Shown here: positions 1-38,359 of the stretch, piece by piece
Position numbering within the stretch: position 1 is the stretch's first letter
Layout: the number at the start of each line of letters is the position of its first letter
Source of the DNA: a virus
IMG/VR virus record: IMGVR_UViG_3300033144_006803
Coordinates: 1-38,359 of that record
Direction: 5' to 3' (one strand)
DNA length: 38,359 nt
Notes under the pieces: generated by a model
What the model was told of the DNA's origin: nothing
Seen by the model: the letters and a program-made list of their open reading frames with translations, nothing else
Database searches by the model: none
Translations under genes and position numbers: made by a program

Positions 1-114
1 GAATTGCAACGCGAGATGACCGCGCACCCCGAGAAGTTTCGGGGCTTTTATGAGGCCGTGCTCGTCGCGGGCGTAGTCGTGCCGACGGTCTTGCCGCGAG
101 GGCAAGAGGCCGAC
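1..114. repeat. Left copy of 114-bp exact terminal direct repeat
   Basis: These bases are identical to 38246-38359. The chaperone reading frame is continuous across the junction, so the two copies are one locus and the unit genome is 38,245 bp. This is most simply the overlap left when a circular or circularly permuted genome is assembled. A true short terminal repeat is less likely, because it would lie inside a coding region far from the terminase genes. Confidence 0.95.
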
Positions 115-273
115 CCCGAAAAGAACGAGGTCAACACGTTCGACTTCGGCCTTGAGGCCGACGCAATTGTCAACGCTATCTTCAACTTCACGCGCGGGGT
201 CGACGAGGCGGGTGACGCTACCTTTCACGAAGGCGGCGACGAAGGCGCGCCGGAAGGAACTGATAATAGTTGA
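1..273 (+). CDS. Tail assembly chaperone, C-terminal part (gene starts at 38051)
   Basis: This is the 3' part of a gene whose start is at 38051. Joined across the ends it encodes about 155 aa. It lies between the tail tube gene and the tape measure gene, where lambda gpG-like chaperones sit. Such proteins coat the tape measure during tail assembly. The joined protein has a compact N-terminal half with a basic start and an acidic, Gly-rich tail ending EGTDNS. The stop at 271-273 is followed by an ORF in another frame with no good start, the usual G/GT frameshift arrangement. The role is assigned mainly from position. Confidence 0.8.
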   Translation, partial: ELQREMTAHPEKFRGFYEAVLVAGVVVPTVLPRGQEADPEKNEVNTFDFGLEADAIVNAIFNFTRGVDEAGDATFHEGGDEGAPEGTDNS

Positions 274-397
274 CAGGCTCGCGAAGAGATACGGCGTCTT
301 GCCGAGCACGGTCGTCACCCTCGGGCTCGCGGAGTTTGAGTTTTGTTACAAGTGTGCCGAGGCCGGTGCCGACCAAGACGGCATTGACTTCGGGTAA
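263..397 (+). CDS. Frameshifted C-terminal extension of the tail assembly chaperone
   Basis: A reading frame shifted by +1 (equivalent to -2) from the chaperone continues past its stop at 271-273 and ends at 397. The peptide from about 272, VDRLAKRYGVLPSTVV and onward, resembles the small helical domain that follows chaperones in other siphophages. There is no ATG or GTG with a usable ribosome binding site near the start of that domain; TTG at 299 would cut it in half. Expression by programmed frameshifting in the last codons of the upstream frame is therefore the best reading. The exact slip site is not identified, so the left boundary is approximate. The tape measure gene follows 15 bp later. 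Confidence 0.6.
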   Translation: MIVDRLAKRYGVLPSTVVTLGLAEFEFCYKCAEAGADQDGIDFG

Positions 398-412
398 ATA
401 GAAAGGCGCGCG

Positions 413-2536
413 ATGATTGGTCGCAACGTCATACAAGTAATAATACAGGGGCACGACCAAGCGAGCCCCGCCTTCGCGAGTGCGGGCGCGGGCGCGAAGA
501 AAGCGGGCGGGCTCTTCTCGCTCGCGGGCGTGGCAATCGCGGGGGCGGCTCTTGCGATTGCATCGGCGACCAAGAAGTCAATCGACGCGGCGAACGCTCT
601 CAATAAAGAGATGGCAAACGTCGGTACGTTGATACCCGAGCAAGCCGGGCGACTTCTCGAACTACGTGACGCGGTGCAGGACTTGAGCGTCAGCACGAAC
701 CGTTCGACTATCGACATCGCGCAGGGCTTGTACATGACAATCTCGGCACTCGGCGACACGGCCGAGTCGATGAAGATACTCGACACCGCCTCGCGCTCGG
801 CGACCGCCGGGCTCGCAACGATACCCGACGCGGTGCGACTCATCACCGGGGTCATGAAGGGGTACAACGACGTGTCGGCGGTAGCGGCCGAACGCGTCGC
901 CGACCTTGCCTTTGAAACGGTGCGCCTCGGTGTTACCACGTTCCCCGAGTTGGCCGACTCAATGGGGCGCGTGATACCTCTCGCGGCGGCAATCGGCGTT
1001 TCACAAGAAGAACTCTTCGCATCGTACGCGACACTCACCGGCGTCACCGGTAACGCGGCAATGGTATCGACGCAAATGTCGAGCATCATGCGCGGGCTCT
1101 TGAAGCCGACCGACGACATGAAACTCGCACTCTACAAACTCGGGCACGCGACGGTCGAGGACATGATTGCAACGCGCGGCCTCAACGGCGGCATGCGCGC
1201 GCTCATCGCGACGACCGACGGCACGAGCAACTCACTCGCGAAACTTTGGGAGAACGCGCGCGGTTATCCGGCTCTCTTCGCGCTCACCCGAGAACAGGCC
1301 GACACGTTCGACTTTAAACTCACCGAAGTGACGAACAGCATGGGCGCGCTCGACCGTGCCTTCGAGGCGCAAACCGAAGGCATCAACAAGCACAAGGTCG
1401 CGCTTGAGAGATGGCAAAAAGCGAGCGGCGTCATGCACGAGACAATCGGCGAGGAACTCGTGCCGGTGCTCGGCGAGATGGCCGAGGTGCTCTTGCCCGT
1501 CGTGGAACTCATGACGAAGTTCGTCAAATTGGCCGCGAAGATTAAAGAAATACGCGAGAAGACCGAGCCTTCAGAGATTATCAACAAGAAGATGCTTGAG
1601 GGGGCGGTGTGGCTTCTCGAAAAATTTAACAAGATGACCGACGTCGCGCCGAAGAAAAAGCCGAGCCTTGACCCCTCGACTCTCGACATGCCGGTCGGTC
1701 AGCAGTTGACCGACGCGACGAACCTCACGGCCGCCGAGAAAGCGTCGCGGGCGGCGAAGCAACACCTCTTCGACCTCAAGCAAGAGAACGCGATGCTCGA
1801 ACAGATAACATTGCAGGCGACGAAGAACGTCGAAGAGCGGCAAAAGTTGCTCAAGATTGAGGCCGACATCGCGGGTTACAACGAGCGGCAAGCCGAAGCG
1901 GTGCTCGCCGCGCGCACGTTCTCGTTCGACATGATTACCGACAAAGAGACAGAGCAACCCCTTGAGCAAAGCGGCACATATAAGGCGATGGAAGACACTC
2001 AAGCGATGCTTGAGTCGATGACGCTCACAAGTGCCGACGCGGCTCACATCATGAGCGACAACTTTGCGATGTTCGCCGACAGCGTCGTCATGGGGTCGGC
2101 CTCGGTCGAAGAGGCGTTCTCGCAGATGATGAAAAGTATATTTTCACAGTTCATTAGCACGGTCATAAAAATGATGGCTTTCAAGGCGTTGTTTAAAATA
2201 TTCGGCGGGCCTCTCGGCGGGTTGGTTCCGATGAACGAGGGCGGCGAAGTCATCGGTGCGGCGAACGGGCTCGAAGTCATCGGCGGCACACCCGGCCGCG
2301 ACTCGGTGCCCGCGCTCATCGGCGGCGGCGAGGCGGTCGTGCCTTCGCCTCTTATGTCTCGTATGCGAAACTTTCTTGACCGTGCCGACGCGGGTTTTGC
2401 CGGGGGCGGCGGCGGGTCGGTAAACTTGTTCACTCTCTTCTCGACGGGCACCGAGGTCGAGCGCGTCGTCATCGGCGACTACCTCGCGCGCATCGGCGAG
2501 GGGTACGCGCCCGACGTTATCGAAGGGACTTTATAA
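413..2536 (+). CDS. Tail tape measure protein
   Basis: The 707-aa protein sets tail length and is carried inside the tail tube. The N-terminus has a hydrophobic Ala/Gly-rich stretch (about residues 28-55). Residues about 60-300 match the TIGR01760-type tape measure core: repeated short helices, a TLIPEQAGRLLELRDAVQDL stretch, and later SMGRVIPLAAAIGVSQEEL. A second hydrophobic helix lies near residue 580, and the end is Gly-rich (GGTPGRDSVPALIGGGEAVV), as is common in this family. It is the longest tail gene and follows the chaperone. The start at 413 has AAAGG upstream. The modest length suggests a tail of roughly 100 nm, which is inference. Confidence 0.92.
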   Translation: MIGRNVIQVIIQGHDQASPAFASAGAGAKKAGGLFSLAGVAIAGAALAIASATKKSIDAANALNKEMANVGTLIPEQAGRLLELRDAVQDLSVSTNRSTIDIAQGLYMTISALGDTAESMKILDTASRSATAGLATIPDAVRLITGVMKGYNDVSAVAAERVADLAFETVRLGVTTFPELADSMGRVIPLAAAIGVSQEELFASYATLTGVTGNAAMVSTQMSSIMRGLLKPTDDMKLALYKLGHATVEDMIATRGLNGGMRALIATTDGTSNSLAKLWENARGYPALFALTREQADTFDFKLTEVTNSMGALDRAFEAQTEGINKHKVALERWQKASGVMHETIGEELVPVLGEMAEVLLPVVELMTKFVKLAAKIKEIREKTEPSEIINKKMLEGAVWLLEKFNKMTDVAPKKKPSLDPSTLDMPVGQQLTDATNLTAAEKASRAAKQHLFDLKQENAMLEQITLQATKNVEERQKLLKIEADIAGYNERQAEAVLAARTFSFDMITDKETEQPLEQSGTYKAMEDTQAMLESMTLTSADAAHIMSDNFAMFADSVVMGSASVEEAFSQMMKSIFSQFISTVIKMMAFKALFKIFGGPLGGLVPMNEGGEVIGAANGLEVIGGTPGRDSVPALIGGGEAVVPSPLMSRMRNFLDRADAGFAGGGGGSVNLFTLFSTGTEVERVVIGDYLARIGEGYAPDVIEGTL

Positions 2537-2537
2537 G

Positions 2538-4076
2538 ATGGAAAAACTATTGCTCACGACCGCGTACGACGGCATCGGCTTGTCGCCCTTTGTGTCCCTC
2601 GACCTCGCCGACTACGCCGAGCCACAACGGGCGGGCGACAACAACTTCGACGCACGCACGACGACACCGAGCGGCAAGGCGACGACGTACGCGCGAGCGA
2701 GACGCGTCAATATTCCCGTGCTTATCGACAGCATGCCCGCGAGTGACGTCGCGATACTCGAAGACATGAAGCGGCGACGCATGTCGGTCGCGCTCTTGCC
2801 CGACTACGGCGAGCACACCGAGTTTGCCTCACCGGGCGAGCGTGACGCCGACCCGCTCATCGGCGAGGCGACCTTCGGGCGCGCCTCGGCCGCGACGTAC
2901 GTCGGTGACGACGGCAAGATATACGAGGCAAACACGAACGCCCCGCGCTTCGAGAGTTGCGGGGTCGGCAAGGGCATCTTGCTCGAAGAGGCGCGAACGA
3001 ATTACCTCTTCCCCTCGCACCCGGCGAGCGGCGCGACGGTCTGGTTGTCGTTCGCGGGCACGCCGGGCGTCATGTTCGACCCGAACATGCCCTCGAACGT
3101 CGACGGCGAAGACGGTGTCACTCGCGTGCGTATGGCACAAAGCGACATCATCTCGATGACGACGACGGGGCTCACGACGACGAGCCCGTACTCAATCACT
3201 TTTTGGGCGAAGGGTCGCGGCTCGTTCGTGACGACGCTCTCGGGTTTTACCGATGGCGAGTCTCTCACCGAGAGCCTCTCGATGACGTGGACAAGGTACA
3301 CGATACGCAACGCCGTCGCGTCAATCGTTGCGCCCTCGGTGTTGATAATTGCGAGCGAAGACGACACGATGATATACATCTCGGCGACTCAAGTCGAAGA
3401 GGGCAAATACGCGACGTCATACATACCGACGACGACCGGCACCGCAACAAGGGCAATTGACGAGTACGCCGCGACGGCGCTCGGGGCGATGAACGCGCAA
3501 GAGGGTAGCGTGTCAATGTTCGTGCGCTTGCCCGAGCGCGACGACGACGACTCGCCGGTGCGTATGCTTTGGAAGTTGACCGGCAACTTTCACGGCAAGA
3601 TTGCCGACGACGGCGACATCGTCTTTGTGTACTCGGGCGCGCCGGGGTACGTCTCCGTCGTGCCGACGGGCGCGGCCGGTGACGTCGTGCATCTCGCGTT
3701 CGTCTGGAAAGACGACTATATTGCAATAATCGAAGACGGGGTCGTGCTTGGCTTCGCGACGACGAACGCGCGCTCGATTGACAACACGGCGGCGGCGCTG
3801 TATTTTTACAGCACGACGATGGCGCCGAACACGGTGCTCGGGAATATACGACTCGACGCGGAGTTCATCGAGTGGCGCACGAGCGAGAGCGGCAACGAGT
3901 ACGACAAATTCAACGACCCCGCCTTGCTCTCGTTGTACAAGACGACGCAAGGGCGGCGGTTCGAGATTACCGACGACAACCTCTCGTCGCGCCGGGGCAA
4001 TCCGGCGTATTACGTCGGCGGGTTCAAACTCGCCGAGGTCGATAGCGACGAGAATCACGTCATGACGGGGGCGTAA
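2538..4076 (+). CDS. Distal tail / receptor-binding protein with LamG-like fold
   Basis: This 512-aa protein starts 1 bp after the tape measure stop, the place of distal tail proteins. Residues about 1-95 look like a short adaptor domain. The segment GKGILLEEARTNYLF (about residue 150) is a hallmark of phage head-spike or tail-fibre proteins with concanavalin/LamG or carbohydrate-binding modules. It is followed by a beta-rich region with SITFWAKGRG and SYIPTTTGTATRA, then a second LamG-like beta domain (about 320-470). Such proteins usually bind a host surface glycan. No catalytic motif was seen. The division into adaptor and binding domains is inferred. Confidence 0.7.
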   Translation: MEKLLLTTAYDGIGLSPFVSLDLADYAEPQRAGDNNFDARTTTPSGKATTYARARRVNIPVLIDSMPASDVAILEDMKRRRMSVALLPDYGEHTEFASPGERDADPLIGEATFGRASAATYVGDDGKIYEANTNAPRFESCGVGKGILLEEARTNYLFPSHPASGATVWLSFAGTPGVMFDPNMPSNVDGEDGVTRVRMAQSDIISMTTTGLTTTSPYSITFWAKGRGSFVTTLSGFTDGESLTESLSMTWTRYTIRNAVASIVAPSVLIIASEDDTMIYISATQVEEGKYATSYIPTTTGTATRAIDEYAATALGAMNAQEGSVSMFVRLPERDDDDSPVRMLWKLTGNFHGKIADDGDIVFVYSGAPGYVSVVPTGAAGDVVHLAFVWKDDYIAIIEDGVVLGFATTNARSIDNTAAALYFYSTTMAPNTVLGNIRLDAEFIEWRTSESGNEYDKFNDPALLSLYKTTQGRRFEITDDNLSSRRGNPAYYVGGFKLAEVDSDENHVMTGA

Positions 4077-4078
4077 CA

Positions 4079-4633
4079 ATGGCGACCCTTTGGAGTACCG
4101 AAGCGAAGGCCGCGCTCAAGGCGGGGTGCCGGGTCAAGACGTCGGTGTATATCGACGTCGAGACAGGCACGACCCCGGCGTACGGCGCGAACATCATCGA
4201 CGTCACCGACTACGCCGTACGCATTGGCGCGATAGTGCGCTCGTCGTCGGTCGTGTCGAAGAACTGGAAAGTGCCGCCGGTCGTCATCACGGTCGACAAT
4301 TCGAGCGGGTACTTCATGACGAACTTCGTCGAACTCGCCGACGGCGGCACGGCGCACGGCTCGGTTGAAAACGTCTTTACCGAGAGGCCGAGCGGCGAGG
4401 CGAACCCCGAGGATTGCATACTCACGGTTGAGTTGACGGTCACGCTCGCCGACGGCACCGAAGAGACGCGGGAGATACACCGGGGGCTCATTGAGAAAAT
4501 CTCTTTCGCTATCACGAAGGGCGGCATCACCGCCGAGTTGACCTCGCAAGATTTTATCGTCGCGAAACTCAAGGCCGTACTCGACACTCTCGTCGACGGC
4601 ACGAGCGACACCTATACGATGCCCGAGGAGTAA
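4079..4633 (+). CDS. Tail tip / baseplate protein, uncharacterised
   Basis: The 184-aa protein is beta-rich with no signal or membrane segment. It lies between the LamG-type tail protein and the next tail protein, spaced by only 2 and 4 bp, so it is almost certainly a tail-tip component. Features include an N-terminal helix (WSTEAKAALKAG) followed by repeated strands such as RVKTSVYIDVETG and ILTVELTVTLADGTEETREI. I recognise no named family; the assignment rests on gene order and strand-rich composition. Confidence 0.6.
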   Translation: MATLWSTEAKAALKAGCRVKTSVYIDVETGTTPAYGANIIDVTDYAVRIGAIVRSSSVVSKNWKVPPVVITVDNSSGYFMTNFVELADGGTAHGSVENVFTERPSGEANPEDCILTVELTVTLADGTEETREIHRGLIEKISFAITKGGITAELTSQDFIVAKLKAVLDTLVDGTSDTYTMPEE

Positions 4634-4637
4634 AAAA

Positions 4638-5723
4638 ATGGCACTTCCCGAGACAGACCCGTACGCCGACACCGCGCCGAACATAACGACGTCGACGGGT
4701 TGGGGGCATAATTGGCCGAACCTCGAAGGCACGAACTTCTCGGCGCACGTACGAGCGAAGCACGTCGCCTTCGGCGTCGACATGCCCGTCATCGAGGCGG
4801 TCGAGGTGCGAAAAATTGACGGCTCGGCGGCGTCGTTCTTGCACGGGCACACCGAACTCGGCTTGCGCTTTCCGTACAACGACGTCGAGATAGCCGAGGG
4901 TGACGAGATAACAGTGTACAACCCGATGCAATTCACGCGACAGAACCCCGCGCACATTGTACAGTCGACCGCGTTCTACGGGTGCGGCGTCGAAGAGGCA
5001 CACATCGACACGGCGGCCGTCGACGAGGTCGCGACCGAACTCTCGACCGACTACCCGCGCACCGTCGCGTTGTTCAAGTCTTCGTGCCTTGAGATATTGA
5101 CGAAGATGCTCGAAGAGACGGGCGTCATGTTTATGTATATCGACGGGCAAGCGCGCCTCTCGGTCGGCTTGACCGACTTGCAACCCGACGGGAGTGACCC
5201 GGCATATTGGAACGGCACGAGTGACCCCGACTTTCAACTCGAAGACGGCGAGTTCACGGTGCTCTCGTACGGGCGCGTCGTGACCGGGCGCAAGGTGCCC
5301 GGCTTGATACGGTACGGATACGAGGGATACTTGAAATATTTTGACATCGGCGAAGTTGCCGACCGCGCCTTTCCCGCGTACAACGAAGAGTGGGAAGAGC
5401 CGAGCGGCGGGGCTGATTGGGGCATACCCGACTCGATGAGACTCGGCAACAATTATGACGCCCTTCACGTCGACGACGGCCGAGACGACCGAGGCACGTA
5501 TGCGGTGATGAGCGACTTCGTGATGCTCAAGATACGACTCGGCGGGCAAGGGGTGTACATGGACATCGGCAACTCGATACGGCCGTTGTCGCCGGGGCTC
5601 AACCTCACCGGGCTCGACGGTCAAGATATTTTCATAATCCACGAGCACGCGTTCGACCCGATGACTTTCGTGACGACGATGACCTTGCTCAAAAAAGCGA
5701 CATGGACAACATGGCCGATTTAA
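4638..5723 (+). CDS. Tail tip / baseplate hub-like protein, uncharacterised
   Basis: The 361-aa protein is the last gene of the tail block before lysis. It alternates strands with Asp/Thr-rich loops and contains a helix with two Cys (residues about 115 and 150). The middle (KSSCLEILTKMLEETGVMFMYIDGQARLSVGL) resembles the beta-alpha-beta pattern of tail hub domains, in which a field operator-like region precedes a strand pair. This is weak similarity by eye. It likely forms the tail tip with the two preceding genes. No endopeptidase or lysozyme motif was found. Confidence 0.55.
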   Translation: MALPETDPYADTAPNITTSTGWGHNWPNLEGTNFSAHVRAKHVAFGVDMPVIEAVEVRKIDGSAASFLHGHTELGLRFPYNDVEIAEGDEITVYNPMQFTRQNPAHIVQSTAFYGCGVEEAHIDTAAVDEVATELSTDYPRTVALFKSSCLEILTKMLEETGVMFMYIDGQARLSVGLTDLQPDGSDPAYWNGTSDPDFQLEDGEFTVLSYGRVVTGRKVPGLIRYGYEGYLKYFDIGEVADRAFPAYNEEWEEPSGGADWGIPDSMRLGNNYDALHVDDGRDDRGTYAVMSDFVMLKIRLGGQGVYMDIGNSIRPLSPGLNLTGLDGQDIFIIHEHAFDPMTFVTTMTLLKKATWTTWPI

Positions 5724-5786
5724 TTCTTCGCGCGTGCAACGGTGTCTTGCTCGCGCTCGTATACTAGGGGAGAAAGGGGCTTTCCA

Positions 5787-6161
5787 GTGAGGGAGTTTTT
5801 TATGCAATATTGGGGGCTTATGCTCACGCAAGGGGTGACCGTCGGCGGGTTGCTCGTCGTGTTGTCGCGTTGGAGTGCGCGCCTTGAGAAAGACCTCGAA
5901 CGCAACGCCGAGGAAATAATGAAACGCATGACGCGAGAAGAGTGCGCGAAGGTGCATGCAAAGTGTGACCGGCATCTCGACGACAAGTTCGTCGAACTCT
6001 CGAAAGAGAACAGCGACAAGTTCGGCAAATTATGGCAAGCGTACACCGAACTCGCGGGCGAGTTTAAAGAGACGCGCGGCGAGTTGACGAAGGCCGTGTC
6101 GTTGCTCGAAGACGGGCTCAAAGAGATGCGCCGGGCGAACGGTAACACGAGGGGCAACTAG
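5787..6161 (+). CDS. Small membrane protein with coiled coil, lysis-associated
   Basis: The protein is 124 aa if started at GTG 5787, which is preceded by AAAGGGG at good spacing; ATG 5802 is an alternative. It has one N-terminal hydrophobic helix (MQYWGLMLTQGVTVGGLLVVL) and then a long charged helix with heptad-like pattern to the end, and two Cys in EECAKVHAKCDRH. It overlaps the amidase gene by one base. This one-helix-plus-coiled-coil architecture occurs in phage holin-accessory, spanin-like and XhlA-type haemolysin proteins. A lysis role is inferred from position and topology. Confidence 0.6.
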   Translation: MREFFMQYWGLMLTQGVTVGGLLVVLSRWSARLEKDLERNAEEIMKRMTREECAKVHAKCDRHLDDKFVELSKENSDKFGKLWQAYTELAGEFKETRGELTKAVSLLEDGLKEMRRANGNTRGN

Positions 6162-6736
6162 TGAGTCGGCCGACGGCCGCGCTCATCGTCGGGCATTACG
6201 GTCGCGGCACCGGGGCGACGTACCCGCCGCACGCCCTCGCGACCGGCGCGGTCATCAAAGACGAGGTCGCGCTCGCGAACCGCGACGCGGTCAACGTCTT
6301 CGGCGAACTCGCGCGCGACAACCTCGTCACGCCGCTCATTTTTTCAATCGACCGGCACGTTCCGGTCTGGAAGTACGTGCACCTCACGACGTCGATACAA
6401 CTCGACATCAAGTTGCGTTGGATTGAAGACGTCAAGCCCGACGTCGTCGTTGAGTTCCATTACAACTCTTTCAGTGACGAGAGCGTCGAGGGCAACGAAG
6501 TCGTCGCCGCCGGGCTCACCCCGTTCGCCGGGGTGATGGCGCACGCGCTTCACGCGCTACCGAACAAGTCGCGAGCGACGAAGGTCAAGAGGCTCAAGAT
6601 ATTCAGGGCGACCCCGCCGACGGTCATCGTTGAGCCCGCGTTCCTCGCCGAGAAGAGAGTCGAGTCGATACGGTTCGCCGCAATGGTCGCGGTGGCCGTC
6701 AAGCACGGGGTATATAAGTACCTCGGGAAAGGGTGA
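6161..6736 (+). CDS. Endolysin, N-acetylmuramoyl-L-alanine amidase (Amidase_3-like)
   Basis: The 191-aa protein shows the layout of zinc amidases that cleave the bond between N-acetylmuramic acid and L-alanine in peptidoglycan. An N-terminal IVGHYGRGTGA gives zinc ligand H12, E35 is a plausible second ligand, EFHYNSF gives H100, and TVIVEPAFL gives the catalytic E158. The motif order and spacing fit Amidase_3, and the length fits a catalytic domain with no separate wall-binding domain. Translation starts at GTG 6161, overlapping the upstream stop. No signal peptide is seen, so release probably depends on a holin, perhaps the flanking membrane proteins. Confidence 0.85.
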   Translation: MSRPTAALIVGHYGRGTGATYPPHALATGAVIKDEVALANRDAVNVFGELARDNLVTPLIFSIDRHVPVWKYVHLTTSIQLDIKLRWIEDVKPDVVVEFHYNSFSDESVEGNEVVAAGLTPFAGVMAHALHALPNKSRATKVKRLKIFRATPPTVIVEPAFLAEKRVESIRFAAMVAVAVKHGVYKYLGKG

Positions 6737-6739
6737 CAG

Positions 6740-7195
6740 ATGACGCCGCTCGAAGAACTCAATGCGAAGGCGGTCGCCGAAGAGATAGCACGGCGAGCGA
6801 TTGAACTCATCGAGAACGACGACGACTTCGAGACGAACGTCGAAGACCTCGCGAACGATTACAAAGAGAAAGTCGAGAGGTCGGCCGGGGTACTTGCCCG
6901 GCTCTTGAGTGACAAGCCCTCGAAGGGTGACATCTTCAAGCGGTCACTCGCTCGCGGCATCGCGGTCGCTCTTCCGGTCGCGACCGGTGTCGGTGTCATG
7001 CTCTTGACCGGGAACGCAACGCTCGGCACGGCGGCGGCCGGTATAGTCGTCGGTGCCGAGACGGCGGCGAAGGTACGCCGCGAAGTCGCGAAGACAAGAG
7101 GCGAGGCGTCGCCAAGTTGGGCGAACGTCGCCGGAAGACTTGCGTCGATTGTCTTCGACATTATCAAACTACTCACACGAAAGGGTACACAATGA
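6740..7195 (+). CDS. Membrane protein, holin candidate
   Basis: The 151-aa protein has a charged helical N-terminal half (residues 1-70). It is followed by a hydrophobic Ala/Gly-rich stretch (about 76-112, ALPVATGVGVMLLTGNATLG and on) that could make two transmembrane helices, then a basic region and a final amphipathic helix. It begins 3 bp after the amidase. The hydrophobic hairpin and the lysis context make it a reasonable holin candidate, but there is no family signature I can name. Confidence 0.5.
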   Translation: MTPLEELNAKAVAEEIARRAIELIENDDDFETNVEDLANDYKEKVERSAGVLARLLSDKPSKGDIFKRSLARGIAVALPVATGVGVMLLTGNATLGTAAAGIVVGAETAAKVRREVAKTRGEASPSWANVAGRLASIVFDIIKLLTRKGTQ

Positions 7196-7512
7196 ACACC
7201 GCCGAAAGAGTCATCGCTTCGATTGACGAAGCCGATGACGTGACCGAACTCATCACGAACGAAGTCGACAACGCCCTCGAAGTCGGCGAGTTTCTCGCCG
7301 AGGGTGCCGAGGCGGGCATGTCCCTCTTCGGCCTTCAGAAAGATTTGACCCGCGAAGACTACACCGAAGCCGGTGTCTTCATCGGGCTCGGGCAGGCGAC
7401 GAAGGCACTCACGAATAAACTCGTGTTCGAGGACGGGTCGCGCATCGCGGTCACGTACTCGGCCGTCGAGCCCCCGCCGGTCGACGACGAAGGCGACACG
7501 CCGCCCGAGTAA
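7192..7512 (+). CDS. Small acidic protein, last gene of the late operon
   Basis: The 106-aa product is strongly acidic (IDEADDVTELITNEVDNALEVGEF) with a proline/acid-rich tail (PPPVDDEGDTPPE). It has no membrane segment. ATG 7192 overlaps the upstream TGA and has AAAGGG in front. It is followed 38 bp later by the strong terminator, so it closes the late transcript. Function unknown. Confidence 0.7.
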   Translation: MNTAERVIASIDEADDVTELITNEVDNALEVGEFLAEGAEAGMSLFGLQKDLTREDYTEAGVFIGLGQATKALTNKLVFEDGSRIAVTYSAVEPPPVDDEGDTPPE

Positions 7513-7549
7513 CACGCATCACTCGCCTCGCGCTTCTCGCGCGACAGTC

Positions 7550-7593
7550 GCCCCCCTCTCGGGACTTCCGGCTTGAGAGGGGGGCATTTTATT
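7550..7593 (+). terminator. Rho-independent terminator ending the late operon
   Basis: An 11-bp perfect stem (GCCCCCCTCTC at 7550-7560 with GAGAGGGGGGC at 7575-7585) closes a 14-nt loop and is followed by ATTTTATT. This is the best terminator in the window. It separates the lysis genes from the first early promoter. Confidence 0.9.
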
Positions 7594-7675
7594 GCCCGAG
7601 AGCAAAAGGCCGGCGCTTGCAACCCCTTCCCTCTATTGGCTTTCCCGACTAAATAACTTTTCTTTGTTTTACCTC

Positions 7676-7704
7676 TTGACATCATGATGCCATGAGAGTA
7701 TACT
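7676..7704 (+). promoter_or_regulatory. Early promoter P1 with operator-like spacer
   Basis: TTGACA at 7676-7681 and TATACT at 7699-7704 are separated by 17 bp, a consensus sigma70 promoter, with an AT-rich tract upstream (7650-7672). The spacer carries TCATGATGCCATGA (7682-7695), a variant of the perfect dyad found in P2 and P3 with both arms kept. A protein bound there would block RNA polymerase. Confidence 0.9.
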
Positions 7705-7726
7705 ATGTATAGAAGTTAAGAGAGAC

Positions 7727-7736
7727 GCCGGGAGGC
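7727..7736 (+). promoter_or_regulatory. P1 leader hairpin with GGGA loop
   Basis: GCC-GGGA-GGC lies about 16 nt from the predicted transcript start, 22 nt before the start codon of the first early gene. Equivalent hairpins sit in the P2, P3 and P4 leaders. On its own it is weak; its support is the recurrence at all four promoters. Confidence 0.55.
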
Positions 7737-7758
7737 AACGAACCGAAAGGGGTACGAG

Positions 7759-8115
7759 ATGAACGACGAGAAGAGAATCACCGAAGAGAAGAAAGCCGAA
7801 ACGATGAGGTTCGCGAATCACCTCGGGCACACCGACGTCAACCCGTTCGAGATAGTGCGACGCGTCTCGGCGAAGACGCTCGACATCAAGCCGATGACCG
7901 CCGTGAAAGACCCGAACTTCAAGCCCGAGTTTGTGCCCGGCGGCTTCGCGGCAGTCTGCACAAATCAGTACCGGCAAGAGTGGCTCATCACGTCGAACGA
8001 AGACGCGCCGGTCAAACGTATCAGACTTCACAAAGACGGTTGGTTCAAGGGCGCGCACGGCGAGCGGTATCGCATCGCCGAGCACCCGGTCAAGTTTTAC
8101 GACTACAACTTTTAA
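7759..8115 (+). CDS. Conserved-type small early phage protein, unknown function
   Basis: The 118-aa protein is the first gene after promoter P1. It has a charged N-terminal helix and a C-terminal strand-rich part with YRQEWLITS, RIRLHKDGWFKGAHGERY and the end KFYDYNF. I have the impression that this C-terminal pattern recurs in small proteins of unrelated environmental phages, but I cannot name a family. No membrane segment, Cys cluster or catalytic motif. The start has AAAGGGG 8 nt upstream. First position suggests a role soon after infection, which is inference. Confidence 0.75.
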   Translation: MNDEKRITEEKKAETMRFANHLGHTDVNPFEIVRRVSAKTLDIKPMTAVKDPNFKPEFVPGGFAAVCTNQYRQEWLITSNEDAPVKRIRLHKDGWFKGAHGERYRIAEHPVKFYDYNF

Positions 8116-8131
8116 GAGAGCACGAAAACAA

Positions 8132-8151
8132 GGGGCGGCACTCGCCGCCCC
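8132..8151 (+). other. Intercistronic hairpin before the 8167 gene
   Basis: Perfect 8-bp stem GGGGCGGC / GCCGCCCC with a 4-nt loop (ACTC), directly before the ribosome binding site GAAAGGGGTCG. There is no T-tract, so it is unlikely to terminate transcription; it may set mRNA end stability or separate translation units. Confidence 0.7.
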
Positions 8152-8166
8152 GAAAGGGGTCGAATA

Positions 8167-8466
8167 ATGATACAGGTTAAAGGCATCAAGTTGAGGCTCG
8201 AAGACTTCGCGAAGTACACCGAGGCCGTCGCGCAACTCGTCGACGCCGGTGTCGAGCACACCGCGACCGACACCCCGGCCGAGCGTGCCGTCATCGTCGT
8301 CGACGACAAGCGGCTCGCGTATCACGCCGTCGGTCGCGCGATGTTCCCCGGCACTCGCAAGCCGACGATGTGCGTCACGCTCAAGGTCGAGTTCAAGGGC
8401 GTCACGTTCCCGAAGTTTATTTTCCTTTACGGCGTCGCGGGCGTCGAGTACGAGGGGGTCAAGTAA
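8167..8466 (+). CDS. Hypothetical early protein, 99 aa
   Basis: A small soluble protein with a short N-terminal helix (LRLEDFAKYTEAVAQLVDAG) and a strand-rich C-terminus (VTLKVEFKGVTFPKFIFLYGV). No family recognised. The start is set by GAAAGGGGTCG directly upstream. The stop overlaps the next ATG, so the five genes up to 9548 form one tightly packed unit. Confidence 0.7.
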   Translation: MIQVKGIKLRLEDFAKYTEAVAQLVDAGVEHTATDTPAERAVIVVDDKRLAYHAVGRAMFPGTRKPTMCVTLKVEFKGVTFPKFIFLYGVAGVEYEGVK

Positions 8467-8663
8467 TGAGAGTTGAGAAGACGTACACGAAGGGCGAGTC
8501 GCTCGGGTTCAAAGTCAACGGGCAAGTATGGCGCGCGGTCTACGTTCGCGCGCTTCGAGTCGGGTCGAACGTATGGGCGCACGAGGTCGAACTCTCGGCG
8601 AGTGGTCGCCGGGTCGTCGCGACGCCGCGCCGGGTCGTCGAACTGAAAGGGGTCGAGGCATGA
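8466..8663 (+). CDS. Hypothetical basic early protein, 65 aa
   Basis: Small, basic and beta-rich (GFKVNGQVWRAVYVRALRVG), without Cys or membrane helix. It overlaps both neighbours (ATG at 8466 on the upstream stop; its own stop overlaps ATG 8660). Codon use matches its neighbours, which supports it as real. No function can be given. Confidence 0.65.
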   Translation: MRVEKTYTKGESLGFKVNGQVWRAVYVRALRVGSNVWAHEVELSASGRRVVATPRRVVELKGVEA

Positions 8664-8893
8664 AGAGCATGACGGTCATCACGGTCGAAGAGGCGAGCGA
8701 CTTCACGGTCATCACGAACGCCGAAGAGCGCGGCGAGTTCGAGGGGTACGCGTACGACGTTTACGGTCGCGACGGGCGTTGCATCGGCGGCGGGTTCGTG
8801 TACGACCTCGGGCAAGGTGGCGACGGGCTCGCGGTCGCGCTCGGCCGCCGGGTCGCCGAGACGCACCTCGCGAAGAAAGCGGGGGGCGAGTGA
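8660..8893 (+). CDS. Hypothetical early protein, 77 aa
   Basis: Start ATG 8660 is preceded by GAAAGGGGTCGAGGC and overlaps the upstream stop. The product starts MKSMTVITVEEASDFTVITN and has a central strand pair (YDVYGRDGRCIGGGFVYDLG) with a C-terminal helix. A longer in-frame form would begin at 8528 but would cover the upstream gene, so I reject it. No family recognised. Confidence 0.65.
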   Translation: MKSMTVITVEEASDFTVITNAEERGEFEGYAYDVYGRDGRCIGGGFVYDLGQGGDGLAVALGRRVAETHLAKKAGGE

Positions 8894-9105
8894 TGAGAGC
8901 GGCAACGGTCAAGCAATTCAAGGAGTGGTTGAGTGAGGCCGCGCCGAAAGGTCGCTCGATGAGAGAGTACGTCGAGAAGTTCGGCGGGCTCTCGCCTCGC
9001 GAGATGATAGCGCGAGCGAGCGACGAGAAGTTCGAGGTCGAGGTCAAGTTCACGGGCAACAAACACCGCGCGAGAATGTACGCGCGAGAAAGCGGGCGGT
9101 CATGA
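8893..9105 (+). CDS. Hypothetical early basic protein, 70 aa
   Basis: ATG 8893 overlaps the upstream TGA. The protein is mostly helical and basic (MRAATVKQFKEWLSEAAPKG; GLSPREMIARASDEKFEVEV; a Lys/Arg-rich end), which would suit nucleic acid binding, but no motif confirms that. Stop overlaps the next ATG at 9102. Confidence 0.65.
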   Translation: MRAATVKQFKEWLSEAAPKGRSMREYVEKFGGLSPREMIARASDEKFEVEVKFTGNKHRARMYARESGRS

Positions 9106-9548
9106 AGGTACTCACGAAACTCGTCGACGGGCAAGCGAGCATCGCACTCGGGGGCGGGTACGTCGTAAGCATCATTCCCGACTCACCGGCGGCGTCACGC
9201 GACGCGAAGGGCAAGGGCGAAGTCACGACGGCCGCGCTCGTCGACGTCGCGGTGGTACTCATCGACGAGGTCGCCGACACCGAAGAGTTCGTCGACGTTC
9301 GCACGCTCGGGCTCGAAGAGTACGGGCACACGTACAACGACGCGACCGCGCGCTTCGCCGGGGGCGAAGAGGTCGGTCACATCATCGCGGCCGTCACTCG
9401 GCTCGCCGTCGCGAAGCGCAAGCGCGACGACCTCGCCCGCGTGCGCTCGGCGTTGAGTTCGTCGTCGTGCTCGAAGACGCGCGCGGTTCGCGCGTCGCTC
9501 GACAGGCTCGCGCGTGACGCGGGCGTCGAGGCCGACCCCGAGGCGTAA
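9102..9548 (+). CDS. Hypothetical early protein, 148 aa
   Basis: A soluble alpha/beta protein with an N-terminal strand hairpin (SIALGGGYVVSIIPD), a central hydrophobic core and a basic, Ser-rich C-terminal helix pair (KRKRDDLARVRSALSSSSCS). No known family or catalytic motif. It ends the P1 operon, followed 11 bp later by a hairpin. Confidence 0.7.
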   Translation: MKVLTKLVDGQASIALGGGYVVSIIPDSPAASRDAKGKGEVTTAALVDVAVVLIDEVADTEEFVDVRTLGLEEYGHTYNDATARFAGGEEVGHIIAAVTRLAVAKRKRDDLARVRSALSSSSCSKTRAVRASLDRLARDAGVEADPEA

Positions 9549-9559
9549 CAGCCCTCAAG

Positions 9560-9590
9560 GCGGGCGATTCTCACCGAGAGGGTCGCCCGC
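9560..9590 (+). terminator. Hairpin at the end of the P1 operon
   Basis: Perfect 8-bp stem GCGGGCGA / TCGCCCGC around a 15-nt loop, followed by a mixed pyrimidine tract (CTCTTTGCCCCTCTTC) rather than a clean T run. Its position just before promoter P2 supports a terminator, probably weaker than that at 7550. Confidence 0.6.
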
Positions 9591-9646
9591 AACTCTTTGC
9601 CCCTCTTCACGATACAAACTCTTTTTACTTTTATTTCATTTGGGGG

Positions 9647-9675
9647 TTGACATCATGACGTCATGAGTGTATAAT
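9647..9675 (+). promoter_or_regulatory. Early promoter P2 with perfect 14-bp operator dyad
   Basis: TTGACA (9647-9652) and TATAAT (9670-9675) are 17 bp apart, a full consensus. The spacer holds TCATGACGTCATGA (9653-9666), a perfect 14-bp inverted repeat. A T-rich tract lies upstream (9618-9640). It drives the ArdC-like gene. Confidence 0.93.
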
Positions 9676-9696
9676 GTAATTAGCAATCAAGAAGAC

Positions 9697-9707
9697 GCCG
9701 GGAAGGC
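9697..9707 (+). promoter_or_regulatory. P2 leader hairpin with GGGAA loop
   Basis: GCC-GGGAA-GGC in the leader, inside the AGACGCCGGG box shared with P1 and P3, about 20 nt downstream of the -10 box. Confidence 0.5.
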
Positions 9708-9734
9708 ACACACTCAAGCGACGGGGGTCGAGAG

Positions 9735-10661
9735 ATGACGAAGGCAAAGAAGAGTTGGAAGAAGATGACGAAGGCCGAGAAAGACGCTTACCGCATCGAG
9801 CGTGACGCCGAGAATAAAGACCGCATGAACGAAGCGCTCGCGAAGGTGCTCGACAAACTCGAAAGCGGCGACCCGCTCAACTACATCAAGAACACTATCG
9901 ACGTGCCCGAGGGCGTCAAGTTGCCGCCGTGTTGGGGGTACTCGTTCCTCAACCGTCTCATCATCGCGGCGAACGGCACGAGCGACGCGCGCACATTCAA
10001 ACAGTGGCGCGACGTCGGGCGCAAGGTCATCAAGGGCGAGCGCGCTCACATCTTCGTGTACGAGCCGGTGACCATTCTCAAGAAGGTCGACGATGAGTCG
10101 ACGACCTTCAAGCCGATAGTAAAAGACGACGGCATTTATCGCGCTATCGTCATCGGGTTCAAACTCTCGGCGCGCTTCGCTATCGAACAGACCGACGGCG
10201 ACCCGGTTGACACGCCGGTCGCGACCGTTCCCGAGTTCCCGATGATTGAAGTCGCCCGCCGCATGGGGCTCACGATTGAGGCGTCGTTCTTCGCCGGTCG
10301 CGAGTACGGCTCATACTCACCCGCCGACGAGCGCATCATTCTCAAGTCAACCGACGCGACGACGTTCTACCACGAAGTCGGTCATCACCTTCACGGCGCG
10401 ATGCTCAAGGCCGAGGGCAAGTCGCTCGTGCTCGGGCAAGACGAAGAGCAAGAGATAATTGCCGAACTCATCGGCGGGTGCCTTGCGAACATCAACGGTG
10501 TCGCATGGAAGACCGAGAACATCGCCGCATACATCAAGAATTACAACGGCGACACGAAGAGAGTCACGTACCTCTTCCCGGTCGTCGAGGCCGCGATAAA
10601 TCTCTTCACCGAGAAGGCCGAAGAGTTCGGGCTCATCGAGCACGACGAGGCGGCCGCGTAG
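9735..10661 (+). CDS. ArdC-like antirestriction protein (ssDNA-binding domain plus zincin)
   Basis: The 308-aa protein has the ArdC layout. The N-terminal domain (about 25-160) contains a PCWGYSFLNRLI segment and a TFKQWRDVGRKVIKGERAHI stretch, as in ArdC ssDNA-binding domains. The C-terminal domain is metallopeptidase-like with FYHEVGHH (H213, E214, H217) and a later acidic helix EEQEIIAELIGG giving E244 as likely third ligand. ArdC proteins of plasmids and phages protect incoming DNA against host restriction. It is alone behind promoter P2, fitting immediate early expression. The start has GGGGGTCG upstream. The function is inferred from domain order. Confidence 0.85.
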   Translation: MTKAKKSWKKMTKAEKDAYRIERDAENKDRMNEALAKVLDKLESGDPLNYIKNTIDVPEGVKLPPCWGYSFLNRLIIAANGTSDARTFKQWRDVGRKVIKGERAHIFVYEPVTILKKVDDESTTFKPIVKDDGIYRAIVIGFKLSARFAIEQTDGDPVDTPVATVPEFPMIEVARRMGLTIEASFFAGREYGSYSPADERIILKSTDATTFYHEVGHHLHGAMLKAEGKSLVLGQDEEQEIIAELIGGCLANINGVAWKTENIAAYIKNYNGDTKRVTYLFPVVEAAINLFTEKAEEFGLIEHDEAAA

Positions 10662-10679
10662 TCGACAGGATAAAAGACA

Positions 10680-10702
10680 GGGGGCGCGAGAGTCGTGCCC
10701 CC
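10680..10702 (+). other. Intercistronic hairpin after the ArdC-like gene
   Basis: GGGGGC / GCCCCC stem with an 11-nt loop, 19 bp after the stop and just before a GAAAGGGGTCACG ribosome binding site. No T-tract. Confidence 0.55.
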
Positions 10703-10729
10703 GACACCGAACGAGAAAGGGGTCACGAA

Positions 10730-11467
10730 ATGAAAAAGGATTACACACTCATCAAGGGCGGCGACTTCGCGAAGACGGTCGAGGTCACGAAGAGCGAGGT
10801 CAACGAGCACGGTCACACCGAGCGCGTCACGAGCAAAGTCAACTTCAAGTTCACCGGCGGCAAATACTCGCGGTATTATCGCCGGGTCGACGAGTGGGCA
10901 ATCGACGCCGACGACGGTGCGCGGTACTTCAACAATGACGAGTGGTATGTCGCGAAGGGCGGGCACACCGTCGCCGGGGGCATCATCGAGTATTGCAAGA
11001 GAGACAACCTCTCGCCGCACCCGGTCGCGGTCGAGTGGCGCGAGTCGCTTCGCGGGTATCGGGTCGAGTTCGTGTTCACGTACGGCGGCAACGACGACGA
11101 CACGCCGACGCTCGTCGCGAACGTGCTCACGCGCGACGGCCGCAAGTGGTCGCCCGTCGCGACGCTCAAGACAGGCGTCGAGATGAAGGCATGCTCGCCC
11201 GCATACGAGCACGAGTTCAAGGGCAACGAGTTCGCGAAACTCATCGCCGCCGAGGTCGCGAAGCACGAGACGCGCAAGCGATACCTCGTTGCCGAAGACG
11301 CGAGCGACCTCGGCGTCATCGTCTTCGACGGCGAGACGAACTTCGTCGTCGCGACGTTTCACTATGAGCACACGCGCACGAGTCGCACGAAGACCGACGC
11401 GAGTCGCCGCGCTCATCACTTCGCGAGCCTCATGAACACGACGCCGCACATCGCCGTCGCGAAGTAA
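10730..11467 (+). CDS. Hypothetical early protein, 245 aa
   Basis: A large soluble, charged protein beginning MKKDYTLIKGGDFAKTVEVT with many strand-forming stretches (YRVEFVFTYGGNDDDTPTLV; YLVAEDASDLGVIVFDG) and a basic end. No recognisable catalytic motif. ATG 10730 is preceded by GAAAGGGGTCACGAA. A longer in-frame version from 10478 would overlap the ArdC-like gene and is rejected. Co-transcription with the ArdC-like gene suggests a possible role in early host takeover, which is inference only. Confidence 0.7.
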   Translation: MKKDYTLIKGGDFAKTVEVTKSEVNEHGHTERVTSKVNFKFTGGKYSRYYRRVDEWAIDADDGARYFNNDEWYVAKGGHTVAGGIIEYCKRDNLSPHPVAVEWRESLRGYRVEFVFTYGGNDDDTPTLVANVLTRDGRKWSPVATLKTGVEMKACSPAYEHEFKGNEFAKLIAAEVAKHETRKRYLVAEDASDLGVIVFDGETNFVVATFHYEHTRTSRTKTDASRRAHHFASLMNTTPHIAVAK

Positions 11468-11479
11468 CTCACACGAACC

Positions 11480-11504
11480 GAGGGCGGGCACCTCGCTCGC
11501 CCTC
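11480..11504 (+). other. Intercistronic hairpin before the 11520 gene
   Basis: GAGGGCG / CGCCCTC stem with an 11-nt loop, immediately before GAAAGGGGTCACG and the ATG. Same position as the hairpins at other early junctions. Confidence 0.5.
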
Positions 11505-11519
11505 ACGAAAGGGGTCACG

Positions 11520-12029
11520 ATGATAGTCAAGTTTATATACGCATCAAGAGAGGCATACCGCCGCGAGTCGTGCGGGCTCGCCGAGAAGTTCAAGGGCACA
11601 ACGATGACGGTCGTCGAGCATCACGAAGAGCCGGTCGACGTATCGGTCGCCGACTACATGCTCGACTCGGTCGGCACGGTCACGGTCGCCGGGGTCGCGA
11701 GCATACCGCGAGCGCACGCGGGCGAGTTCCTCGTCGAAGACAGGGGCGGGCACTATCGCGTCTTCCGTTCGTTTGCCGGGTTCACGGTCGAGGCCGGGGC
11801 ACCGCCCGAGGCCGAGCCCCCCGCGCCGAAGTACCCGGTCGAAGTCTTCGCGAACGGCGAGCGCTTGCACGTCGACCTCGACGTCGACCCGGTCGGCGAC
11901 TTTTATGACGACGACTATCGCGGCGACAAGCAACGCGAGGCCGTGCGCGAGGGGATACGCTCGGCGGTCGCCGCGCTGTATCCCGGTACGATTACCGTCG
12001 CGCTTCCCGGCGAACTTCCCGAGGGGTGA
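11520..12029 (+). CDS. Hypothetical early protein, 169 aa
   Basis: Begins MIVKFIYASREAYRRESCGL, then strand-rich segments, a proline-rich linker at about residues 97-108 (PPEAEPPAPKYP), and an acidic C-terminal domain (LHVDLDVDPVGDFYDDDYRG). The linker suggests two domains. No family recognised. It is the last gene before the terminator at 12049-12089. Confidence 0.65.
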   Translation: MIVKFIYASREAYRRESCGLAEKFKGTTMTVVEHHEEPVDVSVADYMLDSVGTVTVAGVASIPRAHAGEFLVEDRGGHYRVFRSFAGFTVEAGAPPEAEPPAPKYPVEVFANGERLHVDLDVDPVGDFYDDDYRGDKQREAVREGIRSAVAALYPGTITVALPGELPEG

Positions 12030-12048
12030 ACGCCGAGAGGCCGCGACA

Positions 12049-12089
12049 GTAAAGGGCGAACCCCGCCTCGCGCGGGGTTTTTCCTTTAC
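12049..12089 (+). terminator. Rho-independent terminator before P3
   Basis: Inner stem AACCCCGC (12059-12066) with GCGGGGTT (12072-12079), 5-nt loop, running into TTTTT (12078-12082). An outer stem GTAAAGG / CCTTTAC (12049-12055 with 12083-12089) can close around it. Separates the P2 and P3 operons. Confidence 0.85.
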
Positions 12090-12141
12090 CGCCGGGCTTT
12101 TCGGGGGGTCAAAATAAATCTTTTTATTTTCCCTTTACCCC

Positions 12142-12170
12142 TTGACATCATGACGTCATGAGTGTATACT
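12142..12170 (+). promoter_or_regulatory. Early promoter P3 with perfect 14-bp operator dyad
   Basis: TTGACA (12142-12147), 17-bp spacer, TATACT (12165-12170). The dyad TCATGACGTCATGA occupies 12148-12161, exactly as in P2. A T/A-rich tract lies upstream (12110-12135). The bases just after the -10 (TGTGTGAAGGTCAAGTAAG) are identical to those after P4. Confidence 0.93.
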
Positions 12171-12196
12171 ATGTGTGAAGGTCAAGTAAGAGAGAC

Positions 12197-12208
12197 GCCG
12201 GGGACGGC
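12197..12208 (+). promoter_or_regulatory. P3 leader hairpin with GGGA loop
   Basis: GCCG-GGGA-CGGC, a 4-bp stem with the same loop as in P1 and P4. The added G-C pair relative to P1 keeps pairing. Confidence 0.55.
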
Positions 12209-12229
12209 ACAACAGAAAAGGGGTTCGAG

Positions 12230-13264
12230 ATGAGAAACGGAACGACAAAGACGACGACGCACAACGGCAACGGGTTCGACTTCGACATCACAACGACGAA
12301 GAGGGTCAACCCCGACGGCACGCACGCCGGGTACATGCTCGCGATTGAACGCACCGACGTCATGCACATGCTCGTCGAGGGCAAACTCATCATGCGGCTC
12401 ACCCGCGACGAGGTCGTCGAGCACGGCAAGGTCATCTTGAAGAACAGCAACATCGTCACCCGCAATTGCGCGAGGCTCGACGGCACCCGTCGCGTCGTCA
12501 TTATCTTCGTCGTCGCGAAAGTCAATCACGCGAACGAAGTCATCGGGTTCGACTACGCCGTCGACCATAAGGGCGAGCCGGTCATCACGAGGGGCATGAC
12601 CGCCGAGACGGACATCGAGCGAGTCGTCGACATCGCGCACAACGACGCGAGCGACTACTTCGGCAAGTGCATCGACATCGACCCCGCGATGCTCAAGGGC
12701 ACGGCGGTACACACCGAGGTCGTCACGCTCGACGCACGCAACTACAACGGCGCGGTCGCCGGGCTCGACCTTCGGCTCGCTTACGCGACCGAGAAGTACA
12801 ACGCGCTCACCGAAGAGGTCGCCGCGCTTCGCGAGATTGAGAAGGCGCACCCGGTCACGCGCAACCCCGAGCGCATCAAGTCGCTCAAGGTCGAGGCCGA
12901 GGCGTGGGCTCACGAGGTCGCGACAATCGACGCCGCCCTCGGGTTCATCAAAGACACGGTCGACGCGAAGGGCGACAAGGTCGAGGTCGAGAGGGGCACG
13001 GCCGACACGCTCATCGCGAAGAGCAAGGCGGCCGACCGCGCCGAGTCGCTCGCACGCGCTCGCATCGAAGACTTGAACGCGCACCTCGACAAGATTGTCA
13101 TGACGCTCGACTCGCTTCGCGAAGACAAGGCCGCCATCAAGGGCAAGGCCGCGAAGTTGACCGTCGCCGCTCGCATGACCGAACTCAAACAACTCGCCGC
13201 CGACAAGCGCGCCGAGTGTGCAATCCTGAAGAGCATCGTCGCCGAGATTACCGGCCGCAAGTAA
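12230..13264 (+). CDS. Hypothetical early protein with C-terminal coiled coil, 344 aa
   Basis: The N-terminal half (about 1-165) is strand-rich (HMLVEGKLIMRLTRDEVVEH; RRVVIIFVVAKVNHANEV). The C-terminal half (about 180-340) is almost entirely helical with heptad-like repeats and many Glu, Ala and Lys residues, predicted as coiled coil. No membrane segment and no enzyme motif. The arrangement suggests an oligomeric structural or inhibitory protein, but the function is unknown. Ribosome binding site AAAAGGGGTTCGAG. Confidence 0.7.
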   Translation: MRNGTTKTTTHNGNGFDFDITTTKRVNPDGTHAGYMLAIERTDVMHMLVEGKLIMRLTRDEVVEHGKVILKNSNIVTRNCARLDGTRRVVIIFVVAKVNHANEVIGFDYAVDHKGEPVITRGMTAETDIERVVDIAHNDASDYFGKCIDIDPAMLKGTAVHTEVVTLDARNYNGAVAGLDLRLAYATEKYNALTEEVAALREIEKAHPVTRNPERIKSLKVEAEAWAHEVATIDAALGFIKDTVDAKGDKVEVERGTADTLIAKSKAADRAESLARARIEDLNAHLDKIVMTLDSLREDKAAIKGKAAKLTVAARMTELKQLAADKRAECAILKSIVAEITGRK

Positions 13265-13281
13265 ACACGAACACGAGACGA

Positions 13282-13306
13282 GGCCGGGGGTCACGAGCCC
13301 CCGGCC
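13282..13306 (+). other. Intercistronic hairpin before the winged-HTH gene
   Basis: Perfect 9-bp stem GGCCGGGGG / CCCCCGGCC with a 7-nt loop, followed by GGGAAAGGTCGAACGATG. One of the strongest stems in the window; no T-tract follows. Confidence 0.7.
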
Positions 13307-13321
13307 GGGAAAGGTCGAACG

Positions 13322-13615
13322 ATGACACTCGAAGACTTAAAACGCAACGCGCTTTCCATTATCGCCGACGAGATGAGAAGCCCCGGCGGCGCGACGGGTC
13401 GCTTCATCGCCGAAGAACTCGGCGAAGACCCCGCAAGGGTTCGCCGGGTGTGCAAGGCGCTCGCCGCCGAGGGTCGCATCACCGCGACGCCGCGCAAGCG
13501 ATACGACCGGCAAGAGATACGTTCGGGCTTTCCTCAATTCGGCGGCGCGGGCGTCGTGCTTCGCCGGTTCTACGTGTACGAGATTGCCCCCGAAAATAAA
13601 AATGAAAAAAGATGA
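13322..13615 (+). CDS. Winged helix-turn-helix DNA-binding protein
   Basis: The 97-aa protein fits a small winged helix: first helix LEDLKRNALSIIADEM, second TGRFIAEELGE, recognition helix DPARVRRVCKALAAEG, then wing strands RITATPRKRYDR. It resembles phage and archaeal wHTH regulators. Promoter P4 lies 8 bp after its stop. It is one of three candidates to bind the operator dyads in P1-P4; the others are at 15528 and 20582. The DNA target is inferred. Confidence 0.7.
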   Translation: MTLEDLKRNALSIIADEMRSPGGATGRFIAEELGEDPARVRRVCKALAAEGRITATPRKRYDRQEIRSGFPQFGGAGVVLRRFYVYEIAPENKNEKR

Positions 13616-13623
13616 GATACCTC

Positions 13624-13652
13624 TTGACATCATGACGTCACCCGTGTATACT
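13624..13652 (+). promoter_or_regulatory. Early promoter P4 with degenerate operator
   Basis: TTGACA (13624-13629), 17-bp spacer, TATACT (13647-13652). The spacer has TCATGACGTCA followed by CCC, so the right end of the dyad is lost. The upstream tract is A-rich (13595-13612) and overlaps the end of the winged-HTH gene. The altered half-site suggests weaker or different repression. Confidence 0.9.
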
Positions 13653-13677
13653 ATGTGTGAAGGTCAAGTAAGAGGTC

Positions 13678-13689
13678 GCTCGGGAGAGC
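13678..13689 (+). promoter_or_regulatory. P4 leader hairpin with GGGA loop
   Basis: GCTC-GGGA-GAGC: the loop is the same as in P1 and P3, but the stem sequence differs with pairing preserved. This compensation is the best evidence that the hairpin is functional. Confidence 0.6.
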
Positions 13690-13711
13690 AAGAAAGAAAG
13701 AGGGTTTTGAC

Positions 13712-14008
13712 ATGAGACGCGAAGAGACAAAAAAGATGAAGGCCGAAGTCGAGAAAGCAATCGCCGAGATGAAGAGCGCGCGCGACAGGCTCGTCAAGGT
13801 GTGCGGCGAGATTGGCGACCGCGCCGACAAAGAAGACGGCGGCGAGAACTGGAGTGGCGCGATGTTCGACCGTGCCGAGTTCAAGGTCATCGAGTACACG
13901 AAGGCAATCAACAATCTCACGCGCGCAAACAATAGCGCGTTCGGCGGGCTCTTTCACTTGACGACGAGCGTCACCGACGAGTTCGACACGCACATCATCA
14001 AATACTAA
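13712..14008 (+). CDS. Hypothetical helical early protein, 98 aa
   Basis: Starts MRREETKKMKAEVEKAIAEM and is almost wholly helical and highly charged in its first half. It is the first gene after P4, with AGAGGG upstream of the ATG. No recognised family; helical charged proteins of this size are often host-protein inhibitors or small binding proteins, but nothing here shows that. Confidence 0.65.
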   Translation: MRREETKKMKAEVEKAIAEMKSARDRLVKVCGEIGDRADKEDGGENWSGAMFDRAEFKVIEYTKAINNLTRANNSAFGGLFHLTTSVTDEFDTHIIKY

Positions 14009-14026
14009 TCGGTCACACGAAAACAA

Positions 14027-14047
14027 GGGGGGCGCGAGTCGCCCCCC
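14027..14047 (+). other. Intercistronic hairpin before the 14065 gene
   Basis: Perfect 8-bp stem GGGGGGCG / CGCCCCCC with a 5-nt loop, directly before GAGAGGGGTCGAACGACATG. No T-tract. Confidence 0.7.
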
Positions 14048-14064
14048 GAGAGGGGTCGAACGAC

Positions 14065-15000
14065 ATGAAGGCAATAGTCATTAAGAGACAGAAAGTTCAC
14101 GGCGGCACAACGTACGACTCACTCGTCGCGCTCGGGTACACTCGCGACGACGACCTTGCAATCGCAAGAGACGTGGCCGCGATGATAGTGACCCGCCTCG
14201 CCGCGAACGATGACAGCGCGCCGACCTTCGAGGTCGAGTTCGCGACCGAGCACGTCGACCTCGTCGAGTTCCCGCTCGGTGACATCGAGAGCATCGGCAA
14301 CGTGTCGCTTTGGGCTTTCCCCGAGACGGTCGGCACGAGCGGCGACACGAAGGTCGCGATGCTCACGGTCGACGGCGGCCTCGTACCGGTCGCGCTCTTC
14401 ACTCGTTGGGCGACGCTCGAAAAACTCGGGCTCACCTTCAAGGCCGAGGCCGATGTTTATTACACGGGCGAGTTCGCCGGGGCTTACATCATACGCACCC
14501 GGCTCGCCGAAGCATACGCCGCCGGACATCGCCCGGCGTTCGCGACCGGCGACCTCGTCGCCGTCAAGCGCGGCGGGTCGATAAACGCGGGCACGCGCGG
14601 CGCGTTCCATTGTTGGAAAGAGGGACAGGTCGCGAGGGTCGAGTCAATCATGTGCTCGCCTCTCGTCGAAGGCGAGGCCGCGCGGTTCTGTTACTTCATC
14701 AAACTCACCGACGACAAACGAAAGCGCGATTACTTCTCGCGCAACGAAGACCGCCTCGGCGCCGTGCCCGAGGGCGCGAGCATCGGCGACGTCGTCGACG
14801 AGAAGGTCGTGTTGACTCTCGAAGAGAAGGTCGCGAAGTTCGTCTCGCTCATCGACAAGGGCATCGCTCGCGTCGAGCCGAGACTCGACGAGGCGCGGTC
14901 GCCGAACAGTGAGTCGTATTTGAGGGGCAAGTATGACGCGCTCTTGACGGTGCGCGAGTGCCTCGAAGGGTTCGCGCTTGCCGAGCGTGTTGGGGATTAG
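14065..15000 (+). CDS. Hypothetical early protein, 311 aa
   Basis: A mixed alpha/beta soluble protein with no recognised domain. Residues about 1-120 include FEVEFATEHVDLVEFPLGD. Residues about 165-225 are strand-rich with a DLVAVKRGGSINAGTRGAFH stretch, which could be a small SH3-like barrel. The C-terminal quarter is helical and ends with a DALLTVRECLEGFALAERVG helix. ATG is preceded by GAGGGGTCGAACGAC. Function unknown. Confidence 0.65.
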   Translation: MKAIVIKRQKVHGGTTYDSLVALGYTRDDDLAIARDVAAMIVTRLAANDDSAPTFEVEFATEHVDLVEFPLGDIESIGNVSLWAFPETVGTSGDTKVAMLTVDGGLVPVALFTRWATLEKLGLTFKAEADVYYTGEFAGAYIIRTRLAEAYAAGHRPAFATGDLVAVKRGGSINAGTRGAFHCWKEGQVARVESIMCSPLVEGEAARFCYFIKLTDDKRKRDYFSRNEDRLGAVPEGASIGDVVDEKVVLTLEEKVAKFVSLIDKGIARVEPRLDEARSPNSESYLRGKYDALLTVRECLEGFALAERVGD

Positions 15001-15101
15001 AAGAGAACGAGAACGGGCGGCCGGGTTCTTTACCTTCACGCCCTCGCGAGTACCGGCCGACCCGAACCCCTCTTGCTCGCGGGGGCACTTGATACAAAAG
15101 C

Positions 15102-15135
15102 GCGACCCCGGTCGCGAGGTGCAAACCGGGGTCGC
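15102..15135 (+). terminator. Strong hairpin between 15000 and 15188
   Basis: Perfect 11-bp stem GCGACCCCGGT / ACCGGGGTCGC around a 12-nt loop, followed by TTTC. A possible partial terminator in the 187-bp gap after the 311-aa gene. Earlier in the same gap CGGCCGG and CCGGCCG can pair across a longer loop. Confidence 0.6.
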
Positions 15136-15187
15136 TTTCAAGGTCGAACGATAGCGAACGATTACACGAACCGAAGGGGCTGTCAAG

Positions 15188-15523
15188 ATGAAAAAGTATT
15201 CGATACCGGCAAGGCTCTCGGCGGGCGACGACGTCATCGCGCTCACGCCGAACGGCGACATCGTTGCGGGCGTCATCACCGAGACGGGGCGAGCGGCGCC
15301 GGTGCATTATGTGAGGCTTGAGGGCGGGCACTCGTTCCGGCTCGCCGAGAGGCGGTTGCGTCGCCCGGTGCCCGAGGTCGACAGGCTTCGCGACATGCTC
15401 GGCGAGGCCGAAGAGGTCTTGCGGCTCGCCGAGGTGCGGGTCGATGAGATGGAAGTCGCCGAGCAAATCTCACTCGTGCGCGAGAGCATCATCAAAGAAC
15501 TCGAAGCAACTGAAGGGGGGTAA
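15188..15523 (+). CDS. Hypothetical protein with SH3-like N-terminus, 111 aa
   Basis: The first 60 residues (PARLSAGDDVIALTPNGDIV...; VHYVRLEGGHSFRLAERRLR) alternate short strands and turns in a way that suggests a small beta barrel. The rest is a charged helix pair ending SLVRESIIKELEATEGG. It precedes the ribbon-helix-helix gene by 4 bp and is probably co-translated with it. An antitoxin-like or adaptor role is possible but unsupported. Confidence 0.6.
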   Translation: MKKYSIPARLSAGDDVIALTPNGDIVAGVITETGRAAPVHYVRLEGGHSFRLAERRLRRPVPEVDRLRDMLGEAEEVLRLAEVRVDEMEVAEQISLVRESIIKELEATEGG

Positions 15524-15527
15524 GACG

Positions 15528-15674
15528 ATGAAGAAAAGAGTGCCGATACAGTTGACCGAAGACGAGCACACCGAGGTGAGGCGGCTCGCGTTCGCCGAGA
15601 ACATCTCGATGAGCGAGTACATCATGCGAGCGGTTCGCCTCAAGGTCAAGCGCGACGTGAAGGCGGGCAAGTAG
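15528..15674 (+). CDS. Ribbon-helix-helix DNA-binding protein (Arc/MetJ type), 48 aa
   Basis: The whole protein is one ribbon-helix-helix unit: strand KRVPIQLTEDEHTEVRRLAF followed by the turn and second helix SMSEYIMRAVRLKVKRDV. Such proteins dimerise and bind short inverted repeats through the strand. An imperfect operator-like sequence, TCATGCCATCA at 15680-15690, lies 5 bp after its stop. This makes it a good candidate to recognise the promoter dyads. ATG 15528 is preceded by AAGGGGGG. Target inferred. Confidence 0.75.
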   Translation: MKKRVPIQLTEDEHTEVRRLAFAENISMSEYIMRAVRLKVKRDVKAGK

Positions 15675-15820
15675 TGACATCATGCCATCAAAATAATTGC
15701 GCGCTTGACTCGACTCTCGCGGGTCGAGTAACTTCGGGGAAGCGAGACTTCTCACGGCCGCCGCCCCCCGGCGAGTCGCTTCGCAAGGGCGGGCGGCGGT
15801 CACTCATGAAAGGGCGAACG

Positions 15821-16639
15821 ATGACTCACGAACCGGCCGCGTGGCATGACGACCCGAACGTCGCCGCGCGTGTCTCTTTCTCTCAAGTCAACACTTACCT
15901 CGATTGCTCGCAACGGTGGGCTTTCAGATACGGCGACGGGCTCATCGTGCCGCCGGGCATCGCGTTGATACGCGGGTCGAGCGTGCACGTCGCGAGCGAG
16001 TCGAATTACCGAAACGTCATCGAGGTCGGCGAACTCTTGCCGCTCGACGCGGTGAAGAGTATCGCGCGCGACGACGCGGTCGGCCGATGGAAGTCGGGCG
16101 TTCGGCTCGTCGGTGACGAGAAGACCGTCGGGGTGAAAAAGTTGAGGGGCAAACTCGTCGACGACGCGGTCGACCTCTCAACGGTGCACGCTCTCGAAGT
16201 CGCGCCGATGCACGACCCGGTCGCGGTCGAAGAGTCTCACATCATCACGAACGCGGCGACCGGCAACAAGGTCAAGGTCGTGCTCGACGTTCGGGAACTC
16301 GGGAAAATCCGAGACATCAAGACGTCGGGCAAGTCGCCGTCGGCGAGCATGGCCGACAAGTCAATGCAGTTGACATTATACGCCGCCGCCGTGCTCGTGC
16401 TCACCGGGAAGATGCCCGAGGTCGTCGCCCTCGATTACCTCGTCAAGACCTCGGGGGGCAAGGTGTACGCGAAGACTCTCGAAAGCACGCGAACGCTCGC
16501 GCACATCAAGGCCGCGTTCCGAGTCGTCGAGGGTGCTATCACGGGCATGCGCGCCGGGATTGTATACGGCAACGTGTCGTCGAATTTGTGCAATGCAAGG
16601 TGGTGCGGGTATTATGACAGATGCCCGTTCACCGTTTAA
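15821..16639 (+). CDS. Cas4/RecB-family PD-(D/E)XK exonuclease with Fe-S cysteines
   Basis: The 272-aa protein has the motif order of Cas4 and AddB-type nucleases. It opens with SFSQVNTYLDCSQRWAF (C29), then RGSSVHVASE (H56), LDVRELGKIRDIKTSG (D156, D165, K167), QLTLYAAA (Q183), and a C-terminal triad C257, C262, C268 that with C29 would hold a 4Fe-4S cluster. Such enzymes resect DNA ends to give single strands for recombination. The following gene is a likely annealing partner. I choose ATG 15821 because AAAGGGCGAACG precedes it; ATG 15806 lies within that ribosome binding site. The 146-bp gap before it contains the operator-like site and GC-rich dyads. Confidence 0.85.
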   Translation: MTHEPAAWHDDPNVAARVSFSQVNTYLDCSQRWAFRYGDGLIVPPGIALIRGSSVHVASESNYRNVIEVGELLPLDAVKSIARDDAVGRWKSGVRLVGDEKTVGVKKLRGKLVDDAVDLSTVHALEVAPMHDPVAVEESHIITNAATGNKVKVVLDVRELGKIRDIKTSGKSPSASMADKSMQLTLYAAAVLVLTGKMPEVVALDYLVKTSGGKVYAKTLESTRTLAHIKAAFRVVEGAITGMRAGIVYGNVSSNLCNARWCGYYDRCPFTV

Positions 16640-16657
16640 CCTGAAGGGGGTCGAGTG

Positions 16658-17767
16658 ATGAACTCGAACGTAGTGAAGACAGGCGAACGCGCCCCGGCCG
16701 TGCAAGACACGACCGGGCAGATGCGCGCGCAAAAAGAAATTGAGGGCGCGATAATTGTTGCAAAGCAATTCCCTCGCATCGAGCAAGACACCTATACGAG
16801 AATACTCGCGGCGTGCGGTCGCAAGGGGTTCGCCGATGCGGCATACTATCGCTTTCCGAGGGGCGGGTCGCAAGTCATCGGCGCGTCGGTCAACATGGCG
16901 CGCGAACTCGCGAGGCTTTGGGGCAATATCCGGTACGGTGTCGACATCGTTCTCGAAGACGATGACATGCGGCGTATTCGAGCGTGGGCGTGGGACGCCG
17001 AGACGAACACGTACGTGAGCGAAGAAGATAACTTCGCGAAACTCATTTACCGCAAAAACAAGGGGTGGGTCGTGCCCGACGAGCGCGACCTTCGCGAACT
17101 CACGAACCGGCGCGGTGCGATTTGCACACGCAATTGTCTCTTGAGGTTGATACCCCGCGACTTCGTCGACGACGCTCTCGAAAAATGTTTCGAGACAATC
17201 AAAGAGTCGGTCGGCACCGGCAAGGGTCGCGACGAGATGCTCAAAAAACTCGTCGCCTCGTTCGCCGACTACGGCGTGACCGGCAAAGACATCGCCGAGA
17301 AGTACGAGGTCGACAAGGTCAACGAACTCGCCGTCGAGGACATCGCCGACTTGAGAGGTATATACAAGTCGATGCGAGACGGCATCTCGAAAAAGGCCGA
17401 GCACTTCATCAAGCGCGGGGCGGGCGAGAAGACCGGAACGGTCGACGCCGAGACGGGCGAGGTCATCGAAGAGGGCGCGAGCGCAAGCGACGCCCCGGCT
17501 CTTGACCTCGGCGCCGACGACGGCAAGGTCGCCGACCCCGAAGTCGAACGGTTGCGCGTGCTCGCGAACGGTGAGGTCGTCACGGCCGAGAACATCGAAG
17601 AGATGCTCGCGTTGCTCGAAACATTGACCGGCGGCAAGGTGACCGCGAAAATCAACGAGGACATAAGCGAGGGCAAACTCTCGAACGCGGCGGTGCGTAT
17701 CTTCGCGTTGTACGCGAGTCGTGTGTCGAAGGTCGCAAAGGACAAGAGAGACGAGGCCGGGAAGTGA
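16658..17767 (+). CDS. Phage recombination protein, probable annealase-type partner of the exonuclease
   Basis: The 369-aa protein belongs, by recognition, to a family common in phages beside RecB/Cas4-like nucleases. The segments are AKQFPRIEQDTYTRILAACG, AAYYRFPRGGSQVIGASVNM, ARELARLWGNIRYGVDI, and later a GAICTRNCLLRLIPRDFVDD stretch. Members are usually unnamed or called RecT-like. It probably binds the single strands produced by the upstream nuclease, which is inference from synteny. The C-terminal 120 residues are acidic and low in complexity, then helical. ATG 16658 has GAAGGGGGTCGAG upstream; GTG 16655 is possible. Confidence 0.65.
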   Translation: MNSNVVKTGERAPAVQDTTGQMRAQKEIEGAIIVAKQFPRIEQDTYTRILAACGRKGFADAAYYRFPRGGSQVIGASVNMARELARLWGNIRYGVDIVLEDDDMRRIRAWAWDAETNTYVSEEDNFAKLIYRKNKGWVVPDERDLRELTNRRGAICTRNCLLRLIPRDFVDDALEKCFETIKESVGTGKGRDEMLKKLVASFADYGVTGKDIAEKYEVDKVNELAVEDIADLRGIYKSMRDGISKKAEHFIKRGAGEKTGTVDAETGEVIEEGASASDAPALDLGADDGKVADPEVERLRVLANGEVVTAENIEEMLALLETLTGGKVTAKINEDISEGKLSNAAVRIFALYASRVSKVAKDKRDEAGK

Positions 17768-18321
17768 GACACGGGTTTATAATATCGGTGATTGTTGCGT
17801 CGTTCACTGTCTCGTGGAACGCGAGCCCGGTCGTCGAGAACGTCGACGGGTATCGTGTATACAGGCGTGACCGGCACGAAGCCGAGGCGATGATATACGA
17901 GGGCGTTGATACCGCTCACGTCGACAGCACGGTCGAGAACGGTCGCCGATATTATTACACGGTTGAGTCGTACCGGGGCGGTGAGGTGTCGGTGAGGTCG
18001 AGGGTTGTGTCGGGTGCTAGGGTTGACTTCGCCGAGGGGCGTGCGACCGATACCGTGAATACGTGGAAGGGTGCGGGCGGGTGCGACTTGACGGTCGTGC
18101 TCGCACCGCCTCTTCCCGGCGCGCTCACGCTCGGCAACTACACCGACGACGAGCGGGTGTCGTACTCGTGCGAGTTCGACGTCACCGGCGACGGGGTGCT
18201 CGACTTGAGCGACTTCTCGTTTTTCGGCGAGTGGTACGTCGAGCACGGCGACCTCTCGATGCTCTCGAAGTTCGGCGAGTATTACAACGGGCAAATATCT
18301 TTCACGAAGGGGGTCGAGTAG
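17764..18321 (+). CDS. Fibronectin type III plus dockerin-like EF-hand protein, 185 aa
   Basis: Residues about 10-85 fit a fibronectin type III domain (FTVSWNASPVVENVDGYRVY; TVENGRRYYYTVESYRGGE). Residues 137-158 hold a dockerin-like calcium loop, FDVTGDGVLDLSDFSFFG, with D139, T141, D143 and D150 at loop positions 1, 3, 5 and 12. A second copy is degenerate or absent. These modules belong to secreted or cell-surface glycan-binding proteins. Here the gene lies between recombination genes and overlaps both. The short hydrophobic start (HGFIISVIVASF) could be a strand or a weak export signal. Start GTG 17764. Confidence 0.65.
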   Translation: MRHGFIISVIVASFTVSWNASPVVENVDGYRVYRRDRHEAEAMIYEGVDTAHVDSTVENGRRYYYTVESYRGGEVSVRSRVVSGARVDFAEGRATDTVNTWKGAGGCDLTVVLAPPLPGALTLGNYTDDERVSYSCEFDVTGDGVLDLSDFSFFGEWYVEHGDLSMLSKFGEYYNGQISFTKGVE

Positions 18322-18938
18322 TGCTCGACTTGAAGCAACACCTCGTCACAATCGACACCGGCTCGAAGGGTGCGGTCGCGACTACGTTCGCGTGGTCGCC
18401 TCGTGACGCTTTCCTCAAGAGTAAAATCGACGGCTCGGGTGCCGGGCTGTTCATGACCGACGACGTCACGGCGCGCGGGTACACGGTGCACTCGTTCGAC
18501 CTCGGGCGCGCGGCAAAGTATGACGGGCTCGCCGAGAAGTTCGGCGACATCATACCGCCCGACAAGGTCGCGATGCAAGGGCGGCTCATTGAAGACATCA
18601 TCGAGGCATACGCGGCGTTGCCGTACGGGTTGCCGCTCGTGTTCGTGTACGAGTATGTCGAATTTGTCGCGTCGACTCTTGCCGCGCTTCGGCTCGGCGA
18701 GTATCGCGGCGTGATACAAGAACGGGCGTTCAACCTCGGGCACGCACACGACGGGGTCGACGTATCAAAACTCAAGTCGTACATCTTCGCGGGGTTCCCG
18801 ACGGGCTCGAAGCGCGACGCGGCGGCGACCGAGAAGGCGGTCAACAAATGGCGGGCACTATCAACGAAGGTACGCAACGACGACGAAGCGACGGCGGTCG
18901 CATTAATGCGGTACTATTGTGAGCACTCGAACGCATAA
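18321..18938 (+). CDS. RuvC-like Holliday junction resolvase
   Basis: The 205-aa protein has an RNase H fold motif series: LVTIDTGSKGAVA with D12, FVYEYVEF with E111, and DDEATAVALMRYY with D187/D188 near the C-terminus. A KSYIFAGF...GSKRDAAA segment lies between, as in phage RuvC proteins. It would cut branched DNA during replication, recombination or before packaging. Translation begins at GTG 18321, which shares its G with the upstream TAG and has AAGGGGGTCGA before it. Longer in-frame extensions upstream overlap the FN3 gene and are rejected. Confidence 0.8.
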   Translation: MLDLKQHLVTIDTGSKGAVATTFAWSPRDAFLKSKIDGSGAGLFMTDDVTARGYTVHSFDLGRAAKYDGLAEKFGDIIPPDKVAMQGRLIEDIIEAYAALPYGLPLVFVYEYVEFVASTLAALRLGEYRGVIQERAFNLGHAHDGVDVSKLKSYIFAGFPTGSKRDAAATEKAVNKWRALSTKVRNDDEATAVALMRYYCEHSNA

Positions 18939-18957
18939 CAATAAAGGGGTCGGAACG

Positions 18958-19773
18958 ATGGCAAAGGGCGACGGACTTTTTGCGAGGGTCGACGTCGACG
19001 TGTGGACAAAACCGAGGGTCATGATGTTGCGACCGGCGGGGGCGAAAGCGTTTTATATAATGCTATGGACTCTTGCCGTTCGCGAAAGAAATGACATACT
19101 TGTGAAAGCATATTGCAAACAAATGTCAATCGCTTTCTTGCAAACGTCTGAAAGAACTGCCCGCACTCACATGCAAAAATGTATCGAGGCGGGGCTCGTG
19201 CGCGACAACGGTGACGGCACGGTAACGGTTGTCAAGGTACGCGATTGTCACGGCCGTATGATTTGGGGCAAGGGGTTCACACCGCCCCCGTACGGGGGAA
19301 AGAAAAGCCCCCGTATAATCCCCGTAGAGGGGGCTAACGAAGACGAAGACGAAGAGAAAGAGAAAGAGGTACTAACGAACGAAGACGACAAGACTCAATC
19401 GAAGAGAGGAAACGAACGCCGACCGGGCTCGCTTGATAAAAGTGAGAATGAAAATCCGCTCGAAGATACGCTCAATAAAATCAAGCGGCAGTTCACGCAA
19501 CACGCGGCCGAGACGAGCCCCGAGAAAATCGACGAGGTCGCGAACGACGTCATGCTCTCGTTGCATCTTCCCGAGCGAGAGAGAAAAGATTGCCGCGTCA
19601 TCGCCGGGCGGTTCGGCCGGGTGCACGTCAACGAGGCGATGATGTACGTGCGCGACAGGATTGACGCGGCGCGCAATAAGACGGGCGACCCGGTACGCAA
19701 CAAACTCGCGCTAATGAATTGGAAGTTGAACGACATCACCGGGCGAGCCCCCGGCGTCGATACCTTGAAGTGA
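18958..19773 (+). CDS. Replication initiation protein, lambda O-like
   Basis: The 271-aa protein begins with a winged helix of the phage replisome organiser type (ARVDVDVWTKPRVMMLRPAG; AFYIMLWTLAVRERNDIL; SERTARTHMQKCIEAGLV). A Pro/Gly linker follows (PPPYGGKKSPRIIP), then an acidic Glu/Asp run (about 125-140) and a helical C-terminal domain likely to contact a helicase or loader. The DNA coding for the linker holds repeats that look like an origin, as in the lambda O gene. I see no helicase gene nearby, so the host replicative helicase is probably recruited. ATG 18958 has AAAGGGGTCGGAACG upstream. Confidence 0.7.
   Translation: MAKGDGLFARVDVDVWTKPRVMMLRPAGAKAFYIMLWTLAVRERNDILVKAYCKQMSIAFLQTSERTARTHMQKCIEAGLVRDNGDGTVTVVKVRDCHGRMIWGKGFTPPPYGGKKSPRIIPVEGANEDEDEEKEKEVLTNEDDKTQSKRGNERRPGSLDKSENENPLEDTLNKIKRQFTQHAAETSPEKIDEVANDVMLSLHLPERERKDCRVIAGRFGRVHVNEAMMYVRDRIDAARNKTGDPVRNKLALMNWKLNDITGRAPGVDTLK
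19285..19368. other. Candidate replication origin inside the initiator gene
   Basis: Contains a perfect 14-bp dyad CCCCCGTACGGGGG (19285-19298), three direct copies of CCCCGTA (19286, 19309, 19320), a stem GCCCCC / GGGGGC (19307-19312 with 19329-19334), and then a 31-bp nearly pure purine tract (19338-19368). The clustering lies where the lambda origin lies in gene O. Origin function is inferred. Confidence 0.5.
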
Positions 19774-19787
19774 AAGGCGGCACACTC

Positions 19788-20345
19788 GTGCGAAAGTTCC
19801 CGAAATTTGGAAAGAAAAACCGGCAGGGCAATGAGCCGGTGATACACACGTTGCCGGGGGTGCTCGAACCGTATCGGGCTTTTATTCCTGTACAGTTCTC
19901 AAACGACTTCAAGGGGTACGGGTTCGTGAGCATCGAGGCCGCGCTCAATGTTTCCGAGAAGTTCGTCGACGAGAAGGGTGACCCGGTCGCGAGGTCGATA
20001 CGTGACTCGGTCGTCTCTAAAATCGAGTACCTCTCAATCTTGCACCGCGAGGGCGGGCTTGCGACGAGCGACATCGAGAACATCAACGTGTTCCGAGAGG
20101 CCGCCGGGCTCGCGCCGGTCGTGCCGTACGACGAAGTCGCGGCGGCACGCGAGAACGAGAGCGACCTCGCCGGGGTCGACGAGAAAAGCGTCGAGGCTTA
20201 CCCCGCGCTTAAAGGCACCGACGTGTCGCTCGAAGACGAGCGCAAGGCGTTCCACGAGAAGCGACGCGAAGACGAGGCGAAGGCGTTGGGCGACGAGGTC
20301 ACCGCGAGCAACATCATACCGCTCGACGACGAGAGGGGGTCTTAA
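19788..20345 (+). CDS. Hypothetical protein following the initiator, 185 aa
   Basis: Begins RKFPKFGKKNRQGNEPVIHT after a GTG start (19788) with AAAGGCGG at good spacing; GTG 19770, overlapping the upstream stop, is the alternative. The first half has a regular alpha/beta pattern, and the second half is acidic and helical with a DERKAFHEKRREDEAKALGD stretch. It sits where helicase loaders are often found, but I see no Walker A motif, so I make no claim beyond a possible replication accessory role. Confidence 0.6.
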   Translation: MRKFPKFGKKNRQGNEPVIHTLPGVLEPYRAFIPVQFSNDFKGYGFVSIEAALNVSEKFVDEKGDPVARSIRDSVVSKIEYLSILHREGGLATSDIENINVFREAAGLAPVVPYDEVAAARENESDLAGVDEKSVEAYPALKGTDVSLEDERKAFHEKRREDEAKALGDEVTASNIIPLDDERGS

Positions 20346-20563
20346 TGTCGAACGAGTTGCGCGGGTGCTCGACGTGTGCGAGGTGCGCCGAGCCGGGGTC
20401 GCTACCGGCCGAAGAGTGGGCGGCGCGGCTCAAGTTGTGCGCGAGCGAGTTGTCGCGGTACACGACGCGAGACGAGGCGGTCATGTTTCGCCCGCTCGCA
20501 CTCGTGAGAACGAACCGCGAGAGGTGCGGCCGCGAGGGTCGCGACTACGTAAAGAGGTCGTAA
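20345..20563 (+). CDS. Small Cys-rich protein, possible zinc-binding, 72 aa
   Basis: Has CSTCARC at residues 8-14 followed by two more Cys (about 32 and 61), a pattern that could bind zinc. The rest is helical and basic (EWAARLKLCASELSRYTTRD). ATG overlaps the upstream TAA. No named family. Confidence 0.6.
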   Translation: MSNELRGCSTCARCAEPGSLPAEEWAARLKLCASELSRYTTRDEAVMFRPLALVRTNRERCGREGRDYVKRS

Positions 20564-20581
20564 ACTGAAAGGGGTCGAACG

Positions 20582-21076
20582 ATGGGCGGCAAGCATTTGA
20601 AGACGAGGTTGAAAGAAAAGATGGAAGAACTCGGGCTCAACAATGTCGAGGCGGCGCGCGTGATGAGCGTGCACCCGACGACGGTCGCAAAGATGCGCTC
20701 GGGCGGCGTGCCGATAATGCCGGGCACGAAGACGATGAGAGCGTACAAGTTTTTCATGACGCTCGACAAAGAGAAGGCGACGGCGGTGCTCATGTCGTAC
20801 AAGTACGAGAGCGAGCCCGAGAAGCGAGAGGTGAAGCGCGAGCCCTTGCCTCTCTTCGCGTCGGTCGAGCGTGCGGCAAGGGGCGACAGTACGGCGGCGA
20901 CGTTCGCACTCGCCGATGCAATCAACCGGCTGTCTCTCGTGCTCGAAGACCGGCTCGTACCGAACACGGTGACAATCACGTCGGTGCTCAAGGGCGACGG
21001 CGAGCACGACTCGCGCCCCGGCTTCGAGAGAGCCGAGGCCGAGGTCGAAGAGATGGCGGGGGGCAACCCGTCATGA
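20582..21076 (+). CDS. XRE/Cro-type helix-turn-helix protein, 164 aa
   Basis: The N-terminal 60 residues form a Cro/CI-like helix-turn-helix: LKTRLKEKMEELGLNNVEAA then RVMSVHPTTVAKMRSGGVPI. The rest has a conserved-looking helix pair (FFMTLDKEKATAVLMSYKYE) and an acidic tail. No peptidase motif for self-cleavage is seen. It could control early promoters or the early-late switch; the target is not known. Ribosome binding site GAAAGGGGTCGAACG. Confidence 0.7.
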   Translation: MGGKHLKTRLKEKMEELGLNNVEAARVMSVHPTTVAKMRSGGVPIMPGTKTMRAYKFFMTLDKEKATAVLMSYKYESEPEKREVKREPLPLFASVERAARGDSTAATFALADAINRLSLVLEDRLVPNTVTITSVLKGDGEHDSRPGFERAEAEVEEMAGGNPS

Positions 21077-21282
21077 CCGTCGAGAAGTTCGCGGCGTGTC
21101 GGTGCGGGGCGAAGGGCGACGACGTCGTTGTCGAAGACCTCGACGGCTCGGTGGTGACCGAAGGCACGGGCAAAGAATACCTCTGTCGACTTCGGTGTCT
21201 TGAGTGCGGGTACACACTCGTCACTCGGTTCGACACGCGAGTCAAGTATTGGCGGCATCATCACGAAGGGGCGGTCGTATAA
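21073..21282 (+). CDS. Small zinc-ribbon-like protein, 69 aa
   Basis: ATG overlaps the upstream TGA. CRCG at residues 9-12 and CRLRCLECG at about 38-46 give two Cys knuckles as in zinc ribbons. The C-terminus has three consecutive His (YWRHHHEG). A nucleic acid binding or adaptor role would fit, but no family is recognised. Confidence 0.65.
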   Translation: MTVEKFAACRCGAKGDDVVVEDLDGSVVTEGTGKEYLCRLRCLECGYTLVTRFDTRVKYWRHHHEGAVV

Positions 21283-21530
21283 TGCCGACGCTCACGGTCG
21301 ACGTTGAGGTCGAGGTCGGCGTATGGTGTGCGACATGCGGCGCGGGCAACTGTCACCTCGCGAGAGTACACCGCAACGGCGCCGACGTCGAGGTCGAGGT
21401 GTGCGAGACGTGTGTCGAGAAAATCAACGACGAACACGCGGGCAAGATTGCCGACAAGAACGAAAAGATTGACAGGCTGAAGAGCGAGGTCGATGACCTT
21501 GAACGTCAACTCAACAGGGGGGTCGGTTGA
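21282..21530 (+). CDS. Zinc-ribbon plus coiled-coil protein, 82 aa
   Basis: CATCG (residues 16-20) and CETC (about 41-44) form a zinc ribbon around strand-rich sequence. They are followed by a charged coiled-coil helix (KIADKNEKIDRLKSEVDDLE). ATG 21282 overlaps the upstream TAA. Small proteins of this layout occur in many phages without known function. Confidence 0.65.
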   Translation: MPTLTVDVEVEVGVWCATCGAGNCHLARVHRNGADVEVEVCETCVEKINDEHAGKIADKNEKIDRLKSEVDDLERQLNRGVG

Positions 21531-21664
21531 ACGAGGACAACAACAAGAGAGTGCCGGATTTTAGCAAGCCCCGGTCGATTGATACTTCACCGCATCAATC
21601 TCATCTGGTTCATGAGCGGCCGGGGTTTTATTTTAAACGCGAGGTGGAACGATGGAAATATTAA
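21527..21664 (+). CDS. Possible 45-aa peptide with TTG start
   Basis: A TTG at 21527 overlaps the upstream TGA and has AGGGGGGTCGG before it. The frame stays open for 45 codons to 21664, overlapping the next gene by 13 bp. The peptide begins NEDNNKRVPDFSKPRSIDTS. Codon use here (TTT, CAT, CTG) is less typical of the genome, and the DNA holds a dyad CCCCGG / CCGGGG. It could equally be a spacer. Confidence 0.35.
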   Translation: MNEDNNKRVPDFSKPRSIDTSPHQSHLVHERPGFYFKREVERWKY

Positions 21665-21999
21665 AAAAGGGAACGATACTTTACGCGGTCGGCTCGTACG
21701 GGGTGAAGGGCGCCGACGTCGAGGTCGAGCGCGCGTTCGTGCGAACCGTGAGCGAGAAGCGTGTCATGATTGGCGGCGACGCCGACGGCAACAACGGCAC
21801 GCCGCTCGCGTTCGGTTGCTCGCGGCAACTCTCGCGGGAGAAGGCCGAAGCGTGCGGGCGAAGCGAGGGCGAAGCGGTCGGCCTTGCAATCGCGGCGCGC
21901 CTCGGGCAACTCGCCGCGCTCGAAGCAAGAGCCGAGGCAATCAAAGATGAGGTCGCAACGCTCGAAGCGTGGCGCAAAGAGAACGGGGGCGAGACATGA
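21652..21999 (+). CDS. Hypothetical early protein, 115 aa
   Basis: Strand-rich first half (KKGTILYAVGSYGVKGADVE) and helical Ala/Glu-rich second half (GLAIAARLGQLAALEARAEA). The first half could be a small beta barrel like those of the genes at 23544 and 25443, but the resemblance is weak. The stop region overlaps the next ATG. Confidence 0.6.
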   Translation: MEILKKGTILYAVGSYGVKGADVEVERAFVRTVSEKRVMIGGDADGNNGTPLAFGCSRQLSREKAEACGRSEGEAVGLAIAARLGQLAALEARAEAIKDEVATLEAWRKENGGET

Positions 22000-22394
22000 A
22001 GCCGGAAGAGATAAAGGCGGGCGACAAGTTCTTCGCAATAGATATTGACTATGGCATACGCACGGACGCGGCGGTGCCGCACAAGGGCAAGGTCACGGTG
22101 TGCATTGCCGAAGTGTATAGCGTCGGCAAGGTGCTCGCAAAAATATTTGACCCGACGAGGCCGCACCGGGTCGGCGACTCGGGCAAGTTCCGGTCGCACG
22201 CGACAGGCTCGTCGTTCGGGTACGTGCGACAGAAGAGCCGGGCGGCACTCGCGTCGTATGCGACGACCGAGCGCGGTGCGGTGACGAAAGCGAAAGAGGC
22301 ACTTGCGCGAGATGCTCATCGACTACGTGCCGAACTCGTCGAGATAAACAAGAAGACGAAGGTGCTCGACGCATGGGCGGTGAGACTCAAATGA
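21996..22394 (+). CDS. Hypothetical early protein, 132 aa
   Basis: Begins MKPEEIKAGDKFFAIDIDYG, a strand-turn start, then KVTVCIAEVYSVGKVLAKIF and a basic helical C-terminus (AELVEINKKTKVLDAWAVRL). ATG 21996 overlaps the upstream TGA. The start and general shape resemble the SH3-barrel-like proteins nearby. Function unknown. Confidence 0.6.
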   Translation: MKPEEIKAGDKFFAIDIDYGIRTDAAVPHKGKVTVCIAEVYSVGKVLAKIFDPTRPHRVGDSGKFRSHATGSSFGYVRQKSRAALASYATTERGAVTKAKEALARDAHRLRAELVEINKKTKVLDAWAVRLK

Positions 22395-22789
22395 ACGCCG
22401 ACACACTCAACGCGGTCGCCTCTCTCGTCGGCACGTTCTCGCTCGTCGTCGTGCTCTTGCTCGTGCTGTTCTTTTTGACGGGGTGCTCGGCACCCGATTA
22501 CCGGGTCGAGGTCGACGCGGCCGACTCGGTCGAGTGGCAAGGGCACTTCGGCAAGGCCGTCACCCCGTACCCGAGAGAGGGCAACGGCTCGGCGTCGTAC
22601 GACGTCACCCTCGGGGGCGAGCGAGGTGAGAGAGGGGCAAACGTCCAACTCTTGACGCCGGGCTCGCTCACGGTTACGCTATTGAAGGCACACGGCGGTG
22701 CGCGCGGCATCGTCGACACCGGGTTCGACATTATCGCCGTCGACGAGGTTCATGAGGCGGGAAAGGTTGCGAAGGTATGGGGGCAATAG
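22391..22789 (+). CDS. Early-expressed lipoprotein
   Basis: ATG 22391 overlaps the upstream TGA. A hydrophobic segment (LVVVLLLVLFF) runs straight into the lipobox LTGC, cysteine at about residue 32, so the protein should be lipid-modified and membrane-anchored. The exported part is about 100 residues, strand-rich with Asp and Gly turns (YDVTLGGERGERGANVQLLT). Lipoproteins made early by phages (for example T5 Llp) block superinfection by hiding the receptor; that role is a hypothesis here. A spanin-type role is less likely, since the gene is far from lysis. Confidence 0.7.
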   Translation: MNADTLNAVASLVGTFSLVVVLLLVLFFLTGCSAPDYRVEVDAADSVEWQGHFGKAVTPYPREGNGSASYDVTLGGERGERGANVQLLTPGSLTVTLLKAHGGARGIVDTGFDIIAVDEVHEAGKVAKVWGQ

Positions 22790-23223
22790 TCACATGCTTG
22801 CAGTTCGTCGCCGTGTTCTTGATAGTACGCGGCATCATCGGCGTGTATTGCTTCGTTCGCGCGGTGATGACCGAGTACGACGAAGAGATGCTCATCGAGA
22901 GGCCGATGCAATTCAAGCCGAGAGGCACGGCCGCGAGTCAAGTCATCGTCGACGACCTCGACTTCGACGGGGTGCGCGAGTTCTACAGGCGCGAGATTGC
23001 CGACTCGTTCAAGGCGCCGCCGTCGCATGTGAATTGTCGCTCGGCAATCAACTACTTCAATCACGACAAAGACCGAGCGCTCACCGACGAGGAAATACTC
23101 AAGACGGTAAAAATGTTTCGAGGCGAAGACGCCGACGAGCCGAGGGGCAAGTATCGCCTCGGGCAATTGCTCATCGAGTTCGGCGTCGATTACAAGAAAG
23201 GGTCAAGCGATGGCAACGAGTAA
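22777..23223 (+). CDS. Single-pass membrane protein, 148 aa
   Basis: An N-terminal transmembrane helix (CLQFVAVFLIVRGIIGVYCF) is followed by a soluble charged domain (IVDDLDFDGVREFYRREIAD and on). It overlaps the lipoprotein gene by 13 bp and the next gene by 14 bp. Together with the lipoprotein and the 41-aa membrane peptide it forms a small cluster of envelope proteins. Confidence 0.65.
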   Translation: MGAIVTCLQFVAVFLIVRGIIGVYCFVRAVMTEYDEEMLIERPMQFKPRGTAASQVIVDDLDFDGVREFYRREIADSFKAPPSHVNCRSAINYFNHDKDRALTDEEILKTVKMFRGEDADEPRGKYRLGQLLIEFGVDYKKGSSDGNE

Positions 23224-23425
23224 AGAGGTGCGCGCCGCTCAACTCGAAGTGCTCGAAGCGGTGAGCGATGCGTTCGACTCGCTTATGCACGACGGCGCGA
23301 CGACCGACGGCGACGTGCGCGATGTCGTCGAGGTCGCGAACCGGCGACTCAAGCAAGACGGTCACCCGTTCGAGTTCATCGAGTCGTGCGGGAGTTGCTA
23401 CATCGCGAAAGAGGTCAAAGAATGA
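23210..23425 (+). CDS. Hypothetical small early protein, 71 aa
   Basis: Two helices (AAQLEVLEAVSDAFDSLMHD; DVRDVVEVANRRLKQDG) and a C-terminal strand with two Cys (FIESCGSCYIAKEV). No recognised family. It overlaps both neighbours. Confidence 0.6.
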   Translation: MATSKEVRAAQLEVLEAVSDAFDSLMHDGATTDGDVRDVVEVANRRLKQDGHPFEFIESCGSCYIAKEVKE

Positions 23426-23547
23426 GCGGCGGCGTCGACGTGAGGTTCGTGCTCGTGGTGCTCGGGTTCGTGAGTGCGTACGTCGTCGGGGTCGCAATAC
23501 TTGTATACGTGCGGCAACGCCGCGCGAAGAAAGGGGCGAAGAGATGA
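23422..23547 (+). CDS. Small membrane protein, 41 aa
   Basis: The peptide is mostly one transmembrane helix (FVLVVLGFVSAYVVGVAILV) ending in a basic tail (RQRRAKKGAKR). ATG 23422 overlaps the upstream TGA, and its stop overlaps the next ATG. The basic tail places the C-terminus in the cytoplasm by the positive-inside rule. Confidence 0.6.
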   Translation: MSGGVDVRFVLVVLGFVSAYVVGVAILVYVRQRRAKKGAKR

Positions 23548-23921
23548 GAGTCGTACAATTTAAGTTTTCCGTCGGCGAGCGAGTGAGCAATGCGGCGGGG
23601 GCGACGGGCGTCGTGCTATACGGTGCGATTGACGGCGACGGGGTGTTCTATCGTGTCGACGTCGAAGGTGCGGGCGAGGCGAACGTGCGCGAAGAGGACA
23701 TCTCGGGAAGTGAGAGGCCGGTGAGCAATCCGGTCTTCGAGTTCTCGCTCAATCAGGTCGTCACGTACGACGGTCGCACGGCGGTCGTCATCGGCCGGGC
23801 GCAAACGGTCAACGAGGCGAGCGACCTCAAGACGAGGTACGACATCGCAAGGCGCGCCGAAGACAACGTCTCGTGGGAACGCGAGCGGCTCGAAGTCGTG
23901 CCGACCGAACTCACGTCTTAA
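23544..23921 (+). CDS. Duplicated small beta-barrel protein, 125 aa
   Basis: Residues 1-60 (VVQFKFSVGERVSNAAGATG... VREEDIS) and 67-120 (NPVFEFSLNQVVTYDGRTAV... ERERLEVV) look like two copies of the same strand pattern. Single-domain relatives lie at 25214 and 25443. The pattern (F-x-F-x-V, then a turn, then V-x-x strands) recalls KOW or SH3-like barrels. Binding partner unknown. ATG has AAAGGGGCGAAG upstream. Confidence 0.65.
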   Translation: MRVVQFKFSVGERVSNAAGATGVVLYGAIDGDGVFYRVDVEGAGEANVREEDISGSERPVSNPVFEFSLNQVVTYDGRTAVVIGRAQTVNEASDLKTRYDIARRAEDNVSWERERLEVVPTELTS

Positions 23922-23934
23922 ACAAAGACGACCC

Positions 23935-24011
23935 CGAGGGGGTTCCGAGTCGCCGGTCACCTCGCGCCCGCCCGAGACGGCGGTCAAATGACCCGGCGAC
24001 TCGCCCCCTCG
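23935..24011 (+). other. Structured intercistronic element, long two-part stem
   Basis: CGAGGGGG (23935-23942) pairs with CCCCCTCG (24004-24011), and inside it GAGTCGCCGG (23947-23956) pairs with CCGGCGACTC (23993-24002). The 36-nt apical region could form a further small stem. It fills the 115-bp gap before the 24037 gene. No T-tract; a structured RNA or processing element is more likely than a terminator. Confidence 0.6.
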
Positions 24012-24036
24012 ACTACAGGACAAGAAAGGTTGAACG

Positions 24037-24546
24037 ATGACCGAAGACAACGCGACGAGAATCAAGTGCGCGCAAGCAATCGTGCGAGCAATCAACGGCC
24101 TCGCGCTTGCGACCGCACCCGACTCACAAGACCATAACTGGAACGAGGCCGCACATCACTTCGAGCATGCACTCGAAGACCTCGGCGGCATGCTCGACCC
24201 CGAGCCGACCGAGCCGATGGTATCGGCCGAGAACATGCGGCTCGTGCTCGAAGGGGTGAGGCGTGACTTGCACTCGCACACCGGGGTCGGCACGGTCTTG
24301 AGGCAAATCAACGTCGCCCTCAATCACTTGCCGAAGAGCAAGCGCAAGAGCGCACTCATCGGGCAAGCCGAACTCGACGAAGCGAACAACCTCGACTTCG
24401 TGCTCAAGATGCTCGACGACTTCGAGAAGGTGCTCACCGTCAACGACACAAATCAGCGCGCGCACTACGAGGCAACGCTCAAGGCAAGAGCCGACGCCGC
24501 GAACCTCGTGACCGAGTACCGCAAGCGGCTCGGGGGTGAAGCGTGA
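24037..24546 (+). CDS. Hypothetical helical protein, 169 aa
   Basis: Almost all helical: IKCAQAIVRAINGLALATAP, then MLDPEPTEPMVSAENMRLVL and KMLDDFEKVLTVNDTNQRAH. No enzyme motif, Cys cluster or membrane helix. Begins after GAAAGGTTGAACG. The stop overlaps the next ATG. Function unknown. Confidence 0.65.
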   Translation: MTEDNATRIKCAQAIVRAINGLALATAPDSQDHNWNEAAHHFEHALEDLGGMLDPEPTEPMVSAENMRLVLEGVRRDLHSHTGVGTVLRQINVALNHLPKSKRKSALIGQAELDEANNLDFVLKMLDDFEKVLTVNDTNQRAHYEATLKARADAANLVTEYRKRLGGEA

Positions 24547-25217
24547 GAGACATACGCGACACGGCAACGGCAAAGCGGCGAGAGATGGGCAAGCGAGACG
24601 CGCACTTCGAGCAAGAGCGCAAACTCGACAGGCTCGCGAAGAGGGCGGGGGCTCGAAGGGTCAACGCGAAGAGATACCGACGAACGAACGAGGTGCTCGC
24701 CCGACTACGCGAGAGCACCCGGCTCTTCGTCAAGGCTCTCGGGGCGACGACCGCCGAGGCAATCGCGGCGTGCGAGGCGATGGCAAGATTGTCGACGGCA
24801 TACTCGTACATCACGCCGCTCAAGCCGACCGGCACCCTCGTCATGACACGAACACCCCCGAGTGCGCCGAGCATGATACAAGAGGCATACGACGAGGCGA
24901 GGCGGGTCGCGAACGAGAACGCCGAGAGGCACCTCTTCGACGACAACGTCTTCGGGGTCGAGGGCAAGATACTCGCGTCACACACCGAGACGGTCAACGG
25001 GCAAGAGGTCACGGTCATCGACGACGTCGAGGTGTTCGCTTTTGCCGGGGCGAGGCGGTGCGGCAATTGCGTCTCGTTTCATCTTCGAGAGGGCGACACG
25101 CTCTCGGGGTGGTGCGGCATCACTCGACCGAACCGCGAGCGCGCACCGACCGACGTGTGCCCGGCTCACATCTTCAAGACCGACAAGAACCGTATCACGA
25201 GAAAGGCAACGACATGA
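24543..25217 (+). CDS. Hypothetical protein with C-terminal Cys cluster, 224 aa
   Basis: The basic helical N-terminus (about 1-60, Arg/Lys-rich) leads to a central helical part and a C-terminal Cys/His region: CGNCVSFHLREGDTLSGWCG then DVCPAHIF. Four Cys and two His in about 35 residues could form a zinc site or Fe-S cluster. I note that HNH-type and mobile-element regulatory proteins can have this layout, but no full motif is present. Confidence 0.6.
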   Translation: MRDIRDTATAKRREMGKRDAHFEQERKLDRLAKRAGARRVNAKRYRRTNEVLARLRESTRLFVKALGATTAEAIAACEAMARLSTAYSYITPLKPTGTLVMTRTPPSAPSMIQEAYDEARRVANENAERHLFDDNVFGVEGKILASHTETVNGQEVTVIDDVEVFAFAGARRCGNCVSFHLREGDTLSGWCGITRPNRERAPTDVCPAHIFKTDKNRITRKATT

Positions 25218-25426
25218 CGATGCAATACGTGTTCGTCTTTGCAGTCGGGCAAACCGTCATGACGGCCGACGGTACGACCGGCACCGTCGAGTCGTGCATC
25301 GTGTCGGCCGACAAGCACGGGCACTTGAGTGAGTGGTATGGGGTGAAGCCGAGCGCGCCGTACGATGCTCGCGGGCGCTTGACAGGGTGCCGCGTTCATC
25401 GCGGCACGATGCTCACCGGATACTAA
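25214..25426 (+). CDS. Small beta-barrel-like protein, 70 aa
   Basis: MTMQYVFVFAVGQTVMTADG and GTVESCIVSADKHGHLSEWY align by eye with the 25443 protein and with the first half of the 23544 protein (shared F-x-F-x-V, G-x-V-E-S-C). ATG overlaps the upstream TGA and has AAAGGCAACGAC before it. Confidence 0.6.
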   Translation: MTMQYVFVFAVGQTVMTADGTTGTVESCIVSADKHGHLSEWYGVKPSAPYDARGRLTGCRVHRGTMLTGY

Positions 25427-25442
25427 AACGAAAGGCAACGAC

Positions 25443-25649
25443 ATGATGAGAGAAGTGCAATTCAAGTTTGACGTTGACGAGCGTGTCTTCGACACTCGCA
25501 ACAACAAACTCGGCTCGGTCGAGTCGTGCTCGGTCGACCTCAAGGGCAACAGTTACTTCGTCGTGTTCGACATGGTGCCCGAGCGTTGGATACGCGAAGA
25601 GTACCTCGCGACGCTCGCACCCGACAGGGCGCAACCGGCGAGGCCGTGA
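25443..25649 (+). CDS. Small beta-barrel-like protein, 68 aa, paralogue
   Basis: MREVQFKFDVDERVFDTRNN then GSVESCSVDLKGNSYFVVFD and WIREEYLATL. The three-part pattern matches the 23544 and 25214 products, so these genes probably arose by duplication. The first two codons are both ATG (25443, 25446). Confidence 0.6.
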   Translation: MMREVQFKFDVDERVFDTRNNKLGSVESCSVDLKGNSYFVVFDMVPERWIREEYLATLAPDRAQPARP

Positions 25650-25650
25650 C

Positions 25651-26004
25651 ATGAGCACCCTACACGTCGAACTCGACGTCTTGGTCAAGGGCGCCGAGTG
25701 CCCGAAGTACAGGCAACCGTCTTGTCACCCGCTCAACGTCGGCGACGGCGACATCTTCGTGTGCAAGCATCGAGCATGGCCGCAAAACAGAGCGAGAGAC
25801 TTCTCGCCGGTCGTCGAGTGCGGCGGCTCGTTCAAGAGGTGCGAGGTCGTCACGTCGAAGGCGTGGCGGCACTACAAGAGCGGCCTCACGCAACGACGCA
25901 ACAACGCACACAAGAGGCTCAATCGCATCGAGAACGAACTCGGCTTCGTCGAGCATCTCGAAGGGCGACATCACAAGAACCGGCGAGAGGCTCGGAAAAG
26001 ATAA
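25651..26004 (+). CDS. Hypothetical Cys-rich basic protein, 117 aa
   Basis: Starts at ATG 25651 right after the upstream TGA. Four Cys in the first 60 residues (AECPKYRQPSCHPLN; FVCKHRAW; VECGG; RCEV) suggest a zinc site. The C-terminus is very basic and helical (KRLNRIENELGFVEHLEGRH). The frame after its stop stays open and looks coding for about 50 more codons (see 26005). Confidence 0.6.
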   Translation: MSTLHVELDVLVKGAECPKYRQPSCHPLNVGDGDIFVCKHRAWPQNRARDFSPVVECGGSFKRCEVVTSKAWRHYKSGLTQRRNNAHKRLNRIENELGFVEHLEGRHHKNRREARKR

Positions 26005-26404
26005 TTCGAGATTGCCCTTGACGGCGATACGTACGTTGTCATATGTCGAGGGCATGAAGGCACGAAGACATACCGCAAGCAACTCGACAGAACGGGCGAG
26101 TGCGACAAGCGAAACACCGACCCCTCGCAAGTCTCACTCGCTCGACTCTTGTCACGAGATAAACGGCAACGCTTTCCTCAACGACTTCGACGACGACACA
26201 CTCGACATACTCATCAACGCGGCACTCGACCCGGCACTCGCCGTCGACTCGACTACCCCGCCGGGCGCGTTCGCTCGCGTGGGCGCGTGGGAAGTTAATA
26301 TTCTTAAGAGTGATACTTATAGCCTCAAGAACAACGTAAGAGTAATACTCTTCGTTGCCCCCCGTTCGGGCTGTTCTTCTATCGACCGAGGTCAAATCAC
26401 ATGA
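26005..26404 (+). pseudogene. Possible broken gene before the terminase
   Basis: The frame of the upstream gene continues past its stop with protein-like sequence (FEIALDGDTYVVICRGHEGT) to about 26140. Then the +1 frame becomes protein-like (NGNAFLNDFDDDTLDILINA) and stays open to 26404. Neither part has a good start; an ATG at 26054 would give 116 codons in the second frame. The last 100 bp are AT-rich with direct repeats and look regulatory. This fits a degraded or frameshifted gene, or an assembly indel. Confidence 0.4.
26306..26352. repeat. Two direct copies of AAGAGTRATACT, 32 bp apart
   Basis: AAGAGTGATACT (26306-26317) and AAGAGTAATACT (26338-26349) start 32 bp apart, three helical turns. 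The second is part of a 15-bp inverted repeat AAGAGTAATACTCTT (26338-26352). They lie 50-95 bp before the terminase small subunit gene and could be binding sites for a late regulator. Confidence 0.5.
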
Positions 26405-27138
26405 GTGATAATGCGAACCCGAAAGCGAAAACGAGAACGAAGACGAGAACAAAGTCGTCGGCTCATACCGCCGCTCAACGTAAACGCAAGAATAAGGCGA
26501 AGTCGAAAGCACTACCCGAGACAGGCAAGAAAGCAAAGCGCGGGCGTAAACTGGGCTCAAACACCGACATCACACCGCCCTACAAAATCGAAGAGATGTT
26601 CTTCGCATGGGCTGAGAGTGGTTCGTTTGCAGAGGCCGCGCGTCTCTCGGACTGTGACCCTCGAACCGTCGCCCGCTACCATGACAAATACAACTGGCCT
26701 CTTCGCCTCGAACGCATACACGCCCGGCTCATCGACGAGGTCGACGCCGACATCATCGAGGTCAAGGGTGAGATGCTTCGAGAGTTGAGCGTCATACGCA
26801 AGCGCGCTCTCTTCACCTTCATGAGCAAGCGCGACCTCAAGGCGAAAGACGCGGCGAACATATACGACCGTGCGCTCAAGGCCGAGATGCTTGTGCGCGG
26901 TGAGGCGACGAGCCGAAGCGAGACTCTCGTCGGTCGTGCGGCCGAGCGCCGAGCCGAGCAACTCAAGGGCGGCACGGCACCCGAGAGCGACGCCGTGATA
27001 CCCGAGGGCTTCGAGGTGCGGCTTGAGGTCATCAACGGGGGCAAGGGCGCGAAGGGCACCGAGCCCGAGGCCGTCGATACCCGTGAGGACGACACCGCGC
27101 CCTCGTGCGGGGCTTCGAGCAAGGGGGGCGGCTCATGA
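26401..27138 (+). CDS. Terminase small subunit
   Basis: The 245-aa protein opens with a very basic low-complexity tail (about residues 1-50). A helix-turn-helix follows (MFFAWAESGSFAEAARLSDC then PRTVARYHDKYNWPLRLERI), then a long helical oligomerisation region (about 110-170) and an acidic C-terminus. This is the standard layout of small terminase subunits that recognise the packaging site and recruit the large subunit. The large subunit gene lies 405 bp downstream. ATG 26401 overlaps the end of the preceding ORF by 4 bp. Confidence 0.75.
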   Translation: MSDNANPKAKTRTKTRTKSSAHTAAQRKRKNKAKSKALPETGKKAKRGRKLGSNTDITPPYKIEEMFFAWAESGSFAEAARLSDCDPRTVARYHDKYNWPLRLERIHARLIDEVDADIIEVKGEMLRELSVIRKRALFTFMSKRDLKAKDAANIYDRALKAEMLVRGEATSRSETLVGRAAERRAEQLKGGTAPESDAVIPEGFEVRLEVINGGKGAKGTEPEAVDTREDDTAPSCGASSKGGGS

Positions 27139-27191
27139 CAAGCGACTACCCCTTGCAAGCCCGTGACGGGGCTGTATTGTCGTATTCAAGT

Positions 27192-27237
27192 ATGGCGCAA
27201 TTGTTAGAAGATAAAATGGCGCATAATATGTATTATG
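27192..27237. repeat. Repeat and dyad cluster upstream of late promoter
   Basis: ATGGCGCA occurs at 27192-27199 and 27216-27223. A 16-bp inverted repeat CATAATA-TG-TATTATG lies at 27222-27237, 19 bp before the -35 box at 27256. This placement suits an activator site. Confidence 0.5.
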
Positions 27238-27255
27238 TTAACCAACACTCACAAG

Positions 27256-27285
27256 TTGATGACAGGCAAGGGCTTATCGTATAAT
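27256..27285 (+). promoter_or_regulatory. Candidate late promoter
   Basis: TTGATG (27256-27261), 18-bp spacer, TATAAT (27280-27285), in an AT-rich context. The -10 is perfect but the -35 is only partial, fitting a promoter that needs an activator. It would transcribe the packaging, head, tail and lysis genes round to the terminator at 7550. The leader before the large terminase is about 250 nt. Confidence 0.6.
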
Positions 27286-27543
27286 GCAATTACATTGCCG
27301 AGAGTTTAAAGTGTTGACAATGAAAGCGATAGCAAACGCCGGCCGTTCGGCGGGCTCGCTTTCCTGTCACCCTGTCATGCTTCTCGCCGGTCACGGCACG
27401 ACCCTCGGCACCGCCCCCGCCGCCCGGTTCGCCCGGCGCTTCCCGGCCGTTCGCCGGGGGTGTTCGAGAATCACTCGGCCGCCTGTCTTCGACAGGGGCG
27501 ACCCTCACCCGAAAGATTTGCCCGGTTTTGAAACGGGGGCATC

Positions 27544-29082
27544 ATGACATCATCGCCCGTGCAAGTGGAACTTGAAGAGGCCGAGGTCGAGCGGTTGCTT
27601 GACAAGGTGAGTGTGCCGTCGGGGTTCGTTGAAGAGGGGGTCGAGTTCGTCGACGGGAAGGTCGTTCTTGAGGGGTGGCAAAAGTACATCGTTGACACTA
27701 ATGACCCGCGTGTGATTTTGAACAAGGCGCGGCAGACGGGGTTCTCTTTTGCGGTCGCGTGTCGCGGGTTTGCGCGTTGCTATTTGTCGCCCGCGAACGG
27801 GTACACTCTTGCGTTGACGTCGTTCAATCTTGAAGATGCTTTCGAGAAAATCAGATATATTAATCAACTTGATGACGGGTTGCCGAGTGGTGAGAGGCTC
27901 AAGCGCATCGTCGACTCGAAGACGAGCATCGAGTACGAGAACGGCAACCGAGTCGTGAGCATGTTCACCCCGAGGGGCAAGCATGCCGAGGTCGTGATTG
28001 ATGAGATGGCAATCATGCAAGACCCTCGCCGGGTGTATCAAGCGGCGGTCGGTATGACGGCGAGAGGCGGGGGCATCATCGTCGGGTCGAGCCCCTTGTC
28101 GCAAGCCGGTCAATTTGCCGACATATGGAAAGCCGAGGGCGGCAAGTTCCTCAACTTCAAGCGCATCGCGGTGCCTTTTTGGAAGAGTGCCGCGTTGTGT
28201 CTTGACATCGTTGCCGCGACGAACGCGTACGACACGGGTGTGCCTCTCGAAGAGATTGTATACGGGTACGGGCGCGAGACTATCATCGAAGCGTTCGACT
28301 CGATGTTTGACGAGGACTTTCGCACCGAGTTTTGTTGTCAGTGGATTGACGGGTCGAGTGCGTTCTTGAGTTGGGAACTCGTCGATACTTGTAGCAATGC
28401 CGACCGGATTGTCAAGCGTGTGACGATGAACCGCAACGAGGGCTTCGCTCGGGTGCAAGAACTCGTCGAGGGGTTGCGCTCGATTGAGGGCGATATATAT
28501 ACCGGGTTTGATGTCGGCCGTCGCAAGGACAAGAGCGAGATAATGCTCGGGGCGTTGCGAGACGGCAAGGTCGGCGAGGTCGCACACATCACCCTCGACC
28601 GAACCGAGTTCGAGGTGCAAGAGCGAGTCACCGACTTGATACTCTCGCTTGACCGTGCGCGTATAGTGTGCATCGACGAGACGGGGCTCGGCATGGAACT
28701 CGCCGAACGCGGTGCGAAGAGGCACGGGTCGCGAGTGCAGGGCGTCACGATGTCGGTCAAGACGAAGCCACAAATCGCGAACAACCTTCGCGTGATGATG
28801 GAAACGAGCAAGGTCGAGTTCGGTCGTGACCGCGAGACGATGATACAATTGCACTCGGTCAAGCGACAGGTACGACCCGGCTCGAACACGGTCACGTACG
28901 ACGTCGACCGGAACGAGAAGCACCACGCCGACCGGTTCATCGCGGCCGGGCTTATGTGTTGGGGTGCCGCCGACAAGTTGCAGGGCACCGAGCCCGCCGT
29001 GTACGTGTTCGACTTTGCCGACGAGGCGCGCGAGATGCAAGCGTCGCGCCTTGACGAGATGATACTCAACGAAGAGATTTGA
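27544..29082 (+). CDS. Terminase large subunit (Mu gp28-like)
   Basis: The 512-aa DNA packaging motor has an N-terminal ATPase with a deviant Walker A (K61-ARQTGFS, residues 62-68), Walker B VVIDE (150-154) and coupling motif VGSSP (180-184). A C-terminal RNase H-like nuclease has GFDVGRR (D323), CIDETG (D378/E379) and NEKHHADRF (D463). The RQTGFS form of Walker A and the spacing are typical of the Mu gp28 group. ATG 27544 lacks a strong ribosome binding site; GGGGGC is 5' of it. The first 30 residues are acidic. Confidence 0.88.
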   Translation: MTSSPVQVELEEAEVERLLDKVSVPSGFVEEGVEFVDGKVVLEGWQKYIVDTNDPRVILNKARQTGFSFAVACRGFARCYLSPANGYTLALTSFNLEDAFEKIRYINQLDDGLPSGERLKRIVDSKTSIEYENGNRVVSMFTPRGKHAEVVIDEMAIMQDPRRVYQAAVGMTARGGGIIVGSSPLSQAGQFADIWKAEGGKFLNFKRIAVPFWKSAALCLDIVAATNAYDTGVPLEEIVYGYGRETIIEAFDSMFDEDFRTEFCCQWIDGSSAFLSWELVDTCSNADRIVKRVTMNRNEGFARVQELVEGLRSIEGDIYTGFDVGRRKDKSEIMLGALRDGKVGEVAHITLDRTEFEVQERVTDLILSLDRARIVCIDETGLGMELAERGAKRHGSRVQGVTMSVKTKPQIANNLRVMMETSKVEFGRDRETMIQLHSVKRQVRPGSNTVTYDVDRNEKHHADRFIAAGLMCWGAADKLQGTEPAVYVFDFADEAREMQASRLDEMILNEEI

Positions 29083-29099
29083 CGAAGGGGCGGTTGAGA

Positions 29100-31274
29100 A
29101 TGAAAGAATTGACCTTGCGTTTGCCGACGAGAGACGACGTTCGAGCGTTTCGCAATAAGGTCGGTGCGCGTATGCTCGGCGTGAGGTCACTCGCAGACCT
29201 CGCGAGCATCATCTCGAACAATATGAATTACGGCACGCACGGCTCGGGCGGCGGTGACTCGCGCTTCGTGTATTATCACAACTTCAATATATGGGTGTAC
29301 GTGACGACCCGCGTCGTGCTCGACAACGCGATGCGACTCGCGGCGAGCGGCGCCGGTGTGTATCGCGAGAAGTACGAGCGCGGGTTGCGTAAGCGTGAGC
29401 GCGTCGAGACGTCTCACCCGGCGAGCATGCTCATCGAGAGCCCGAACTCGGCGCAAACCTTTCCCGAGTTCGTCGAAGAGGTCTTGCTCAACGATATGCT
29501 CTCGGGCATGTTCTACATTAAGAAAGAGATGAGCATACGACCGCGCGAGATGTGGAGTCTTCGAGCGACGCGTTGCCGGGTGATACCGGGCACCGGCAAG
29601 GTGCTCGACAAGAATAAGCGGCCGATGTATTACGACGGTTTTGTGTACGACGAAGACAAGCCGAGCCGGGTCATCTTCTCGCCCGACCGTATCTCGTACG
29701 GCAAGCGCGCGAACCCGATGAACGAGTACGTCGGCATGAGCCCGTTCTTTGCGGCGCGCAATTCTATAAATATTTTTCTCGCCGCGCAAAAATACAACAT
29801 GAGTTTTTACGAGAACGACGCGACGCCCGGCGGGTATCTGCAAACCGACTTCGCCTTTTCGTCACCCGAGCAAGCGCAAAAATGGGCGCGGGTTTGGTTC
29901 AAGATGTACGGGGGCGGCGCGAACCGGCACAAGGTCGCGGTGCTCGGCAACAACCTCAACTTCAAGACCCTCACCCCGTCGCATAAAGACATGATGTTCG
30001 GCGAGCAGATGAAACAGGTGCGCGACGAGATAGCGGCCGCCGGGGGTGTGCCGTCGATATATCTCAACGATACCGACAAAGCAAATTATGCAAACCTTCG
30101 CGAGCATGAAAAACTTTTATGGCGTCGCACGATGATACCGGTGACCGACCGCGTGAAGTACCGCATCAACCGCGACATCATGACCGAGTTCGACGAGGGC
30201 GACGGGTGGCGGTACGTTCTCGACCTCGACCTTTCAGTCATCGAGGCGTTGCAAGAGGACATCGACAAGCAAGCGAACGCCGACGCCCGCAAAATATTCT
30301 CTTCGGTGCGTACGCCCGACGAGATACGAGAACGCGACGGGCTCGCACCGTACGAGAACGGTATCGGCTCGGTGCCGGTGATACAGGGCGCGATGGCGAA
30401 ACTCGAAGACGTCGGTGCGGTGTACGCGAAGACACCGCCGCCGGAAAAAGGACAAGCGGCATCGGGGCGTCGCTCGTTACCGGCGGCGTCATATAAACAC
30501 GTTTACGCGAACGAAGACGAGAGGCGTGCGCTTTGGGAGTCGACCCGCGACCTCGTCGAAGACTACACCGACGACTTCAAGGTTCTGATTGCCAAAGCGT
30601 TCGCGATGTTCGAGGCCGAGATGCTCGACAACCTCGACGCGGCGAAGGGCGTGAAGGCACCGCTCGACGCCGACGCGATAGTGTACGACCTTGAGCACTC
30701 GCGCGCAATACTCACGAAGTCGGCGCACCCGTTTTATCAGAACGCGACCGAGCGCGGCGGCGAGCGCGTCATCGAACTCGTCGACTCGCCGGTGCCCTTC
30801 GACATGACCGACTCGAACGTCGTGAAGTTGCTCGACGCTCGCAAGCAACGGTTCGCCGAGCGCATCATCGAAGGCAAGTGGAAGACGATGAAGACGTCGC
30901 TCGAAGCGGGCATCAAGAACAGTGAGACGATACCCGAACTTGCCTTGCGCGTTGAGGCCGAGATGGGGCGCGTCATCAACAACGCGGCGACGATAGCACG
31001 CACCGAGGTCTTGCCGTCGTTCCACGAGGGACAACTCAACGGCATGAAGCAAAGCGGCGTCGTCAAGGGTAAAGAATGGTTGCCCGCGTACACGGCGATG
31101 ACTCGACCGGGGCACTACAATGCCGAGCAAGTCGTCGCGATTAATGAAGCGTTTTTTGTAGCACCCGACGCCGCCGGGGCGTACGGTGAAGACTTAGAAT
31201 ATCCCGGCGACCCGAGCGGCATGGCAGAGAATATTATCAATTGTCTTTGCGACATGTTGCCGGTCGTCGAGTGA
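29100..31274 (+). CDS. Portal protein fused to gp7/MuF-type head morphogenesis domain
   Basis: The 724-aa protein carries a phage portal domain (about 20-420: NFNIWVYVTTRVVLDNAMRL, HPASMLIESPNSAQTFPEFV, MSPFFAARNSINIFLAAQKY, AAAGGVPSIYLND) followed by a SPP1 gp7 / Mu F-type minor head domain (about 450-724). The latter ends with the usual ARTEVLPSFHEGQLNGMKQS ... PGDPSGMAENIINCLCD. Portals form the dodecameric DNA entry ring; gp7-type proteins enter the head with the DNA. The two are normally separate genes. I chose ATG 29100 because AAGGGGCGG precedes it; TTG 29079 overlaps the terminase stop. Confidence 0.85.
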   Translation: MKELTLRLPTRDDVRAFRNKVGARMLGVRSLADLASIISNNMNYGTHGSGGGDSRFVYYHNFNIWVYVTTRVVLDNAMRLAASGAGVYREKYERGLRKRERVETSHPASMLIESPNSAQTFPEFVEEVLLNDMLSGMFYIKKEMSIRPREMWSLRATRCRVIPGTGKVLDKNKRPMYYDGFVYDEDKPSRVIFSPDRISYGKRANPMNEYVGMSPFFAARNSINIFLAAQKYNMSFYENDATPGGYLQTDFAFSSPEQAQKWARVWFKMYGGGANRHKVAVLGNNLNFKTLTPSHKDMMFGEQMKQVRDEIAAAGGVPSIYLNDTDKANYANLREHEKLLWRRTMIPVTDRVKYRINRDIMTEFDEGDGWRYVLDLDLSVIEALQEDIDKQANADARKIFSSVRTPDEIRERDGLAPYENGIGSVPVIQGAMAKLEDVGAVYAKTPPPEKGQAASGRRSLPAASYKHVYANEDERRALWESTRDLVEDYTDDFKVLIAKAFAMFEAEMLDNLDAAKGVKAPLDADAIVYDLEHSRAILTKSAHPFYQNATERGGERVIELVDSPVPFDMTDSNVVKLLDARKQRFAERIIEGKWKTMKTSLEAGIKNSETIPELALRVEAEMGRVINNAATIARTEVLPSFHEGQLNGMKQSGVVKGKEWLPAYTAMTRPGHYNAEQVVAINEAFFVAPDAAGAYGEDLEYPGDPSGMAENIINCLCDMLPVVE

Positions 31275-31285
31275 AAGGGGCGAAG

Positions 31286-32026
31286 ATGAAACTCAAGACA
31301 TTTGAGTGTCACGCGCAATTAAACCCGACGCGCACAATCGACACCGACGACAAGTTGTTCGTCGAGGGTTGGGCGTCGACGAAGAACATCGACCGGTACG
31401 TCGAGGTCATCACGCCCGAGGCGTTCGCTTCGACCGTCGAGTCGTTCAAGGCAAACCCGGTGCTCTTGTTTCAGCACAAGCACGACCGGCCGATTGGCGC
31501 GGTGACCGAGTTGTCGATTGACAAGAAGGCCGGGCTTTGGGTCAAGGCGTTCATCTCGAAGGCGAACGGCGTGAGTGACATCGCGACGTTGATACAAGAG
31601 GGCGTTCTTCGCGCTTTCAGTATCGGCTTTCGAGAGAAGAGCGCGGGCAAGGTCGACGAGATTTATACAATCACCGACCTCGAACTATACGAAATAAGTG
31701 TCGTGTCGATACCGGCGAACCGCGAGAGCCTCTTCTCGATTGCCAAAGCGTTCGAGCACGGCACCGACCTCGTGACACCGATGAGCGCAAGAAACATTGA
31801 AGAGCGCGCGGCCGACGAAGAGCCGAGCGACGACATTGAAAACCCCCCCGATAAAAATGTGCCGTCTTCACCGGGCGACGGCGTGACAGACCGAGAACTC
31901 GAACTCAAGGCCGAACTCGAACGGGTCGAAGAGAAGCACGCACGCGAGAAAGTCGAGCGAGGACTCGACAAGATAGCACGCGCCGCGAGCAACCTCTTCA
32001 AAGCGAAAGACAAAGCAAGTGGATAA
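31286..32026 (+). CDS. Prohead protease (U35 family) with C-terminal coiled coil
   Basis: The 246-aa protein has the herpes/HK97-type serine protease motifs: FVEGWASTKNIDRYVEVI, the catalytic His in LLFQHKHDRPIG (H64 or H66), LRAFSIGF with S112, and YEISVVSIPAN with acidic residues before it. Residues about 165-215 are acidic and disordered, and 215-245 form a charged helix that may serve as scaffold. It cuts the delta domain of the capsid protein and itself during maturation. ATG 31286 has GAAAGGGGCGAAG upstream. Confidence 0.85.
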   Translation: MKLKTFECHAQLNPTRTIDTDDKLFVEGWASTKNIDRYVEVITPEAFASTVESFKANPVLLFQHKHDRPIGAVTELSIDKKAGLWVKAFISKANGVSDIATLIQEGVLRAFSIGFREKSAGKVDEIYTITDLELYEISVVSIPANRESLFSIAKAFEHGTDLVTPMSARNIEERAADEEPSDDIENPPDKNVPSSPGDGVTDRELELKAELERVEEKHAREKVERGLDKIARAASNLFKAKDKASG

Positions 32027-33512
32027 CGACGAAAGAATCGAGAAGACTCTCGGCATCATGAAAGAAGTCGAGAAGAGAGTCGAAGACTTCGAGGCGGGCT
32101 TCGTCTCGAAAGAGACTTTCAAAGGTGAGGTCGGCGCACTCATCGAAACGGCGATGACGAACGAACGCGAGCGACAGGCCGAAGAGCGCACGCGTGAACT
32201 CGACTTCGCCGCGCCCGAGATGCCCGGCGGCGGCGACCTTTGCGTGCGTCACCTCTCGGCCGTCGAGAGAGCGACGACCGTGAACGACCGCAACGAGGCG
32301 GCCGCGTACGCGCTCACGTTCCCGAGCGGCAACGCGAACGTCGAGAGACTCAAAGAGGTCAACGACGACCTCGCTATCGCCCACGCGTACCTCACCGTCG
32401 CGAGAGCGAACGGCAAGGCGACGAACTACCGGGGCATGGAGTCGTTGCCGATGTGGGACGAGTTCAAAGAACTTCGCGACGCGGTTCACGGCTCGGTGCG
32501 TACACCGATGTCGACCGGCGGCGAGGGTGCCGATTGGATTCCGACCGGCATGTCTTCGAGCGTCATCAAACTCGAAAATCTCGAAGGCGAGATTGAGGGC
32601 TTGTTCGCTCACGTAAACATGCCGACGAACCCGTACGTCGACCCGCTCATCGCGACCGGCATCGCCGTGTTGCCGACTATCGTCACCGAACAGACCGGGC
32701 TCACGAACCCGGCCGACGAAGTCAATCAGTCACTCGTTGACGGCAAGACAACGTACACCGCCGTGCCGACACGGTCGCGCGTCATCACCTCGATGATACT
32801 CAACGAAGACAGCATCTTCGACGTCATCGGCGAGATAAAGACCGAACTTCGCACGATGCAGTTCCGAGGCGTTGAGACGTGCATACTCAACGGCGACAAA
32901 ACCTCGACTCATCAGGACAGCGACACGCACGCGCTCGGCGCGACCGACGTGAGGAAAGTCAACTACGGGCTTCGCTACCTCGCGCTGAACTCGAACAGTG
33001 GCGCGTATGCTTCGAGCATCAACACGTTCACGTACGAGAACGTCATCGGGATACGTAAGACGATGGGCAAGTACGGCGCGAAGCCCGGCAACCTCGCTTG
33101 GATTTGCGGCGCCGAGACGTTCATCGACTTGCTCGTGCTCAAGGACGCGGGCTCAAACCTCGTGATGAAGACCGACAACCTCGGCGCGATACTTCCGTCG
33201 ACGCCGGGCGCGGTCGGTTCAATCGCGGGCTCGGGTGTCGTCGTGAGCGAGCACATGCGTGAAGACCTCAACGCGTCGGGTGTCTTCGACGACACGACCG
33301 AGACTCAGACGGCGATTCTTTGCGTCAACAAAAAGGGCTTCAAGGTCGGCGACCGTCGCGCTATCACCCTCGCGGGTGAGTATTGGGCGACGAGTGACCA
33401 GATGAACCTTGTCGCTTTCCGTCGTTGGGACTTCGAGCCCGTCTTCAAGACGAGCGCGGCCGAACTCGGCACATACGCGAACGTCGCTATCGGGTACAAC
33501 AAGACGACTTGA
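32019..33512 (+). CDS. Major capsid protein, HK97 fold, with delta domain
   Basis: The 497-aa protein starts at GTG 32019, 8 bp inside the protease gene. Residues about 1-110 are helical and charged, as in a scaffolding delta domain removed by the protease. From about 160 the HK97-type capsid core follows: SSVIKLENLEGEIEGLFAHV, ADEVNQSLVDGKTTYTAVPT, SRVITSMILNEDSIFDVIGE, RKTMGKYGAKPGNLAWICGA and DRRAITLAGEYWATSDQMNL. Order after portal and protease confirms the role. Confidence 0.9.
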   Translation: MDNDERIEKTLGIMKEVEKRVEDFEAGFVSKETFKGEVGALIETAMTNERERQAEERTRELDFAAPEMPGGGDLCVRHLSAVERATTVNDRNEAAAYALTFPSGNANVERLKEVNDDLAIAHAYLTVARANGKATNYRGMESLPMWDEFKELRDAVHGSVRTPMSTGGEGADWIPTGMSSSVIKLENLEGEIEGLFAHVNMPTNPYVDPLIATGIAVLPTIVTEQTGLTNPADEVNQSLVDGKTTYTAVPTRSRVITSMILNEDSIFDVIGEIKTELRTMQFRGVETCILNGDKTSTHQDSDTHALGATDVRKVNYGLRYLALNSNSGAYASSINTFTYENVIGIRKTMGKYGAKPGNLAWICGAETFIDLLVLKDAGSNLVMKTDNLGAILPSTPGAVGSIAGSGVVVSEHMREDLNASGVFDDTTETQTAILCVNKKGFKVGDRRAITLAGEYWATSDQMNLVAFRRWDFEPVFKTSAAELGTYANVAIGYNKTT

Positions 33513-33535
33513 TGATTGTCGAGTCGACAGTTCTC

Positions 33536-33562
33536 GCCGGGGCGGCACCGCGTCGCCCCGGC
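33536..33562 (+). other. Hairpin after the capsid gene
   Basis: Perfect 9-bp stem GCCGGGGCG / CGCCCCGGC with a 9-nt loop, 24 bp after the capsid stop and without a T-tract. It may raise stability of the capsid message or reduce downstream transcription. Confidence 0.6.
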
Positions 33563-33587
33563 ACCCTTCAAACCGGGAGAGTGAGAG

Positions 33588-33827
33588 ATGGCGAAGAAAC
33601 TATTTTTCAAGAGGCATTGGCGCGGTGACGGCAAGAAGTTCGTCGTCGGCGAAGAGTGCCCCGAAGCCCTCGCGAAGCACCTCAAGAAAGTCGGCGAGTT
33701 CGACTTCGTGCTCACCGAGGTCAACCCCGTCGAGCCCAAGAAGACCGAGGGCGACGACGAGACGAAAGACATCGAGGGCGACAAGAGCGACAAGAACATC
33801 AAGGTCGACGAGGTCACAAAAAAGTAA
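33588..33827 (+). CDS. Small head-associated protein, 79 aa
   Basis: Residues 1-45 form a compact basic domain (MAKKLFFKRHWRGDGKKFVV; HLKKVGEFDFVL) and the rest is an Asp/Glu/Lys-rich tail. Small proteins of this type commonly follow the capsid gene in siphophages; some are head decoration or adaptor-associated. Ribosome binding site GGGAGAGTGAG. Confidence 0.6.
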   Translation: MAKKLFFKRHWRGDGKKFVVGEECPEALAKHLKKVGEFDFVLTEVNPVEPKKTEGDDETKDIEGDKSDKNIKVDEVTKK

Positions 33828-33838
33828 GCGGCCGCCCG

Positions 33839-33898
33839 ATGTCCTCGGGCGATTATAACAAGTGGACGGGTCGAACGATGCGAAAGGGGCGACGATGA
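33839..33898 (+). CDS. Possible 19-aa leader peptide before the 33895 gene
   Basis: An ATG at 33839 opens a 19-codon frame (SSGDYNKWTGRTMRKGRR) whose stop overlaps the ATG of the next gene. A second in-frame ATG at 33878 is preceded by the same GGGTCGAACG context seen at many real starts, which would give a 6-residue peptide. It may couple translation of the secreted protein, or be chance. Confidence 0.3.
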   Translation: MSSGDYNKWTGRTMRKGRR

Positions 33899-34437
33899 AA
33901 CGATACAAATTTGCGGCGGCCGTGTTCGGGGCGACGATGCTCTTGCTCATGGCCGCGCTCTTCGCGGGGGCGGCGGCTCAGACGTTGACCTCGACGGTCA
34001 CGAACCCGCACGGCGGCGGGTGGTGTTACGTTTCGGCGGTGCCTCGCAACGCGCCCTTGTCGGGGGTAAGTTCGTACACCGCTCTCGAAGAGTATGAGAA
34101 CGATAGCGGGTTCAATTACTTCGCATGTGCTTACGAGGTGACGCTCACGGTCAACGCCTCGTCGACTTTCATCTTGTATTTCAATTGGAGTGCCGACGGT
34201 ACAACGTGGCATCGGGGCGACTTCCGATTGTGGACGGGGAGTGCGACGTCGAGCGACACAAAAGTCGACCTCTTCGCGTCGGGGGTGACGGGCACGGTGA
34301 GCGGCTTTTGTATAGTCGCCCCGTACAACGCAAGCCCGACGACGCCGGTCGTCAAATACTTCCGTTGGGAGTTCCGAGAGAACGGTGCCGACATTGAGGG
34401 CACGTATTCCTTCGATATGATAGCGGCGCGCCGGTGA
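33895..34437 (+). CDS. Secreted protein with Sec signal peptide in the head-tail cluster
   Basis: The 180-aa product begins with a typical signal peptide: basic KRYK, a hydrophobic core (FAAAVFGATMLLLMAALFAG) and a likely AAA-Q cleavage near residue 28. The mature part is about 150 residues, beta-rich, with three Cys that could form disulfides and an Ig/FN3-like pattern (YEVTLTVNASSTFILYFNWS). An exported protein is odd among virion genes. It may coat the host surface, or the segment may be a virion protein with a hydrophobic end. Ribosome binding site GAAAGGGGCGACG. Confidence 0.65.
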   Translation: MKRYKFAAAVFGATMLLLMAALFAGAAAQTLTSTVTNPHGGGWCYVSAVPRNAPLSGVSSYTALEEYENDSGFNYFACAYEVTLTVNASSTFILYFNWSADGTTWHRGDFRLWTGSATSSDTKVDLFASGVTGTVSGFCIVAPYNASPTTPVVKYFRWEFRENGADIEGTYSFDMIAARR

Positions 34438-34955
34438 GCGACCACGTCGCAACGATATGCTCGCGGTTGACCGCGCACGCAACGCTCTCGAAAGAGATGA
34501 CGGCGGCCGGGTTCGTTCCCGACGCGGCCGTGTGCGGCGTGGTCATCACCGACAAGCAAAGCGTCGTCGCGACGCGGCACTCGGCCGGTCGCTTCGGCGC
34601 GGTCGTCGACGAGAGCCCGGTGCCGGTGACCGAGCCGGTCGTGTCGGGCATCGGCCTCTCGAAGTATTACGACCGCATGGAACGTATTTGGCTCGTTACC
34701 GTTTCGTGGTCGACCGATGTCGCCTGCAAGGGTCGCGTCGATTGGCGAGTACACTCGTCGCCGGGGTCGTGGAACGCGGGCGCGTACGAGTCGACGTTCA
34801 AAACCTCGCATGTCGCGGCGACGACGATGCGATGCACGTCGGGCAACTCGTACGACGTACTCATCAAGTCGCTCGTTGTGGGCGGCGATGAGTACGACGA
34901 AGCAATTTTTACCATTGAAATAAACGGGGACGGCGACCCCGAGTTCGAGGTGTGA
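34434..34955 (+). CDS. Hypothetical structural protein, 173 aa
   Basis: Starts at GTG 34434, overlapping the upstream stop. Residues 1-70 are mixed; 75-170 are beta-rich and Ig/FN3-like (RIWLVTVSWSTDVACKGRVD; NSYDVLIKSLVVGGDEYDEA). Virion decoration or adhesion is plausible from its place next to a similar gene. No family is recognised with confidence. Confidence 0.6.
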   Translation: MSDHVATICSRLTAHATLSKEMTAAGFVPDAAVCGVVITDKQSVVATRHSAGRFGAVVDESPVPVTEPVVSGIGLSKYYDRMERIWLVTVSWSTDVACKGRVDWRVHSSPGSWNAGAYESTFKTSHVAATTMRCTSGNSYDVLIKSLVVGGDEYDEAIFTIEINGDGDPEFEV

Positions 34956-34958
34956 GAA

Positions 34959-35303
34959 ATGGAACATCGAGAAAATAAAATTATCATGTACCTCGGCGAC
35001 TTCGGTCACGAGATAAACTTTTTCTTGCGCGACGCCGAGGGCGCGAAGTTCGCGGTCGACGACGGCGAAGACACGGTCGCGTTCGAGCATTATCTCGACG
35101 GCGCGGCAAGCCCGACGAGCGTCGAGTCGAACGTCGAGGTCGACCCCGATGACACCGGCGACACCTCGCACGTACGGTACACGATACAAGAAGGCGACCT
35201 CGACGCCGCCGGTACATATTGGTGTCGCTTCGCGGTGAACAATATGCGTTGTTACCCCGAGGCGATGATTGTCGTCAAGGCACTTTGCCCGAGCGGAGAG
35301 TAA
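34959..35303 (+). CDS. Ig-like / BppU-N-like structural protein, 114 aa
   Basis: The protein alternates strands: KIIMYLGDFGHEINFFLRDA, then DTVAFEHYLDGA and a C-terminal DAAGTYWCRFAVNNMRCYPE. The layout resembles the N-terminal module of baseplate upper proteins of Gram-positive siphophages, which attach fibres to the virion. Resemblance is by eye, and the function is tentative. Confidence 0.5.
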   Translation: MEHRENKIIMYLGDFGHEINFFLRDAEGAKFAVDDGEDTVAFEHYLDGAASPTSVESNVEVDPDDTGDTSHVRYTIQEGDLDAAGTYWCRFAVNNMRCYPEAMIVVKALCPSGE

Positions 35304-35307
35304 TACA

Positions 35308-35937
35308 ATGAGCGCACCCGAAATACTGGCATACACGATACTCAAGAAAGACGAGGCACGCGACTCGCTCGAAGTCGGTGACACCGGCGACGAGGTGAAC
35401 ACGATGCTCGCGGTCATCAACGGCGTGACGAGCGCGTTCGAGTCTTACGTCGGTCGGCACTTCATGACGCGCACGACGACAGAAGAGACGTTCGCCGGTG
35501 ACGGCACGAACCGGTACGAGGTCAACAACTCGCCCGAGGTGACGAGCATCGTCGACGGGTCGGTGTACACGAGCGTCGACAACGGCGATACATGGACACA
35601 AGTACCCGACGCGAGCGTCAAGTTCTCGCCCTCGGGTGAGGTCTTTCTCGATGACGGGTACTATTTTCCGCGAGGCTTTCAGAACTGCAAACTCTCATAC
35701 GTCTCGGGGTTCAAGAGACAGGGCGACACGTCACCGTCAAATGCAAAAGATTTGCCCGACGAGTTGCGTGTCGCCGCCTTGATATATCTCAAACATCTTT
35801 GGAAGACAATGCGCGCGAAGGGTGCCCGCGAGGCGTCGACATCGTTCGACGGGCAGACGGTCACGTACCGGGTCGAAGACATGCCGGTCGAGGCGAAGGC
35901 GATACTCAAGAAATACCGAGAGGCGAGGTTCGGATAA
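35308..35937 (+). CDS. Head-tail connector / adaptor protein (gp6-like)
   Basis: The 209-aa protein fits phage connector proteins. There is an N-terminal helical bundle with NTMLAVINGVTSAFESYVGR, a beta insertion (about 65-130, TEETFAGDGTNRYEVNNSPE), and a C-terminal helical part ending VRVE-type (DELRVAALIYLKHLWKTMRA). HK97 gp6-type adaptors bind the portal and extend the DNA channel. ATG 35308 has GGAGAG upstream. Confidence 0.75.
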   Translation: MSAPEILAYTILKKDEARDSLEVGDTGDEVNTMLAVINGVTSAFESYVGRHFMTRTTTEETFAGDGTNRYEVNNSPEVTSIVDGSVYTSVDNGDTWTQVPDASVKFSPSGEVFLDDGYYFPRGFQNCKLSYVSGFKRQGDTSPSNAKDLPDELRVAALIYLKHLWKTMRAKGAREASTSFDGQTVTYRVEDMPVEAKAILKKYREARFG

Positions 35938-36434
35938 TGCGAGCGGCGTTTGCGTTGATAGTCAAGAAGGGCGACCGCATCATGCCCCCGAGCGAGTTCT
36001 CGACGAGGCTCGCGCTCGCGAGCAAGATGTACCGGGTCGGCATGCGGCGCGGTACGGCGAAGGCGGGCAACCTCGTCAAGCGGTCGGCGAAAAAGAACGT
36101 CACCGGCGGCAAGGGCGGCGGCGTCTTGAACGTACGCACGAACCTCGGGCGCGGGTCGATTACCTCGCGCGTCGAGCCCACACCTCGCGGCTATCGCGCC
36201 GTCGTCGGGGCGAGCACTTTCTACATGCTCGTGCACGAGAAGGGCATGGTGATACGAGCGCGCAACGCGCCGTTTATGCTCTTCAAATACAAGGGCAAGT
36301 TCATGAAGGTCAAGAAGGTCACGATACCGAAGCGCGAGTGGTTGCGCCCGGCGTTTGAAGAGAACCGGCGCAAGATAGTAAATTGTTTTGACGACGAGGT
36401 CGCGACGGCATTTATAAAGGCGGGTTTGATGTGA
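35937..36434 (+). CDS. Tail completion / head closure protein (HK97 gp10-like)
   Basis: The 165-aa product opens at ATG 35937, overlapping the upstream stop. It has a basic helical N-half (GMRRGTAKAGNLVKRSAKKN) and then VGASTFYMLVHEKGMVIRAR and KREWLRPAFEENRRKIVNCF, the pattern of HK97 gp10 / minor tail proteins. Its place between the adaptor and the tail terminator supports the call. Confidence 0.75.
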   Translation: MRAAFALIVKKGDRIMPPSEFSTRLALASKMYRVGMRRGTAKAGNLVKRSAKKNVTGGKGGGVLNVRTNLGRGSITSRVEPTPRGYRAVVGASTFYMLVHEKGMVIRARNAPFMLFKYKGKFMKVKKVTIPKREWLRPAFEENRRKIVNCFDDEVATAFIKAGLM

Positions 36435-36841
36435 GCATATACTCGAACGTGAAGGCGAACATAATCACGACGCTCAAGGCGGTCGACGGCGTTCGCCGCG
36501 TCATCGACAACATCAAACTCTTCGACGAGGTCGACATCTCGGTCATGCCTCACGTAATGGTAATACCGTCGACCGAGGACATCAACAACGTCGCGTCGGC
36601 GCGCGTATCGGAATCGACGGCGGGGTTCGACATATACCTATACCTCGCGCGGCACGAAGAGGTCGAAGACTACGTCGCCGCGTTTCGCACCGCCCTCATG
36701 ACCGACCGAGGTCGCGGGCAATCCGGCACCGTGCTCGATACGCGTGTCGTGCAAATAGAACGCGATGACGTCGGGCTCGTGTACCCTCGCGGGCTCGTTA
36801 TTTTCAAGGTTGAAGTTGATTACAGGCAGAGCGATAATTAA
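36431..36841 (+). CDS. Tail terminator protein (gpU-like)
   Basis: The 136-aa protein starts at GTG 36431 on the upstream stop. An N-terminal helix (SNVKANIITTLKAVDGVRRV), a long strand pair (STAGFDIYLYLARHEEVEDY) and a C-terminal VYPRGLVIFKVEVDYRQ strand match tail terminators that cap the tube and set the connector. Position before the tail tube gene agrees. Confidence 0.75.
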   Translation: MSIYSNVKANIITTLKAVDGVRRVIDNIKLFDEVDISVMPHVMVIPSTEDINNVASARVSESTAGFDIYLYLARHEEVEDYVAAFRTALMTDRGRGQSGTVLDTRVVQIERDDVGLVYPRGLVIFKVEVDYRQSDN

Positions 36842-36858
36842 CGTAGAAAGGGGCGACG

Positions 36859-37062
36859 ATGAGACTTGAATACGTTGGGCGTTTTTCGGCGGTGAGTGTC
36901 GACGGTGTCGGGCGCGTTGCGCGCGGCAAGGCCGTCGACTTTCCCGACGCCCTCGGGGAGTCGTACCTCAAGCGACACCCGAACGAGTGGAAGAAGGCCG
37001 CGCCCGCGAAGGCAAGCGGCTCGGGCAATAAAAAGGGCACCGGCGAAAGGGGTAAGAAATGA
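36859..37062 (+). CDS. Small basic structural protein, 67 aa
   Basis: The first 45 residues form a compact domain (RLEYVGRFSAVSVDGVGRVA; DALGESYLKRHPNEWKK), and the tail is Lys/Gly/Ser-rich. Located between terminator and tube genes, so probably virion-associated, but no family is known to me. Ribosome binding site AGAAAGGGGCGACG. Confidence 0.6.
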   Translation: MRLEYVGRFSAVSVDGVGRVARGKAVDFPDALGESYLKRHPNEWKKAAPAKASGSGNKKGTGERGKK

Positions 37063-38033
37063 CGGGGCTCGGATATAATTCATGGGTATCGTTCTCGGAA
37101 GAGAGCGTGTACGGAACGCCGACCGGGACGGACGAACAGTATGTCGAGATTGTCGAGGAAGGGCTCGGTCTTGAGATGGCCGTCGAGCCTCGGTCGTCTC
37201 TTCACGGCGCGAGTCACCGCAAGACTCTCACCGGCGTCAAGAAAATCGGCGGCGACGTCAAGGGCGAGATGCTTTACGAGGGGTGGCTCTTGCCGATAAA
37301 GCACGGCATGGGCGGGTACGCTTTTGCCGCCGACTCACCGGTCGAAGACGCGAACCTTCACACGTTCACCCTCACCGACGCGTTGCCGACCGGGCTCTCG
37401 GTCGAAGTGAGCAAGGGCAACGTGCCGACCGGCGACGTGTTCTTGTACGCGGGTTGCAAGGTCGACGCGCTCGACTTCCAGTTCACGACCTCGCAGATAA
37501 TGAACATCGCCGTGTCGCTTCTCGGGCAGAGCGAGACGACCGACGGCGCGGCAAGCGGCACGCCGTCGTACCCCGACGACTACCCGGTGTTATGGCGCGA
37601 GTGGAACTCGACGATGACCTTTTGCGGCGAGTCGGTGAGCGAGTTCGTCGGCGGCAACATCAAGGTCGAGAATAGTCTCTCGCGCGACCGCTTTCTCATG
37701 CACGACACGCTTCGCTCGCCGGTGAGAGGCGACCGGCGAAACGTCGGCGGGTCAATCAAGATGGAGTTCGCCGACCTTGCGCTCTATAGCAAGTACACGG
37801 CGGGCACGACGGGCACGATGTCGTTGACCTTTCAGTCGAGTTATTTCATCACCGGCTCGACGCCGTTCTCGATGACCTTCACGTTGCCGAAGGTGCAACT
37901 CTTACCGACGCCGACGCCGAAAGTGTCGGGCGCGGGCGTCATCGAGATGGACTTGCCTTTTATCGCGTTGCATGACGGCGCGACGACCGACGCGTTGATA
38001 GTTGCTATCACCTCGGGCGAGGCGACACTTTAA
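37059..38033 (+). CDS. Major tail tube protein
   Basis: The 324-aa protein starts 4 bp before the end of the previous gene. The N-terminal FSEESVYGTPTGTDEQYVEI opening, and ordered strand-rich segments (DVKGEMLYEGWLLPIKHGMG; KVDALDFQFTTSQIMNIAVS; NIKVENSLSRDRFLMHDTLR) to the closing MDLPFIALHDGATTDALIVA, match siphophage tail tube proteins. Such proteins stack as hexamers around the tape measure. Position before the chaperone confirms it. Confidence 0.85.
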   Translation: MTGLGYNSWVSFSEESVYGTPTGTDEQYVEIVEEGLGLEMAVEPRSSLHGASHRKTLTGVKKIGGDVKGEMLYEGWLLPIKHGMGGYAFAADSPVEDANLHTFTLTDALPTGLSVEVSKGNVPTGDVFLYAGCKVDALDFQFTTSQIMNIAVSLLGQSETTDGAASGTPSYPDDYPVLWREWNSTMTFCGESVSEFVGGNIKVENSLSRDRFLMHDTLRSPVRGDRRNVGGSIKMEFADLALYSKYTAGTTGTMSLTFQSSYFITGSTPFSMTFTLPKVQLLPTPTPKVSGAGVIEMDLPFIALHDGATTDALIVAITSGEATL

Positions 38034-38050
38034 TCAAGGGAGAGAAGACG

Positions 38051-38359
38051 ATGAAACAGACTGTCGCGCAAGTAATACGGGGGCGCAACCGGAAGACCTT
38101 GACGCTTCCCTCGGGGCTCGTGATTGAGATACGCAAACTCATGCCGGTCGATTTTATGGCGGCGACGCAAGCGATACCGGCGACGGCCGTCGAGCAAGCA
38201 AGGGGCAAGGGCACGCCCGAAGAAAAAAAGGCGCGTGCCCTCGTCGAATTGCAACGCGAGATGACCGCGCACCCCGAGAAGTTTCGGGGCTTTTATGAGG
38301 CCGTGCTCGTCGCGGGCGTAGTCGTGCCGACGGTCTTGCCGCGAGGGCAAGAGGCCGAC
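38051..38359 (+). CDS. Tail assembly chaperone, N-terminal part (continues at position 1)
   Basis: The gene starts at ATG 38051 with AAGGGAG upstream and is cut by the end of the window after 103 codons. The last 114 bases repeat the window start, so its remaining codons are read at 1-273. The part unique to this end is KQTVAQVIRGRNRKTLTLPS with PVDFMAATQAIPA, typical of the chaperone N-terminal domain. Confidence 0.8.
   Translation, partial: MKQTVAQVIRGRNRKTLTLPSGLVIEIRKLMPVDFMAATQAIPATAVEQARGKGTPEEKKARALVELQREMTAHPEKFRGFYEAVLVAGVVVPTVLPRGQEAD
38246..38359. repeat. Right copy of 114-bp exact terminal direct repeat
   Basis: Identical to positions 1-114. Shows that the contig closes on itself; see the left copy. 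Confidence 0.95.

Follow-up and report, generated by a model that had tools for sequence, protein, structure and literature searches.

Several early promoters of the Streptomyces phage phiC31 carry the same inverted repeat, each bound by one repressor; phiC31 is temperate, and its repeat and repressor are unrelated to those of the phage described here. The operator of CopG overlaps the -35 region and the spacer, as does the putative operator of our phage. Archaeal rudiviruses have one regulatory sequence that is common to many early genes (PMC11065993). A precedent for a ribbon-helix-helix (RHH) regulator is F55 of SSV1, which binds tandem ATAGATAG repeats at its own promoter and at several early ones (PMC5569661). 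The window analyzed here is the whole 38,359-nucleotide stretch of IMG/VR record IMGVR_UViG_3300033144_006803. It holds a complete, circular phage genome of 38,245 bp (completeness was deduced from the end repeat) with a GC content of 60% and every assigned gene on the + strand. The phage is apparently a lytic siphophage; no tRNAs were found in it and an Rfam search produced no match.

An earlier note on this DNA had described four promoters, P1 to P4, with TTGACA and TATAAT or TATACT hexamers separated by 17 bp. All four were confirmed when the sequence was re-read, with TATAAT occurring only in P2 (Table 1). They are the best sigma-70-like sites in the stretches scanned, scoring 12/12 or 11/12, and the next best site scored 10/12. 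The pattern TTGACA-N17-TATAMT with up to two mismatches has five matches in the whole window versus 0.81 expected. The 25 bp preceding each -35 hexamer are AT-rich (68-76%) versus the 60% GC of the genome. P1 to P4 head four early blocks (7759-9548, 9735-12029, 12230-13615 and 13712 onward). One regulator bound at the spacers would cover all four promoters, a part of the earlier interpretation that is supported. The ArdC-like product predicted behind P2 is an early-gene type and was counted in support of early shut-off by the RHH protein.

Table 1. Positions in the window of the features discussed; protein functions are predictions.
Feature	Position	Strand	Sequence or evidence
Terminator before P1	7550..7585	+	sequence
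UP-element-like stretch, P1	7651..7675	+	sequence, AT content (76%)
Promoter P1	7676..7704	+	TTGACA-17-TATACT; spacer TCATGATGCCATGAgag
P1 boxes	7677..7684, 7685..7692, 7693..7700	+	TGACATCA, TGATGCCA (degenerate), TGAGAGTA
P1 leader hairpin	7727..7736	+	GCC-GGGA-GGC, GNRA loop
Strong hairpin before P2	about 9560..9590	+	sequence
UP-element-like stretch, P2	9622..9646	+	sequence, AT content
Promoter P2	9647..9675	+	TTGACA-17-TATAAT; spacer TCATGACGTCATGAgtg
P2 boxes	9648..9655, 9656..9663, 9664..9671	+	TGACATCA, TGACGTCA, TGAGTGTA
Perfect 14-bp dyad, P2	9653..9666	+	sequence
P2 leader hairpin	9697..9707	+	GCC-GGGAA-GGC, GNRNA pentaloop
ArdC-like anti-restriction protein, first gene behind P2	9735..10661	+	Pfam ArdcN above cut-off; PHROG anti-restriction 1.6e-7
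Terminator before P3	12058..12080	+	sequence
UP-element-like stretch, P3	12117..12141	+	sequence, AT content
Promoter P3	12142..12170	+	TTGACA-17-TATACT; spacer TCATGACGTCATGAgtg, as in P2
P3 boxes	12143..12150, 12151..12158, 12159..12166	+	sequence
Perfect 14-bp dyad, P3	12148..12161	+	sequence
P3 leader hairpin	12197..12208	+	GCCG-GGGA-CGGC
Winged-helix protein, 97 aa, last gene of P3 unit; rival repressor candidate	13322..13615	+	AF2
UP-element-like stretch, P4	13599..13623	+	sequence, AT content
Promoter P4	13624..13652	+	TTGACA-17-TATACT; spacer TCATGACGTCACCCgtg
P4 boxes	13625..13632, 13633..13640	+	both perfect; box 3 lost (CCCGTGTA)
P4 leader hairpin	13678..13689	+	GCTC-GGGA-GAGC
RHH protein, 48 aa, fourth gene behind P4; best candidate repressor	15528..15674	+	PHROG, Pfam, AF2
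Fifth operator-like site	15675..15690	+	TGACATCA-TGCCATCA, 15/16
Protein with XRE-type HTH, 164 aa; rival repressor candidate	20582..21076	+	PHROG, Pfam
Weak sixth site, over terminase start codon	27537..27552	+	GGGCATCA-TGACATCA, 14/16

The spacers of P2 and P3 are identical (17/17), whereas their flanks agree at 11/25 positions upstream and 8/21 downstream. P1 and P2 share 14/17 positions in the spacer, 13/25 upstream and 10/21 downstream. The spacer has kept its sequence as well as the hexamers have, although the flanks have drifted apart; it is therefore under selection, as expected of an operator. An extended -10 was ruled out as the cause of this conservation; the TG motif is absent. The spacer likeness could instead be a mere remnant of promoter duplication without regulatory meaning. 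The four promoter regions can be aligned over about 57 nt, and P3 and P4 share 21/21 downstream bases and therefore look like a more recent copy. However, an identical P2/P3 spacer between flanks that are near chance identity is not what a plain block duplication leaves, and an operator-like copy without a promoter exists at 15675, so we regard this origin as very improbable.

The earlier note had also placed a dyad in the spacer. It is perfect in P2 and P3, and the 14-mer has nine genome matches with up to three mismatches versus 1.64 expected, a number reached by no shuffle. Nevertheless, the operator reads better as tandem 8-bp boxes, TGACATCA-TGACGTCA with or without a following TGAGTGTA, alongside the dyad, because the tandem reading, unlike the dyad, points to further genomic sites. 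The tandem-box pattern was fixed from P1 to P4 and then used to scan the genome. Two non-promoter sites scored at least 14/16 versus 0.08 expected. The fifth site, for which 0.007 matches are expected per shuffled genome, immediately follows the stop codon of the 48-aa RHH gene; it has neither a promoter around it nor a -10, which was counted against the RHH protein as repressor. The sixth may be a chance match. When 16-mers were slid along the promoter, matches of 14/16 elsewhere arose only in the tandem-box register and one base later. Part of the conservation of box 1 is a promoter constraint because this box overlaps TTGACA. The graded differences between promoters that had been pointed out are real: box 2 is altered in P1 and box 3 is lost in P4.

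The tandem-box reading favors the RHH protein over the proteins encoded at 13322 and 20582. Repeated or symmetric boxes, expected at promoters regulated by RHH proteins, are present at P1 to P4. The 15528 protein matched the PHROG Arc-like repressor (E 0.0024), NikA-like/RHH_1 in Pfam below threshold, and several RHH profiles (best E 1.7e-4), every score being under the curated cut-off. Its AF2 model (pLDDT 78) has residues 1-10 extended and helices at 11-24 and 28-47, consistent with the N-terminal strand followed by two helices of RHH regulators, the strand being unformed in the monomer. Fold matches of the model included CopG, Arc, AmrZ and ParD, the best in the PDB being the CopG/DNA structure 1b01, a weak match (fold-match E > 0.1). 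No relatives of the protein were found in plasmids.

Alternatively, the 14-bp dyad TCATGACGTCATGA could be bound by the XRE-type HTH protein or by the winged-helix protein in the manner of Aca regulators, where an early anti-defense operon has an inverted repeat within its core promoter and is repressed by an HTH protein that the operon itself encodes. This is possible, although we consider it unlikely. The perfect dyads of P2 and P3, the ArdC-like gene behind P2, the location of the winged-helix gene at the end of the P3 operon, which is the usual place of aca genes, and the presence of Aca inverted repeats within the core promoter (PMC9410906) all agree with it, as do the fold predictions. 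The 20582 protein matched a PHROG transcriptional repressor (E 0.0013) and Pfam HTH_3 (E 0.0038, below cut-off), and the 13322 protein has a winged-helix layout in AF2 (pLDDT 68) with MarR/ArsR fold matches of weak E and sub-threshold Pfam matches. No named family was matched by the HTH proteins in the PHROG/Pfam scans. On the other hand, the dyad predicts no further sites, its three-mismatch matches elsewhere are at chance level, and it is broken at the center in P1 and in the right arm in P4, yet the first two boxes of P4 are intact.

The RHH protein offers the best explanation, and we give about an even chance to autogenous early shut-off of the P1 to P4 operons during lytic growth. P1 to P4 would drive the immediate-early operons as very strong promoters read by the host sigma factor, and in each the tandem-box operator begins within the -35 and occupies the spacer. 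The P4 unit would yield the 48-aa CopG/Arc-like protein, whose dimers, as they accumulate, would occupy neighboring 8-bp boxes and keep RNA polymerase out. All early operons would then be turned off together, including that of the RHH protein, resulting in negative feedback as well as early shut-off; autoregulation is built in because the gene sits behind P4. Repression would be weaker at P4, which lacks box 3, and at P1, whose box 2 is poor, than at P2 and P3. The promoters, selected spacer, boxes, fifth site and gene order are seen in the sequence, together with a predicted RHH fold, whereas binding, the identity of the binder, timing and grading are inferred. One small phage repressor could thus probably turn off all early genes jointly. 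If so, this phage, in which no lysogeny genes are visible, coordinates the whole set of its early operons via one operator and a 48-aa protein, a compact and directly testable early-to-late switch, and its early genes, including likely anti-defense genes, can be listed from regulatory sequence alone, as in archaeal viruses (PMC11065993).

Among the purposes offered earlier, early shut-off fits best. The same operator could serve immunity in a temperate phage, plasmid-like or integrating, whose repressor silences the early promoters in the lysogen. Temperate phages typically have the same operator at each of their early promoters, as with the L5 repressor (PMC9283540), F55 acts in this way for SSV1 (PMC5569661), and the record is circular, but circular assemblies also arise from circularly permuted packaging. 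The remark that no integrase was visible held: PHROG/Pfam scans of most predicted proteins detected neither integrase nor partition genes, and none of the scanned proteins was a divergently encoded repressor, which makes lysogeny less likely. Superinfection immunity and plasmid-like lysogeny are unsupported. The + strand location of all assigned genes also argues against immunity. Furthermore, a lysogen would have no means of producing the repressor because all three DNA-binding candidates are behind promoters they would silence. Immunity is, in our judgment, improbable.

The four leaders share a feature that was absent from the earlier note, a GNRA hairpin located 22-27 nt behind the -10; these are four of the six such hairpins in the genome. 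The stems show compensatory changes among P1 to P4: between P3 and P4 two stem pairs differ, with both sides changed. Lambda N-type antitermination (nut site) also involves a GNRA-like boxB hairpin in an early leader, and inspection by eye found nothing similar to a lambda-type boxA before the hairpins, nor was anything readily recognizable as an N-like protein. If the early shut-off reading is right, the messages of the four coordinated operons are also marked by a structured RNA. A rather doubtful extension of the model is a two-layer regulon with the spacer operator in DNA and the leader hairpin in RNA. A single phage protein would recognize both, or two proteins would act in sequence, so that initiation is repressed and elongation, stability or translation is controlled as well. 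The site following the RHH gene would act as a roadblock and, in addition, restrict readthrough.

No close relative of the phage was found in IMG/VR or among GenBank phages. Megablast against phages, the exact promoter pattern in IMG/VR, and scans that used one protein at a time, the RecT-like protein or TerL, produced nothing. TerL and portal alignment scans identified distant relatives only (best identity 36% and 33%, respectively), and the dyad or tandem site was absent from all loci fetched around them. The tandem motif had 41 viral-contig matches in IMG/VR, none at recognizable promoters or beside RHH genes, which was counted against the RHH reading. A relaxed promoter-dyad pattern gave 18 matches there, most of them a single promoter that recurs in short contigs (4-10 kb) and differs in sequence; these were discarded as unrelated. 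In 257 Gb of bacterial genomes the full-promoter pattern had four matches, about chance. This near absence of the promoter-operator combination argues against a host regulator acting on the spacer and coupling early transcription to host state, the least probable of the explanations weighed. One of the four matches, and no other, has both boxes perfect; it immediately precedes the gene of a 45-aa RHH protein in Ruminococcus flavefaciens. This is a hint of independent support for the RHH reading from a single case whose RHH protein is only distantly similar. A genus-wide search with that protein found only itself, so the case is not conserved in the genus. Family-wide, the tandem motif occurred three times in 397 genomes, about chance, and the other two were not before RHH genes.

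Compared with described systems, the candidate repressor resembles CopG of plasmid pMV158 and Arc of phage P22 in size, N-terminal ribbon and two helices; those proteins control few promoters, whereas four or more sites per genome are found here. Cluster A mycobacteriophages likewise have one L5-type repressor with many sites, in promoters and, as possibly at 15675, between genes. However, their stoperator-type sites are asymmetric, 13 bp long and more than 20 per genome, and they have a two-domain HTH repressor and lysogeny (PMC9283540); our phage has four promoter sites and one or two others. Aca-regulated anti-CRISPR operons share the strong early promoter, early anti-defense shut-off and the defining inverted repeat inside the core promoter, which is found at the phage promoters (PMC9410906), but usually involve one operon and HTH proteins. 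In Geobacillus phage GBK2, a distant relative (portal 29% identity), two early-region promoters (20067 and 26044) have an exact dyad in common, TTTACAAAGTAAA, that overlaps the -35, although with another sequence, two copies, an AT-rich genome and weaker statistics. F55 of the Sulfolobus spindle-shaped virus SSV1 is also a small RHH protein with tandem repeats of 8-bp units at or next to immediate-early promoters (PMC5569661); it differs in belonging to an archaeal virus with archaeal promoters, in maintaining lysogeny and in its box sequence, while the promoters here are of the sigma-70 type.

The sequence comprises a single virus record of 38,359 bases. Its two ends, 1-114 and 38246-38359, form a perfect terminal direct repeat of 114 bp, which makes the genome circular or circularly permuted and, barring an assembly error, complete at 38,245 bp. 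Every gene that could be assigned lies on the + strand, and the gene order is similar to that of the lytic Geobacillus phage GBK2. At many gene junctions a GC-rich hairpin is found directly 5′ of a GAAAGGGG-type ribosome-binding site (e.g., 8132-8151 and 13282-13306). Reading of the sequence and a pattern search showed the four early promoters, P1-P4, exactly as they had been described in the earlier note, and they were the top-scoring promoters in the stretches scanned. The only other pattern match is intragenic and has two mismatches. An AT-rich stretch lies 5′ of each -35 hexamer. Since strong hairpins or terminators precede P1, P2 and P3, and P4 starts nine bases behind the last gene of the P3 unit, the promoters define four transcription units. 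A further promoter-like site, upstream of the terminase gene, may serve the late genes.

Features of the phage genome and of the Ruminococcus flavefaciens sequence
Feature	Position	Strand	Remark
Tape measure	413-2536	+	
P1 leader hairpin	7727-7736	+	GCC-GGGA-GGC
Early region	7759 to about 26,000	+	
P2 leader hairpin	9697-9707	+	GCC-GGGAA-GGC
ArdC-like anti-restriction protein	9735	+	within early region
P3 leader hairpin	12197-12208	+	GCCG-GGGA-CGGC
P4 leader hairpin	13678-13689	+	GCTC-GGGA-GAGC
YqaJ-type exonuclease	15821	+	within early region
Protein of RecT-like group	16658	+	within early region
RuvC-like resolvase	18321	+	within early region
Promoter-like site	27256-27285		TTGATG-18-TATAAT, 10/12; AT-rich stretch before TerL gene, without operator boxes
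TerL (terminase large subunit)	27544-29082	+	
Portal/MuF protein	29100-31274	+	
Protease	31286	+	
Tail tube	37059-38033	+	
R. flavefaciens tandem boxes	4064-4092	-	TGACATCA boxes in -35/spacer

As a rule, the spacer sequence of a sigma-70 promoter is not constrained. The spacers of P2 and P3 are identical (17/17), while their flanks differ (identity 11/25 upstream and 8/21 downstream), a pattern that duplication alone cannot account for. P3 and P4, identical over 21/21 downstream positions, appear to be a recent pair, and despite this the right arm is lost in P4 (TGA to CCC). Comparison of the four sequences indicates that the spacer is under selection, and it is very probably a regulator-binding site. 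The shared spacer element of the earlier note is real, but a 14-bp dyad does not seem to be the best reading of it. Extended leftwards into the -35, the dyad becomes two head-to-tail 8-bp boxes, TGACATCA|TGACGTCA, followed by a partial third, TGAGTGTA; the second box is poor in P1 and the third is absent in P4. With the consensus TGACRTCA fixed from P1-P4, a genome scan outside the promoters located one site scoring 15/16, where shuffled genomes gave 0.007 on average, and a second scoring 14/16 (0.08 expected for 14 or more), whereas the dyad gave no matches above chance outside the promoters. When 16-mer windows were slid along the whole promoter as a control, 14/16 matches elsewhere occurred only in the box register and in the register one base later. 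Tandem boxes therefore seem the better reading.

Behind P4, the gene at 15528-15674 encodes a 48-aa protein (MKKRVPIQLTEDEHTEVRRLAFAENISMSEYIMRAVRLKVKRDVKAGK) with weak matches to several ribbon-helix-helix (RHH) profiles, and its TAG stop codon is directly followed by the 15/16 site, TGACATCATGCCATCA. The protein is predicted to start with an extended stretch, after which come two helices (11-24 and 28-47), and a PDB fold search placed a CopG/DNA complex first and other RHH proteins next, all with the weak E-values expected from only 48 residues. RHH dimers occupy several operator sites side by side, cooperatively; one RHH protein, F55 of SSV1, recognises tandem ATAGATAG repeats both at its own promoter and at several early ones, as a review describes (PMC5569661). 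In 257 Gb of bacterial genomes the promoter-operator combination was matched four times, about the chance number. The sole match with both boxes perfect (TTGACATCATGACATCA-N6-TATAAT), in Ruminococcus flavefaciens, lies directly before a gene for a 45-aa RHH protein only distantly like that of the phage; this suggests an independent parallel, although it is a single case whose conservation in the genus was looked for and not found. A predicted winged-helix protein at 13322 and a putative XRE-type HTH protein at 20582 remain rival candidates. Like the RHH candidate they lie behind P3 or P4, so each of the three would regulate itself.

With the RHH protein as regulator, host polymerase would produce a strong early burst from P1-P4 together, until this P4-unit product accumulated, occupied the boxes and blocked the promoters; P1 and P4, with weaker sites, could remain on longer. 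Considering sequence features, statistics, gene order and predicted folds, from which we infer binding and timing, we give such a shut-off in a lytic cycle an even chance. That the operator instead serves lysogeny is improbable.

Each P1-P4 leader also carries, 22-27 nt behind the -10, a small hairpin absent from the earlier note, with a GGGA (GNRA) loop, GGGAA in P2. Defined as a GGGA or GGGAA loop on a stem of 3 or more pairs, such hairpins number six genome-wide, four of them in these leaders, and occur in only 1.4-3.4% of shuffled leaders. The P3 and P4 leaders are identical up to the hairpin, where two stem pairs differ, each with both of its bases exchanged, a pattern suggestive of selection at the RNA level. 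The hairpin could conceivably act like boxB, but no boxA was seen in the four leaders; it might equally well stabilise the 5′ end or serve in translational control.

Short contigs of viral origin, most of them 4-6 kb and the others no longer than 10 kb apart from one of 37 kb, share a recurrent promoter, TTGACAAAATGATYTCATCRTACTAAAAT, with a dyad in its spacer; they are not related to this phage. In phiC31 one operator is common to several early promoters, and the same holds for L5 and SSV1, so the principle is already known. To our knowledge it is new to find three things together: four sigma-70 spacers with a tandem-box operator, an RHH candidate encoded by an apparently lytic phage, and a leader hairpin to match. 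A similar design, with another sequence, may be more widespread: in the distantly related GBK2, two early-region promoters (20067 and 26044) have an exact dyad of their own in common, TTTACAAAGTAAA, which overlaps the -35.
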